Shown here one piece after another: positions 1-64,000 of a stretch of 64,000 nucleotides of DNA. The stretch covers positions 10,608,190-10,672,189 of the forward strand of contig OZ020518.1 of NCBI GenBank assembly GCA_963971425.1, read 5' to 3'. The DNA comes from Bryoerythrophyllum caledonicum. Its lineage: Eukaryota; Streptophyta; Bryopsida; Pottiales; Pottiaceae. The number at the start of each line of letters is the position of its first letter. Position 1 is the stretch's first letter. Made by a program: the position numbers and the translations under genes. A model generated the notes under the pieces. It saw only the letters and a program-made list of their open reading frames with translations, was not told the origin of the DNA and did not search any database.

Positions 1-499
1 TCTCATTTTGACGTTTACATTTACTACCGTAAATCTACAAACGGTATTTTCCATTATTTAATTCTCAAATTTCTCCTCCACTTGACAACTATAGTAGTAC
101 AGTTCTTTGTTAAAAACTTAAAGGTCTTTAGGAACCTACGTCTACAACTTTGTTTTTTTTAATTTTATTTTTAAATTTGTTCAAATAGTCTTAATATAAA
201 CGACAGCCATAGGCACTACTTTTATATTTGAGGAAATATAAGGCAGCTCGAGGTCCACATTTTCTCGTCATTCTGCAATTTTTTTCTTAATTTTGTAAAA
301 ATGATTTGCCTATACCCAAGGCGATAAGCGTCCTTTTCAATTCCATAATAAAAAACCATGCAAAAAACTGTAATAAATTCATTGTTCACCGCTCACCGTA
401 CACAAAATAACATTCTTGCCATAGCAACGTGTTCAAGATCTGCAAAAACCCACCGCGGTACTTTTTCATTTAGCGGTTGAGGTAGTCCAACCCATCACA

Positions 500-835
500 A
501 CCACCTTCTTATCACTGCTACTCTATATTTGGTCCCAATTCCACCCCATAACCGCCCCATTTCCACCCATTCGGCACTCTTTGTCAGCTCGAAATTTAGG
601 CTTACTATTGGTCAAGATCCCTAACTTTTCGTCAACGCTAATGGAGAGAACCTAGTGGCAAAATAGGCTAAACATGGCTGACCACTTTGAAAATTTCTAA
701 CTAATTCACATCTCATCAGAAAAATATGAAATCATTTGGAATTTATTCAAGGCTATCACTGAAAAATAAATGTATTATAATTTGGATTCCCCTAACATGC
801 ACATTTCTTAATCTGTCGCTCATGGAGGGGTATAC
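500..835 (+). repeat. Dispersed repeat R1, copy 1
   Basis: Shares a diffuse but collinear pattern (ccaccca..., ggttaacatggc..., atatgaaatca, tatcactgaa, tgcacatt...aat) with 2440-2805 and 29220-29555 on the same strand, and with about 53290-53490 on the opposite strand. No coding potential or termini are recognised. The class is unknown and the edges are approximate. Confidence 0.5.
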
Positions 836-1059
836 CTTAGTTTGTCACCTTGTTTTGCTCTTGGTTTGAACTAGTTTTAGTTATTCAGGAAGTGATCCGA
901 GGCTCTTTGTCAAGAGGCTACCATGTTGCCAACCCGGGAACTTGGTGAACTTGTTAGCACCATCAAGAAGAGTGAGGCACCTAATATCCTTGGCAATGGC
1001 ATTAGAGTGTGCCAACTTTTCAACCTTGAATTGGCCTGCATGACATGTAGCTATATGTT

Positions 1060-1200
1060 GTAGTCCATTCCTCAGAGAGGAGGAAGTAGTTCCATATTTC
1101 TAATCTTTTGTCCAGTGGGGCATTGTTCTAGTGGTGGAACGAACAGACGCTTTATTCACGCTAGTCTCCTTTGGAGGCCAATGTTCTTCTTTCTCTACTT
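1060..1200 (+). repeat. Dispersed hairpin-rich repeat R3, diverged copy
   Basis: Resembles 46430-46575 and 56500-56645: a purine-rich 'gaggaagtagttcca' segment, a middle block with 'tagtggtggaa', 'ttattcacg', then an imperfect palindrome and a 'gttcttct' pyrimidine tail. This copy has lost most of the GC hairpins seen in the 46.4 kb copy. Confidence 0.5.
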
Positions 1201-1784
1201 ATATGATGAAATAGCTGATGCAGGTGCAATTTTTGTCAATATGTGATTAAACAAAATTTGAATATGCATACATTTTTTAGTCAATGCATAATTTATAGAA
1301 CTTTTATGATGCACATATTGAATGATACTATTCTTTATATAATGTCAAAATAAGATGAATATAAGATTTTTTCTTCTCATCGGACCTGTAGAAAAGATGC
1401 TATGCTATCTTCATTGATTTTTGTCAAGGGCTAGCACGTGTTGCAATTCTAAACTTTTTGGCTGCTACCCCTATTTAAATGTGAGATTTAGAATACAAGT
1501 AACTATCATTATCTTATTTGAGATTGTAAACAAAGAAAAACATTCATGATTGTGTAAAACTTCACTCCACGACATGTCAAAGTTTTCTTTCCTTTTTGAA
1601 CATGGTACTAAAAGAAACATTTCCATTTCTTCTTAAAAAAACAAAAGTCTTGTTTTTTTTTCTAATGTAATTTAAATTGCTTCAAGAAGGAGCATGAGTC
1701 TTGGTTTTGACTGCTTGGATTTTTTTAAAGGGATCTACTATACTTTAAAATGTATTTCGGAACTTTTTGAGCCTCTCTTGAATG

Positions 1785-1950
1785 CTTAATTTTCTTGAAA
1801 ATGCTTCACTTCTCCTCTACCTCTAAAAATTGGTGTACAAGGAACTATTACACATATATCGTGATGGCATAAAATTTAGAACATTAACAATGCAAACATC
1901 TAACACCAAGTGAAGTCAAGTTAAAACTTCCAATATGGAGGTTTTTAGTG
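1785..1950 (-). repeat. Dispersed repeat R2 fragment, inverted
   Basis: Its reverse complement matches the end of the R2 copies at 7615-7995 and 44815-45200 (motifs 'cacttggtgtta', 'taaattttatg', 'acaccaattttta', 'aggtagag', 'gcattttcaa'). Further inverted fragments occur near 26890-27080 and 61820-62050. Confidence 0.45.
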
Positions 1951-2004
1951 CCATTGGCATTTTTGTGCAAAACTTTCTTGATGCAATTTTTTAGTGATAT
2001 TCAA

Positions 2005-2245
2005 GTAGTTTAACCTTTTAACGCCTTGAAGGCCCTGGGAGGGTTGATTTTGGTGCTTATAGTGTTTTAACTTCTTCCGCACTTGGCCATTGTTGTCGCG
2101 GTCGTCAGGACGCACTTTGAGCAAGTTGTTAGCTTTCCAACGAATCTCTTTGATCTCAAATCGATGGTGGCATTGGCAAACTACACTAATTTCCGTGAGG
2201 TGGCGCCGCGATGAAATGTATCTGTTTAGTAGTCGATGTTATGCA
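2005..2245 (+). repeat. Dispersed repeat R5 copy
   Basis: Matches the reverse complement of about 62220-62490: 'ttttaacgcc..gaaggcc', 'ggtgctt', 'ttggccattgt', 'gttagctttccaac', 'ggcattggcaaactac'. Non-coding by appearance. Confidence 0.45.
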
Positions 2246-2439
2246 GAATCTATTATGCTCATAGATTCTCCTGAGACCCTGTGGTCCACTTACGCAATGA
2301 AAGGTTCTAAAGGTGTTTGATATCACTTCTACATTCTAGACATGCAGGACATGCTTGATTGAAGAGAAATTAAATAATTGGTGAAAGAGACAACACAATT
2401 CTAAACAACTTAGTTGTAAAGGAGTTGTCTTTGTGAAAC

Positions 2440-2805
2440 ACAATGTTGTACCTATACCATGTCTTCCTGATTCAGAATTTGCATGTCACATGTACTCTAA
2501 CAATCTCTACGGTAACCCCTCCTATAACCAACCAAATTAGGGTATATCCAACTCATTTCCATCCCACTACCACCCATTCAATTTCAAATGGAGGTTTGCT
2601 ATCAGTCATGACCTCTTACTTTTGGTTGGCACTTTTGAGAGATGCCTATCGGCAACCACCGGCTAAACATGGCAACACACTTTGAAAACTCCTAAGTATA
2701 TCATATTTTATCAAGAAAATATGAAATTTGTAACTCTATTGGTTATCACTGAAGTATAACTATATTATTATTTGGACTCTTCATGTATGCACATTGCATA
2801 ACCCT
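2440..2805 (+). repeat. Dispersed repeat R1, copy 2
   Basis: Best-preserved R1 copy. It begins near 'ataaccaaccaaatta' and runs through 'ccaccattc', 'gctaaacatggcaacacactttgaaaa', 'tatgaaat', 'tatcactgaa' to 'tgtatgcacattgc'. The opposite-strand copy is near 53290-53490. Confidence 0.5.
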
Positions 2806-4449
2806 TAAAGGTACGAGAAACCACATTTGGGTTGCAATATGATGTTTTTTGTACACACTCATCCCTCTCATAAGTTATAGCCAAGTCTAGTGCCGGTGGA
2901 TGGAGGTGTTAAGAACATAGTAGAGGTTAAAATTAGCTGAGGATTTAGTAGAGGTTTGGTACATTCAATAATGATTTCACCTGCAACCACCGCACTCCAA
3001 GAGAGGACACAAGGAGCGCAGCGGGAGAGCTCGTTCACCGGATGCAAAACCCTAAATTCTCTCTGCAACCAAATTTCTTCATAAATCCACCGAACCCACA
3101 ACCCTAGATCAAAATCCACCAAAGTCCACCTCGTCCTTGCGAGCGTGGATCACGTTGGTGTGATTACAATGGTGGAATCTGAACATTTCCTATTCTCTTG
3201 TGAAATAAAACCCTAAAAATTCATCGACTTTCTCGTGAAGAGGGTGCATTTCAACACGTAGTTGATGCTCTCACACACTTCTGATCGGTTGTGCATTCCA
3301 AAATCCTCAAGTTCACACCTTGCCAGGTGTGTAATTTGCAAGGGAATTAGTGAGAAACTAGTTCAGCTCATTGATCAGCTTTGGCTCTCATTTTGGTTGT
3401 CGGGATGATTGTATTTATGGTCGTGTTAAACTTTGTTGTTAAAGATGAATTACGGGAGATTTTGGGTTATTTTAGATTTGTAGGTTTGAGAGGGACTGAG
3501 ACGCCATGGAGTTATCGCGGAGGGAGGTGAACAAGCTCGTGCTTAAATGGGACATCAAAGGTTGAGCATCAGGTGGGACGACAAATTTTGAGCACCAAAG
3601 ATCCATTTATTTGTAAGCAATTTTTGACCATCAGATTGGACGATGAATTTTGAGCACCATGTGGGACGCCGTTGATTTCATGGCTTCAGGAATCAGGTGT
3701 GACGATATCAGGCTTCACGCCAATTTCAAAATTTTCACTCCAACTCGCCTCTGCAATTAGATTAAGAAGGTATTGAGATCAAACCTACAAACCCACAAAG
3801 TTCAGCATAAGAAACAAACCCACTAATCCACAAAATTCCACTGGAGAATCAAGAGAAACCCAAAACATATACTCAAATTCTTTGAGATGTGAGTAGAGAC
3901 GAGGAAAAAATTACAAAAGACACAACAAGTTTAGAGGATGTACACGAAGCGAAGCGAGTTCGAGGCGAAGTGGTCTAACTTAGCGGAGATTCTAAGTTAG
4001 GAGAGGTATAACTTGGCAAAGATTTTACGTTAGTTGGAGTTATAGTTGGCTGAGGTTATAACTTACAAGAGGTATAACTTATGGAGGGATGAGTGTATCT
4101 GATATACAAGTTGTAAGAATTCATGTATACGATGGCTACAAAAGTTTGTATTTGTGTCAAGCCCAATCCAATGACACATGACAATTCTAATTTAGATCAA
4201 TATTGCACCTACTACATTCCAGAGAAGTTGCAAAATGGTCATGTCGTACATGAGCATGATAAGGTTCATATATTGAACGACCTCCAAGCGAAAGATGTTA
4301 CTTGAATGTGGTCTTTCACTTGAGGAATGTCATGCATGAGGCGGTGCATAATCATGGACATGCACAGACTGAGGTCCCATCGACCTTCCCCTCGAGCTTC
4401 CCCTTCAGGTTGCACAAAATTTGTCAGGTTGCACAAAATTGCACACGCT

Positions 4450-5637
4450 TCAAGCATCACCTGATTCGTGTATCCAGAGTGTAGTGCTCGGCAGATTCAG
4501 GTGCATGGCCTTCCCATACCACATGCAAAACGCCGCGAACCCCTCCATCGCCGCAATAGGATGATCCGGGACCGACTCATCCCACTCACCAGTTCGCAGA
4601 TCGTAAATCCTCACAGCTCCGCTCGCCTTCCACACCACCACAACGCGCTCACCCATACTCACCGCGTCCACAGACCCCACCTCGAAATCCCACTCGTCCT
4701 CAATGCCGAACAGCTCCGCGTCCACGCTCACCACTCGCTCCACCACCCTTCGCTCCAGAACCACGTCGCTTAACTCGTAGAAACAGGCCCCGGAGTAGGA
4801 CGGCTTCCACTCCCCAAGCAGCATGCGAGAATCCCCGCTCGCCATGAGCTTGGGGTGCACGAGAACGCAATCACGGATCGCAACGCCGGTGTAGCTCCAG
4901 GACGACGCGTCGTAGCGCCACAGCCAGTGCTCCGACGTCAAGTCCAGGTCGGGGTTCGGGATAAGGAGCGCGTAGAGAGATCCTCCGAAAACGACACTGC
5001 ATGCGACGCGCGATTCTTGACCGGTGGGGAGCGCGGGAAGATTTGCTGCTGTCCGCCACTGGTTGGATGCTGTGTCGTACGTAACCATCGGACAATGTAG
5101 AGCTCCCGGTGTGCCAGGGCCGGGCATCAGGAAGATCGTGCAGGCGCGAACTGTGACTGCCATGTCCACTTTCATGCCCTCGCCGGAGTATGTCGTCCAG
5201 AGATGGGGCGGGGGAGGTAACCTGCGGGAGAGGTTCAGCACGGGGTTTGTGAGGTAGAAGGAGTTGCCGTATTCAAAGTCTAGCACATAGCAGACGAGGC
5301 CGCCGTCCATCGCCACGCTGCCGGCAATGCCAAAGTCATCGCCATCGAGTGGCCCGATGCACCGGAGGGAGTACCATTCCTTCGAGTGCACGTCGAGGAA
5401 GCTGTAGCCCTGGTTCTCGGCGATGTTCGCTCCGTCCTCCCCGTCATCGTTACCTCGGACCTCCCAGCGCGCGACGATGTACTCTTGGGCTGCGCCGTGG
5501 ACGAAGCCGGGGTCGTGGATGAGGTCGTTCCATCTCCGGCAGACGGTGCGGAGTCTGAATATTTCAGGGATTGAGAGGAAGGAGAGCGTGCGCTCGAGGA
5601 GCTCGCGTGGGAGGTTGCGCCATACCTTGGAGTCCAT
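4450..5637 (-). CDS. F-box/kelch-like protein A
   Basis: Predicted 395-residue F-box protein, which by family acts as a substrate receptor of an SCF (SKP1-cullin-F-box) ubiquitin ligase. Residues about 4-45 form a clear F-box (VWRNLPRELLERTLSFLS...FRLRTVCRRWNDLI). The C-terminal region contains kelch-like strands ('VTYDTASNQWRTAANLP', 'VRIYDLRTGEWDESVP') consistent with a beta-propeller that binds substrate. The start is the ATG before DSKVW, because E, C, B and D all have an ATG there; an upstream in-frame extension has no ATG. The frame is intact, single-exon and GC-rich, unlike its AT-rich surroundings. The closest relative here is E, with about two dozen residue differences. The substrate is unknown. 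It may be expressed, but the sequence alone does not prove it. Confidence 0.88.
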   Translation of the reverse strand: MDSKVWRNLPRELLERTLSFLSIPEIFRLRTVCRRWNDLIHDPGFVHGAAQEYIVARWEVRGNDDGEDGANIAENQGYSFLDVHSKEWYSLRCIGPLDGDDFGIAGSVAMDGGLVCYVLDFEYGNSFYLTNPVLNLSRRLPPPPHLWTTYSGEGMKVDMAVTVRACTIFLMPGPGTPGALHCPMVTYDTASNQWRTAANLPALPTGQESRVACSVVFGGSLYALLIPNPDLDLTSEHWLWRYDASSWSYTGVAIRDCVLVHPKLMASGDSRMLLGEWKPSYSGACFYELSDVVLERRVVERVVSVDAELFGIEDEWDFEVGSVDAVSMGERVVVVWKASGAVRIYDLRTGEWDESVPDHPIAAMEGFAAFCMWYGKAMHLNLPSTTLWIHESGDA

Positions 5638-6106
5638 TGCTAGACGCAAGCACCCAGAGCAGGATTCCGATAACCTCACAGCGCGAAAAACCGCTCAGAT
5701 TCCTCGGATCACACCTTAATCAGCTCTAGACAAGGGTTTCTCACACAGCCCTCACAACAAAGAAAAATTCCTCAGATGGCCACGATTGCTCAGATCTCAC
5801 AAGCAGCAGGCATCCACAGCTCTAAACAAGTATTTCTACCATCTCACAACACGAAAAACTTCTCACATTGCAACGAGTCTTCAGATTTCACCCCGAGGCA
5901 AACCCCAAAAAACATCCACAGCTCCAGATAAGTATTTCTCAAACCTCTCGCCGTTACAAACGGAGGGCCACAAGCGACAGGCGAGGGGAGGAAGTCACCA
6001 CCAACAGCACGCTCGACGCACAAGACAGCGACATCCAGGGAAGTGCCGTGACCCGTTTCTCCCTGTCTTTTCACATCTTCTCTCGAATAACAGAAGTCAG
6101 TCCGCA
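5638..6106 (-). promoter_or_regulatory. Conserved 5' flank of F-box A
   Basis: About 470 bp upstream of the A start, strongly similar to the 5' flanks of B (9602-10090) and E (38860-39335), and partly to C, D and F. Landmarks are 'ctgagcgatttttc', 'gagaaaccc', 'ttgtgagatctgagcaatcgtggccatctgagga' and 'gtttgtaacggcgagag'. Probably 5' UTR plus promoter. I could not fix a TATA box or transcription start. Confidence 0.4.
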
Positions 6107-6810
6107 TCCTCTTCATTCAAGTGGATCTTTGGAAGCCGTCGATTAGGTTCTAATAAATCAAGAACTATCTTTTTTGCCATATTCAATAATCAATTTAGAT
6201 TATCCTCATTTATAGAATCATAAAACATATTCCGTTGTGTCTTTTATCTTTATTGTTGTCTACATGTTGATAGGACAATGAGTGGTGTGTTTGTAGTTTG
6301 ATTTATAGGGTAGTGTAAATCGTTCTAACGTGCTCAATGATACATTTGTTTTTCTTGTAGCAAAGTTGCGCTTTGGCTTTTCGCCATCTCTAAATGTATG
6401 AGGTTATTTTTTAGAACTACCATGCAATTATAGTTTATTCATTGAGAAGCCTTTTGCAGATTTTCAATTGTAATGTTTTGAAGGAATTGAAGTCCGTTTA
6501 CAGGATGAAATGGAATAATTTAACGTACGTGTGTGTATTTAAATGGTTTTTTATCTGGAAAATAGAAAATCTAATGGTTCAATGTTTCATCGTGGCATTT
6601 GTAATCCATTGAACCAAATTTTGGAATAAAATGTATTTATGTTTGTGCACAGGTAAGTTATTTTTGCTCACTGAGGTCCCTTTGATTCAAGTTTGTATCG
6701 AAAGTACTTAGAAATTGAACTGATTGGGACTGTTTTATTTGGAAGCATTTTTATAACCATATTGGTAAGAAGATTACTGTTACATTCACCGTGAGCTAAA
6801 AATATTTCAT

Positions 6811-7060
6811 CTACAAAGTCAATACTGTAGGTGAATCTCTAGTTCGGCGTTTATTAATTAGGAAAATGCTTGCTGAATTAAGTGGAAAAATATTTAATGA
6901 AATTGTCAAAACTAGAGAAATTATATAATAACAGATTTTGTCACATGGAGAGACATCAATGATTAGTTGGGCTTGGAAAAACCTTTGTCCTAGGATGTGC
7001 ATGCATGAAGGTTTTTAGTCTCAAACCCCAAGGTCTTCGATTCAGGCCCCATGGTCATCA
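6811..7060. repeat. Dispersed repeat R4 with tRNA box-B-like end
   Basis: Inverted relative to 53756-54030. One end carries 'ggtcttcgattcaggcccc', which resembles a Pol III box B (GGTTCGATTCC). This hints at a tRNA-derived SINE, but no convincing box A is seen at the expected spacing, so the class is unsettled. Confidence 0.45.
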
Positions 7061-7339
7061 AATGTGTTAAATATAATAATTTGTGACCTCCTACCAAAAA
7101 TTGACTTATTTTTATTTGGGATTTGGATTTCTCACTTTAATTAATTATTCGGCATGGAGGTGCCAAACTAGAGGTTCACATACAGTAGTACCAATTACTA
7201 ATTCAAATATTGGGCATAAGGTTTTTTTGTTAATATTTTTGTGATGCATTTATTTATATATTAAAAATATTCATTTCTTTGGTTTTCTTAACTTCATAAA
7301 TTTGTCTTCTTTCAAATAATCAAATGTATTTATTTTTAA

Positions 7340-7510
7340 AGCCCGAATTATGTAAGTGTCCTCAGCCACTACAGTACAATTTGTTTTTTTTTCCTTTTTC
7401 CTTGTAGTGATCTATCATGTAATTTATGATATTTTCTTGTGGAAAGTTTTGAGGTACAATGTAAAGAGCTTCAACCTAAAGATGTTCAAGGTTTTAAAAC
7501 AAAATTATAC
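7340..7510 (+). repeat. Dispersed repeat with 'tcctcagccactac' block
   Basis: Direct repeat of about 14955-15110. Shared landmarks are 'cctcagccactaca', 'gaggtac.at.aaagagct', 'caatctaaa/caacctaaa' and 'atgttcaa'. Class unknown. Confidence 0.4.
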
Positions 7511-7614
7511 ATTGAGTAGAGACATGCTTCACACAGATTAAATCATCCTTTGTTATCTTGCATTCTTGTAAGTTGTTCTAAATATTTTGATGATAAATCC
7601 CTGAATTTCCTTGA

Positions 7615-7995
7615 CATTTTTACACCAAAAGCACTTCAAAACTGTTAATTCTAGTGCTATGAGTAAGGAAGGAAATAAGAAATTGTATTTCTAGTTTTAA
7701 CCGTAGGATCTCATTTAACACTTAATAAACAACATACTCACAAAATTTCATCAACTTTGATCACATGGATTGAAAGATTATAGTGTTTCTAGTAGAGAAA
7801 AGACTTCATTTTCTTCATTGTGTTAAGTGGATCAGCAAACTCTGACTTTGCTTGTTGTCAAAGCTTTGCACTATACAATGTCTAAATTTTATGTCGCTGA
7901 TCATGATATAACTCCTAGTACACCAATTTTAAAGGTAGAGAAGGGGTGTAGCATATTCAAAGAAACTGTGTAAGGAGTGGAGGTTCAGAACGTGA
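7615..7995 (+). repeat. Dispersed repeat R2, near-complete copy
   Basis: Collinear with 44815-45200 over about 380 bp: 'caccaaaa.c.cctcaaaa', 'ttttgaccgtaggatc', 'acaaaatttca', 'ggattgaaagattatag', 'gtgtaaggagtggaggtt'. Fragments of the same family occur inverted at 1.8, 26.9 and 61.9 kb. No protein or terminal repeats recognised. Confidence 0.55.
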
Positions 7996-8089
7996 CAATT
8001 CACGTTTTTTTTTTAATAGCTCCGATGAGAATAAAAGTTATACTGCCCCGTACCTCTTGCCTTCTTGCATCCAGCAACGAAAACAATTG

Positions 8090-8371
8090 ATTTTCAAGGG
8101 GCCTTGCAGACACTACATGCACAAATAGTGCAGACTTTTTGAGTTCACATACACCAATCACTCAAGGCATCAGGCTGATCGACGGAACGATGCTCAATGG
8201 AAGATCGTGGCGAAAAAGAAGCAATCATATTGAAAAAGAAGCATTCATATTGGAAAGCAAGCAGTCAATTCTAGAATTTGTAAAGTATGTTCGTATCACT
8301 GAATCGACAAAGATGAATGTGGTCTTTCACTCGAGGAATGTGATGAATGAGGACATGCACAGACTGAAGTC
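8090..8371 (-). repeat. 3' flank of the F-box B unit
   Basis: Sequence downstream of B ('gcaaggcatcaggctgatcg', 'aatggaagat', 'tttcactcgaggaatg') is shared with the 3' flanks of C (13605-14210), D (32310-33125) and F (41313-41881). The duplicated unit is therefore larger than the coding sequence. Confidence 0.65.
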
Positions 8372-9601
8372 TCATCGAGCATCCCCCTCGAGCTGCAGGT
8401 TGCGCGAGTTGGACGCGCTTGCACCATCACCTGATTCGTGAGTCCAGGATGTACTGCTCGGCAGCTTCAGGTGCATGGCCTTTCCATACCACGTCCGAAA
8501 CGCCGTGGACCCCTCCACCGCAGGATGATCCGGGACCGACTCATCCCACTCACGCGTTCGCAGATCGTAAATCCTCACAGCTCCGCTCGGCTTCCACACC
8601 ACCACAACGCGCTCACCCATACTCACCGCGTGCGCAGAATCCATCTTCAACTTCCGATCCGCGACACCGAACATCCGCTCCACATCCACGCTCACCACCG
8701 CCTCCACCACCCCTCGCTCCAGATGCACCTCGCTCACCTCGTAGATAAACTCCCCGGAGCTGGACTGCTGCCACGCCGCAAGCAGCATGCGGGAGTCCCC
8801 GCTCGCCATCAGCTTGGGGTCTCCGAGAACGCAGCCCAGGATCGCAACGCCGGTGTCGCTCCAGGACGTCCACGCGTCGTAGCGCCAGAGCCAGTGCTCC
8901 GTCGCGTCCAGGCGGGTCTTCGGGATAAGCAGCGCGTAGAGAGATCCTCTGAAGACGACGCTACATGCGACGCACGATTCTTCACCGGTGGGGAGCAAGG
9001 GGAAATCTGCTGCTTCCCGCCACCGCTCGGATCGTGTGTCGTATGTGAGCATCGGTTTATGTACTTCCAACGTGTGGGGGCCGGACATCAGGAAGATCGT
9101 GCAGGCGCGACCTGTGACTGCCATGTCCACTTTGAAGTCCCCGCCTTTGTAGCGAAGCGGCAGGGAAGGTAACCTGCGGGGTTCGTAACCTACGGGGTTG
9201 ATGAGGGAGACGAAGTTGCCGAGATGATCTTCCAGGACATAGCAGACGAGCCCGCCGTCCATGGCCACGTTGTCGGAAGGGATCATGTAGTACGCTGGCG
9301 AGTCGATGCACGGGATGGTGTACCATCGCTTCGAGTGCACGTCCAGGATACTGTAGCCCTGGTTGTCCTCATAGTCGATATACCCGTCCTTATACGCGAG
9401 TAAGTCGAGCACGGATCCTTTGATCGTCCAGCGCGCGACGACATACTCCTGGGTTGCGCGGTGGAGGAAGCCGGGGTCGCAGATGAGGTTGTTCCATCTC
9501 CGGCAGACGGTGCGGAGCCTGAAGAGGGCGGGGGTTGAGAGGAAGGAGAGCGTGCGCTCGAGGAGCTCCTGTGGGAGGTTGCGCCATATCTCCGAGTCCA
9601 T
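8372..9601 (-). CDS. F-box/kelch-like protein B
   Basis: Predicted 409-residue SCF substrate-receptor-type protein. An F-box lies near the N terminus (IWRNLPQELLERTLSFLS...VCRRWNNLI), followed by the same kelch-like region as A, C and E ('LTYDTRSERWREAADFP', 'VRIYDLRTREWDESVP'). The start is the ATG before DSEIW, the position conserved in the family. Compared with A and E the C terminus is extended: the shared ending '...HESGDA' is replaced by '...HESGDG' and about 16 further residues because the family stop codon is altered. The frame is intact. It is in the same orientation as A but clearly diverged from it. Its 5' flank is the best match to the 5' flank of E beyond the duplication edge. 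Substrate unknown. Confidence 0.86.
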   Translation of the reverse strand: MDSEIWRNLPQELLERTLSFLSTPALFRLRTVCRRWNNLICDPGFLHRATQEYVVARWTIKGSVLDLLAYKDGYIDYEDNQGYSILDVHSKRWYTIPCIDSPAYYMIPSDNVAMDGGLVCYVLEDHLGNFVSLINPVGYEPRRLPSLPLRYKGGDFKVDMAVTGRACTIFLMSGPHTLEVHKPMLTYDTRSERWREAADFPLLPTGEESCVACSVVFRGSLYALLIPKTRLDATEHWLWRYDAWTSWSDTGVAILGCVLGDPKLMASGDSRMLLAAWQQSSSGEFIYEVSEVHLERGVVEAVVSVDVERMFGVADRKLKMDSAHAVSMGERVVVVWKPSGAVRIYDLRTREWDESVPDHPAVEGSTAFRTWYGKAMHLKLPSSTSWTHESGDGASASNSRNLQLEGDAR

Positions 9602-10090
9602 TGCTGGGCGCAAGCACCACAGCAGATTGCCTTAACCTCACAGCGAGAAAAATCGCTCAGATTCCTCGGATCTTACCTTAATCAGCTCTAGACAAGGGTT
9701 TCTCACACAGCTCTCACAACAAAGAAAAATCCCCAGATGGCCACGATTGCTCAGATCTCACAAGCAGCAGGCATCCACAGCTCTAAACAAGTATTTCTAC
9801 CATCTCACAACACGAAGAGCTCCTCACATTCCCAAGAGTCGTCAGATTTCACACCACAAAGCATCTACAGCTCCAGACAAATATGTCTCAAAGCGCTCGC
9901 CGTTGCAAACGGAGGGCGACAGGCGAGGGGAGGCGGTCACCATCAACAACACACTCAACGCACAAGACAGCGGCATCCAGGTCAGTGCCGTGACCCGTTT
10001 CTCTCCTTTCTTTTCACAACATCTCTCTAATAACAGAAGTCAGTCCGCGTCCGGTGAGCCCGCGCCCGTTGACCTTTGCGGCCAACAGAT
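9602..10090 (-). promoter_or_regulatory. Conserved 5' flank of F-box B
   Basis: Shares the A and E upstream sequence, and extends to 'cggtgagcccgcgcccgttgac', which is also present beside E at about 38870. Likely promoter and 5' UTR. No individual site can be assigned. Confidence 0.4.
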
Positions 10091-10259
10091 AACTCACAGG
10101 GCGTCAAGACTTCGTCCGTCGGTAAGCCGGGTCAACGGTGATAGTCATGACGCTTGTGAAGGTTGGTAGTATTTCATAACATATCGGCATCGTGTTCAGG
10201 CCTTTTTTTCTTCTTTCTTTTCTCTTCCGAACTTGATGTATTTTATTCAATCGATGCAG

Positions 10260-10343
10260 GGTGGCGTTACAGAAGAGAAGATGCTCAAGCACATGGGTGG
10301 CAGCACCAATCCAACATCCAAAGGAGCAGTGAAACTTCTCAAG
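10260..10343 (+). pseudogene. Isolated exon-like segment, unidentified gene
   Basis: An 84-bp, 28-codon, stop-free segment (begins GGVTEEKMLKHMGG, ends GAVKLLK) bounded by a strong acceptor (pyrimidine-rich tract, then gcag at 10256-10259) and a donor (ag|gttggt). It is phase 0 at both ends. I do not recognise the protein. It sits 140 bp before a Miro exon but does not match the residues that precede that exon in Miro, so the two pieces probably come from different genes. A captured or displaced exon is the simplest reading. Confidence 0.5.
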
Positions 10344-10485
10344 GTTGGTCTAGCTTCTGTCTACTAGCTTCGAAGCTGGAAACCAGCCCGGATCACACCA
10401 GCTTCCAGAATGTCCCTTCACTATGCTTTTCATGAGGGAGGAAATGAAGTTTTCCTGTTTTGTTTGATTTGGTGATATGATGCAG

Positions 10486-10643
10486 ATTGCGGAAGCGTTT
10501 TCCTATGCGTAGAAGACGATCCTGCACCTAACCGCTCTTCGACCGGTGAAGCCACGGTGTGTGCAGTGTTGCAGAGGATTTTTAGACTTTGTGATTGTGA
10601 CAATGACGGCGCTCTCAATGTTGCAGAGCTTAACGACTTCCAG
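10486..10643 (+). pseudogene. Miro (mitochondrial Rho GTPase) exon fragment
   Basis: A segment bounded by acceptor (gatgcag) and donor (ccag|gttcct) encodes pieces of plant Miro between the first GTPase domain and EF-hand 1. First comes a 'SYA*KTILH' region with a TAG where Miro has Gln, then after a +1/-1 shift 'LQRIFRLCDCDNDGAL' and 'AELNDFQ'. The latter contains a canonical 12-residue EF loop (D-C-D-N-D-G-A-L-N-V-A-E). Miro is an outer-mitochondrial-membrane GTPase of about 640 residues involved in mitochondrial dynamics. Only about 50 residues are present, with a stop and a frameshift, so this is a non-functional captured fragment. No other Miro exon is seen nearby. Confidence 0.8.
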
Positions 10644-11059
10644 GTTCCTGCAATAAACTTCTCTTTAAATGGTGCGGAGGCCAGACGTGCTGGTTGTGTT
10701 GGGGCAAGCGCCAGATGGTGTGTCGGAACTGCAATGTATTAGGTCACCGAGGACGAGTCGCGGGAGCGACGATGTGTGTGTATGCGGAAGGTAAACCGTG
10801 GATTGCAGGAGAGTAAGAGAAAAGAAGCAGGTTTGGAATAGCTAAACCTTGCACCAGAACGGGCGCCCGCTCCTGTACATGATGATGCGCTACGTTTTGA
10901 ACCCGAGGTATGCTGTCAACCTGTACTGTGCTAGGTTGAAGTTCTGAGGTATGTGCCATCGGCATGAGTTTTTCTGCGGCGCAGTTTCTGAGACATCTGT
11001 GTTTTCTTGAGAAACCAGTTAGCAACGTTAAGGAACTCAATCCATACCAAATGGTATAG

Positions 11060-11620
11060 GACTGCCTACGGAAGCCGATAAAGGGGGTTTGAGTGGAGGA
11101 GGTCGTGTGCGTTTGCGGCCGCCTCCGGGTGTTGGTGATGGCGGTGCAAGTTGGCGGATGACAGCACTGGAAAGGGCACAAGAGCAAGCTGCACGAGAAG
11201 GAAAAAAACTGGATGAGGTTTGTGTTTTAGATACGTTCAGGTACAGAACTAACGTAGTAATCAAATTGCAGCGAAAGTGATGCAGTTGCGGCTACGAGGC
11301 AAACACAAAGAAGCAAGGGGAAGCTGCTGCAAGTATGGGAGAGGGAGCGACCTCTCGATAAAGAAGAAAAGGGGTCCGCACCTGGGCCATCGCAAATCCT
11401 TGCCAGGCTTGAGGCTTTGGGGAAGAAGACTTTAGAGTCTCGGAGGGAGAGCGCAGACAAAGCTATGGCAGGAATAATAGGTGAAAACAAGATGTATAAA
11501 GCAGAGGACGAGTATGATGATCTGGGTCCTCGTTCAGAGAAGAAGAAGAAACCTCCACAGGGACGTTCAAACCAACGCTCGACAGTACAAAATTACAGCC
11601 GCATCCAAACGCAAACGGAG
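11060..11620 (+). pseudogene. Exon-like fragments of an unidentified charged protein
   Basis: Two open segments separated by a possible 54-bp intron (11218-11271, gt...ag). The first ends 'ALERAQEQAAREGKKLDE'. The second, read from 11273, is open for more than 100 codons with a charged, helix-prone sequence including 'ILARLEALGKKTLESRR' and 'YKAEDEYDDLGPRSEKKKK'. The composition suggests a nuclear or RNA-processing protein, but I cannot name the family. The junction is not cleanly in frame, so the piece is probably degraded. It lies beside the Miro exon, between head-to-head F-box genes B and C. Confidence 0.45.
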
Positions 11621-11699
11621 CGGTGTGTATCATGTCACAGGCCCAAGCACAGGCTCACGATGGCGATTGCGAACTTGTCCTAAGTCACGTTACCTCCAA

Positions 11700-11849
11700 T
11701 TAGGAAGCCTCTTGTGAATGGCCATTCCTACGTAGTCCCTTGTAGAGAACCGGGTGGCGGGCGGGTATTGAGGATGGGGGAGCTCGACGGGACAACCGGG
11801 TTAGATCCGGCGCCTGTCATGGAATGAGCCGGGATACACCTGTACCCGG
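11700..11849. other. Spacer without recognised feature
   Basis: GC-richer spacer between the captured exon fragments and the 5' flank of F-box C. Nothing identified. Confidence 0.5.
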
Positions 11850-12437
11850 TTAGGCCTGGGACTTACCCGATCCTGTCACGATCTTCAACCCCCGCCTTTG
11901 TGCACTTCCCGCTCTGTTCCCATTTACATACAAAAGCGAAATGAATTGATGGTTCGGGAGTCGTTTGTTGTTTATTTTTGGTGAGGACGGTGATGTTATG
12001 AGGATGGAGCTGTAGGTTAATTGCTTTTGTGAGATCGGATTTGTAGAGTTTTTTGATGTGATGACGGAGTTTTGTGATGTTGTGAGGACGGAGGTGTGGA
12101 GTTTGTGACGTCTGTAAGGCCCGCCGTGAGGTTTTCTGAAATATTTGTCTGCGGCTATGGATGCATTTTTGGTGATTGCCTCGGGGTGAAATCTGAAGGC
12201 TCGTAGCAACGTGAGGAGTTTTTCGTGTTGTGAGATGGTAGAAATACTTGATTAGAGCTGTGGATGCCTGCTGGTTGTTTGATCTGAGAAATCGTGGCTA
12301 TCTGAGGAATTTTCTTGTTGTGAGACCTGTGAGATATCCTGTGTCTAGAGCTGATTAAGGTGAGATCCGATTAATCACGCTCAATCTGAGCGATTTTTGA
12401 GGTTCAAGAAATCTGCTCTTGGTGCTTGCATCTAGCA
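11850..12437 (+). promoter_or_regulatory. Conserved 5' flank of F-box C
   Basis: Nearly collinear with the inverted segment 43043-43640 upstream of F. Landmarks are 'ttatttttggtgaggacgg', 'gttatgaggatggagctgtaggttaattgcttttgtgag' and 'ggcccgccgtgaggttt'. The proximal 250 bp also resemble A, B, D and E. Probably promoter plus 5' UTR. Confidence 0.45.
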
Positions 12438-13604
12438 ATGGACGACAAACTATGGCGCAAACTCCCAGAGCACCTCCTCGACCACGTGCTCTCTTTCCTC
12501 TCAATCCCCGCCCTCTTCAGACTCCGCACCGTCTGCCGGAGAGTGAACGACCTCATCCACAACACCGGATTCGTCCATCACGCAACACAAGAGTACGTCG
12601 TCGCGCGCTGGTCGGCCGTATTAAACGACGAGTTGGAGGAGGAGAACTATTATCAGTACTTTTTGACGCAGGGCTACAGCTTCCTGGACGTGCACTCGAA
12701 GCGATGGTACACCATCTCGTCATGCATCGAGCCACCGCTCGAATTCCGAGAAGTAGGCGACAGCGTGGCCATGGACGGCGGCCTCGTCTGCGATGTTGTC
12801 CTAGATGTTGATGACAGCATTTTATTCTTCCTCGCCAACCCCGTAGGTTACGAAACCCGCAGGTTACCTTTACCGCTGACTTCTTACAACGGCAATGTCG
12901 AGATGAGAGTCGACATGGCAGTCGCAGAGCGCACTTGCACGATCTTCCTTATGCCCGGCCGACCCAGGGACGAGTCTCGACATCCCCCGATGGTTACGTA
13001 CGACACAACATCCAACCAGTGGCGGACAGCAGCAGATCTTCCCTCGCTCCCCACCGGTCAAGAATCGTGCGTTGAATGCAGCGTCGTCTTCGGAGGATCT
13101 CTCTACGTGCTGCTTATCCCGTTCGCCAAACGGGACGCGACGGAGCACTGGCTATGGCGCTACGACCTCTTGTGCTGGAGGGACACCGGCGTTGCGATAC
13201 GCGGCTGCGTTCTCGCAGACCCGAAGCTGATGGCGAGCGGGGGTTCCCGCATGCTGCTTGCGGCGTGGAAGCAGTCTAGCTCCGGGGAGTTTACCTACGA
13301 GTTGAGCGAGGTGGATCTGGAGCGAAGGGTGGTGGAGGCGGTGGTGAGCGTGGACGTGGATCGGTTGTTCGGCGTTGTGAATCGGCGTCTGGGGTCTGTG
13401 CACGCGATGAGCATGGGTGAGTCCGTGGTGGTGGTGAATAAGGCAACCGGAGCTGTGAGGATTTACGATCTGCGAACCGGTGAGTGGGATGAGTCGGTGC
13501 CGGATCATCCTGCTGCTGCGATGGAGGGGTTCGGGGAATTTTTTACGTGGTATGGGAAGGTCATGCCCGTGAATCTGCCGAGCAGTACACTCTGGATTAG
13601 GTGA
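12438..13604 (+). CDS. F-box/kelch-like protein C, C-terminally clipped
   Basis: Predicted 388-residue F-box protein: F-box at the N terminus (LWRKLPEHLLDHVLSFLS...VCRRVNDLI), then the kelch-like region ('VTYDTTSNQWRTAADLP', 'VRIYDLRTGEWDESVP'). By family it is an SCF substrate adaptor. The start is the conserved ATG. Note 'VCRRVNDL', where the other copies have Trp in this F-box position. An 8-bp deletion near the end changes the family ending 'LWIHESGDA' to 'LWIR' and stop, removing about five residues; F carries the same deletion. The rest of the frame is intact, so the product may still fold. It lies head-to-head with B across the captured-exon region. Confidence 0.86.
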   Translation: MDDKLWRKLPEHLLDHVLSFLSIPALFRLRTVCRRVNDLIHNTGFVHHATQEYVVARWSAVLNDELEEENYYQYFLTQGYSFLDVHSKRWYTISSCIEPPLEFREVGDSVAMDGGLVCDVVLDVDDSILFFLANPVGYETRRLPLPLTSYNGNVEMRVDMAVAERTCTIFLMPGRPRDESRHPPMVTYDTTSNQWRTAADLPSLPTGQESCVECSVVFGGSLYVLLIPFAKRDATEHWLWRYDLLCWRDTGVAIRGCVLADPKLMASGGSRMLLAAWKQSSSGEFTYELSEVDLERRVVEAVVSVDVDRLFGVVNRRLGSVHAMSMGESVVVVNKATGAVRIYDLRTGEWDESVPDHPAAAMEGFGEFFTWYGKVMPVNLPSSTLWIR

Positions 13605-14210
13605 TGCTTGAAGCGTGTCCAACTTGTACAACCTGAAGCTCGACGGTGGATTTCAGTCTGCATGTGGAACGCATCCATTATGCACCACCTCATACAATAC
13701 ATTCCTCAGGTACCCTTTGCATGTGTCTTCTTTTCAAGCGAAAGACCGCATGTTCGTTTTTGTCAGTGATTAGCAGTACGAGCATAGTACTTTACAAAGC
13801 CTAGCAGCTGGATGCTTGCTCTTTCAATAGGTTCACAATCTTCCAATGCTCCTTCCGTCGATCAGCCTGATGCGTGGAGTGATAGGTGCATGTAAACCTA
13901 AAAAGTCTGCACTATTTGTACATGTTGTGTCTGCAAGGCGTGTTGAAAATCAACTGGAACCAAACTCCTGGTTAGACAGCAGAGGGCTTCGAGACACGGA
14001 TCAGTAGCATGGCAGCCTCTTGACAAGGGCCTCTAGATCACTTCCTGAATAACCTGTTTAAAACAAGTGCAAAACAAGATGACTAACCAACATGGTTATT
14101 TTGCAACACATGAGGACAAAAGTGTTCATTGCCATAGCTGAACCTGAAATGAATCACTTCTAGGAAAGCGGCCAAATTGTGTACCAATCCAAAGAAGAAA
14201 ACCATTGTCG
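13605..14210 (+). repeat. 3' flank of the F-box C unit
   Basis: Matches the 3' flank of D (about 32310-32880) over roughly 600 bp, including 'aaaacaagtgcaaaacaag', 'gactaaccaacatgg' and 'gtgtaccaatcca.agaaga'. It shares shorter parts with B and F. This shows that whole units of 2 kb or more were duplicated. Confidence 0.65.
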
Positions 14211-15146
14211 TTCTTTTCTTGTTCCACATTTGATTGTCCTTTACATACTACTGTACATCCTTTTCTTCTTGGCCCCTAAATGGCATTTGGGCTCCTAAAG
14301 AGCATATGCCATTTTTGACAAGTTTCTATGATGTCACTTATTATCACAATTTTTTAATTTTTTTATGAAGATGTGTCATAGTATTATCTTCATGGAAATA
14401 TGATTTATTTTCACACAAACTTGTACAATATAAATTATGCTTTTCTAAGTGTCTTTATTGGGTAACTCCGAATTTTTTGGCACGACCTGCTAAACACATT
14501 GATATTTTTTTTATACAAATTCACAAGAATAATTTGATAATTACAAGGATGGTGTGAATCTTTTTTTTTTACCATTTGAAGTCCAAATACATAACAAATT
14601 ATATCCACAAATAACTAAATTGTGTCTAGGCAATTTTGAAACTTTTACTTCTTGCACACTTGTTTCAAATATGCTACTTCTGAAAATTGAAGTACAACCG
14701 AGTGAGATCATGTTAATCATGATGGTATCAAATTTAGACTCTGTGTAATGCAAAAATGTACGTTCAAGTGAAATCAAAGTATGCTAATCTTACCAATACA
14801 CTGAAGAAGAATTAACCTTATGTTTACTTCAAATCTCTCAATTTGTGTGGTTCAGTTTAAAGAAATTTTGTGAGCATGTTATTTGTACATGTTTCAGATT
14901 TTTTGTTTTCTCAATTCAACTATTTTTTTCTTATTTCCAATTCTATATGTCTTTTTAGAGCTTGAATTTAGTGAGTTTCCTCAGCCACTACAATCTAATA
15001 TTATTATTTAAATATTTTTTTGGCAATAAACTATCATTTTTTTGTTGATGTATTGATTTTATTTTATTTGAGGTACTATACAAAGAGCTCCAATCTAAAC
15101 AATGTTCAAAAAGGTTTGTTTTTTAATGAAGAAGAACATGTTCTAA
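14211..15146. other. AT-rich intergenic region
   Basis: No gene recognised. It contains the repeat copy at about 14955-15110 described at 7340-7510. The rest is AT-rich and unassigned. Confidence 0.5.
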
Positions 15147-15149
15147 TTA

Positions 15150-15651
15150 GGGGCGCTTTACACTATGGACCATGAGGATTGACCAAGAGAAATCATTTAT
15201 TTTCATGGTCACGGCTCTTGGTCTAGAGCCATGACCTTGAAAAATGAAAAATCATTTTTTGAGTGTCTTGGTCACTTCTCATAGTGTAAAGTGTATTTGG
15301 ATCAAGACAAGTATGGGCTGAATTTTTAAAGTATATTTACAAATCCGAGAAAAAACCTAATAAAAAATAACAAATCAATAAATTTCAGCAAATCATTGAT
15401 TTTTAACTCAACGATCCTCTTGATTTCTGTTGAGTCGGCCTATTTGCCTCGACCCAACTAAAAACCCATTCAACCAAGAAACATTATCCACTCGGCAAAA
15501 AATAGCATACCTAGGTAACCTCAAACTCCGTGGTCAATCTTTTTTTTTCAAGGTAGTGTAAAGCAAACTTGGACCGGGACGACTTCCTTGGCCAATTACA
15601 GATATTAGAGGGCCGTGGTCAATGTCCATGGTCTGTAGTGTAAAGCGCCCC
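15150..15651. mobile_element. Tourist-like MITE (PIF/Harbinger type)
   Basis: A 502-bp element with terminal inverted repeats starting GGGGCGCTTTACACTA (left from 15150, right ending 15651), similar over about 37 bp. It is flanked by a 3-bp TTA duplication (15147-15149 and 15652-15654). TIRs beginning with G-runs and TTA/TAA duplications are typical of PIF/Harbinger-derived Tourist MITEs. There is no coding capacity, so it would have needed a transposase in trans. A Harbinger-type transposase fossil lies at 27.9-28.4 kb, but I cannot show that the two are related. Confidence 0.82.
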
Positions 15652-15654
15652 TTA

Positions 15655-16449
15655 GGTCAAAATAATTCTTTGTTATTTGCATGGTAAGTTGTTTAACAAT
15701 TGAACGTATCTTTCATCTTCTTGTTGGCACATTTGATCTATGAGTACTATGTTGTTTTGACATAACATATGTTTTTCAAAAATCCTTGCTATCATACTCT
15801 TTTGATTTCTCTTTGTAAAGTGAATTATTGGTTGTATATCTTGTTTATATAATGGGGTATTTTTAATAGTGGAGATGGGATAAAATTTCCCAAAATAAAT
15901 TTCCATTTTTTTATATTCTTGAAAACATGCCAATGAGACCAACAAGCCTAAGAAGCGTAACAAGCTTGACCATTCATATTTACAGTTCTTTGGAAATATA
16001 GAGAAAGCAAGTTAGGCTTATGAAAGTTGTATAATCTGTGAATATTTGTCAATGGTTGTATTTGGATTTGCCATGTGAGGAGCACAATCCATCATAGGGG
16101 AGCATGCATGAGGATAATGCTTTGCAATCAAGTGTTGACAACAATCCGGAAGTGGTGATTACTATTGCAAGAGATTTCATGTCCTTTTCTAGGAAGATGT
16201 TGGATTCTTCTAAAATCAATGAGTTGCTTTGTCGTCCCTGGCAGGGAATCACTTCGATCTAAGAGGCGTCTTAGGAGCCGGGAGCGTCTTTGTGTACTCA
16301 AAGTTTTCTTACTAAATTAGAAGAAGTTGCCCAAAATTAATTTCATTTTCCTATACAGATTAGAGATATGTATTTTTTTTTTCTCATTTGGATTTTCTAG
16401 CTTTAAAAAAACCATGAACCTTTGTTTTCAACATTTAAATTTTTTGTCA
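15655..16449. other. AT-rich region, nothing recognised
   Basis: Short open frames only, with no domain resemblance. It separates the Tourist-like MITE from the left end of the gypsy-like element. Confidence 0.45.
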
Positions 16450-16809
16450 TGTTCGGCGCGTTGGAGGATTTGTGCAGGTTGGTTTATGGGTTGTAAACCA
16501 ACTAGGAGGTTAAGTGGCCAAAGGAAGACCTCGATTCTAGCTCTAGTTGGTAATTAGAGCTAGTATTTGAGTCTTTTGACTTTTAGGGCATTGGTGGTGT
16601 ATTTTGACACCTCATTTGAAACTTGGAGTCCAAATGACCTCCACGTGTAGTTGAAGGAGACTCATCTTTCTCAAGTTGAGTCTCCCATGTGATGGAGTGA
16701 GGGAGTGCGTGCGTGCGTGCGTGCACTTTGTTAGCTTCATTGTTATTCTACGATCATTCTTTAAGAATGGCATTGACTTAACTTGTTGTATGTTTACAAG
16801 TGGATTTCA
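16450..16809 (+). repeat. Left LTR-like direct repeat of the gypsy-like element
   Basis: Direct match to 26212-26567 over its full length, from 'gttcggcgcgttggagga' to 'gtttacaagtggatttca'. It starts TG and ends CA. The 4-bp length difference is mostly one unit of a 'gcgtgcgtgcgtgc' microsatellite. It may be only the 3' part of the original LTR, because the right copy is preceded by a 240-bp block that is missing here. Confidence 0.75.
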
Positions 16810-17214
16810 CCTGATTATTACTTGAGAAAGATCATCACTTTGATATGGGTGTAGTCTTAGTGGATTTTTAACTCTTAAAACCCTCAAAGTCTTGTGTTTA
16901 GAGTGTTTTTAGAGCTTTGTTTGAGTGCTGATTTTTTTGCAAGGATTCAAGCTTGCCTAGAAGGGAATGGATGAAAGTTAGAGACAAGGTTAGAAGAGGT
17001 GGTGGAGAGCAAAACAATGGACATAGAGTTGGATGATGTTCCGTTGACACTTACATCATCCACATGAAGTGGGAGTCGTCATCTAGATCCACTTTTGTAA
17101 GAGGTTGATGGTTGAGGAGGAAGATGGACGTTGGCAATTGCGTCGTGGAGGGAGGGGTTGGAGTGCGGGGTACGTAGAGGCGGTGCAGTATGACGGTAAG
17201 TAGGTTGGACGAGT

Positions 17215-17546
17215 CGAGGACGAATCCACTTCTGGGACCAGCACGCTAGCGCTTCAGGTCCACGGTTTCACTCAGAGCCTTGGCCTCGACTTTCTTGATG
17301 TCATAGCTCTTGCGGCGCTCAAGAAACTCTTCCCGGTAGCGTGAAGGCTACACGTGCTCAATACGTACATGCAAACGCTTCTGAATTATCTTGTTTCCAA
17401 CTTTTTTGTTCATGACGATGCCAACGGCGCGCTTCGTGACATTCCAGACGATGCCAGTGCGACCATGGTAGAACTTGTGCAGCATGTCTTTGTGGATAGT
17501 GTTGTTCACCTTGATGTCGACAGAGTCGCCGATCTTAAAGGAGGGG
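17215..17546 (-). pseudogene. Ribosomal protein eL21 pseudogene
   Basis: Minus-strand translation gives an uninterrupted match to the central part of large-subunit ribosomal protein eL21 (RPL21), including '[18 protein letters not shown]' and '[16 protein letters not shown]'. A TAG follows where Gln is expected (17348-17350), then 'PSRYREEF', 'VEAKALSETVDLKR', another TAG (17246-17248) and a degraded C terminus. The N-terminal 35-40 residues are missing, and there is no intron in the matched part, so a processed copy is plausible. It lies antisense in the leader of the gypsy-like element, either transduced by it or inserted independently. It cannot encode a functional protein. Confidence 0.85.
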
Positions 17547-17549
17547 GTG

Positions 17550-18499
17550 GATCACTATTAGGTGGCCAGAATTGGGATTAGCATGGAGTAGCAAGTGAGA
17601 GAGACGATTTCGTTTTTGGAGGTTGTTACTTTGGAGGTTCCGTCGAATTCTCTGATGTTGTTTTGGTATTCGAGGCAACGGCAGACCGATGGAGCAGCGG
17701 GCCCCGACCAAGACGAGTTGTGAGGTGTGTGTGAGGCGTCCACGGAGTACGGTGGTGTGTCTGATTTGCGCGTGCCTAGGTGTGAGCGCTTCTTGTCCCG
17801 ATCTCAAAAGTGTTTGCGGATCTGTGCGAGCGTTGTTTGCGGTGAGGGTGGTTTTTGTACGAGGCAAGCGCTGCTAGGCATTGCAGCGTGGAAGAAGTGC
17901 AAGATGAGTGGACGAGGCGAGCAATTGGAATCAAGTTCGGCTGGAGGCCTAGGGTTTGTACAGTGGAGTGAGAGCCTTCTACGTGTTTGTTTTCGAGCTG
18001 GAACAGAAGGACACACTTTCCATCTAGTTTTATTCAATTTGCAGTCTAACCAGGTTGTACCACTGCTTGGTTGTATTGTTGAAAGCGTTTTCTTTGAGCT
18101 AGATCGGCAGGTATCCTTATTTGGCAGGTACCCTAACCCGGGCAGTACCCTTCGCCGTATCAATTTTTATATTCCGTACCCGTATTCAATATTGGTATGG
18201 TATGTGTATCCACACCCGTACCTCGATGTGTCTGGAAATTAGCAGCAATTGTGTATACACTAGTGATTCACTATGGTAGAGTTGGTTAGTTCACAATTTC
18301 GTTCACACTCGGACCGTGGTGTAGGGAGGTGGATGGATAAAACTCGATCACAACGGACGATATTGGATCCCTCATTTAAGTGACTCTTCCTTTGTTTTAA
18401 TTTCATTTATTTGAGCTGAATCTAGGGAGATGAATTGCTGAACGATCATCCAAGAAGATTGCCATTGAAGTGTATTCGGTTTCAGTCAGACCATGGACC
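17550..18499 (+). other. Leader region between LTR-like repeat and gag
   Basis: Contains a 171-codon plus-strand open frame (17727-18242) with no recognisable domain. I see no primer-binding site matching initiator tRNA-Met. Probably untranslated leader or remnants of captured sequence. Confidence 0.35.
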
Positions 18500-20278
18500 A
18501 TGACTAGAAGAGGTAAGACTAAGAAATCCGAGGAGACTAGTGTGTCAAAGGTGGAAATTAGTAGGGAGGTGTTGGACACCTTGATCTCGTGTTTAAAGAG
18601 CCTATAAGTGAAAGGCTCTCACTCCATGGCAAGTGATAGTGGTAGGGACACAAGTTCTCTCCCGTAGCCAAGTCCCACACGGGCTCTCAAGATTTATACA
18701 AACCCGACACTAAGGTTTTGAGTGTGGAATCTATAAAGAATTGGACTACTTTGGATGGAATTCGTAAGATTTGAGGACTTCGGGCAAAGGACGGTGTCCT
18801 TGCACCATTGTGCCGCGCTCGAGGTCTAGTGGACACTAAGGACTTGGTGATTGCGGGAATGGCAGTTGTGTTGAGGAATTTTGGATCGATGTATACCATG
18901 GAAATGGAGGATTTTTCTCAAGGTATTGAATTACCCCCATTCTCTCTCATCTTCACTAAATTTAAGAGTGAAGGCTTCGCGTTCTACAGCACGTGGCAGT
19001 GGGAGGTAGGCACTTGGAGGGAACGGGCTAGCAGTGTGTGGAACACAGTTACCTTGAAATTGCTCAACCGAGAAGTGTTGTCTACCATTTACGCACCGGA
19101 GATGAAAGGCACCCATGAAGCATGGAGTTACGTTGAGTAAATCACTTAACTCTCAACCTGGATACGCAGAAGGGTCCGGTTTCACTCAGAGAAACACCTT
19201 CTTTGCAGTCGGTGTCCTTGAACAGGTGTTGAAGGATATTGTCACTCACCAGGAAGAGGTAGAAGGTCCAATTTTACCATTGATGGAAGAGGAAGAACTT
19301 TTAGACAAACATGAGGTAGATGTTGTAGGGCATTTTTGGGTGTTTAAAGGGAGCTCTACTAGCAAATTATGGAGAATTTGAGGAGGCCCATTTTCCAAAA
19401 ATTATGGCTTGAAGAGACTTCTACGCACCAAACTACGTGGATGTATTTGGTAGAGCACCGGGTTACATCACCACTTCTGTCTAAGGGGAAGAAGGAGGAA
19501 GGCACGAGCACTGTGGAAGATATGGTGCAACCAGAAAAGCTCGTAATCTATCCACCCCCATTCAACCCCGCAACTAGGTTTTTTGTGCAACTTAATAAAG
19601 ACTATCAAAGGCAAAGGGCGGATAAAATAAAGGCCCTTCGTTCCTTCACACGAGGCGGTGACGAGTCTCTAAGAGAGGCTCATATAAGAATAAGAAGACT
19701 TATTTCAGCCACTCGCGGGGTCCAGAACAACAGGCAATGCAACATTGGTATAGTATTATGGACAAGGAATTGAAGACCTTGATTTGCAATAAGGCATTGC
19801 GATTGGGGGTGCCAACTACACTACGGTTTTGATTTTGAAACCTCGGAGCACATTGAGATCAATTTACTAGAAGACAAGGCAGCCATGGAATTTCTCAAAC
19901 ATGAAGAGATGGTCCCGGAGAAGGTTAAGGTGGCCAAGGTGGCTCTTCCTTCCTATACCGCGGACACGGGTGCCTTGTGCTTTAAAGGTGGAAAGCCATG
20001 ACATCAGAGGAAAGATTGTAAAGAAGGTAAGACTTCCACACCTCAAGCTGGAGGTTTCTACTCTGGTTGTGGTGCCAAGGGACACGCGGAGGCCAACTAT
20101 TGAAAGCTTCATCCGGAGTTAAAGCCTTCCGAGAGCAAGGAAGCTAAAGCAGGAGGCAAGGAGAAGGAGTCCAAGCCAGTAGAAGAGAATAGAAGAGTTG
20201 GAAGGCTAAATTTGCGGAGTTGGAGGCAAAGATGGAAGCAATGAGTGTCAACACTACTGTGAAAGCTGACAATCCTTA
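18500..20278 (+). pseudogene. Ty3/gypsy gag remnant with two degenerate zinc knuckles
   Basis: The capsid/nucleocapsid gene of the element. A likely start ATG at 18500 (MTRRGKTKKSEE) is followed by a stop after about 35 codons, and the remaining gag is spread over three frames. Around 19570-19790 is a retrotransposon-gag signature ('KIKALRSFTRGGDESLREAH', 'RRLISATRG'). Two nucleocapsid CCHC knuckles follow. At 19978-20019 the second Cys is Gly and a TGA interrupts the loop. At 20059-20100 (YSGCGAKGHAEANY) the first and last Cys are Tyr. Gag would package element RNA; this one cannot. Confidence 0.78.
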
Positions 20279-20318
20279 AGTAACTCCTAATTTTCATGTT
20301 GGGGGCGACTTTAGTTCC

Positions 20319-21236
20319 GTGGATGATGAATTTGAAGACTTCATGTTGAGTGGCATGGCACTTGCCATTAAGGATGGCACACGAGAGGTCTATGCCCTTA
20401 CACGGAGCCAGACCCCAGTTTCCAAGGACGTTCCACTCGGAGCTAGTGCAACTCTAGATCTTCAACATGGAAAGGATAACCGGCAAGCACGGTTGCTCCA
20501 GTCCTTCACGTTGGAGAAGATGGTATCCACGTCGTCTATGGTGCCTCCACCACAACCGGTGGCGACATCCAAACAATCCTTACTACGAGTTGGAGGGCAC
20601 ACGGGAGTTCGTGAGGAAATTATGGAAGTAACAACCTCCATATGCAAAGCTTTTTTGTTTTCTGCTAAGGTGTTGTCACATTATAACTTTAATGTGGCAG
20701 AGGTTTTTAAAATGACGGCCTCAATGTGTGAGTTGGACAACTCTACGGGTGTCAATGTGTTGAAGACGGAGGTGATCGAGGTAGAGGTAGAGAAGAGCCA
20801 GAGTTACAACATGGACGAGCTCCATTCAGCAACCATGCGTGTGAAGAGAATGGCCGCCAGACCTATAATCGAGAGGTCATCCATTACACCTGGTGTGGTG
20901 GTGGTTGACAATTTCCAAGGTATTTTCCAACTTATTGTGCCAAAGGGAAGGATTTTTGTACCTCAACGTGTGCTTTTGGATTTAGGAGTTCAACCTTTGA
21001 TACTCGGAGCATCCGCTATTGAAGGGTTGGGTCTGACTGGGGATACCCTGGAGAAGTGTCCATGGACAATTAACATGTCCATGGGGGGTCAAAGCACACT
21101 ACACGCATCACAAGAGATGGGCGGAAGGCTCAGCTATAAGCTCAATTTGTTCGAGTTCTTACTAGTAATCTTGCTTATGTATTTGCCTTCTCTAGATGTT
21201 GAATGTGGAATTTTCATGGTTTCATGCAAGTTTTGA
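20319..21236 (+). pseudogene. Retropepsin-like protease region of the gypsy-like element
   Basis: A 305-codon open stretch. Its C-terminal third matches the retroviral-type aspartic protease core: 'GRIFVPQRVLLDLGVQPLIL' followed by 'GASAIEGLGL'. The catalytic Asp-Thr/Ser-Gly is Asp-Leu-Gly here (about 20979-20987), which should abolish activity. The N-terminal two thirds are an acidic linker with no known domain. It directly precedes the methyltransferase domain. Confidence 0.72.
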
Positions 21237-21500
21237 GGATTCCCCTGTTGTTAACCACACTTCACAGTAAGTGGATGTCCACATGGGCAACACGATTGTT
21301 GAAGAGGCAGAGTGATCATATCAACATAGGATTTAGGCGGTGTGGAGCAACACCATCTAGTTGAGGCAGGCCGCAGAGTTAGCAGTGGAAGAAGCATAGC
21401 AACATTCTATGCTACTACAGATACAACATGAGCCCGGAGTTGAGCAAGACTTGGGCCTCTTTTGGAGACTTCTACCATCCATTGGAAGGCACCAACGGAT

Positions 21501-22440
21501 GAGATTGTGTTGTTAGAGCTCTTTGGAGGAATTGGCACAGAATTTGCAGCTTTTTTATAAGAAGGGATCAAAGTCCAGCGCTACATTTACATGGATGTAG
21601 ATGAAGTAGTAAGGCATGTGGCCAAACGTCACTCACGGAGACTGAGGACACAATTTCCAAAAATTTTAGCCACTAGTGCCATCAAAACTTTTTTCTCTAC
21701 ACTTGTGGGTGATAATTCCTTGCTATCAGCGATGACATTCACCATGTGGGTCATGTTGACCTTGTTATTGCAAGATGGGCTTGCCAAGGCATGTCTATGG
21801 TAGGCAATCAGAACGGGTTGAAGGACTCCCATTCTTCCAGATTCTTTGACATGATTCGAGTGCTACGGTTGCTTCAAACTTCTCAAAAGCAACCGCCACG
21901 TTATAATGTAGACAACGTGGTGGTGGTGAGCAGTTCAAGGTCCAGAACATTGGAAAGTTTGCACGGCATCCATCAGACCCTGAATTTGCTAGTGTTAATT
22001 GATGCAGCTACAGTGGGGTCTAGACCACATCGACCACGTTTGTGGTGGACAAACCTGGTACCAGTAGAGTTGCTACAGTCCACGGTGGGTCGCATTAAAC
22101 GGCCGGATGTGTATGTGAGTGATATTCTAGATTCTTACAAGACACTACGACGTGTGTATCACGATGACCAAGCATCTTTGGTGGTGGTTAACCGAAAGGA
22201 GAACCACGTAGGGCCTTGCCCACGTTGGTTAATTTTGCAGTCTTATGCTTTCAAGGATAAAGGATTTGGGCTTGTATGGGATTACTTGTCACACAAGATG
22301 ATGGAGCTTAATGCAGATGAGCAAAAGAGAGCCATGGGCTTTCCCATTGGCACCACCAATGTGCCTGGAATTTCATAGCAACAACGACAATTTTATTTGG
22401 TTAGGGAATGGATTTAAGTTGTCTCACTTGGATTGTATTT
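21501..22440 (+). pseudogene. Cytosine-C5 DNA methyltransferase domain (DNMT3-like) inside the retroelement
   Basis: C5-MTase motifs appear in canonical order. Motif I is LELFGGIGTE (21516-21542, AdoMet binding). An acidic motif II-like 'YIYMDVDEV' follows, then motif IV 'ARWACQGMS' with catalytic Cys at 21782-21784 (Pro of PCQ is Ala), motif VI 'VDNV' at 21908-21919 (usual ENV), motif VIII 'RPRLWWTNL' (22031-22057), and a C-terminal 'MGFPIGTT' block (22334-22357) like the end of these enzymes. Order I-IV-VI-VIII is DNMT3-like, not the rearranged plant DRM order. The copy is broken by a TAA at 21558, a frameshift between motifs I and IV, and TAG at 22376. The methyltransferase frame is open for about 210 codons. 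It lies between protease and reverse transcriptase on the same strand, so it was probably part of pol. Confidence 0.86.
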
Positions 22441-22960
22441 TTAGTGGTTGCCAAGTAGAAGCATTTAGCTTCTAGCTTGATTGATTACATGGGCTATAGC
22501 CTATTTGAGTAGCGAGCGGCAAAAGAATCACTTGCCTCTGTTAGGGTGACAAGCAAAGTGGTTGGGGGCGAGAGGGCCTTGGCACCTCATCCATGGAACA
22601 TATGGGATACGGCAAATCTTATTGCAATGCCCAGGCCAAAGGATCTTCACCAAGGGGTGAGATTGGCTTACAAGAGGATGGATTTCGAAGTTGTGGAGAA
22701 GATGTTTGTGGAAGAACATACGGCCTCTTAGAAGTTAGATGGAGGAAATTGACAAGCTTTGACAGATCGAGGGACTTGGAAGCATGATGGGTGTGGGAGG
22801 AGATGAGTCTTCTCCAATTGGCATTCAATAGCAACCAAAGGTGGAGAAGTTTGCTCCAAAGAAACCAATGGAGGCGGTGACCTAGGAAACTTGGAAACCG
22901 ATAGTTGGCCTGGCAGATGAAGTAGTAGAGGCAGAGGAACATGAGTTTCTCAAGGAGTAT

Positions 22961-24587
22961 ATGAATTTCTTTGCATTTAGTTTGCACAATTTGGGAGTAT
23001 TTAAGGAGAAAAAGGTACATATAAACTTGACAAATGAAGCACCAATTTATCTGAAGCCATACAAGTATAGCGATGTAGAACGAAGGTTGATTTGTGCTCG
23101 TATAAAGGAATTGGTGGCTGCAGGGCTAGTGGAGTTAGCTCCACCGGATTGTGAATATGCATCGGCGACGGTTATGCCATCCAAGAAGGATATCTACAAT
23201 AATTAGACTGAAAAGAGGATGCGTGGTGATTATAGGAGGATTAATAAATTCATTTATGTCCTGACTTAGTGAATGTTATGCCATGCCAACTCTAGAGGAG
23301 AATTTTGAGGCCATTGGTCATGCCAAGGTATTTAGTACGTTGGATTTACGCTCTAAATACCACCAGATAGGACTGAGAGATGAGAACAAGGAGAAGACTA
23401 CATTCTGGGGCATTGCTAAATATGGGAAGGACCGGTTGTTCCAATGAAAGTTCTTGCCATTTGGATTGAAGAATGCATTGGTAGAATTCCAGAGGGTTAT
23501 GGACGGGGTATTCTCGGGCTTGGACTTTGTGAGATGCTACATCGATGATATTATTGTCTTTAGCAAGAATCGAAGACAACATAGACTACACCTGATGGAG
23601 GTGTTTGCTAGATTAAGGCTCCACGGTTTGAAGTTGGACCAAGGTAAGTGCAAATTTTTCTTTGATCATATTGAGTATTTAGGCCACATGATTTATCCAA
23701 GTGGATTGGCTGTAGTAGCTAGCAAGGTGGAAGTGATGATGTCTATTCCTAGACCACGAGATGTTAGTAGGCTACGGGCATTCTTCTGGTTGTGTAACTA
23801 TTATAGAAAGTTTGTAAAAACTTTCAATGCCCTTGCAAAGCCATTGACCATGTTGACAAGGAATTATTAACCTTGGATCTAGAGAGATGAACAAGAGACG
23901 GCCTTTCAACAACTGAAGGACCGTTTGGCATCAATACCGATACTTCGAAGGCCAATAGCAAAGAGGACTTACGAGCTACACACTGATTGGAGCGCGTTGG
24001 AAATTGGCGCGGTGTTGACGCAAACAGATGATGATGGGACGGAGTTTGTGATTGCATATGCCAGTCCGTCCAACAACGGTGCGGAGGCTCTATATAGCTT
24101 GTATGAAGGGGAGTGTTTGGCTACCATATGTGCAATTGCCCATTTCAGATGTTATTTTTTTGGTAACGAGTTTTTGTTGGTGACAGATCATCAACCGTTG
24201 AAGTGGTTTATGGAATCTGACAAGCTAACAAGGAAACTAACGTGGTGGGCCTTGATGTTGATGGAATACGACTTCAAGGTAGTTCACAGGGCGGGATTGG
24301 TGAATATGGATGTTGACGGCTTTAGCCGTAATCCAGTTCCAAACCATGAGGATGTCATAGGCACTAGGTGGCACAGTGAGGGTGAGGCCAATCCATTGCC
24401 AGGGTGGCATTCTTCGGCATTTTTAGGAGTGTTGGCGATGCATGGAGATCCCACCGGGGAAGCTACCGTGGCCATGGTAGATGAGGATGGAGGTGAGGAG
24501 TCTGGGGGCACCAGAGACATCTTCAAAGACACGAACGTGATGCAATTTCTAAAGGATGGAGAAGTTGTACCAACATGGTCAGCTTAG
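22961..24587 (+). pseudogene. Ty3/gypsy reverse transcriptase and RNase H remnant
   Basis: Synthesises element cDNA from RNA. The N-terminal fingers ('INLTNEAPIYLKPYKYSD', 'ELVAAGLVE', 'SATVMPSKKD') end in a stop near 23204. Palm motifs follow in other frames: 'FSTLDLRSKYHQIGL', 'FLPFGLKNAL...FQRVMD', and the active site CYIDDIIVFS (YIDD at 23538-23549, intact). The thumb includes 'CKFFFDHIEYLGHMI'. The RNase H part has 'LHTDWSALEIGAVLTQ', 'YEGECLATI' and 'VTDHQPLKW', so the D-E-D core is present. Stops at about 23868 and elsewhere, plus shifts, make it non-functional. The RT-RNase H-integrase order assigns the element to Ty3/gypsy. Confidence 0.9.
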
Positions 24588-24650
24588 GAGAGAGATTGGG
24601 TCTTATAACTAGCCAAACGATTTGTGTGGTAGAGGACTCTCCTTGTTAAG

Positions 24651-25262
24651 GTGTGGCCGGACGATACGAAGAAGGTGGTGCCGGTTTCAACGGAGAGGGT
24701 GAAGCTAATCAAGCATACACATGAGGATCTTAGACACTTTGGAGTGCGGAGGACCTATAGTTTGCTACAGATTCACTATTGGTGGCGAGGGATGCAATCA
24801 CAAGTCCAAGCATTGGTTGCCCGGTGTATGCTGTGTGATCGTGTGCAAGCGTCTTTTAATGCTCCGATGCCACAATTGCAATCATTGCCAATTATAGGCT
24901 TAGGATACAGATGGAGCTTGGATTTTGCACGACCATTGCCAATGACACCTCGACACAACAAGTATGTGTTGGTGATCATTAAGTATTCCTCAAAATGGAT
25001 AGAGTTGGTGGCCTTACCTGATAAGTTTGGTGAAAGGGCCGCTTATTCTTTTCTTGATCGTATTTTGAGTTGCTTTGGAGCTCTAGCAAAGGTACTCACA
25101 GGCCAAGGCAGAGAATTCTTGGATGAGTTTCAAACGATGTGTGAGCAAGTGATGATTGATCATTGCACTACTTCAAGGGATCATCCCAAAGCAGATGGAT
25201 TGGCGGAGCGCATGGTGCAAACTGTCAAGAGGGGGCTCTGGAAGTACAGCTTGAAGAAATGA
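24651..25262 (+). pseudogene. Ty3/gypsy integrase with lost catalytic Asp
   Basis: Integrates element cDNA. An N-terminal HHCC zinc-binding region is visible (HTHEDLRHFG, then CMLCD), followed by the core: first Asp in 'WSLDFARPLP' and catalytic Glu in 'KADGLAERMVQTVK'. The second catalytic Asp, expected in a (S/T)D-x-G-x-EF motif, is Gly (LTGQGREF, codon at 25101-25103), so this copy could not integrate. The frame ends at 25262, and the C-terminal part continues in another frame. Confidence 0.88.
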
Positions 25263-25354
25263 CATCACGCAGATTGAGATTTGCAGTTACCGTGGATAGC
25301 AATCGGGATACGTTGCGCTATGCTACAATACGAGGGGGTGGTTATTGACCGCAA

Positions 25355-25744
25355 ATGCGGCGAGTCAAGCCTAGAGACTATGTGTATTTGCAGCAAGCAG
25401 CGCCCACCACCTTGGACTTGACTGCAGGACGGATCATTTTAAGAGTTCGTGAGGTGAAGAAATCATGGGTGCTAGTATTGGAGGGTCGTGATAGTAAGAT
25501 GTGGAAGGATCACATGCGCAATTGTGCACCTTGCCACTTGCCACACATTGATGAGACTATACACCCTAGACTTCCTCACATCTCTGTTGGATTGCATTGT
25601 TGGTTTTCTAATAGTGCCAAATGGGCAGCCACAATGGTTATTTGTGACTTATGTTCTATGGGGTGGCATTTAGAATGCTTAATCCCACCTCTTTTGGAGG
25701 TACCAATGAGTCAATGGTCTTGTCTAGAGTGTATAGCATGTTGA
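25355..25744 (+). pseudogene. Integrase C-terminal tail with PHD finger
   Basis: After a 'KPRDYVYL' SH3-like stretch typical of gypsy integrase tails, the frame contains a C4HC3 PHD finger (25598-25741): C-x2-S, then CDLC, H and C in 'GWHLEC', and finally 'WSCLEC'. Seven of eight zinc ligands are in place; the second is Ser, one base from Cys. 'GWHLECLIPPL' is the classic PHD core. PHD fingers commonly read histone H3 tails, so the domain could have guided integration by chromatin state, as chromodomains do in chromoviruses (inference). A possible further tail, 'EAINDGALLAPNLPF', is encoded at about 25784-25828. Confidence 0.8.
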
Positions 25745-25972
25745 GGGTCTAAGTAGACAAAGTCTAGCATTAAAAATGTATTAGAGGCAATTAACGATGG
25801 GGCTCTACTTGCACCCAACCTACCCTTTGTTTATGGAGTCTTTTAGCGTCTTTTCATGTGGATTACATTGATTCTATGGTCTTGAGAGGTATTCATTCAC
25901 GGTCTCCATTCAGTTGATATAATTATGTGGTTTGCCGGTGTGAAAGGGGCTTCAACACGAGCAAAGTGGGCA

Positions 25973-26810
25973 AGTAAAGGGGTACTTGTAGACCGCTTAC
26001 TACTTCTTGATGTACGGGGTTATGAGTCATTTATTTCTTTTCTTTGAGTCTAGATTGTTGATAGTGTATAAGTGTGTGTTGTTTTATTGTTTAACAGAGG
26101 TAACGTTGGTGATTTTGTCACCATTCCTCTAGATTCATCTCTAACCGTGCACTCTCACATGATTTGTACGATGGTATCTTGGCACGATGCCGTCGTGCAC
26201 GACAACTTTCACGTTCAGCGCATTGGAGGATTTGTGGAGGTTGGTTTATGCGTTGTAAACCAACTAGGAGGTTAGGCGGCCAAAGGAAGACCTAGATTCT
26301 AGCTCTAGTTGGTAATTAGAGCTAGCACTAGAGTCTTTTGACTTTTAGGGCATTGGTGGTATCTTTTGACACCTCATTTGGGACTAGGAGTCCAAATGAC
26401 CTCCATGTGTAGTTGAAGGAGACTCATCTTTCTCAAGTTGAGTCTCCCATGTGATGGAGTGAGGGAGTGCGTGCGTGCGTGCACTTTGTTAGCTTCATTG
26501 TTATTCTGCGATCATTCTTTAAGAATGGCATTGACTTGACTTGTTGTATGTTTACAAGTGTATTTCACTTGTTTCAGTAAAGGGATACTTGTAGACCGCT
26601 TACTACTTCTTGATGTACGTGGTTATGAGTCATTTATTTTTTTTCCCTAAGTCTAGATTGATGATAGTGTATAAGTGTGTTTTGTTTTATTGTTTATCAG
26701 AGGTAACGTTGGTGGTTTTGTCACCATTCCTCTGGGTTTATTTCTAACCGTGCGTTCTCACATGATTAGCACGATGTTACCTTCGCATGATGCGGGTGTG
26801 CAGAACATTT
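25973..26810 (+). repeat. Partial tandem duplication around the right LTR-like repeat
   Basis: A block of about 235 bp beginning 'agtaaaggg.tacttgtaga' occurs at about 25973-26205 and again at about 26575-26808, on either side of the right LTR-like repeat. Each copy is preceded by a purine-rich 'agtaaaggg' that could be a polypurine tract. This suggests a tandem LTR structure or an unequal-exchange product in which the full LTR was this block plus the 356-bp repeat. Confidence 0.65.
26212..26567 (+). repeat. Right LTR-like direct repeat of the gypsy-like element
   Basis: Partner of 16450-16809. The initial TG is CG here, and the end is 'tatttca'. Substitutions scattered along the pair indicate an old insertion. 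Confidence 0.75.
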
Positions 26811-27869
26811 TAAACCACACAAGAATGAATAGATCTATTAACAAAGCGTGGATTTGCTGACTTCCAAACATCTTTTCATTGCATAATAATTTTGAAAATG
26901 CTTTACTTCTTTAATATTTATTAAAATTTGTATACATGGAGCTAACATTACATACATTGTAACAATATGAAATTTATATTTGTTTTGTGCAAACTTTCAA
27001 CACCAAGTTAAGTCTTCAAATCCTTATTTTATAGTAGAAAGGGAACTTTTTTTCTTCACTTTAAACATTATAATCTCTCAAACCAAGGATTCAATAATTC
27101 TAAAATATTGGTAGAATGTGGTTCACCTGGTGCAAATCCAAATTTTACGATTGAAAACGTAGAGAATAAATTAACTTGCCTAAAAAATAAAATCAACGTT
27201 GTATGAGTGCATGTGACCAAGCAATTGCAACCACCATCACTCATCTATATGATGGCATTGTAGAGATTGTAAAAAAATATCAAGTTCAAAAGATTATAGA
27301 TGATGGAAAGGAGGGAAGAGAGGGTGAACAAATGAAGGTGCACGTGAAATAGAAGGTTGTAGAGAGTGAAAAGCAAGGAAGGGAGATGGTATTATAAGGA
27401 CGATTGTTGATGACCGCATTGTATGGAGAGGCCTTCGAAAGGCAAAGGCCAACCTTGGATCTTTTCCAAAGCTTATATACACTAACATGAGTGGCAATAT
27501 AATGATCTGTTCGGAGCTCTTTGCATTGGATTATTTGCACTAAATGTTGTTATAAACTTGGATTTGACTTCAATTTGTTTTGTAATTTCCTTTAAATTGC
27601 CTAATACATATTTGAAGTAACATTCATATACTTTTGAAATAGCATTGTTCCACTCATGTATTCAAAATTCTCTTTTTTTATGGATGTTGTCAACATTTTT
27701 ATATAAGAAGACTACATTATGAATTTTACGAAAAAATCAAAATTTACAATGATCCATTGTTCAAATAGATTATTTTTCCAAACTTCAATCTCTGCTTTAA
27801 CTTGCTCTAGTTCTCAAAAAATTGGAAGCAAAACATTTCTAGATGCTTGTAATGGATCTCTATTATGGT
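26811..27869. other. AT-rich region with an R2 fragment
   Basis: No gene recognised. An inverted fragment of repeat R2 lies at about 26890-27080 ('caacaccaagttaagtc', 'gctttacttct'). The remainder is unassigned. Confidence 0.45.
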
Positions 27870-28430
27870 ACTTGTATATGTGCTGGCTCTGGCAAAATCC
27901 ATATCTCACTGTAACTATTCAACCAACAATATCTAATGGTGAGTTTTGGTGCTCTATAACTCTAGAGTTGAAGTTCTTCAGAATACACATTTTGTTCTTC
28001 AAAGATCCAAATGCATGCTTTATTCCTACCATTTATGAATTCATCATGTTATCAATTTTTTATTTTTTGTCACTTACAGTTCTTTTGCAAATAAGTGTGG
28101 ATTGGATATGCAGTATTGCCAATCAAGTATGGAGTGCACATCTTCCCACTGACATCACAATTGGCGTTTGCAAAATTCCTCAGCTCTTTTACCCTAGAAA
28201 CGTTAGATTGTTCTCCATTATAAACACGTGCAGTTGACATGCACACACATTCGAAAAATCTTGGTTGCGTTGCAAATTGCGTGTAAAATAATTGGATGGA
28301 AACTTCTTTCTATATGTAAAATTACTATGTGCAAGAATGAATATCCAATTTGATTGTTCCTAAAAAAAATGTTTGTTCTCTCAATTGCACTACAAACATA
28401 ACTTTGGCAATCCTCTAATTTTGAAGAAAT
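27870..28430 (-). pseudogene. Fossil PIF/Harbinger (HARBI1-type) transposase
   Basis: The minus strand read across frames gives, in the correct order, degraded blocks of a DDE nuclease of the HARBI1 family. An 'AIERT' block replaces the usual AIDGTH (first catalytic Asp lost). A 'YRKKFPSN...NQDFSNVCA' block follows, then 'GKMCTPYLIGNTAYPIHTYL' (family pattern Y-L-x-GDxAYP; Asp is Asn), and finally 'AFGSLKNKMCILK' (family pattern AFGxLKxRxxIL). Multiple stops and shifts show it is long dead. No MYB-like partner gene or TIRs were found around it. Identification rests on motif order and is moderately secure. Confidence 0.62.
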
Positions 28431-30259
28431 CATCAATCATACTTTGCAACCGTGCACTTGTGTGTATGCTAATGCAATTACTAAACAACTTGTTTATGCC
28501 AATGACAATACCACACATAATCATTGAACACATTATCAAATGGTGGATTTGGGAGCTACTCAACAATACGTAATGTGGTCATGAAAATAACCCTGTGCAA
28601 ACCTATGAAGTTGTGCAACAATTTTTTCTAAACTCCAATTGAGGCCTAACAAAATTTAGAAATTGTGACCTTAAATAAGGTGTCAACATAAGAACCAAAT
28701 GATCAGGTGTACATGGGCTAATACTATAGAGCTTTATTTTATTTTGTATACAATGCATATCCTTTGTAGCTCTCCAAACAATGGGTTCAACATGATTTTA
28801 ATATAACTCTTTCATAAGGTCCACCAAAATTTCCTTAGAGCATTAGCCCTCCTTGTGGCAGTCAACCAAAAAAAGGAGATAAAGTAGAGGTCATCATGAA
28901 CTCTAGGACATCGGACACTCTTATTTTACAAGTAATACAATTGCCCAATGTCATGGACATAAACATCCACACTAGCACAACCATACCACGGATTGAGAGT
29001 TCATTGTTGCTTATGAGTCACCTTCATTCAAAGAAATGCGATCAAAATGTGATTCAAAACCCTAAAAGGATTACAAAACTTTATAAAAATCTTCTAAAAC
29101 AAGATTTTAAATGCATCAATATAACTCTATGTATTCTTCACGACTTGTATTTTAACTTCATAAAAAAATATACAAAAATCTTACATAAAGCATAATACAA
29201 TAATCCCTTTGGTCTCTAGCCAAAATCCATAACTGACACCTACAAAATTTGAGGTATATCCAACCCACTTCCATCTCTTAACCACCCATTTAGCTCCAAA
29301 TATAGTTTTGTTATTAGTCAGGACCTTTAAGTACTATTGGTCAACACTTTTGCAGGTAACCATTGGCGGCCACAGACAAAATTTGTAGCTCATACTTTGA
29401 ATTTTTTTAATAAACTCACATATCATCAAAATAATATGAGATCACTTGGGTTGAAATTGTAACTCTACAGCTATTATTGAAATCAAATGCATTATTTTTT
29501 GCTCTCTCTATATATGCACATTGCTAAACTTGTTGGTTATGACGGCTTTAGTTTAGTTGCACTCAATTGTGCCCCTCGGAAAAAATTCAAATCACCCAAA
29601 ACCTTGGCCGTCCTCTGAATTCATTGTGGGAACTCTCGGCCACCGCTACACAGCCACAATATAGAGGGAAAACATACTAAGAAATTAAAGCAAATTCCAA
29701 GCCCTAACGCAATATTTGACCTTGTTTTTATTACCATATTGAGATTTTTTATACGGATGGACAGAAATATTTTGTTTGAGGTTGTGAAATAATAGCTCTT
29801 GTCTTTAGTGCAAAATTCCTATTTTATTGTAAGTCAAATATTTTCACACATTGTTGGACAAGGGACCAAAAAACTTGTTTTCTTGAAGCTTATTTTACAT
29901 CGGCTCACAATTATACTTGTTTTGACTTGAAGCTTGACAATGGACATGCTTTCTGTACATATTATATTTCTAGATAATGCACTTTGATATCAAAATATGA
30001 TACTGTATTTTGAGTTTCCGTTTGCTTAATCCTTAAACATTAGACGGTGCCACTGGTGGCCATAGTAGTCTAAATGTATGGAGTCGTATTTGAACATGAT
30101 AAGGGTCTAATATTGAATGGCCTCCAAAATAGAAGATGCTAGTTGAAGAATCTTCAATCCAAAGGTGTAAGTCTTGCTAAACTCTAATACATTTTTTGTA
30201 TTCTATAGAGTACAATACATTCTTGCATGTGTGATTCCAAACTGACCTTTAACCGTTAA
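28431..30259. other. AT-rich intergenic region
   Basis: No gene recognised. It holds an R1 copy at about 29220-29555. At about 30040-30200 an inverted fragment matches 37500-37600, which in turn resembles the 3' flank of F-box genes A and E. Confidence 0.45.
29220..29555 (+). repeat. Dispersed repeat R1, copy 3
   Basis: Collinear with 2440-2805 ('ggtatatccaac.cacttccat', 'accacccattta', 'tcactgaaat', 'tatatatgcacattgc'). Confidence 0.45.
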
Positions 30260-31339
30260 GAGCATCTCCACCGGGGCATGGTGCCCTGGTAGAAATGCCG
30301 ATCTAACGTCTATTTTGAAGAAATGCTCCTCACCGCGCATAGAAAAACGACATCCCGGTCCGCCGTTTCGGTGGAGGCCATGCTTCGGGACGGGAGAAAT
30401 TTGGTTTATGCTCCTTTCACGCTAATTTTCCCAGATGGCAAGGACCACTCTCGCACGGCCACATGGCAGCACGAGAGTGGCTACGGCTACCTCCATCGCA
30501 TATTGTGGTACAATGAGCTCTCTTTGTAGAAGCATCTAATACAACAACAATGTCATTATTACAGCGAGTTGAAATCAAAACCAATCTTCTCCCGTGATAA
30601 CAACAACACTTGGAGTACACTCATTTTGACATTTATCCCCCCCCCTTCCGTTAAAACAACCTCTCAATATAGCAGCCTCTCAATATAGCACGCAAAACCA
30701 ACGAGGTTGCTGTAAAGGGAGCCGACTATACATTCAAGCACACTTGGGTTCATTCTACCACATTTTGCCTATATTGGAGATCCATTGCGGCTCTAGTTTC
30801 CAAAGATGCCATTGAAAGCACTCAAGCGGTGCATCATTCTTTTGGCAAGCACTAGGCCTGCACACATGATGGCCGTGAGGGCTAGGTTGGACGTCTTATT
30901 TCTCAAGGCGGGCCCCCACCCTCGTCCAACGAGCCATCCAATTTTTACAGCCATGTTGACTTTTCAAGCTCGTTTTTGGGTCCACCATGGTAGAATTCTC
31001 TTTTTATCTGAAGGAGAGAGTGGATGCCTTGGAGAGAGAAAAGAAGAGAGACGAGTAGACTTGCATGGTGACTTTCTGACACGTCTAATTTTGGACTTGA
31101 CTGATGAACCCTAGGGACAAAACGTGAGGTAAACAAGTTGTGAGGGCTCAGGTCGCACAAAATATTTTCTTTGAGCCGTGAGGACTGCCTAGAACTAACC
31201 CACGTTTTCCGCGCCCTCACATACGATATTGCACGCTCCTCGTTAGCCTCTTGTGCACGGGCCTACTGAAGTGTGCATCCTCCACCTGGAGGTTTTCCAC
31301 CCTGGCATGGAAATTTCTCCGCCAAGGGTGGAGATGCTC
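30260..31339. mobile_element. Putative 1.1-kb non-autonomous TIR element
   Basis: The ends form an inverted repeat beginning GAGCATCTCCACC (30260) and ending in its complement ggtggagatgctc (31339). Beyond the perfect 13 bp there is looser complementarity ('ggcatgg', 'agaaat'). TIRs of the GAGCATCTCCA type are common in plant MITEs. No clean target duplication was found and there is no recognisable transposase, so the class is open. Confidence 0.55.
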
Positions 31340-31379
31340 CAAGGTCCATCTCAGTTGCCAATGCGTATGTAGGAATTAT

Positions 31380-31705
31380 AGTTGCAATGAAACACGTTTC
31401 ATTAGATTAGGATCCCCGTCAAACTAAGATATATATTTTGGTGTTTGCCTTGGGGTGAAACATCAAAAATATATCTGAAGACTCAAAGCAATGTGAGAAG
31501 TTTTCTGTGTTGTGAGATAGTAGAAATACTTGTTTAGAGTTGTGGATGCCTACTGGTTGAGAAATCTAAGCAATTGTGGCCATCTGAGGAATTTTCTTTG
31601 TTGTGAGAGTTGGGTGAGAAATCCTCGTTTAGAGATGATTAAGGAGAGATTCGAGGAATCTGAGCTACTTTTAAGGGAATCCTACTCTGGGTGCTTGATC
31701 TAGCA
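31380..31705 (+). repeat. 5' flank of the F-box D unit
   Basis: Matches the upstream sequence of E, A and C ('tgccttggggtgaaa', 'gtgttgtgagat.gtagaaatacttgttta', 'gcaattgtggccatctgaggaattttc'). Confidence 0.6.
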
Positions 31706-32309
31706 ATGGACGCCAAGGTATGGCGCAACCTTCCATACCAGCTCTTCCAGCACACGCTCTCCTTCCTCTCCATCCCTGCCCTCTTCAGGCTCTGCATCGT
31801 CTGCTGGAGATGGATCACGACCCTGGCTTTGTCCACGGCGCAACCCAAGAGTACGTCGTCGCGCGCTGGGCGGCCCGAGGACACGATGAGGCGTTCAGGG
31901 AGGACGGGGAGAACCTCAACGAGAACCAGGGCTACTGCTTCCTGGACGTGCACTCGTAGGAATGGTACCCCTCCAGTGCATCAGGCCACTCGATGGCAAT
32001 GACTTTGGCATTGTCGACAGCGTGGCCATGGACAGCGGCCTCGTCTGCTATGTCCTAGTTTCTGAATACGGCAACTCCTTCCACCTCGCGAGCCCCCTGC
32101 TAAAACTCTCCCGCAGGTTACCTTCCCCGCCGCAAACTTTCTGGACATTTCACGGCGTGGGGAGATTCTTATTTGTTTGTCTATGAAGGGGTTGATGTGG
32201 TATCGTGCGCCGTAGGGATTCTCGGGGTTTCAGATGTGGTATGAGAAGGCCATGCACCTGAATCTGCCGAGCAGTACACTCTGGATACACAAATCAGGTG
32301 ATGCTTGAA
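31706..32309 (+). pseudogene. F-box/kelch-like pseudogene D
   Basis: Starts with the family ATG and an F-box (VWRNLPYQLFQHTLSFLS), but is disabled three ways. A 10-bp deletion within the F-box (near 31812) shifts the frame. A TAG replaces Lys in the 'VHSKEW' block (about 31957-31959). A large internal deletion removes nearly the whole kelch-like region, joining sequence equivalent to the middle of the gene to its last 25 codons ('HLNLPSSTLWIHKSGDA' and stop at about 32309). Flanks on both sides match the other F-box units, so it arose as a full unit and decayed. Confidence 0.9.
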
Positions 32310-33125
32310 GCGTGTCGAATTTGTGCAACCCGAAGCTCGAGGGGAAGCTCGATGGGATCTCAGTCTATGCATGTTCATTATGCATGGCCTCATACATGAC
32401 ATTCCTCAATTACCTCTTTGCACATATTTTTTTCAAGTGAAAGACTGCAGTTATCTTTGTCATTAATGAGCAACACATTCATACTCTACAAAGTCTAGTA
32501 GCTGCCTGCTTGCCCATTGATATGATCTTCCATAGCGCCTTCCGTCGATCAGCCTGATGTGTTGACTGATTTGTGTGTGTGAACCGAAAAGTCTCCACAA
32601 TTTGTACATGTAGTGTCTGCAAGGTGCGTTGGAAAGTAACTAGAACCATGGCAGCATGGCATCATGACAGCCTCTTGATAGAGAGCCTTCTTGAATAAAC
32701 TGTCTAAAACAAGTGCAAAACAAGGTGATAACTAACAAGGTGACTAACCAACATGGTGGTCTTTGCTGAAGATGAGGACAAAAGTGTTCATTGACATAGC
32801 TCATCAAACCTAAAACGAATTATTTCTAGGGGAGGGGGCAAAGTGTGTACCAATCCAATGAAGAAAGATTACCCTCCAACATCGGATGCATACATAGCAA
32901 GGTTACCTTTTTTTAGTCTAGATTAAGTCACAAGTGACAGAAAGAAGAAGAGTTTGAAACCACGACTCACTATCAATATTGCGAACAAGTCTCTCCAGAT
33001 CCGAGCCTGGAAAAACAAGCACGAGTCAAGACTCGCGACAACCTGAAATATTCAAAGCAGCATGACAATTTTCATATTAGATACTCTACAAAATCGTTGA
33101 TATGTGGCATCACCTTGAAGTGCAT
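32310..33125 (+). repeat. 3' flank of the F-box D unit
   Basis: The first 570 bp match the 3' flank of C. The segment 32930-33125 matches 41315-41520 beside F in inverted orientation ('gaaaccacgactcac', 'aatattgcgaacaagtctctccagatcc', 'gcagcatgacaattttcat'). Confidence 0.65.
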
Positions 33126-33936
33126 AATCAACGCGTCACTGTAGTTTACTTTTGACTCTCGAGAGACGTCAAGTTGCAATCTTTATGGATACTTCTTGCT
33201 TGAGAATCTAAAGCGGTGAAAGTTTTTTTTTTTTGCTTATATCAAAAGGAAAACTAAAAGATGAAAAGCGGTGGTGCCAATTTCTCACTTGGATGTCCCA
33301 TTAACCTAAATGGGTGTGAAAAGTGGACCATGATGTAAGCCGGCCTTAGGGTTGTACTTTACTCCAGGCATAATATTTATACAGTTATAAAAATATGAAC
33401 AACTATGGAGTGATAGAGACAAACTTGTTGGTAAGTGTGAAGAGGTATGTGTGAAGACCATGCTTTCCATCCACGGCATCAGTGACGGGTGTCAGGAAAC
33501 AGGGTTTGTTTTGTTATTGTTGTATAGTGCTCGAAGCAAAGACTGCAATGAAGGGATATGTATCAACCGGATGACCACATCAACCTTGAGTGACATCACA
33601 AAGTTCGGACATCCTTTTGTAGCAGTGTACATGAAAACTTCTCACTTGTCAACCACCATACAGGGATTCGTTCTATAAATAATCAAATGTTTGGCTGCAC
33701 TAAAAGAGACATACCTTGCACATAGTAGTAGAGATGTCTATAAAGGAAATATCAAATTTTTACTAAGGTGTTTGGAAAACAAACTAAACCAAAACAATGA
33801 AAAAAAAGATAGGTTGTTGTCAAACCGTCCCGTTGTTTTTGTCACATTGTTGGGAAGGTGGTTTGAGTATACCAATATAGTATCTCTTCAATATGATATC
33901 TAGCTTCAAACGTAAACTACTTAAAGTTATTATTTC
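33126..33936. other. Intergenic, no recognised gene
   Basis: Short plus-strand open frames (33451-33678 and 33691-33903) have no domain similarity that I recognise. They could be exons of an unannotated gene but show no supporting splice pattern. Confidence 0.4.
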
Positions 33937-34779
33937 TCAAGTATAATTATGAATACTAGTTATGTTCTCATTTTGATGACTCGGGGCAGTACATAAACAT
34001 TGCCTTACAGCCCATACATTTATATCTTGGTTGAGCCTTTCCAACGGTAGCAAAATTGTTGAAGTATTGAAACCTGGTATGTATTGAAGAACACTTTGGA
34101 CATTTTTTTCCACCCCTTTTAGGTGTTCAGGCTCAAATATACGTCTTTGCTTCTTAAACATTGGGGCTTGAGAATTAGAGGTCGATGGTCGATCTGGATC
34201 AATAATTGAATGATTTGGGGCTTGAAAATTAGAGCTTGATGGTTGGTTTGGATCAATAACTGAATGACTTGTAAAAGCACGCCGTGGATCTGAAAGTGGA
34301 GAGGCTACCATACTTGGAATTCCTTGTTGTTGCAAGTTCACATGTCTTTGACCCCTATAACCCATATTTGGAAATAGAGATGGAGGTGGAGGTGGTGGAA
34401 GCCATTGTTGAAGCAAAAATCGTTCAATCAATGGTCTGTTATATAAATGTTGCATGATCGCACCTCTTTGATCCATGCAATCTATGCTCGGGAGTGGCGG
34501 TGGAGATGGTGGAGGCATTTGTTGATGTAGAAAATCTCCAACCATTGGTGGAGTATTAAGTCCATCGTAGAGGAGTTGTTGCATGCTCACTCTGCTTTCA
34601 TGCACATCACCCGGTAACGGGCAATTTGGCGTATCTACCGGGAGTAGGTCAAAGTTGTCGTCCCAATCAATACCATTGAAAATACTCTCAAGTTCACCAT
34701 CAATTGGAATGTCCACCACATCTCCAAGCTCACTGTCATTCAATTCATCCACCATCTTGTTCTTCCCCATATTCTTCAT
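33937..34779 (-). CDS. Proline-rich hypothetical protein with internal repeats
   Basis: An intact 280-codon frame from a clear ATG; I do not recognise the family. Residues 1-60 are acidic with hydrophobics (DELNDSELGDVVDIPI, GIDWDDNFDLLPVD), like a transcription-activation region. Residues about 62-165 are two to three units of a repeat built from 'MQ.L...' plus a poly-Pro run (MPPPSPPPLPS; LPPPPPPSLFP) and 'RGQR'. Residues about 170-210 hold two copies of a 'S-(V/I)-IDPxxPS(S/T)SN-QAP' repeat. A basic cluster (KKQRR) follows, and the C terminus is mixed. Composition and motif order suggest a nuclear regulatory protein or one exon of it (inference). No partner genes lie nearby. The internal repeats argue for real coding sequence. 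Confidence 0.55.
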   Translation of the reverse strand: MKNMGKNKMVDELNDSELGDVVDIPIDGELESIFNGIDWDDNFDLLPVDTPNCPLPGDVHESRVSMQQLLYDGLNTPPMVGDFLHQQMPPPSPPPLPSIDCMDQRGAIMQHLYNRPLIERFLLQQWLPPPPPPSLFPNMGYRGQRHVNLQQQGIPSMVASPLSDPRRAFTSHSVIDPNQPSSSNFQAPNHSIIDPDRPSTSNSQAPMFKKQRRIFEPEHLKGVEKNVQSVLQYIPGFNTSTILLPLERLNQDINVWAVRQCLCTAPSHQNENITSIHNYT

Positions 34780-35927
34780 TTGAATGATAAACTAATAAGC
34801 ACAAGAGGAACAAAATATATTTTAAAAAGATAACAAGCTACTAATATATAAATATATCTCAAAACAAAAATAAATGAAAAAACAAATTCACATGTCAATA
34901 TATTCATTCAATCAAAGTAAAAGTAAACGTACAAGCAACAAGCAAAGTTAAAGCAGCACTTGACCAAAGTAGACTTACAGACCAAAGTAAAAACAGACTA
35001 AAGTAAAAGCAACAAGCAGTCAACTTACATATGCTAAACCCTAAATTGTTGTGAAAATTTTCAACGGCTCTCCACGGACCAAATTGGAATTTGATCATCT
35101 GCCATAGCTGAACAAAAAATGAAACACTGCAACTGCGTAAGGTTTCATATTTCAGCCACATACTGTACCGTACATTGTGAAACATAATCATCAATTTCTG
35201 CAAAGAAAAGTTCATTGATCATTTTTGACTTTGAAATGATCATGGTCACACTACATACATACTGAAGGCTGAGTCCTCTACATACAGTCTCACACATACA
35301 AACTATGGCCACATATGGAATTCTGAGTGAGGATGATAATTGTTATCTACTGTATAGTAAGTAGAGTAATGCAATCTTGTTGCGTGGGCTTTTTCTCTAT
35401 ATATATATTATAAACTAGTATACCAATCTATTGTCTCCAACAAGTAATATAAGCTTATGGAAGGAAACTAAAACTATAAAAGTAAAAAAAAAAAGTAAAT
35501 GCCACATGTCGATGTCTCCTACAACGGGTATCACCTAGGTATCCCCCGCTTCCATCACCAAGTATGTCCCTTCTTCTTTTACCTAGCTATTGCCATGTCT
35601 CAAAGAAGGTCAGTATTGGGATAGGCGGGGTATTTCCACGTAGCACAATGGATTGCTTGGGTATCGGGCGGGTATTGGCCCCTCTTCTTTTATTATATGT
35701 GATAAATGAAGAATAAAAAAAGAGGAAGGGATTTTATCAAGTGGTGGAACTCGGTGATACCCAGGTGACACCCTCTTCTCCCAGTGATGATATGTGGCAA
35801 TACCCCTGAGGTCCAAAATTCAAAGTAAAACTTTTAAGTAAATGAGGGGTATCTAAATGTACCTCAAGTATCTAAAGTAAATGACTAGGACTACCCTTAA
35901 GCCCTTGGGAACAACGGGTAAGTACAC
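34780..35927. other. Intergenic, no recognised gene
   Basis: AT-rich upstream region of the proline-rich frame. Around 35520-35820 is a block with repeated 'gggtat' and 'accccag' motifs, but no gene or element could be defined. Confidence 0.4.
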
Positions 35928-36119
35928 TACACTAAATATTGCATTTAGTGTACCAAACACTAAGTACGACCATGCACACCAATGCAAACTACACTATTAG
36001 TGTAATGACAAAATATTATATTGAATGCCAACTACTACTCTATTTGGGAATTCCAATAAAGATTGGAATAATTTTTTTCTACTCGTGATCATTTAGTGTA
36101 TCAAAAGTAGAAGAGAGTT

Positions 36120-36850
36120 ATTTGTACATTTGGAGTATCAAAAGTAAAGAATAGAAAAAATAAAAACCTTTAGAGAAAAAATTGGAAAAAACAACAACTT
36201 GGAGAAAAAAACAATGTAGAAAAATAACAACTTTGAAGAAAGAACAATTCATAAACACCACCAATTGAGAGAAAACATGAATTTGCAATCCAAAAAAATT
36301 AAAATTCAAGAAATAAATTGGAAAATTAAAAGTGAGGTTTAAAAAGAATAAGAATTTTTTTCTAAAAAAAACATTTGAAAGAAGGATCACATGAAAAAGG
36401 AAAGATTTGGAAAACAAAAACTATAAAAATGGAAAATTTTGAAAAAGAAAACAGTTAAAAGAGGAAGCTTTTGAAAAAGTAATCTTTTGAAGAAGGAAAT
36501 ATTTGAAAAAGAAAACATTTGAAAAAACAACATTTTAAAAACATAACCTTTGGAAAATTAACTTTTGATAAAGTAACATTTTGAAAAAGTAAGGTTTTCA
36601 AAAAGTTAACATGTGAAAAACTAATAATTTCGAAAAATAAGCTTTTGTAAAAGTAAGCTTTTGAAAAAGTTGTCTTTCAAAAAAGTAACCATTTAAAACA
36701 ATACCTGTTTGAAACAGTAACCTTCTCATTAAGTAACTTGTTGAAAAAGTATACTTTTAAAAAAGCAACCATTTTGAAAAAGTAACCATTTGAAAAAGAA
36801 GTCTTTTGAAAAAATAAACTTTTGAGAAAGTAACCTTTTCACAAAGAAGC
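36120..36850. repeat. A-rich degenerate short tandem array
   Basis: About 730 bp of repeating units of roughly 16-20 bp built on 'ttttgaaaaagtaac', drifting from 'gaaaaaaaca' to 'gaaaaagtaacc'. Strong strand asymmetry (A/G on plus). No coding meaning. Confidence 0.75.
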
Positions 36851-36883
36851 ATTTTATTCAATTAAGTCATGGGGGCTGGGAGG

Positions 36884-37162
36884 GGCCAGGGAGAATTGAC
36901 CCCCTCGCTCGTCCTTACCCAAGGTGGGCCCCCGTCTTATTTGCATGGGGTCATTTATTTGGCCTTCTTATTTTGGAGGGTCGAGAGGTTTTTTTTGGAT
37001 TTTTTTGGACAAATTTGGAGCCTACGGCGATTGTTCACCGCGGAGGTCTCTTTTTGCTATAAATAGGGCCCCATCCAAAAACAAAATAGGGGCCAAGTTT
37101 GGCTCCACCACCTCATGGCCCCCATGGGTAAGGACGAGCGAGGGGGTCAATTCTCCCTGGCC
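36884..37162. repeat. GC-rich 38-bp perfect inverted repeat inside the TIR element
   Basis: Arms 36884-36921 and 37125-37162 are exact complements (start GGCCAGGGAGAATTGACCCC). They flank a GC-rich 203-bp centre that includes 'gctataaatagggcccc', a TATA-like motif. It looks like a small nested foldback element or cargo within the AT-rich host element. Confidence 0.8.
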
Positions 37163-37342
37163 GCTGGTAGGGTTTGATTGGGGGTATCTTTTTAGTTCAT
37201 TTTATTTTTATTTGCACAAGAAAGTTGATTGGGAGTATGATGAATGCCATGGACGGCTAACATTATTTGTCAACTTCTTTGCAATTAGTGTACTAGGGTA
37301 AGTACACTATTTGTGTTAGTACACTAAATGCAATATTTAGTG

Positions 37343-38859
37343 TAGTAGTCTTGAATAGATTGTTCTTGGCATCTGTCGAGCACCAGGGGCCACAGTTTAT
37401 CCTCTGATAATTGTCAAAAGGCACTTTTGACACACATCCTTTTGTTGTTTGCAGCTATTGATTAACCCTTAAAGGTTAGTGGATGACCATATATACGGTC
37501 ATGTATTTTACTCTTAACATACAACAAATGTATTAAAATTTAGCAAGACTATACACCTTTGGATTCAAGATTCTTCAACTAGCATCTTTCGTTTGGTGGT
37601 CATTTCAATATCTGAACGTAGTCCTGCTCAAATATGACACCATCCATGTAGAATACATGACCATATCGCAACTTTGCAAGCACATCGTAGGTGCATTAAT
37701 GATCTAAATTACAATTGTCATGAGTCATTGGATCGGCTCAACACAAATACAAACTTTTGTAACTATTGTATTCTTACACCTTGTATGTCAAATACACAGA
37801 AAATATCATGTTGCTAAATGTGGCTTCAGCAGAGTTCTCCAAGCTTCTGCATCTGGTAAGGGGACATATATTCCCTTCAACTGGCCATTGAACAGTCATA
37901 TCGGACGATTGAGTTTTCCTGAAAGCTTGCATGGGGTAGCTACCTTTAACTTTTTGGCTTTGCATGGGGTGGCTTTGCATGCTGTATTTTCTTCCCTGGA
38001 TAGCAACTCTTGTGCTCGACTTGACATGAATTTTATGAAACTTGGTCTCATGGAGATATTTGGAACTTTTGTGGCATTTCGTAAACTTTGACGGAGAGTA
38101 TGTCTCTAAAATCTATGGACTTTGGACATCATTCTCCGCCAAAGTTTGTGAAATGCCGCCAAAGTTCCTGACATCTCAATGCTCGCTCAAAGAGGTTGTG
38201 CTTTGTGGGTCATGCATTTTGATGTCAAATTATGATGTTGTATGTTGATCATGCATTTCGATGTCAAATTATGATGCTGTATTTTGAGTTTCCTTTCGCA
38301 TAAGTAGGCCCATCTCAATTGCCAGTGCATATCTAGGAATAGTTGCAATGAAACATGTTTAATTAAATTAGATATTTAAGCACTACTCTTATCAGATATG
38401 GGTTGAAGTGAAGAAGAGCCCTAATCCATAGACATTGCAACTGTGGTTGGGATTCGACCACATCTTTCCTTGCTTCAATGCCGTCCAGCAGATTTCATTT
38501 TTCACATGTAAAAAGGTTGCAAAAAGGTTTCAGCATAATGTCCAAGCAATCCTTGAAACTCAAGAGGAAAGTGACACTAGTGCACAGTTACGCCCTCACT
38601 TACTTGCACATTTGACCTATGACCTGAGACCGGTGACTAGATGGCCGCGGGCTTCCTCGGAGGACAACCGCTGCAAACTTTAAAACCCTCGAAAGACAAA
38701 GAGAAGAAGAGCACCTAATTCTTAACAAATGTCATGCCTACCGGCCCGAGTTAGATCATACCTTGTTTCAGCTGGGTCCGGCCTCTCCCACGCCCTCTTC
38801 ATTGCTCGGTCTCCATGCCTGCACTTGCATTTGAACTCTCTTCATTGGGAACCCATCCC
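37343..38859. other. Intergenic with F-box 3'-flank remnant and a small hairpin
   Basis: Sequence at about 37560-37780 resembles the 3' flank of A and E ('agcatctttcg', 'aatgatctaaatta.aattgtcatg.gtcattgga', 'aatacaaacttttgta') without an adjoining F-box gene. A short tandem duplication of about 40 bp ('atgcatttcgatgtcaaatt') sits at about 38210-38285. No gene recognised. Confidence 0.45.
38053..38177. repeat. 125-bp imperfect hairpin element
   Basis: Arms of about 48 bp: 'ggaacttttgtggcatttcg', 'aaactttgacggaga' on the left and their complements 'tctccgccaaagttt', 'gaaatgccgccaaagttcc' on the right. Probably a foldback MITE. Confidence 0.6.
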
Positions 38860-39335
38860 CAAATGTCAATGGGCGCGGGCTCACCGGACGCGGACTGACT
38901 TCTGTTATTAGAGAGAAGGTGTTCTGAAAAGACTGGAGAAACGGGTCCTGACTCTTCCCTGGATGTCGCTGTCTTGTGCGTCGAGTGTGGTGTTGGTGGT
39001 GACCGCCTCCCCTCGCCAAACGTTTGTAACGGCGAGAGGTTTGAGCAATATTTGTCTGGAGCTGTGGATGCTTTTTCGTGTGAAATCTGAAGACACTCCT
39101 AGCAGTGTGAGAAGTTTTTCGTGTTGTGAGATGGTAGAAATGCTTGTTTAGAGCTATGGATGCCTGCTGCTTGTGAGATCTGAGCAATCGTGGCCATCTG
39201 AGGAATTTTTCTGTGTTGTGAGAGCTGTGTGAGAAACCCTTGTCTAGAGCTGATTAAGGTGTGATCCGAGGAATCTGAGCGATTTTTCGCGCTGTGAGGT
39301 TATCGGAATCCTGCTGTGGGTGCTTGCGTCTAGCA
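38860..39335 (+). promoter_or_regulatory. Conserved 5' flank of F-box E
   Basis: Shares the upstream block of A and B, including 'gtttgtaacggcgagag', 'gtgagatggtagaaatgcttgttta' and 'gcaatcgtggccatctgagga'. Conservation across paralogues suggests 5' UTR and promoter. Confidence 0.4.
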
Positions 39336-40520
39336 ATGGACTCCAAGATATGGCGCAACCTCCCACGCGAGCTCCTCGAGCGCACGCTCTCCTTCCTCTC
39401 AATCCCTGAAATATTCAGACTCCGCACCGTCTGCCGGAGATGGAACGACCTCATCCACGACCCCGGCTTCGTCCACGGCGCAGCCCAAGAGTACCTCGTC
39501 GCGCGCTGGGCGGCTCGAGGTGACGATGACGGGGAGAACGGAGCGAACATCACCGAGAACCAGGGCTACAGCTTCCTCGACGTGCACTCGAAGGAATGGT
39601 ACCCCCTCCGGTGCATCGGGCCACTCGATGGCGATGACTTTGGCATTGCCGGCAGCGTGGCGATGGACGGCGGCCTCGTCTGCTATGTGCTAATCTTTGA
39701 ATACGGCAACTCCTTCTACCTCACAAACCCCGTGCTAAACCTCTCCCGCAGGTTACCTCCCCCGCCCCATCTCTGGACGACATACCGCGGCGAGGGCATG
39801 AAAGTGGACATGGCAGTCACAGATCGCGCCTGCACGATCTTCCTGATGCCCGGCCCTGGCACACCGGAAGCTCTACATTGTCCGATGGTTACGTACGACA
39901 CAGCATCCAACCAGTGGCGGACAGCAGCAAATCTTCCCGCGCTCCCCACCGGTCAAGAATCGCGCGTCGCATGCAGTGTCGTTTTCGGAGGATCTCTCTA
40001 CGCGCTCCTTATCCCGAGGTCCGACCTGGACGTGACGTCGGAGCACTGGCTGTGGCGCTACGACGCGTCGTCCTGGAGCTACACCGGCGTTGCGATCCGT
40101 GATTGCGTTCTCGTGGACCCCAAGCTCATGGCGAGCGGGGATTCTCGCATGCTGCTTGGGGCGTGGAAGCTGTCCTACTCTGGGGCCTCTTTCTACGAGT
40201 TTAGCGAGGTGGTTCTGGAGCGAAGGGTGGTGGAGCGAGTGGTGAGCGCGGACGCGGAGCTGTTCGGCATTGAGGACGAGTGGGATTTCGAGGTGGGGTC
40301 TGTGGACGCGGTGAGTATGGGTGAGCGCGTTGTGGTGGTGTGGAAGGCGAGCGGAGCTGTGAGGATTTACGATCTGCGAACTGGTGAGTGGGATGAGTCG
40401 GTCCCGGATCATCCCATTGCGGCGGAGGGGTTCACAGCGTTTTGCATGTGGTATGGGAAGGCCATGCACCTGAATCTGCCGAGCACTACACTCTGGATAC
40501 ACGAATCAGGTGATGCTTGA
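39336..40520 (+). CDS. F-box/kelch-like protein E
   Basis: Predicted 394-residue F-box protein, inverted paralogue of A with about two dozen differences and one residue fewer (near 'HPIAAEGF'). F-box at residues about 4-45 (IWRNLPRELLERTLSFLS...VCRRWNDLI), then kelch-like strands ('VTYDTASNQWRTAANLP', 'VRIYDLRTGEWDESVP'), ending in the family tail 'LWIHESGDA'. The start is the conserved ATG before DSKIW; the upstream in-frame extension has no ATG. By family it is an SCF ubiquitin-ligase receptor, substrate unknown. Many A/E differences change residues rather than being silent, but both frames stay open, suggesting that both copies may still be used. Confidence 0.89.
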   Translation: MDSKIWRNLPRELLERTLSFLSIPEIFRLRTVCRRWNDLIHDPGFVHGAAQEYLVARWAARGDDDGENGANITENQGYSFLDVHSKEWYPLRCIGPLDGDDFGIAGSVAMDGGLVCYVLIFEYGNSFYLTNPVLNLSRRLPPPPHLWTTYRGEGMKVDMAVTDRACTIFLMPGPGTPEALHCPMVTYDTASNQWRTAANLPALPTGQESRVACSVVFGGSLYALLIPRSDLDVTSEHWLWRYDASSWSYTGVAIRDCVLVDPKLMASGDSRMLLGAWKLSYSGASFYEFSEVVLERRVVERVVSADAELFGIEDEWDFEVGSVDAVSMGERVVVVWKASGAVRIYDLRTGEWDESVPDHPIAAEGFTAFCMWYGKAMHLNLPSTTLWIHESGDA

Positions 40521-41312
40521 AGCGTGTCCAATTTTTGCAACCTGAAGCTCAAGGGGAAGCTCGATGGGACCTCAGTCTGTGCATGTCCATGATTATGCAC
40601 CGCCTCATATATGACATTCCTCAAGTGAAAGACCACATTCAACCAACATCTTTCGCTTGGAGGTTGTTCAATATATGAACCTTATCATGTCCAAATACGA
40701 CACGACCATTTTGCAACTTCTCTAGAATGTAGTAGGTGCAATAATGATCTAAATTAGAATTGTCATGTGTCATTGGATTGGGCTTGACATAAATACAAAC
40801 TTTTGTAGCCATCGTATACATGAATTCTTATGGGAGGTATAACTTATGGGAGGTATAACCTTGATTCTTCCGCAGAATTTTGTGGATAAGTGGGTTTGTT
40901 TCTTCTGCTGATCTTTGTGAGTTTGTAGGTTTTGATCTCAATACCTTCTTAATCTAATTGCAGAGGCGAGTTGGAGTGAGAATTTTGAAATTGGCGTGAA
41001 GCCTGATATTATCACACCTGATTCCTGAAGCCATGAAATCGAAGTCGTCGCACATGGTGCTCAAAATTCATCGCGCAATCTGATGGTCAAAATTTGCTTA
41101 CAAATAAATGGATCTTTAGTGCCCAAAATTTGTCGTCCCACCTGATGCTCAATCTTTGTTGTCCCATCTAAGCACGAGCTTGTTCACTTCCCTCGGTGAT
41201 AACTCCATGGCATCTCAGTCCCTCTCAAACCTACAAATCTAAAATAACCCAAAATCTCCCGAAATCCATCTTCAACATCAAAGTTTTACACGACCATGAA
41301 TACAATCATCCC

Positions 41313-41881
41313 TATGGGCATCACTATGGGTATGAGCTTGGGGTCCCCAAGTATGCACTTCAAGGTAATGCCACATATCGACGATTTTGTAGAGTTTCTG
41401 GCATGAGAATTGTCATGCTGCTTTGAACACTTTAAGCTGGAGTCCTGACTCGTGTTAGGCTTGGATCTGGAGAGACTTGTTCGCAATACTGATGGTGAGT
41501 CGTGGTTTCAACCTCTTTCTTCTTTCTGTCACTTAACGCGCTTTGCAGACACATGTACAAGTAGTGCATACTTCTTAGGTTCACATGCACCATTTTCTCA
41601 ACGCATCAGGCTGATCGGCGGAACGAGCATTGGAAGATTGTCAACCATATTGAAAAGCAAGCATCCAGCTGCTAGACTTTGTAAAGTACTATGATGGTGT
41701 TCCTATTTAAAGACAAAAGCGAACATGCGGTCTTTCACTTGAAAACAAGACAGTTGCACAGGGGTTCTTGAGGAAAGTATTGTGTGAGGCGGTGCATAAT
41801 GGATGGATTCCACATGCAGACTGAAATCCACCGTCGAGCTTCAGGCTGTACAAGTTGGGTACGCTTCAAGCATCACCTAAT
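41313..41881 (-). repeat. 3' flank of the F-box F unit
   Basis: Contains blocks shared with 32930-33125 (inverted) and with the 3' flanks of B and C ('gcatcaggctgatcggcggaac', 'ttggaagatt', 'gcatccagctgctag'). Confidence 0.6.
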
Positions 41882-43042
41882 TCAGAGTGTAGTGCTCGGC
41901 AGATTCAGGTGCATGACCTTCCCATACCACGTAAAAAATTCCATGAACCCCTCCATCGCAGAAACAGGATGATCCGGCACCGACTCATCCCACTCACCGG
42001 TTCGCAGATCGTAAATCCTCACAGCTCCGCTCGGCTTCCACACCACCACAACGCGCTCATCCATACTCACCGCGTCCACAGACCACAAATCCCGAATCTC
42101 AACGCCGAACAACCGCTCCACGTCCACGCTCACCACCGCCTCCACCACCCTTCGCTCCAGATCCACCTCGCTCAACTCGTAGATAAATTCCCCGGAGCTG
42201 GACTGCTTCCACGCCGCAAGCAGCATGCGAGAATTCCCGCTCGCCATCAGCTTCGGGTCCGCGAGAACGCAGCCAAGGATCGCAAAGCCGGTGTCGATCC
42301 AAGACGACGCGTCGTAGCGCCACAGCCAGTGCTCCGTCGTGACCAGGTCGGAGTTCGAGATAAGCAGCGCGTAGAGTGATCCTCCGAAGACGACGCTGCA
42401 TTCAACGCACGATTCTCGACCGGTGGGGAGTGAAGGAAGATCTGCTGCTATCCGCTACTGGTTGGATGTTGTGTCGTACGTGACCATCGGCAAATGTAGA
42501 GGTTCCAGTGTGTTGTGGCCGGGCATCAGGAAGATCGTGCAGGCGCCCTTTGCGACTGCCATGTCCACTTTCATCTCGACCTCGCCGTTGTAAGAAGTCA
42601 GCGGGCAAGATAACCTGCGGGTTTCGGAAACTAAGGGGTTGGCGATGAAGAATAATATGCCGTCATGATTATCTAGACCGACATCGCAGACGAGGCCGGC
42701 GTCCATGGCCACGCTGTCGCCTACTTCTCTGAAGCAGAGCGGTGGTTCGATGTATGACCAGATGGTGTACCATCGCTTCGAGTGCACGTCCAGGAAGCTG
42801 TAGCCATGGCTCTCGATGAGCTCACGATGGTTCTCCATGTCGAACTCCTCGCCGTTGAAGAGGACCGCAAAGCCCGCAACGACGTACTCTCGGCTTGCGC
42901 GGTGGAGGAAGCCGGGGTCGCGGATGAGGTCGTTCCATCTCCGGCAGACGGTGCGGAGTCTGAAGAGGGCGGGGATTGAGAGGAAGGAGAGCGTGTGCTC
43001 GAGGAGCTCGTATGGGAGGTTGCGCCATACCTCGGCGTCCAC
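41882..43042 (-). pseudogene. F-box/kelch-like pseudogene F
   Basis: Nearly full-length relative of C on the minus strand, reading in one frame from the F-box (VWRNLPYELLEHTLSFLS...VCRRWNDLI) to 'NLPSTTL'. Three defects are visible. The family ATG is GTG (43040-43042) and no in-frame ATG precedes it. Trp of 'SNQW' is TAG (42452-42454). The 3' end has the same 8-bp deletion as C plus Trp to TGA, ending the frame at 41882. It retains the kelch-like strands ('VTYDTTSNQ', 'VRIYDLRTGEWDESVP'). Apart from these point defects the frame is intact, so inactivation is recent or the gene is read from a non-AUG start (unlikely given the nonsense codon). Confidence 0.9.
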
Positions 43043-43640
43043 AGTTAGTTGCAAGCACCTAGAGCAGATTTCTTGAACCTCACAGCGCGAAAAACTGCTC
43101 AGATTCCTCGGATCTCACCTGAATCTCGCACATCTCTCACAACAAGAAAATTCCTCAGATGGCCACGATGGCTCAAATCTCACAACCAGCGGGCATCCAT
43201 AGCTCCGAACAAGTATTTCTAACATCTCACGACGCGGAAAACTCCTCACATTGCTACGAGTCTTCAGATTTCACCTCGAGGCAAACACCGAAACGCATCC
43301 ATAGCCCCAGACAAAGATTTCCAAAAACCTCACGGCGGGCCTTACAGACGTCACAAACTCCACACCTCCGTCCTCACAACATCACAAAACTCCGTCATCA
43401 CAACATCGTAAAACTCCACAGATCCGACCTCACAAAAGCAATTAACCTACAGCTCCATCCTCATAACATCTCCGTCCTCACCAAAAATAAACAACAAACG
43501 ACTCCGGAACCATCAATTCATTTCGCTTTTGTATATGAATGGGAAAACAGCGGGAAATGCACGTGTGCGGGGATTGATGATCGTGACAGGGTCGGGAAAA
43601 ATCATGTTCTGAGCCGGGCACAACTTCCTCCAACTTGGCA
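43043..43640 (-). promoter_or_regulatory. Conserved 5' flank of F-box F
   Basis: Inverted match to 11850-12437 upstream of C ('gcaattaacctacagctccatcctcataac', 'ccaaaaataaacaac', 'aaacctcacggcgggcc'). It supports C and F being the most recent pair. Confidence 0.45.
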
Positions 43641-43714
43641 CTAGTGCACAAAAAATATTCTTTTCCTCCGACATGGCACTAGTGCCTGTGGACTTCCAGG
43701 CACTAGTGCCTGGT
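43638..43714. repeat. Three spaced GCACTAGTGC palindromes
   Basis: The 10-bp palindrome GCACTAGTGC occurs at 43638-43647, 43676-43685 and 43700-43709. The last is part of an 18-bp palindrome, CCAGGCACTAGTGCCTGG (43696-43713 approximately). Spacing is 38 then 24 bp. Confidence 0.7.
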
Positions 43715-46116
43715 AGTTTTCAACGGCAATTATTGTGCCAAGTCATTGCCATGTAGATTCCAAAGCAACATCCAATGCAAATTCCAAAGCTACAAAGTAG
43801 GCACATGTCATTCTTGCCACTCCCCGTACTTCCTCTCATGTGGCAACCACTTGCAAATTTGAACCACTGTGAGTCATCCAACTCACTGCCTTTCCTCTAG
43901 TGTGGTTTGGCCCTAAGGTAGTGGTTGATATTTTCGTGCAGTTCCAATTGTCGCACCCTACATTCCAGGGTTGTGTATCAGAAACCAACTAGCCTGGCTT
44001 CAGAAAGTGTCCAAGCTTGTTCTAATTCCGCGCATGCTTGGGAAAATTGAGAACTTCTGATTGGTTCGAATTGGTGCACAAGTGCTCTATTTTCAGAATC
44101 CAACCTCTCATGAACACCATGACTCTATGAGCGGTTATTGGCCACTCTAAGCCTTTGTTCTTAAAAATTCATAGAAAATTGTAGAAATGCTCAAAAAATG
44201 TTTTTTTTTTGGGGATGCCTTTGCAATAGCTTTGCGAAGCATCCAAAAATCATAAGTTTTTTCTTTCACAAGTCTAAATATGCAAACCTAAAATTCGGGC
44301 GGGAATATCAACCCCTACCTTAGTACAGAGACAGTAGGTGCTCTCAAGAGAACTTGTTATCATGATGAAATATCTTGATTCTATTTGGATTATCTATTTT
44401 GACCTTCTGATAATGACTCAAATAAGTACAATGTTCAAATAATGGATTATAGGATTTTTTTAAGTGTTTATTGGACAATATTATTAAATATGGATTCGAT
44501 TTGGAAGTATATAAGGATCCAAGCTAACCTCGAGGATTCATTTGGTAGAAGAGTGTTTTGCTTCATAGGATTTCCGCATAGAATTGAAGGTCGTTTTGTT
44601 TCTTTTTTGAAGCAGTGGATGAAACAATGCGGTGGTTGAGAAGGGCAAAATTGGTGTTCGCGATCTTCGGGTTTTTCTATCAAGACATGTGCAAGGTATG
44701 TGAGCTTTCAATGTTGTTGTGTGATTTCTTTGCGTAGAGGAATGGGGGGTCGAGGCCTCGACCCCTTCTCTTTGTTGCATAGAGTTGTCTTAACACCTAG
44801 AGTTTCTTGATGAACTCACACCAAAACCGCCTCAAAAATGTAGATTATGTTGTAGGGTGTAAAGGAGAAACTCCTGGTCTTTTTTTCAAGTTTTGACCGT
44901 AGGATCTTAAACACGACTCAGTCATCAACATGTTTACAAAATTTCACAAACTTTGATTGTATGGATCGGAAGATTATAGCGTTTGAAATGTAGGAAGATG
45001 TCATTTTCTTTACTGCTTTGAGAGGATCAGCTGACTTTGACATCACTTGTTGTGAAGTTTTTGCACTACGCAATATGTTAATCTATTACAATCGTGTTGA
45101 ACATGCAATCAGCTCCTTGTTCACAAAATTTTAGAGGTTGGGGAGAGTTGTAGCATTTTCAAAAAAGTTGTGCAAGGAGTGGAGGTTGAAGAGTTGTCAA
45201 TCGTGGTTGTTATTTCTTTTTTCCCAATGAGTTTGATACACGGTTTTAGAATGAGAACTAAACCAATCAATAACTTGGAGCATTAGACCACGTCTTGAAG
45301 TTGAGAAATCAAGTTGTTTAAAACATTAAGAGCTCTTGTCTTAATGTGGAGCATAAGAAGTATTTTTAATTCATTGCCTGACAATGTGTAACTTTGGGTA
45401 AAGGGGTTTTCTATCCTAAAGGGAAGATTCACTTTTATTTTCTTTTGTTTTGAAAAAATTAAAGAACATGTAGATGTTATGTTCTTGGATCAAGAATCTT
45501 TTATTTGACATAACGTTGTTGCAAGGCATTTGGGAGTTGTCCAACGTCCTCGCCCTCGACAACTATGTTTGAAGATGGCTTGAACTTCTTTCATTGAGTC
45601 TTGAGAGTAAAAAATCATAGTACCACATAGTTCTTACATTGTGGCATCTATGTTCAAAGTTTTAAGACTCGGAAGTATAAATTTCAAGCATGGGAACGTG
45701 TCCGAGATGTGTTAAAATCGAACTCAAGAGTTTTGGTCTTTAGGGGGTGAAAAGTAGTGAACAATTCGGGAATTGATGTAGGAAAATCAGGTTGCGTTGA
45801 ATATGTGCAAGGGGTGAAGGCAATGGTGTATATGAATTTTGGTGCTAATTGGAGGAGATAATTTTTTTTTTAAATATCAAAAGATAGTCTTTTGTTGTTT
45901 TTGGACAAAAAGGTAGTCATTGTTATCATAGATGGAAGAGCATCAACAAATTAGCCAAGTTGTGCGCGAGGCACGGCAATGGGAGAAGGCCATCTCTTGT
46001 CAATTGAAGCTCATGTTGTTCACGCTGGAAGCACTCCATCAACTCAACGGTTAAGAGCGTCAGCATTGTCTAAAATGGATAAGGATGTAGAAATGGTATG
46101 TAGTCAAGAATTTATG

Positions 46117-46120
<4 letters not shown>
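43715..46120. other. AT-rich intergenic region
   Basis: No gene recognised. It contains the second long R2 copy (44815-45200). Short open frames around 44442-44639 and 45979-46179 have no domain; the latter runs into the TA microsatellite. Confidence 0.5.
44815..45200 (+). repeat. Dispersed repeat R2, second long copy
   Basis: Collinear with 7615-7995 ('caccaaaaccgcctcaaaa', 'ttttgaccgtaggatctt', 'ggatcggaagattatag', 'ttgtgcaaggagtggaggttga'). Confidence 0.55.

Positions 46121-46168
<48 letters not shown>
46121..46168. repeat. (TA)n microsatellite
   Basis: About 23 uninterrupted TA units, preceded by TATG and TATA variants. Confidence 0.95.
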
Positions 46169-46171
<3 letters not shown>

Positions 46172-46429
46172 ATATATAAATCTACGCATAATATGTAGGA
46201 CAAAATCTAGTGGTGTTTGGTTCCGAATCGTGGATTTCAATTATTTTTAGGAAGAGTAGATTAAAGTTGTAATTTTGTTTAGTATCCAATGATATAATAT
46301 AAAAAAATGACATGAAAATAGTTGCATAAGGTGTAGGATGTATGGAGAACAATTGAAAAAATTGATGTTTTACCTTACCTTAAATTTATCAATGGCTTTT
46401 ATGTATGTGGTAAACAATGTCTTATATAT

Positions 46430-46575
46430 CTACCCTCGAAAGGGGGAAGTAGTTCCATACTACTGACCCATGCCCGGTGGGCATAGACTTAGTGGTGGAA
46501 TGAACGGACACTTTATTCACGCCGGCCCCCTTGCGGGGACCGGCGTTCTTCTTCTTCTTCTTTGTCTTCTATCTT
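46430..46575 (+). repeat. Dispersed hairpin-rich repeat R3, best copy
   Basis: Shared with 56500-56645 and, more diverged, 1060-1200. Order: 'taccctcgaaaggggg' hairpin, 'gaagtagttcca', palindrome 'atgcccggtgggcat', 'tagtggtggaatgaac', 'ttattcacg', GC hairpin (cgccgg...ccggcg), then a CTT-rich tail. The structured body plus pyrimidine tail suggests a small RNA-derived or foldback repeat. Class unknown. Confidence 0.65.
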
Positions 46576-46730
46576 CGCTCTTCCAAAAAAACCATTGTTA
46601 CATTGATTTGGATGAGTGAACCATATGCAGCGAAGGAGTGAAGTAAAACTGACCAAGTGCATATTTAGCGAATTCCATGTTGGTAGTTGGTGAATAAGAA
46701 CGTGACTGCCAATGTTGTACTGTACTACTT

Positions 46731-46902
46731 ACTACAAGAATATAGGGTGTTTAGCAACGTTTTGAAAAATTCGAAAGCAATGCCTAGGGGCTTGCTTTGT
46801 ACATAATACCACGCTTCAGCTGTTGTTTTTTTAAAAAGCAAGCCCCTAGGCGTTGCTTAGGAATTTTTCAAAACATTGCTTCACACCCTATTTTTTTGTA
46901 GT
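46731..46902. mobile_element. 172-bp CACTA-like foldback MITE
   Basis: Almost entirely an inverted repeat. The left arm begins ACTACAAGAATATAGGGTG, and the right arm ends with the complement of ACTACAAAAAAATAGGGTGT. Inner arms share 'caatgcctaggggcttgcttt'-type complementarity. The ACTACAAGAA end recalls CACTA TIRs. No clear target duplication. Confidence 0.65.
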
Positions 46903-47116
46903 TGCTTCAGTGCTGCTGATTCATTGTTATTAATTTCTTCATGGAGTCCCACTCTTTTATCTGGGATTTGATGACATCCATGCTAAAGGCTTAGAAGTTA
47001 GACTCTTTTGAAGGCTATGTATTTGTATTTGAGCCAGGTTTCAGAAGTGTAAGCTGGAATCTTCTAATCCTCCAGAAACTGCATGACGGACATAAATTTC
47101 TTCTGGACATGGATAG
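46903..47116. other. Spacer, nothing recognised
   Basis: Unique-looking sequence between the foldback MITE and the copia element. Confidence 0.5.
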
Positions 47117-47121
47117 TATAC

Positions 47122-47461
47122 TATTAACAATAAAAGCATACCAGACTCCCCTCAGTACTCATGTGTACATCAAATACAGATGCCAAGCCATGGATGCTCT
47201 GTCACGTCTCTTTTTATTACACACACTACAACTGATACAGACATAGATTACATACAAACTGAATGTAGACAAGTACACTTCAAAATGAGGTAGACAACAC
47301 GATTGCTCTACCTGTAAGCTACATCCTTGAATGAACTCAAATGTATCCTACAGCTAGATCTATCTAAACTACCAGCAAAACTTGTATGAGAAGCTACTAC
47401 TAATTCTACAGCTATGCTTACATTATTGCTACTATATCTACCAATGCAATATCTACCAATA
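47122..47461 (-). repeat. Copia 3' LTR
   Basis: 340 bp, partner of 52852-53192. Adjacent to the polypurine tract. The 5-bp TATAC duplication precedes it. Confidence 0.93.
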
Positions 47462-47471
47462 CTCCCACTCA
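47462..47471 (-). promoter_or_regulatory. Copia polypurine tract
   Basis: On the minus strand, GAGTGGGAG immediately precedes the 3' LTR. This is the expected place and composition for the plus-strand DNA primer. Confidence 0.75.
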
Positions 47472-47501
47472 TAGTAAGGACTGTATCACTAATTCTCGTA
47501 C

Positions 47502-49735
47502 CTAAACAGATTTATATCTAGTCTCCCACTTACGATACATGGAGTTGTACAGTACACCATGAAGTGAATTATGAAATGTAACAAACTTTTCAGTTGACAA
47601 AAGCTTTATGAAGAGATCGGCAACCTGTTGGGCAGTGGGGATGTAAGATACATCGATGACTCCATTTGCTTCATGCTCACGGATGCAGTGATAACAGATG
47701 TCAATATGCGTAGTTTGTTTGTGATATTCAGGGTTGTATACAAGGCGTACTACGGCCTGATTGTCACAACGCATCGGTGAGGGTCCAAGATTCAACATAC
47801 CCAGATCATGTAGCAAGCGTCGAAGCCACTTAACTTCCTTGCTTCTAGTCGACGCTGCAATGTATTCCGCCTCTGTGGTGGATGTTGCAACACATCTCTA
47901 TTTCCTGCTGAGCCATATGACCGGAGCTCCATTAAAAAGAATCATAACACCAGTGCGACTCTGACGGTCATCCATGTCACCTCCATAGTCCGCATCCACA
48001 TTTACTGTGGGTTGATGCAGGATCTTCAACTTGCTGTAGCACAAGGCAAGTGTAGTCGTCCCACGAAGATATGGAAGAATGCACAAGGGTCCCGGGAGGT
48101 GTTACCACTTGAAGGACATGTTAAAAGCTGCACTTTTAACAGGTCTATTCACTGCCAATGTGGTAAATTTCATTCCTTGAGCCAAAAATACTATTTTTAC
48201 CACTTTCAGAAGGTTTTACCAGTTGAAGCATATGATAAAAGCTACACTTTTACTACTTTGACTGTAAATCATGGTTTCTTGTATATCCCATAAGGTTTGT
48301 CCTGGACAAGTGAAAGGACAAGTATATCAAGGTGCGGAGGTGAGTTCCCATTACTCTTGACTTTCAATTACTCTTGACATGCTATTTCAAAGTCAAATGC
48401 AAACTTAGAGTTGGATACTCTACCTTATAGGTCTCTCCCATGTTCAAAAACACAATGCATGTTTACTTCGGTTCAACATTACTTTTGGTCATATTATGCA
48501 TTTGAAGTCTTATTTAATGACAAATAATATTCAAAAGAAAAAATTACCATGTGAGAAAACTCCGCAATTTACCATGTGTGAAACACTGCATTTTACCATG
48601 TCAAATTATCATGTGGTAATATTCCATGTGACAAAGTCGCCTTTTTACCACATAGACTGCGATTACCCAATTAGTGTTAAAACCTGACAAACAATGTGGT
48701 AAAACTAGTATTTTCCCATGTGGTAACGTCTCCTAGAGCCCCTTGTGAATGCGGATCACAACAGTACAATGGATCGTTGTGTAACAGCTTGTGTACTAGG
48801 ATACAACAAAGACAACTTGCGAAATATTAGGCCTAGACTACGTTTGGAAATAGAGAAGACTCTCAACGCAACTTTGATAGGAAAACGTCGATGTTGTTGG
48901 TTCTCATGTGGAAGCGGTTTTTGAAGTATCACATTTGGATCTGCTGGAGTGGAAACTCGATTAGCATCGGAGTAGCCAAACTTGGCCAATAGAGTTTTGA
49001 TGTAACGTATCTGATCCACATAGATGACATAAGATAGCCTGTCACAAGTGAAATGCAACCCTATGTAGACATCCGTAGCTCCAGCTGTGATTGAGAAATG
49101 TTCTTTCAAGTATTCGATCATGTGTTGGAGGCGTGAGGCATCTACACAAATGCCAAGCCCATCGTCTACAAATATTGTTGTAGTCAAGAGAGGCTTAGAG
49201 GTTGAATAAAAAACACATGGTTCGGCTGAGGATTGAACCAGGTTATATTGTTTCAGAAACGTAGTGAACTTGGTATTCTATTGACAATTTGTTTGCTTCA
49301 GCCCATACAAGCTTTTCTAGAGATGACATACCTTGTTAGCACTGTGAGGGAGATTGACACCCTCTGGCAAATCCATATAGATATCTTCATCAAGGTCACC
49401 GTGAAGAAATGCGGTTTTATGTCGAACTGAACCATTTCACAATTTTCAGCTGCCACAATAGCAAGAAGAGATTGTATGCTATCAGCCTTGGTTGTGGGAG
49501 CATAGGTCTCCTCATAGTCAAGGCCAAATGACTGAGAATAGCCCTTGGCAACTAGACTCGCCTTGTATTTGTCTATTGTGCCATCTGCCTTCAGTTTTCG
49601 TTTGAAAACCCATTTGTTGGCCACAGTTTTCCTACTAGGTGGAAGATCGATTAAGATCCACGCATAGTTCTGATGAAGGAACTCAATTTCATCTTCCATC
49701 GCAAGCCGCCAGTTATCTACAATAGAAGATTTCAA
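47502..49735 (-). pseudogene. Copia reverse transcriptase and RNase H, interrupted
   Basis: RT begins with 'NWRLAMEDEIEFLHQNYAW', 'ANKWVFKRKLKADGTIDKYK', 'LVAKGYSQSFGLDYEETYAP' and 'VQFDIK' (49298-49735). The catalytic box is FVDD ('TTTIFVDDGLGICVD', near 49170), where YVDD is usual. RNase H follows at 47502-48081 ('DADYGGDMDDRQSRTG', 'TTEAEYIAA', 'MRCDNQAV'), with a TAG at about 47896-47898. Between the two, a 666-bp TIR element (48082-48747) splits the gene. The 'RYLRGTT' box characteristic of copia resumes right after it. Frameshifts also occur around 49190-49300. Confidence 0.9.
48082..48747. mobile_element. 666-bp TIR element inserted in copia pol
   Basis: Ends are inverted repeats of about 27 bp starting CACAAGGG(T/G)CC/CTC...GTTACCAC, flanked by a 4-bp AATG duplication (48078-48081, 48748-48751). 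Removing it with one AATG restores the pol frame at the junction, which dates it after the copia insertion. The interior is rich in 'taccatgtg(g)' and 'aaaagct.cacttttac' repeats and has no coding capacity. Superfamily unclear. Confidence 0.88.
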
Positions 49736-50671
49736 TGCAACGATATAGGTTCTTAGCTCAGAGGGTAAGGGTTCAATCGTAGGCTTTATACACCGAGCCT
49801 GAGTTACTAATGCAGATGTTGAGGCATACAGGTCGGGTATAGATCTGATGCGGTATTCTGGGTTCTCATCTGAATCATAGGAATCTGCTGAATTTAATTT
49901 TGGAGTAGAGTTAAGACTGGCTAATCGGATATTTCAACGAGGAGCCATGTTGGCAGTCAACAATGGTGTTTCAATCGATCCCATTTGCATTACATCGTTC
50001 TATGAACGCACTGCCACTACTCCCATTCCTCTTATCACCATTCACACCTCCTTCGCTAGAATCAGCTCTTGGACTCCCACTATTTCGTTCACTTGTACTC
50101 CCACTATTGCATGCAGCATTTGAACTCCCACTGTTGCAATTTGCACTAGGACTCCCACTCTGAAAATCAACACTTGGACTCCCACTCTTATCAACATCAG
50201 AAACAGAAATATTCTCTGAGGAATGAAAAAACAGAGGAAGTGTAGCTGATGAGTTTGAGCTAGAGGGTTGATCAGTAGTAGCTGAGTGTAAAAGACTAGC
50301 TATGGGATCACCTAAGGCTGGTGTTCTCATAAACTGGAAAAGGTTGTCAAGAGAAGCTGAGTACTAAGGATCAGTAGAGGAGGAGGAATATTCTTCATCA
50401 AAGATGACATCTTGGCTTGTGAGTAGACGTTGTTTGTCATGGTGCCAGAGACAATACGCTTTGTTGGTGGCAGAATAGCCAAGAAACATACAGTCCTAAG
50501 CCTTTTTGTCTAATTTCCTCCTGATTTGTTTCGAAACATGAGCATATGCCAGACATCAGAAACTTTTAAAGTGAGAAACATCCGGGATAGTACCTATCCA
50601 AAGTTCACAAGGTCTTCAGCCATGAATCCCTTTTGTAGAAACACGATAATTGAGGATATAGACGGTAGTAT
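49736..50671 (-). pseudogene. Copia pol linker with Ser/Gly/Asn repeats
   Basis: The region between integrase and RT. It includes 'FLGYSATNKAYC' (conserved copia post-integrase block) and a low-complexity stretch of 'SGSPS', 'NSGSS', 'NSGST' units at about 50030-50210. Stops at about 50365 and elsewhere break it. Confidence 0.7.
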
Positions 50672-51394
50672 TCACCGCTTCTGCCCAAAAATTAAGAGGA
50701 ACCTTCTGTGATGCAGCATGTTGCGAGCACTCTCAACAACTGTTCTATTGTCTCTTTCTGCCACAGAGTTTTGTTTTGGTGAATATGGGGCTGTCAACTC
50801 GTGACGGACCTCTTCATCCTCTAAGTATTGCTGGAAGCATATCGATAGATACTCCGTGCCATTGTCTGTTCTCAACCTACTAAGTTGACAACCATTGACA
50901 TTGAGCGCATGCTTTGCAAGCTTAAAGAAGCAAGCAAAAACATCACTCTTCTTATGAAGAAAGTAAACAAGTCGAAAACCACTGAAATCATCCTTGAACG
51001 TGACAAAGAAGCGGTATCCAGACACGGATGTAGTCTACATCGAGCCAGAAACATCAGAGTGAAAGAACTCACCCGGTCTCTTAGCATGTGTCCTGACTCC
51101 ATGGTGCTTCGGGAAAGGAGCTCGATGACTCTTTCCATAGATACAACCCCGACAAACTGGAGTAGATGTCTTCAAGAGAGGATTGATACTAGTGACCATG
51201 TCTTGATTCGCCATTTTGCAGACAGTGTCAAAAGATACATGGCCAAGCCTCTCATGCCAACGTTGGAGGAGAATGGTCGCTTTGCTCAGACGTTGAAGGT
51301 CACCCCCTATTGTCGTAGCAACATGAGCACTCCTTGTTCCATCATGAGGACTGATGTGCAAATGCCAGAGATTATTGTATTTGGATCCAATCAT
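50672..51394 (-). pseudogene. Copia integrase
   Basis: The pre-integrase zinc region is intact ('LQRWHERLGHVSFDTV', 'CRGCIYGKSHRAPF'). The first Asp lies in 'FFHSDVSGSM', the second in 'RTDNGTEYL', and Glu in 'NSVAERDNRTV', so the DDE triad is present. The gene is split by a stop near 51030. Confidence 0.9.
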
Positions 51395-51595
51395 GATAAG
51401 CCTGCCATGTCCATGGTCAGAGAAAAACTTGCATTCATCCTTGATGTGTACTATGGCAACCCTATTCTCCGTAAGTTGTGAGACTGAAATGAAATTTCAT
51501 CTCAACTCTGGAACGTACAGCACGTTTTTGAACCTGAGCAGGGATGTGGTATCGTTCATATGAGCATGAACAATAATGTCACCAATACCTCTTAC

Positions 51596-52686
51596 TCAGA
51601 GTTGATGATCATTCGTTGTGATCACAGACCAACAAAAATCTGGAAGCTCTTGAAAGTCCTGGAACCATCCTCGTTTGTCAGTCATATGCTCACTCGCTCC
51701 TGAGTCCGCAATCCATAGAGAGTCAGATGAGAATAAGTCAGATGAAGCACAATAGGCATCGCTTAAGGAGTGGCTGAAGCTATCTTCTTCCAAATCCGAT
51801 GAAGGTACATGGGTGACCATGGCATGAGCATGACTCTTCTTACGAGAGGTCTTGTCACCAAGATGACGATGATGCTTAGAGCGAGCCTTCACAGGAGAAG
51901 CAGAATTGTCGTTGTCATTCAACGGGCATTCACCCGAGAAATGTCCCTTCTCACCACATTTGTTGCAGCGTGAAATAGACTTTAGCTTCGCTAATCTCTC
52001 AGCCTTCTTTTTCTTTTTCTCAGTCGTAGGATTAGAGCGAGAAGAAGAGGAAGGTGTGCTCGAGCTGCTAAAAAACGCCTTCTCAGCGTGGACATCTGTC
52101 AATCCAGCACATTCACGCAGAAGAATCTCCCTCTTGACAAGCCTGGATTGAAACGATAATAGGGTTTGCTCCGCAAGGGGGACACTGTCCGAGGCAAGAA
52201 GTAGTGAGTCATAGCTCCGGGGTAAGCCGCACTTGATTTTGCTGAGCACTTGTCTCTCAGAAATCGACTGCCCTAAGTCATTGAGTTGCTTGGCAAGCTT
52301 TTGGACCTTGCTAATGAACATTGCAATGGAGTCGCTCTCTCCTAACTTGCAGCTATAATATTTTTCTTGAAGAGAAATGATGCACTCTTCTGTATGTAAA
52401 TGGTGGTAAGCATCTAATTGTACCCACATAGCATTAGAGGTGGCACAATGTATGACCTCATCCCTCCAGCGGTTGGATATGGCCGACAAGATGGCAACTA
52501 TGGCCTATTTGTCTTGTTTTTCCCACTTTGCCTTATCCTCATCACTCTCAGAGCTACTATTTTTTTCTTGCCACAGACAATAACAAAGAGCTCTCGAGAC
52601 TGGAAGATGAAGGTCATGTGCATTTTCCAGAGAGGAAAATTTGTACCATTATAGCGTTTAACACTGACAGTGTCTTTGTTGATCAT
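51596..52686 (-). pseudogene. Copia gag and protease
   Basis: The start ATG at 52686 gives MINKDTVSVKRYNGTNFPLW, the usual copia gag opening. A frameshift near 52490-52560 separates it from the rest. The body has the UBN2-type gag region ('ISLQEKYYSCKLGESDSI', 'VQKLAKQLNDLG', 'LPRSYDSLLLA'), a Lys-rich run, one CCHC knuckle (CNKCGEKGHFSGEC, intact) and the protease site 'LWIADSGASEHMT' (DSG intact). The frame ends at 51596 after 'TTNDHQL'. Confidence 0.9.
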
Positions 52687-52851
52687 TTTCTCGTCTAAAT
52701 CAGTGAAGATTCGAGGGATTACTGGACTTAAATCTTATAGAGTAATACAAAATATTTAGCGCTCTACACAAAACCCTAACGCCTCACAACCGGGGAAACA
52801 ACCCAATCTCTTCACGGCTACGGTGTAAACCCTCAAAAAAAGCCAATAACC

Positions 52852-53192
52852 TATTAACAATAAAAGCATACCAGACTCCCCTCAGTACTCATGTGTACAT
52901 CAAATACAGACGCCAAGCCATGGGTGCTCTGTCACTTCTCTTTTTATTACACACACTACAATTGATACAGACACGATTACATACAAAATGAATGCAGACA
53001 AGTGCACTTCAAAATGAGAGAGACAACATGATCGCTGTACCTACAAGCTACATCCTCGAATGAACTCAAATGTATCCTACATCTAGATCTATCTAAATCT
53101 ACCAGCGAAACTTATATGAGAAGCTACTACTAATTCTACAGCTATGCTTACATTTATTGCTACAATATCTACCAATGCAATATCTACCAATA
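52852..53192 (-). repeat. Copia 5' LTR
   Basis: 341 bp, followed by the TATAC duplication (53193-53197). The sequence just inside it (minus strand GGTTATTGGC...) does not match an initiator-Met primer-binding site, so the primer is unknown. Confidence 0.92.
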
Positions 53193-53197
53193 TATAC

Positions 53198-53545
53198 GGT
53201 CCACCACATCCCTTGATATATAAAGAGAGGAAAGAATTATAAACATTTGTTTTTCGGTGATCTGCAATTTCAATCCAAGTGATTTTATAGTTTTTCAATG
53301 AAATGTGAATTAGTTATGAATTTTCAAAGTGTGGTGCCAATTTAGCCCGTGGCCGCCAATAGGTACCCCATGTAAACGCTAACCAAAAGTAAGGGGTCTT
53401 GATCAAGACTAAACTTCCATTTTGAAGTTGAATGGGTGGTAATGGGATGGAAGTGGGTTGAATATACCCCACTTTCATAGGTGTTAGCTATGAATTTTAG
53501 TTGGTTACTAGGGAGGTTAACTTAATTTTGTTACAAAGTTTGCAA
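53198..53545 (-). repeat. Dispersed repeat R1, inverted copy, in AT-rich spacer
   Basis: At about 53290-53490, 'caaagtgtg.tgccaattt', 'gcggccgccaataggtacc', 'gggtggtaatgggatggaagtgggtt' are the complement of R1 copies 2 and 3. Confidence 0.5.
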
Positions 53546-53683
53546 CTTGGGATCATTCACGGCAGGTGTGTGTAAGTGGCTCTTATTTACGCTTGGGATC
53601 ATTCACGGCAGGTGTGTGTAAGTGGCTCTTATTTACGCTTGGGATCATTCACGGCAGGTGTGTGTAAGTGGCTCTTATTTACG
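53546..53683. repeat. 46-bp tandem repeat, three perfect copies
   Basis: The unit begins CTTGGGATCATTCACGG and ends CTCTTATTTACG. Three identical copies are followed by a five-base start of a fourth. Perfect identity implies recent expansion. Confidence 0.95.
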
Positions 53684-53755
53684 CTTGGATATATGTTGTT
53701 AAGAGGAGGATTTTTCTTTTCATATATGGATTTTGTTTTGACATCTTTCCTGTAT

Positions 53756-54030
53756 TTAGTACATTTGATGACGGTGGGGCTTGAACCGAAGACCTTGGGG
53801 TTCTAAATCAAAGCCTCCATGCATTCACAACCTTGAAGGGAGGCTTTTCCAAGCCCCACTCCCCTTTTATGTTTACCAATGTGACAAAATCTGTAAGTAT
53901 AGAGTTTCTCTAGTTTTGGCAATTTCATTAAATATTTTCCCACTTAATTTGGCAAGCATTTTTCTAATTAATAAATGCCGAACTAGAGGTTCACCTACGA
54001 TAGTTGTAAATTTTATTAGATGTGTGGGTT
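53756..54030. repeat. Dispersed repeat R4, inverted partner of 6811-7060
   Basis: Carries 'ggggcttgaaccgaagacctt', the complement of a box-B-like GGTTCAAGCCCC, at its left end, and 'aatttcattaaatattttccc' and 'aatgccgaactagaggttcac' further on. Confidence 0.5.
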
Positions 54031-56499
54031 TTGCATGCTAGTGCATTTTTGGTGCACATCCAGTGTGGATATTATTAGTCTCCATTACTAGAAAGTGTGG
54101 AGGGTAAATTCACGTTGTAGTCTAATTCTTTGGTGGAATTCAACGAGGTTTTTAGCCTTAAATAGCTTAAAAACCGCCCAATGGTTTTAGGGTTGGAGCA
54201 CATAAACCTTTGATAAGGCGGAAGAGAAGTCAAATGAAGGAACATGGGATTGATTCTTTTTTCATGGGTATACCATTTCCTTGTAGAACTGGAAGGTTTG
54301 TTTTCAGACATGGATGCAATAGAAGCATGATGTATCAATGCAACACCAATTTTATGAGTAGTATGCAGTTTTGCTCCAACATCTAAGCATAAGACGCTCT
54401 AGACTTATGAGCAATGGACCAATGATCATTGGATGGAGTTATCTCAAGTGGAGCAATATTTAGACACATGGGTGGGTTGATCTTTACTATGAAAAAGGTA
54501 TTACATCTAGTTTTTTAATTGTACATTTGTTGTTCAATTTCATGCATAGGTAGGAGCATAAAGTGTGGCAAGAAAGGGAACATCACTTGGTGATTCTAAA
54601 AGAAGGCACTAGTCTGCAACTCAATTTACACTATATTGTTTCTTTCGCTATATTTACAGTATGCCCAAGCCACACAAGCAAGCCTATTGGTCTCTCTTAG
54701 AATGTCTTTGACATTAACTCCACTACATGCATTTTAGTTGCACCTAAAAGATAAGTATGGAGGTTTTTGACGTTACTATATGTAGTGGCTAGAGAAGAAA
54801 GGGGTGGCTACTATGTTATTGTTTGATTGATGTTTTGAACATGGCACATGGCATGTGAGGTCATTGTAAACTTTTTAATTCTTTGGACACTATATATGTT
54901 TTTGTTGACAAAGATATCTTAGTGTTGGTGCGTCACCAGCAGCAGCTCAAATTTGTAGGTTTTATTAAACCTTTGGTGTGGAGATTATTATTTTTAGAAG
55001 AAGGATTTATTGATTAACTAGATAGTGAGTTGGAGATATACTTATTTTGGAATTTGATAGTTTAAATTATTAGAGGCCATTAAGAATGGAGCTTACATTG
55101 CACCTAGTCTACGATTCCTTAATCTCCTTTGCTTCACGCAATTGCCTCCATCAATCTAAAGTTTGTTGTATTGAAGCATCAGATCTTTCTCATATTAGCT
55201 TAGATCCGAGCTATTTGGCGAGTCTCAGTAATGAGATTGAAAAGAGGGGCCATTAAATGGTGTACTTGTGTGCATTTTTGTGTGTGATGTAGTTTTGTGG
55301 CACTTATTTTGTTGTATATGATTACCTTTATTTACACGACATTGTCCAACAAGATGAGAAAACTTTAATACCTTGTATATTAAACGGGTTATTTAATGCA
55401 AGGTTAGTTTTATTGAAGAATACCAAATAAAATCATATTATTTACTATAATAAAACATCTTACATACAATGAACAAATATAGATTTCTTTTAAAATTCTC
55501 CACTCTCCACAAAAATAATTAAGATGTTGTAACATTTTATCCATAGATTTAAAGAGAATATAAATTAAATTTCTTTGTAGTACCTATGTCTTGCATCTTC
55601 ATACAAAATTTCAAGCACTAATAATATAATTTGCAATCATAGGAAGTTGTTTAAGACTAATAAAAGTCCACCTTAAGATTTTGAGGCTTTAGAGATGAAG
55701 TAGCTCAAGAAATTGTCTACACGTACTATCAAAATGGTGAAACAATAAAGGTCTCCACACTTTCTACTGCCATAGTTTTAATTAATATCATTGTGAAGTT
55801 GTCTATTTTTTTTTCAAAAATAAACAAAATAATTGAAAATCATGTGGAAAAATATCAAATTAATATTGGCAATGTTTTTATGAAATTAAGCATTTTCAAG
55901 TCATTTAATTCATTTCTATTGCTAAAAAAATAAATTTCCATAGCATTATAATAAATTCGTCTTAAAATAATCATAAAAAGAACCAAGCTATTGGAAAAAT
56001 TATGTAAGAAATTTTTTTATTTTAATTCTTTTGGTAAGATTTTTCTACTACTAAGCCATTTACACCTATTTTTGTGTTCTTATAACAAAAAATGGAAAAG
56101 AACCAAACTTTAAGGGGAGAGCATTAATTTTCACAATACTAGTATTCAGAAGTAGTTCATGAAGAAAATGATATTCCTTTATTGTTCTTAACACTTACTT
56201 CTTTCTACAGGTGAGTACCATTTTGAACCTTATTCCAGAAGTTAATTTGAACTTGAAGTGTTTGGTTTTCTACGTAGTTTCTTACACTCAAAATGTGTTT
56301 ACGGTAATTAAAATTTCTTTACTACATGAAGAAGGCAATATGATTGAGGAATCATAAACTACAATATCAGTAGGATAGATGGCATGATGTGCAAACTCTT
56401 GAACATGCTTTAGTATTGTGAAGACTATGTAGCAATCCATTCCACCTAAAAACTATGTATATTTAGTGTAGGGAAGCACTTAGTATAGAAAAGTGTTTA
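54031..56499. other. AT-rich region, no gene recognised
   Basis: Very AT-rich with short open frames only. A brief segment at about 55073-55120 could encode 'EAIKNGAYIAPSLRFL', similar to the tail after the PHD finger of the gypsy-like element, so a remnant of a related element is possible. Confidence 0.4.
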
Positions 56500-56645
56500 C
56501 CCTCGAGAGGGAGGAGTAGTTCTATTACACTAGCCTATGTCCCGTGGCCATATGCTTAGTGAAGAGAATGAACAAACACTATATTCACGCCGGTCTCCTT
56601 CGGAAACCGGAGTTCTTCTTCTTCTATGTATACTTATAAAACAAT
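56500..56645 (+). repeat. Dispersed hairpin-rich repeat R3, third copy
   Basis: Collinear with 46430-46575 ('taccctcgagaggga', 'gagtagttc', 'ttagtga', 'ttcacgccggtctcc', 'ggagttcttcttctt'). The central palindrome is degraded. Confidence 0.6.
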
Positions 56646-56859
56646 AGATTTTTACAATAATTTTTCTCCCAACAAATGGTGATGATACACAACATTAGTT
56701 TACCAAGTTCTTGATTCAACATTGAATGATAAAACAAGAAAGCACAATAATGTCCATGAAGACAAAGACGAAAAACGTTACAGCCCATTTGAAGTTAAGG
56801 CATGCGACTTCATCCGCTACACTTTTTTTCTTCCCAAGCTCATACAATCAGTCTCACTA

Positions 56860-57409
56860 CACTAAAATTTATGTTTAGTGTAGTATACACTAAATGCGAA
56901 CCCATACACCAATTGCGAATGAGGCATTTAGTGTAGTGACAAAACCCTACACTAAATGCCAACTACTACACTATTTGTCAATTTTAGTAAAGATTTCAAC
57001 ATCATTTTTTTCACTTGTGCACATTTAGTGTATCAATAGTAGAAGTATTAAAAAAGGTCCAGCAGTCGAGGGCTGTCAGAGTATCTTGTCAGCAGCTTTC
57101 AATTGGCCACAACTCATTCAATATAAACCCGAATTGGACATATGAGGTGTTTTTTGGCATCTACAAAAAATGTAGATGCTATTAAACACCTCATTTGCCC
57201 AATTTGGACAAGTTTTGAATGAGTTATGACCATTTGAAAGTTGCAAAGGAAGATAAGCATGGGCTGGAATGATTGGGGGATTGATTGGGGTTTGAGTGAA
57301 GGATACATTAATGACATTGGTAGCTAACACCAATTGTCAACTTCTTTACAAATAGTGTACTAGGGTCAGTACACTATTTGTACCACTATACTAAACATAA
57401 ATTTTAGTG
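56860..57409. mobile_element. TIR element, CACTAAA family, short copy
   Basis: 550 bp, inverted termini CACTAAAATTTATGTTTAGT..., TA on both sides (56858-56859, 57410-57411). The outer 150-200 bp are related to the 35930-37342 element. The centre is a different hairpin (57096-57240). Confidence 0.78.
57096..57240. repeat. Internal hairpin of the short TIR element
   Basis: Near-perfect inverted repeat with arms of about 65-70 bp around 'catctacaaaaaatgtagatg'. Outer arms are 'ctttcaattggccacaact' and its near complement. It is unrelated in sequence to the internal inverted repeat of the long family member. Confidence 0.8.
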
Positions 57410-60400
57410 TATAGCTGGAGATGTCAAGAGCTTGAGTGACCTCAAGTTGTCTTTACAATATTATTTTGTACAAGTTCAATCGACACCTTTGTTAGCGGTT
57501 TTTGTGTTAAAGTCATCTATAAAGTCACTCAAAGTTTTGATAAGACACCTCTATTGAAGTAAAATATGTTTACTCTAAGTAGTCATCAAATCAGAAGAAG
57601 AATCTGACCTCAAGCTGTTCATCAAAATTTGCTAATTGACCATGAAATATTTGCACAAGACCATCTTTATGTTGATTACATGTGTGCTGAGATTCAAGGC
57701 CACAAGATGAATATGTAAAACCATCTTCTAAATCCACCAACATATGTACCTCTGAATAACAATTTTGAATATCTTGTTTTGTATTCATCATGTGGCCTTG
57801 GAATTTAGCACACTTGTTATAAATATAGAGATTTTAAAAATTCAGCCCTAAGGAGGGTGTCAAAGTTGGCAGCTGCGATAGGTTTACAACTGCACATCTT
57901 GGTAGATTTTAAGTATCATTTTTTGTATTCATCTTCTGTACTCGAAATTTGGCACATATGTTTCCAACATAGAAATGATCTTGTGCAATAAATTTCATGG
58001 AAAATCGACAATTTTTCAACCCTCAAGAGGATGTCATAGTTGGGAGCATTGTAGTGTGGACATGTAGTGATTATATCTTTGTTGCCGGGCATCGTAAAGA
58101 AAAAGTTCACTCCAAATTTTTGTTGCATAAAGATACTAGTTGTGGACATATAGTCAAGCCACATCAAATGTCAATAATTTGTAAGGTAGAGGTACCCATT
58201 GTAATGTAGAGGTATTCATAGCCTATAACCACCCCATGCCCAACATGTAGACTAACAATTGAAATTATAAATTTGTTTGGATAAATCAATTGACTTTTTA
58301 TATTCTTACCTATATTAGTTGAGTTTATTAAATAAAAAGCATGCATTAATAAGCTCACATAGCCTTTGTGTTTAGATAATCTAGATATTACTTACATTTC
58401 AAAATTAGCTTTCAACATAAATTTCATTTCAAGTGGATATTCCTAACAAGTAGCCAATCTTCAACTAGTAAATACCAACTAGTAGCTAATCTTCAAGATT
58501 ACATGCTTCTTAAAACTTAATTCTCTATGCATGAGAATGCTTTCATGTCTATAATACAAGTTCTACAATGAAACTAGAGCTATCTTGAAAGTAGGATGGA
58601 TGACCTCTATTGTCATTCTTTACTTTGTATTCATACATGGAAAATGGGATTACATGAGAAGGGTGGTTTGGTTTGGGGCACTAGAGGGGAATTGTTGGCC
58701 AACTCTCATATAACTTGGACTAATATGGGGGAATATTAGCTGGCTTTGAGTTGGACTCAAAAATATTCATTGCGAGTCGTATTCAAGCAATTCATTGGTG
58801 CATAAAAAGAGACCATGATATTTGTCCATGTTTTTCTTTTCTTCTTGTATTTAATTTTTGCCTTGTCCTCTACCTTTTCTTTCCTCTTCTATTAAGGCTT
58901 TTAAAATAACTCAAATTACCTTCAACTATCAAATATTAAGTTCCTCTTTAATAAGTGCCAAGCCAATATTCAATGTTGATAATGTATTGATTGGTTTCAT
59001 GGAGGTTATTTTGGTAACATATGTAGATACTGTCATTGATAGTGATGAATACAATCACTTGTTTTGACACTGAATGTTATATGACACTTATTATCATTTT
59101 TAGTGTACTAATATGAAATATGTACTACAATATGCAAACTAGGAGGATTGCCAAGAAAAAATACAATTCAAAAGTAACATGATAAGAATATTCATGTCAT
59201 TGATTGATTTGCTATTTTCTAAAAGACTTCTCAAAAAATAAAGGAAGAGAAATATAGCCAATCAAGTTTGATTTTACTCCCATGATTGAGAAGTATGTTT
59301 GTATGCAGTGCAAATTATGAGAAGGATCACAAAATCTTATATATATGTATATGACTCAATTGTCATAATCTATCTTGAAAGAAAAACTATTCCGACTTTT
59401 GTTTAATTGGTTTGTTTAAAATGGAATAGTTGAAATAGATCCAAAAGTTTTCAATCATAGGGTTGTTTATACGTATTGATACCATAAGAATTTTACGCTA
59501 GTGTTTGGCAGTCTTCCGTTATTAAACTCTTGAACGAGATGGTTTTAAAGTGAGATTCTTTAACCAAGTAAATTTTCTCATTGATGGTTTGGAACCTCAT
59601 TGTAAAACATATTAAGTTCACCAAAATAAAAATGTGTTTTGCAAATTTTGATCTTTCAAATTGTTTTGCAAATGTATATATCTCATTTTATTCTTTCCAC
59701 CTTTTCTAGGATATAATATATACCTTCCCTACCTCTAGAACTTAGTGCAAGGAACTAATATCATGTTGAACAAAATAGTCTCTCTGCTATTCTATCTTCT
59801 AAACCTATACTAAACTTTCTTTTCTAAAAATTAATGTCAATTTCGACTTTTAAAAATCCCACAAGATAGTAAAGTTATTCATATGTTCACCCAATTTTTT
59901 TTATAAGGTACTTCTATTTTGGACATTGTATACTATCTTCTTCCACTCCAATGATTATTCAATCAATAGTGGAAATTTGTGGACTTTCAACTAGAATCCT
60001 GTAAGAAAGTATAAAAGAATTTACTACTCTTTAAACACTAGTCAAAGCAGTTTAGCATTCATTAATAACAAAGAAAAGACACTTTAAAACTTCAATGAAT
60101 ATTAACATTCTTTATCTTGATTGAGATATTGAAAGCCATTTGAATGGTATTTGAGCACCTCTACTACTTGCGTCAGCCCGGCCATGGCGGGCTCGGGATA
60201 GCGCGAAGGTGCTCAGCCCTCGGCCTAAGCTCCAAAGCTCAACTCTCACCTTGCACATAGCCCCACCCCGCTTGTAGCAAAGAAATACAACTTCCACAAC
60301 AAAAGCCCCGCAGCTCAAGAAAGTGCACCTACAACCTAAAAATGAATTCTGGACATGAAGTGAAATTTTGATTTTGACACGTGCCTTATGGTCGATGGTT

Positions 60401-61819
60401 GGGCTAGGCTGCCATCCCGTAGCCCAACCACAATAAACTTGGTTGATATGGTCCCATAGTCGAGCCATGACAAATTTGGTTTGACGCCCACGGTCTGACT
60501 TGAGCGCCGAGCTCGTCTCGCACGGTGAGCCGCCTCCACCTGGCAGCTCGAGCAGAAATGCAAAGGCACCAAACCTGATAGTGATGACCTTATGTCAATT
60601 CAAAGTTCAAAAGAGGAATATTTTCTTCAAAGATTTGGCGAGTTCACAAATAATTCATTTACATTAGCTACTCCAATTCACTCATTTGTTTAATTTTTTT
60701 CCTTTGAAATGTTTTTGATTTACTACTCTAATCCAGTATCTCCTCTTAATGTAATCTACACTAAGGATTTACTCAAGTGCATGACTTTGTACATATGATA
60801 GTTTTACCTACAAAGAGTGAAAATGTCGTCACTTTTCATGTTGGAGAAGTTATACATGCGTAAGAATCCTTCGTAAAGCCAAGCAAAGACATCACAAATT
60901 TTGACCTCTTTCTATTTTTAAACATGAAATTTAGCTCTAAATATTCGTAATGAAGTCAAAGAAGAAAAATGTGGCTAAGATTCAAGGCACAACATGGTTT
61001 CTCCTTCCTTTCCAAAGGGTGCAAAAACTATCTCTAAATTCAATTTTGTAACCACTTTGTCCTTCCATGTTTAACAAGGATTTTTGTTGAGGCACCACTG
61101 AGCACTTACATTGATTTAATAACCATTAGGAACAAACAAAGAGTAATATCATAAACCAAATGACCAATATCTTACAAATAACTCTATAGTATGTGATATT
61201 CATGGATAAAAAGTTAATACTTTTTTTATAACATTAGAGTTATTTGAAACGCCTTGAATCACCTAAAGTCCAAAAGTGCCAAGTTGGGCTTTTGCAAATC
61301 TTGGGCATGTTCCCACGATTGCAATTTGTATTTCCAATATTTGAAATTTTGTACAATGATGCAAGAAGATATGAGCTACATGCAAATATTCCATTATTCT
61401 CATCAGGCTTCTGGAAAAAACTTATGCCATCGTTTAAGAAAGTTACAAAAGACGAGCACTTTGGGCATCTTCAAAAGCTTTTGCTACCACCTTCTATCAA
61501 ATATGCGATTCTATGACATGTTAGTGACATTATTTATTTGGCATTCTAAAGGAAAACCTTCCGGAGTGTGAAACTTTCACTCAAAGACAAGTCCAAGTTT
61601 TCTCACCTTTTTCAGATAAGGTAAACAAAACAAACTTCATTTCCTCATAAAAGTTAAAGATCTTCATTTTGTTCTCATTTCATTTATTCTTCTTCAAGAG
61701 TATTAGTAAGCATGAACCTTAGTTTGACCATTTCATTCTTTTGTAAGGTGAAATAATCAAAAATCAAAATGTGGTTTGGTGATTTGTAAAACCCCTTTTA
61801 TTGCTTAGTTTTATCTACA

Positions 61820-62050
61820 AAAAATATTTCACTTCTCCAAGAGTCCAATACATGTAAAGATTTGGTGTTTGAGGAACTAACATCACATACATTGTACTCG
61901 CATAAAATTTAGAACTTTTATAATGCAAAAATTTGACACCAAGTGAAGTCAAAGTCTGCAAATCTTTGAAACATAGGGAAGAGGAAAAATAGATTCTCTT
62001 CAATTCATACTCTATAACCTTTTAATCCATATGGTCAAAGAGCATAAAAA
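61820..62050 (-). repeat. Dispersed repeat R2 fragment, inverted
   Basis: 'tttcacttctcc', 'aaatttagaac', 'tgacaccaagtgaagtcaaagt' match the complement of R2 and the fragment at 1785-1950. Confidence 0.45.
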
Positions 62051-62219
62051 TTGTGAGCAAATAGTTTTGTTAGTATAAATGAAAATCTTATCGTTAGAGA
62101 TAGAATTAAGATTTTTATTTGTCATTTCCACTCATTGCACTAAATTGAACGGTTGTGGGATGGTTTTGGTGAGACATAGTCATGGTACTTTAATGGTTAA
62201 CCCTTTAACACCTAAGTGG

Positions 62220-62490
62220 ACCATGACGGCCTAAGAAAATCTACAACCGTGATAGATTATGTAAACGTCATCGACACAGTGGATACATTTCATCTCCAGC
62301 CCACTTCTCGGAAATCATTGTAGTTTGCCAATGCCTGCATGGATTGGAGATAAGAAAGATCTGTTGGAAAGCTAACAAGTAGCTCTTATCCATTCAGAGG
62401 ACGTGAGAGACAATGGCCAATTGTGAAAAGAGTTATGTGACCAAAAGCACCAAAACTGACCCTGCCACGGCCTTCTGTGCGTTAAAGGGT
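62220..62490 (-). repeat. Dispersed repeat R5, inverted copy
   Basis: Complement of 2005-2245 ('ttgtagtttgccaatgcc', 'gttggaaagctaac', 'acaatggcca', 'aaaagcaccaaaact', 'cggccttctgtgcgttaaa'). Confidence 0.45.
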
Positions 62491-63198
62491 TAACTTGGAG
62501 TTGTTAATGCATGAATTGATGATATTGATGCGGAAATGAGACCATTTAAGAATGACGCTAATAGAACATGGGTGGTAATGGGTTGGGTTGACGTCAGAGG
62601 AGCCAAAAATTGGATTTTTGGATGACATTTCAAGGATGATAATCAAAGTGAATGATCTTTTTTCATCCAATATTTTTTGAGAGAGTTCATTGAATGTGTA
62701 AGTAACAGATGATGATGAAGCTTGCCTCGTTGAGGTAGTCAAGTTTTATCTAGACAAGAAATCTCTGTGACATGGATCTCAATGTAGTGTATTTTAAAAA
62801 CTTCTAGATTTATCTCAAAATTTGAATTTGAGCCATTCAAATGATATTTTTTGAATTTGAGTCCACCTATTGAAACAAAGCTTATGAAGTCTAGTCTCCG
62901 GTCCACGTAAAAACTTTGAGAAATACATAAAATGAAATAAGTTTTTGTAGTTTGAATTTTGGGCCTATAACCGTGGGTTGTTACAGTGATTGCTGATCAT
63001 CAACAACATCAATCTTTTGCATTGATTTGGCTATGAGCACGTCCACGGAAGCAATGACGGCGTCTAGAAGCATTCCTTAGTAGACGATAAAGTATGTCAG
63101 CAACAGCAACCGCAAAAGTTGAGGATGATGAGGTCTTTTAGCCAATCTGCAGTCCTTTTAGAGTTGCAAGTTTTCATTGATTCTCATATACGGAGTGT

Positions 63199-63477
63199 GT
63201 GTTCCGTCTCCAGATGCACACACAAGCCGCATTTTCCAAGATTTGTGGTGAAGTAGTAGAGGTACAAATGATGGATGCATCAGATCCAAATTTGATGAAG
63301 AGGAGGAAAGAATTTGTTGCTTTGTCACTACATGTTAGTGGCCATGTGATATACCATGAAGAACTCAACATAGTCATTATGAATCCCCACTTATTTTGTC
63401 ATGGCATCATAGGTGAGCTTATGAATGGAGATAAAATGTCAAGGTATAAACCAAATGTGCAACATGGGATTATGTAG
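63199..63477 (+). CDS. Possible exon of an unidentified gene
   Basis: A 92-codon open frame with protein-like composition ('AFSKICGEVVEVQMMDASDP', 'KRRKEFVALSLHVSGHVIYH'). I do not recognise it, and the start and splice sites are not settled. It may belong with the open segment at 63594-63776 in a gene or old transposon that continues beyond the window. Confidence 0.3.
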   Translation: MFRLQMHTQAAFSKICGEVVEVQMMDASDPNLMKRRKEFVALSLHVSGHVIYHEELNIVIMNPHLFCHGIIGELMNGDKMSRYKPNVQHGIM

Positions 63478-63593
63478 GGCAATCTTCAAATGACATTGTC
63501 AAGCACCCCTGCAGCTATAGAACACAAGGTGGCTTTGAAGGACGTATTGCTTTGTATTGCTTGAGTCATGCAAATGATGGAATGCGGGTATGA

Positions 63594-63776
63594 GCAAGAG
63601 GATGGAACTACTATGATTCCATTGATAGTATCAGACGGATATGGAAAATTGACTTGGCCAATGAAATCAAAAGGATCTATCTACTGTACATTGGAAGGAG
63701 GTTGAGAATTGATGATATAGAGAAGACACTTGTTAGTCTTGGTTTTTCCCCTCAATTTCAAGTAAGTCACCATGTC
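63594..63776 (+). CDS. Possible partial exon near window end
   Basis: An open frame ('WNYYDSIDSIRRIWKIDLAN', then 'LLYIGRRLRIDDIEKTLVSL') that ends at a strong splice-donor-like CAA|GTAAGT near 63762. It has a coding appearance but no recognised family, and no downstream exon is found before the window ends. Confidence 0.3.
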
Positions 63777-64000
63777 ATTCTACTTTCAATTATTACTTGT
63801 TTATCAAAATTTAATCATGTGATGATGTATTCTAATTAAAAATCATTTTTTTAATATTTGGATAGGTGACATCAAGGATTTGTTGATTATATAAATAGCG
63901 ATTGAGTACTTATTGCAAATTAAGTGGTTTGTGGAATTGTGGAATTCAAAATGGCTTAGTGTCTCATATCTCAATATAGATTTTGAAGCAATAGAGGATC

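What the first reader, a model, noticed from the sequence alone, without database searches (positions are those of the whole stretch)
21501..22440. DNA cytosine methyltransferase embedded in a Ty3/gypsy element between protease and reverse transcriptase
Seen: C5-MTase motifs in order (FGGIGTE, ACQG with catalytic Cys, DNV, RPRLWWTNL, MGFPIGTT), on the same strand and collinear with gag-protease upstream and RT-RNase H-integrase downstream. Known: canonical motif order is DNMT3-like, unlike the rearranged plant DRM. I recall reports of DNMT domains in retrotransposons of dinoflagellates and a streptophyte alga, but not this architecture in a plant of this kind. Inference: the ancestral element methylated its own or host DNA, perhaps to persist without excision or to hide from silencing cues. 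The long open stretch through motifs IV-X suggests selection on the domain until fairly late.
Basis: partly seen in the sequence, partly recalled or inferred. Interest (0 to 1): 0.92.

Follow-up and report, generated by a model that had tools for sequence, protein, structure and literature searches.

The report
Retrotransposon with its own DNA methyltransferase
A dead copy of a retrotransposon that carries its own DNA-methylating enzyme led to an abundant, recently active family of such elements with relatives in liverworts, mosses and algae, whose unusual ends suggest a copying scheme unlike that of ordinary retrotransposons.

Summary
Window 16445-26807 is a decayed gypsy-type retroelement with a DNMT3-type cytosine methyltransferase (MTase) between protease and reverse transcriptase. 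In the unnamed 437-Mb genome 149 further MTase places were scored. The 44 scored RT-integrase copies all have the MTase upstream, and it is under purifying selection similar to that on RT. It is an integral part, not a stray insertion.

Eleven of 11 copies examined, window included, have perfect 4-bp target duplications (2 lack the second A-B). (2) A conserved TAG-CAA-YCA stop separates gag-protease-MTase from RT-RNaseH-integrase-PHD; if leaky, the MTase is made in Gag amounts. (3) Relatives occur in Marchantia, Calypogeia, Sphagnum and Closterium; a second, distant family sits in this genome.

The only precedent found is KnitGypsy-Dnmt3 of Klebsormidium (de Mendoza 2018, PMC5890265), with the same repeat layout: a new variant of a known kind. 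Most likely the MTase methylates the element's own cDNA or fresh insertions; that is inferred, not shown.

The parts
16445..26807 (+). whole decayed retroelement copy, from TGTC to ...GAACA
16441..16444 (.). left 4-bp target site duplication TTTT
26808..26811 (.). right 4-bp target site duplication TTTT
16445..16816 (+). repeat A1
   Evidence: 93% identical to A2
25973..26204 (+). repeat B1
26209..26574 (+). repeat A2
26576..26807 (+). repeat B2
   Evidence: 88-90% identical to B1
18494..19137 (+). remnant of ORF1 (no Pfam family in its natural relative)
19169..20175 (+). remnant of gag part of ORF2 with zinc-knuckle region
20187..21089 (+). remnant of linker and aspartyl protease (DSG changed to DLG)
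21450..22399 (+). DNMT3-type methyltransferase, motif I onward, in two frames with one early stop
22829..22831 (+). conserved TAG stop followed by CAA CCA, between MTase and RT
22832..23870 (+). reverse transcriptase remnant
23883..24587 (+). RNase H
   Evidence: PF17917, PF17919
24633..25262 (+). integrase: zinc-binding and DDE core domains (TDQG changed to TGQG)
25616..25732 (+). PHD finger after the integrase
   Evidence: PF00628, E=2.7e-6; for a natural copy

Best explanation
This is a dead copy of a large, recently active family of gypsy-type retroelements in which a DNMT3-type methyltransferase is a standing, selected component. Shown: the order ORF1 / gag-zinc knuckles-protease-MTase / TAG / RT-RNaseH-integrase-PHD; purifying selection on the MTase; integration that leaves 4-bp duplications; A-body-B-A-B repeats. 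Inferred: the TAG-CAR-YYA stop is leaky, so the MTase is made with Gag and protease in large amounts, would be packaged in the particle, and methylates the newly made cDNA or the fresh insertion, while the PHD finger steers the integrase by reading histone tails. Inferred: the 3'-located B1|A2 junction (GACA-GC-TGTC, a palindrome) stores both DNA ends side by side, so that ends lost from the RNA can be rebuilt before the integrase processes CA|GC. My own odds: identity and integral status 0.97; leaky stop 0.8; end-storage role of B1-A2 0.6; self-methylation as the selected function 0.4.
Confidence: 0.75

Rival explanations
1. Isolated insertion: a host methyltransferase fragment landed in one gypsy copy.
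For: The window copy alone could not exclude it.
Against: 44 of 44 scored RT-integrase copies carry the domain; selection on it; homologues in the same place in Marchantia and others.
Confidence: 0.01
2. The MTase is selected for acting on the host: it methylates and silences rival elements or host defence genes, or marks its own copies so that the element stays quiet and tolerated.
For: Selection acts on the enzyme itself; gag-side position would give much protein. de Mendoza 2018 discuss host-beneficial and host-wide roles (Discussion read).
Against: No methylome of this genome was available; K. nitens, which has such elements, has a plant-like methylome (PMC5890265).
Confidence: 0.25
3. The elements are ordinary LTR elements whose LTR is B-A; two-LTR circles were opened by the integrase at one B|A junction, which gives A-body-B-A-B.
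For: A one-LTR circle opened there would give A-body-B, seen in 2 of 10 copies. The B|A junction is a palindrome GACAGCTGTC that an integrase could open symmetrically.
Against: 67 of 84 B|A sites have A|B one A downstream, while A|B followed by B|A one B downstream occurs once, in a tandem B-A-B-A-B (84 B|A and the 100 listed of 108 A|B sites typed). Random opening should give both orders. A-body-B can also arise by B1xB2 recombination.
Confidence: 0.1
4. The TAG simply ends one protein, and RT-integrase is made another way (re-initiation, splicing, a second RNA).
For: Two Marchantia gene models run from the MTase part into RT with sequence around the junction left out (P0145, P0144), though these are predictions.
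Against: The frame continues after the TAG, and its context fits CAR-YYA in two distant families; the readthrough reading of CAR-YYA is recalled.
Confidence: 0.2

Closest known systems
KnitGypsy-Dnmt3 of Klebsormidium nitens (de Mendoza et al. 2018, PMC5890265; sections 9 and 11 and passages read, not figures or supplements)
   Same: Gypsy domains, canonical-order Dnmt3 without introns in the pol region, purifying selection, and a repeat structure that the Fig. 4 legend calls the same as that of DIRS.
   Different: Here: 150 scored places (window included), the MTase upstream of a conserved stop rather than described as part of a Pol ORF, mapped ends with 4-bp duplications, PHD finger, land-plant relatives. 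No K. nitens sequence was compared here, and its figure, which may show some of these, was not seen.
SymbioDIRS-Dnmt3 of Symbiodinium (same paper, passages)
   Same: Dnmt3 inside a retroelement with A-coding-B-A-B repeats; active on CG in yeast.
   Different: It encodes a tyrosine recombinase, not a DDE integrase.
Ngaro/PAT/DIRS elements (PMC8547959 passages; PMC12440569 abstract and passages)
   Same: A1-[ORFs]-B1-A2-B2 split direct repeats (stated there for Ngaro).
   Different: Those encode a tyrosine recombinase instead of the rve integrase; these have rve integrase, TG...CA ends and 4-bp duplications.
REM1 of Chlamydomonas (recalled; the listing held no paper on its structure)
   Same: Gypsy-type element with a PHD finger.
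   Different: PHD in a separate reverse-oriented ORF; no MTase recalled.
DNMT3A/DNMT3B catalytic domains
   Same: Fold, motif order, catalytic cysteine and ENV glutamate in natural copies.
   Different: 24% identity over 278 residues; no PWWP or ADD family among the Pfam matches.

Membership tests
DNMT3-carrying gypsy elements (KnitGypsy-Dnmt3 kind) | DNMT3-type domain collinear with gag-PR-RT-RH-INT in many copies | tested here: met
DNMT3-carrying gypsy elements (KnitGypsy-Dnmt3 kind) | repeat layout A-coding-B-A-B | tested here: met
   8 of 10 copies and the window; 2 of 10 lack A2-B2
DNMT3-carrying gypsy elements (KnitGypsy-Dnmt3 kind) | common descent with the K. nitens sequences | not tested
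   no protein named as K. nitens among the 53 hits
Ty3/gypsy LTR retrotransposons | order PR-RT-RNaseH-INT with rve integrase | tested here: met
Ty3/gypsy LTR retrotransposons | two full long terminal repeats | tested here: not met
   A at the left end, B at the right end; gypsy-like, not an LTR element in the strict sense
Ty3/gypsy LTR retrotransposons | 4-6 bp duplications and TG...CA ends | tested here: met
   11 of 11 copies examined; feature as stated in the PMC12440569 abstract
Ty3/gypsy LTR retrotransposons | RT falls in the gypsy clade of a tree | not tested
   only Pfam matches were used
DIRS/PAT/Ngaro | tyrosine recombinase instead of integrase | tested here: not met
   no such domain in ORF1-ORF3 of one natural copy; rve present
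DNMT3 versus DRM | motifs I to X in unpermuted order | tested here: met
   DRM chains match query residues 46-173 only
DNMT3 versus DRM | closest solved fold is DNMT3 | tested here: met
   DRM chains are not among the rows shown, which excludes nothing
DNMT3 | methylates cytosine in DNA | not testable with these tools
   needs an assay
DNMT3 | branches with host plant DNMT3 genes in a tree | not tested
   the host-gene search did not complete; the tree holds only a human fragment as outgroup

The most novel reading that the evidence does not exclude
These elements are a separate class of retroelement: no LTRs, replication through split direct repeats in which a 3' palindrome stores both ends, integration by a DDE integrase, and a DNMT3 made in Gag amounts through a leaky stop, kept by selection in old, diverse lineages from charophyte algae to bryophytes. 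They would be the case in which a plant retroelement writes the very mark that normally silences it.
Probability: 0.4. Interest if true: 0.92.

Novelty: new variant of a known kind. Interest (0 to 1): 0.78.

Why it matters
Cytosine methylation is how plants silence retrotransposons, so a retrotransposon family that keeps a de novo-type methyltransferase under selection asks what the mark does for the element. The one precedent found in green plants is an alga; here the family is abundant and young, and relatives sit in a model land plant (Marchantia), where this could be tested directly. The combination of DIRS-type repeats with a DDE integrase also cuts across the usual classification of retroelements, and makes the copying scheme of split-repeat elements testable.

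Tried and rejected
Stray-insertion reading: rejected (44 of 44 scored copies). DRM origin: rejected on motif order. DNMT2-like or bacterial origin: DNMT3 scores better in the PDB (6.6e-11 against 2.1e-6 for HhaI, 0.00031 for the best DRM-type chain and 0.014-0.016 for DNMT2). Second DNA-MTase locus C14:16016358 (218 bits): looks like bacterial DNA in the assembly (next to an IS-type transposase-like reading frame, judged by eye), not a host gene. tRNA primer site: no TGG in the first 60 nt after A1 in 7 of the 8 copies printed; no priming model follows. -1 frameshift between ORF1 and ORF2: no classical slippery heptamer by eye. Viral contigs: one weak hit (L051, 38%, query residues 288-343), not followed. 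Plasmids: none. DRM chains did not appear in the fold rows shown, which tells nothing. Host DNMT3 genes, the A|body junction and the body|B1 junction: searches did not complete.

Full report
Observation. The window holds C5-MTase motifs in canonical order at 21516-22378 on the + strand, between protease and RT remnants. The 220-aa open piece matches Pfam DNA_methylase at 1.7e-4, just under the family's cut-off, and in the PDB matches HhaI and DNMT3A weakly. The domain lies in two frames with a TAA at 21558-21560. The copy as a whole is dead: stops and frame changes throughout, DLG for DSG in the protease, ACQ for PCQ and DNV for ENV in the MTase, TGQG for TDQG in the integrase, by comparison with a natural copy.

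The element. Direct repeats A (16447-16816 and 26209-26574) and B (25973-26204 and 26576-26807) show the layout A-body-B-A-B. The exact ends are 16445 (TGTC) and 26807, flanked by TTTT on both sides.

The family. The window lies in an unnamed 437,360,962-base assembly of 894 contigs. With the MTase piece, 150 places (window included) were scored of 1706 first-look candidates; the others are 68-76% identical to the window piece, and 26 of the 150 rows list an open frame over 1300 aa (4 of these with a stop inside the match). ORF1 is open for 216-220 aa in 7 of 10 and overlaps ORF2, which lies in another frame. ORF2 is open for 1371 aa in 8 of 10 (1364 in one, broken in one) and ends with the MTase. 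A stop follows; ORF3 (1041 aa) goes on in the same frame and is uninterrupted in 3 of 10. In one natural copy Pfam gives a zinc knuckle, weak gag and aspartyl protease matches under their cut-offs, and DNA_methylase 9.6e-13 in ORF2; RT, RNase H, integrase zinc-binding and core domains and a PHD finger (2.3e-9) in ORF3; none in ORF1.

Integral, not accidental. With ORF3 as query, 44 places were scored of 7881 candidates, 95-100% identical. Candidates that were not scored may differ. Of 29 MTase loci other than the window, 24 are open over 654 bases. Among them dN/dS is 0.39, 0.33, 0.19 and 0.15 in rising dS bins. RT gives 0.36, 0.19, 0.18 and 0.13 (17 rows; the last bin has 4 pairs; 105 of 136 pairs fall in these bins, the rest being saturated, as when a row is out of register). 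The 1500 nt upstream (gag end, protease, start of the MTase; 12 rows) give 0.50, 0.39, 0.33, 0.25 and, in a fifth bin of 4 pairs, 0.15. These are pairwise values of related, best-scoring rows, not independent.

Ends and integration. Eight of ten copies have A-body-B-A-B; A is 363-370 and B 233 bp, A1/A2 and B1/B2 differ at 22 of 4816 sites pooled, two copies at none. The other two end at B1 and lack A2-B2. All ten are flanked by perfect 4-bp duplications and so is the window. The internal B1|A2 junction reads GACA-GC-TGTC in seven of the eight (GT for GC in one), a palindrome made of the right end, two bases, and the left end. Retroviral integrases remove two bases after CA (recalled), so the GC is what a processed end would lose. 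In the genome the B|A junction occurs 84 times and A|B 108 times with up to 3 mismatches, with no hit for the reversed controls. 67 of 84 B|A sites have A|B one A downstream; A|B followed by B|A one B downstream was found once, inside a tandem B-A-B-A-B. Of 33 unpaired A|B among the 100 listed, six were read: three are solo A-B units with 4-bp duplications, the counterpart of solo LTRs; three have a left part that differs and no duplication found.

The stop. The codons CAA TAG CAA CCA stand between MTase and ORF3 in the nine of ten fetched copies that keep the region and in the window (22829-22831). In the wider set it is TAG CAA CCA in 18 of 24, TAG CAA TCA in 1, shifted by an indel in 2 and not there in 3. 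CAR-YYA after UAG is a known leaky context in plants (recalled; one search lists papers on readthrough that I did not open). If so, the MTase belongs to the Gag-side product.

Relatives. 53 proteins match the MTase part of a natural ORF2; only 7995 candidates were scored. They include Marchantia polymorpha (45-56%), Calypogeia fissa (56%), Sphagnum (40-43%), Closterium (38-41%) and many unnamed metagenome proteins. At least 11 of them (P0128-P0130, P0132-P0134, P0138, P0139, P0141-P0143) are 1248-1376 aa with protease or zinc-knuckle and MTase signs but no RT motif, as ORF2 is. Against that, Closterium P0167 and ena P0154 carry MTase and RT in one chain, and P0159 and P0166 have the order RT, MTase, integrase, with the MTase after RNase H in P0159; gene models may be faulty. 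A Marchantia protein, P0169, ends in a PHD finger too. The 120 listed proteins of the first search are at most 91% identical to the 30 loci compared, which suggests other species or lineages, though most copies of this genome were not compared.

A second family. The genome-wide Pfam search scored 123 of 1056 candidates. At least two of them belong to a second family (L073, L074), about 55% identical in the MTase to the first. L073 has the same order, the stop TAG CAA TCA, and at its 3' end (L075) B1 (106 bp), GACA-GC-TGTC, A2 and B2; only a short stretch before B1 and 14 bases match the first family's 3' end. Its left end and target duplication were not read. In the MTase tree the first family groups with the liverwort and Sphagnum elements (98/91) and the second with unnamed ones (100/99); P0159 and P0166 fall in one clade with P0160 and P0161 (87/93). 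Rooting on a 167-letter human fragment with filler is weak. So the lineages are old or have moved between hosts; the data do not say which.

Literature. Ten searches were made, three of them on side questions. They gave one paper on such elements, de Mendoza 2018 (abstract, sections 9 and 11 and passages), and one that cites it, placing retroelement DNMT3s in Copia and DIRS families of streptophytes and dinoflagellates (PMC12344493, passages). Passages of five others were looked at for such elements without finding them (PMC6453930, PMC9033089, PMC12477816, PMC9516144, PMC8616336). I found no account of them in land plants in the searched library; papers outside it, figures and supplements were not seen. 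The Marchantia proteins are in public databases, mostly as hypothetical proteins, one with a methyltransferase name.

Reading. What is shown: family, selection, anatomy, integration signature, conserved stop. What is inferred: leaky translation, packaging, self-methylation, end storage, PHD targeting. It works like a gypsy element at integration and like a DIRS/Ngaro element in its repeats; it is a member of neither in the strict sense, and the nearest kind is KnitGypsy-Dnmt3. The odds stand as first given; the mended counts do not change them.

Noticed in passing
window 17351-17551 (-): Antisense remnant of ribosomal protein eL21 (PF01157, 2.5e-26) inside the leader of this copy; blastn of window 16800-19400 found no match over this stretch in the ten other copies.
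   Followed up: partly
window 4114-6109, 8351-10081, 11863-13944, 31473-32648, 38857-40830, 41535-43599: Local repeats on both strands, 75-93% alike where compared, with reading frames alike to one that has an F-box (PF00646) and a weak kelch match; the protein search with that one found no relative at 1e-5.
   Followed up: partly
window 49298-52504 (-): Copia-type gag and RT remnants.
   Followed up: no
window 53546-53688: 46-bp unit repeated 3.1 times at 100%.
   Followed up: no
L061 (G000:C14, around 16016358-16017317): Bacterial-looking DNA with a full C5 methyltransferase and an IS-type transposase-like frame inside a large contig of the assembly; probably contamination or misassembly.
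   Followed up: partly
L058 (G000:C12:23034380-23036000): Copy with a lengthened 3' end B-A-B-A-B.
   Followed up: partly
P0159, P0166, P0161: Related elements with the MTase between RT/RNase H and integrase, a second architecture.
   Followed up: partly
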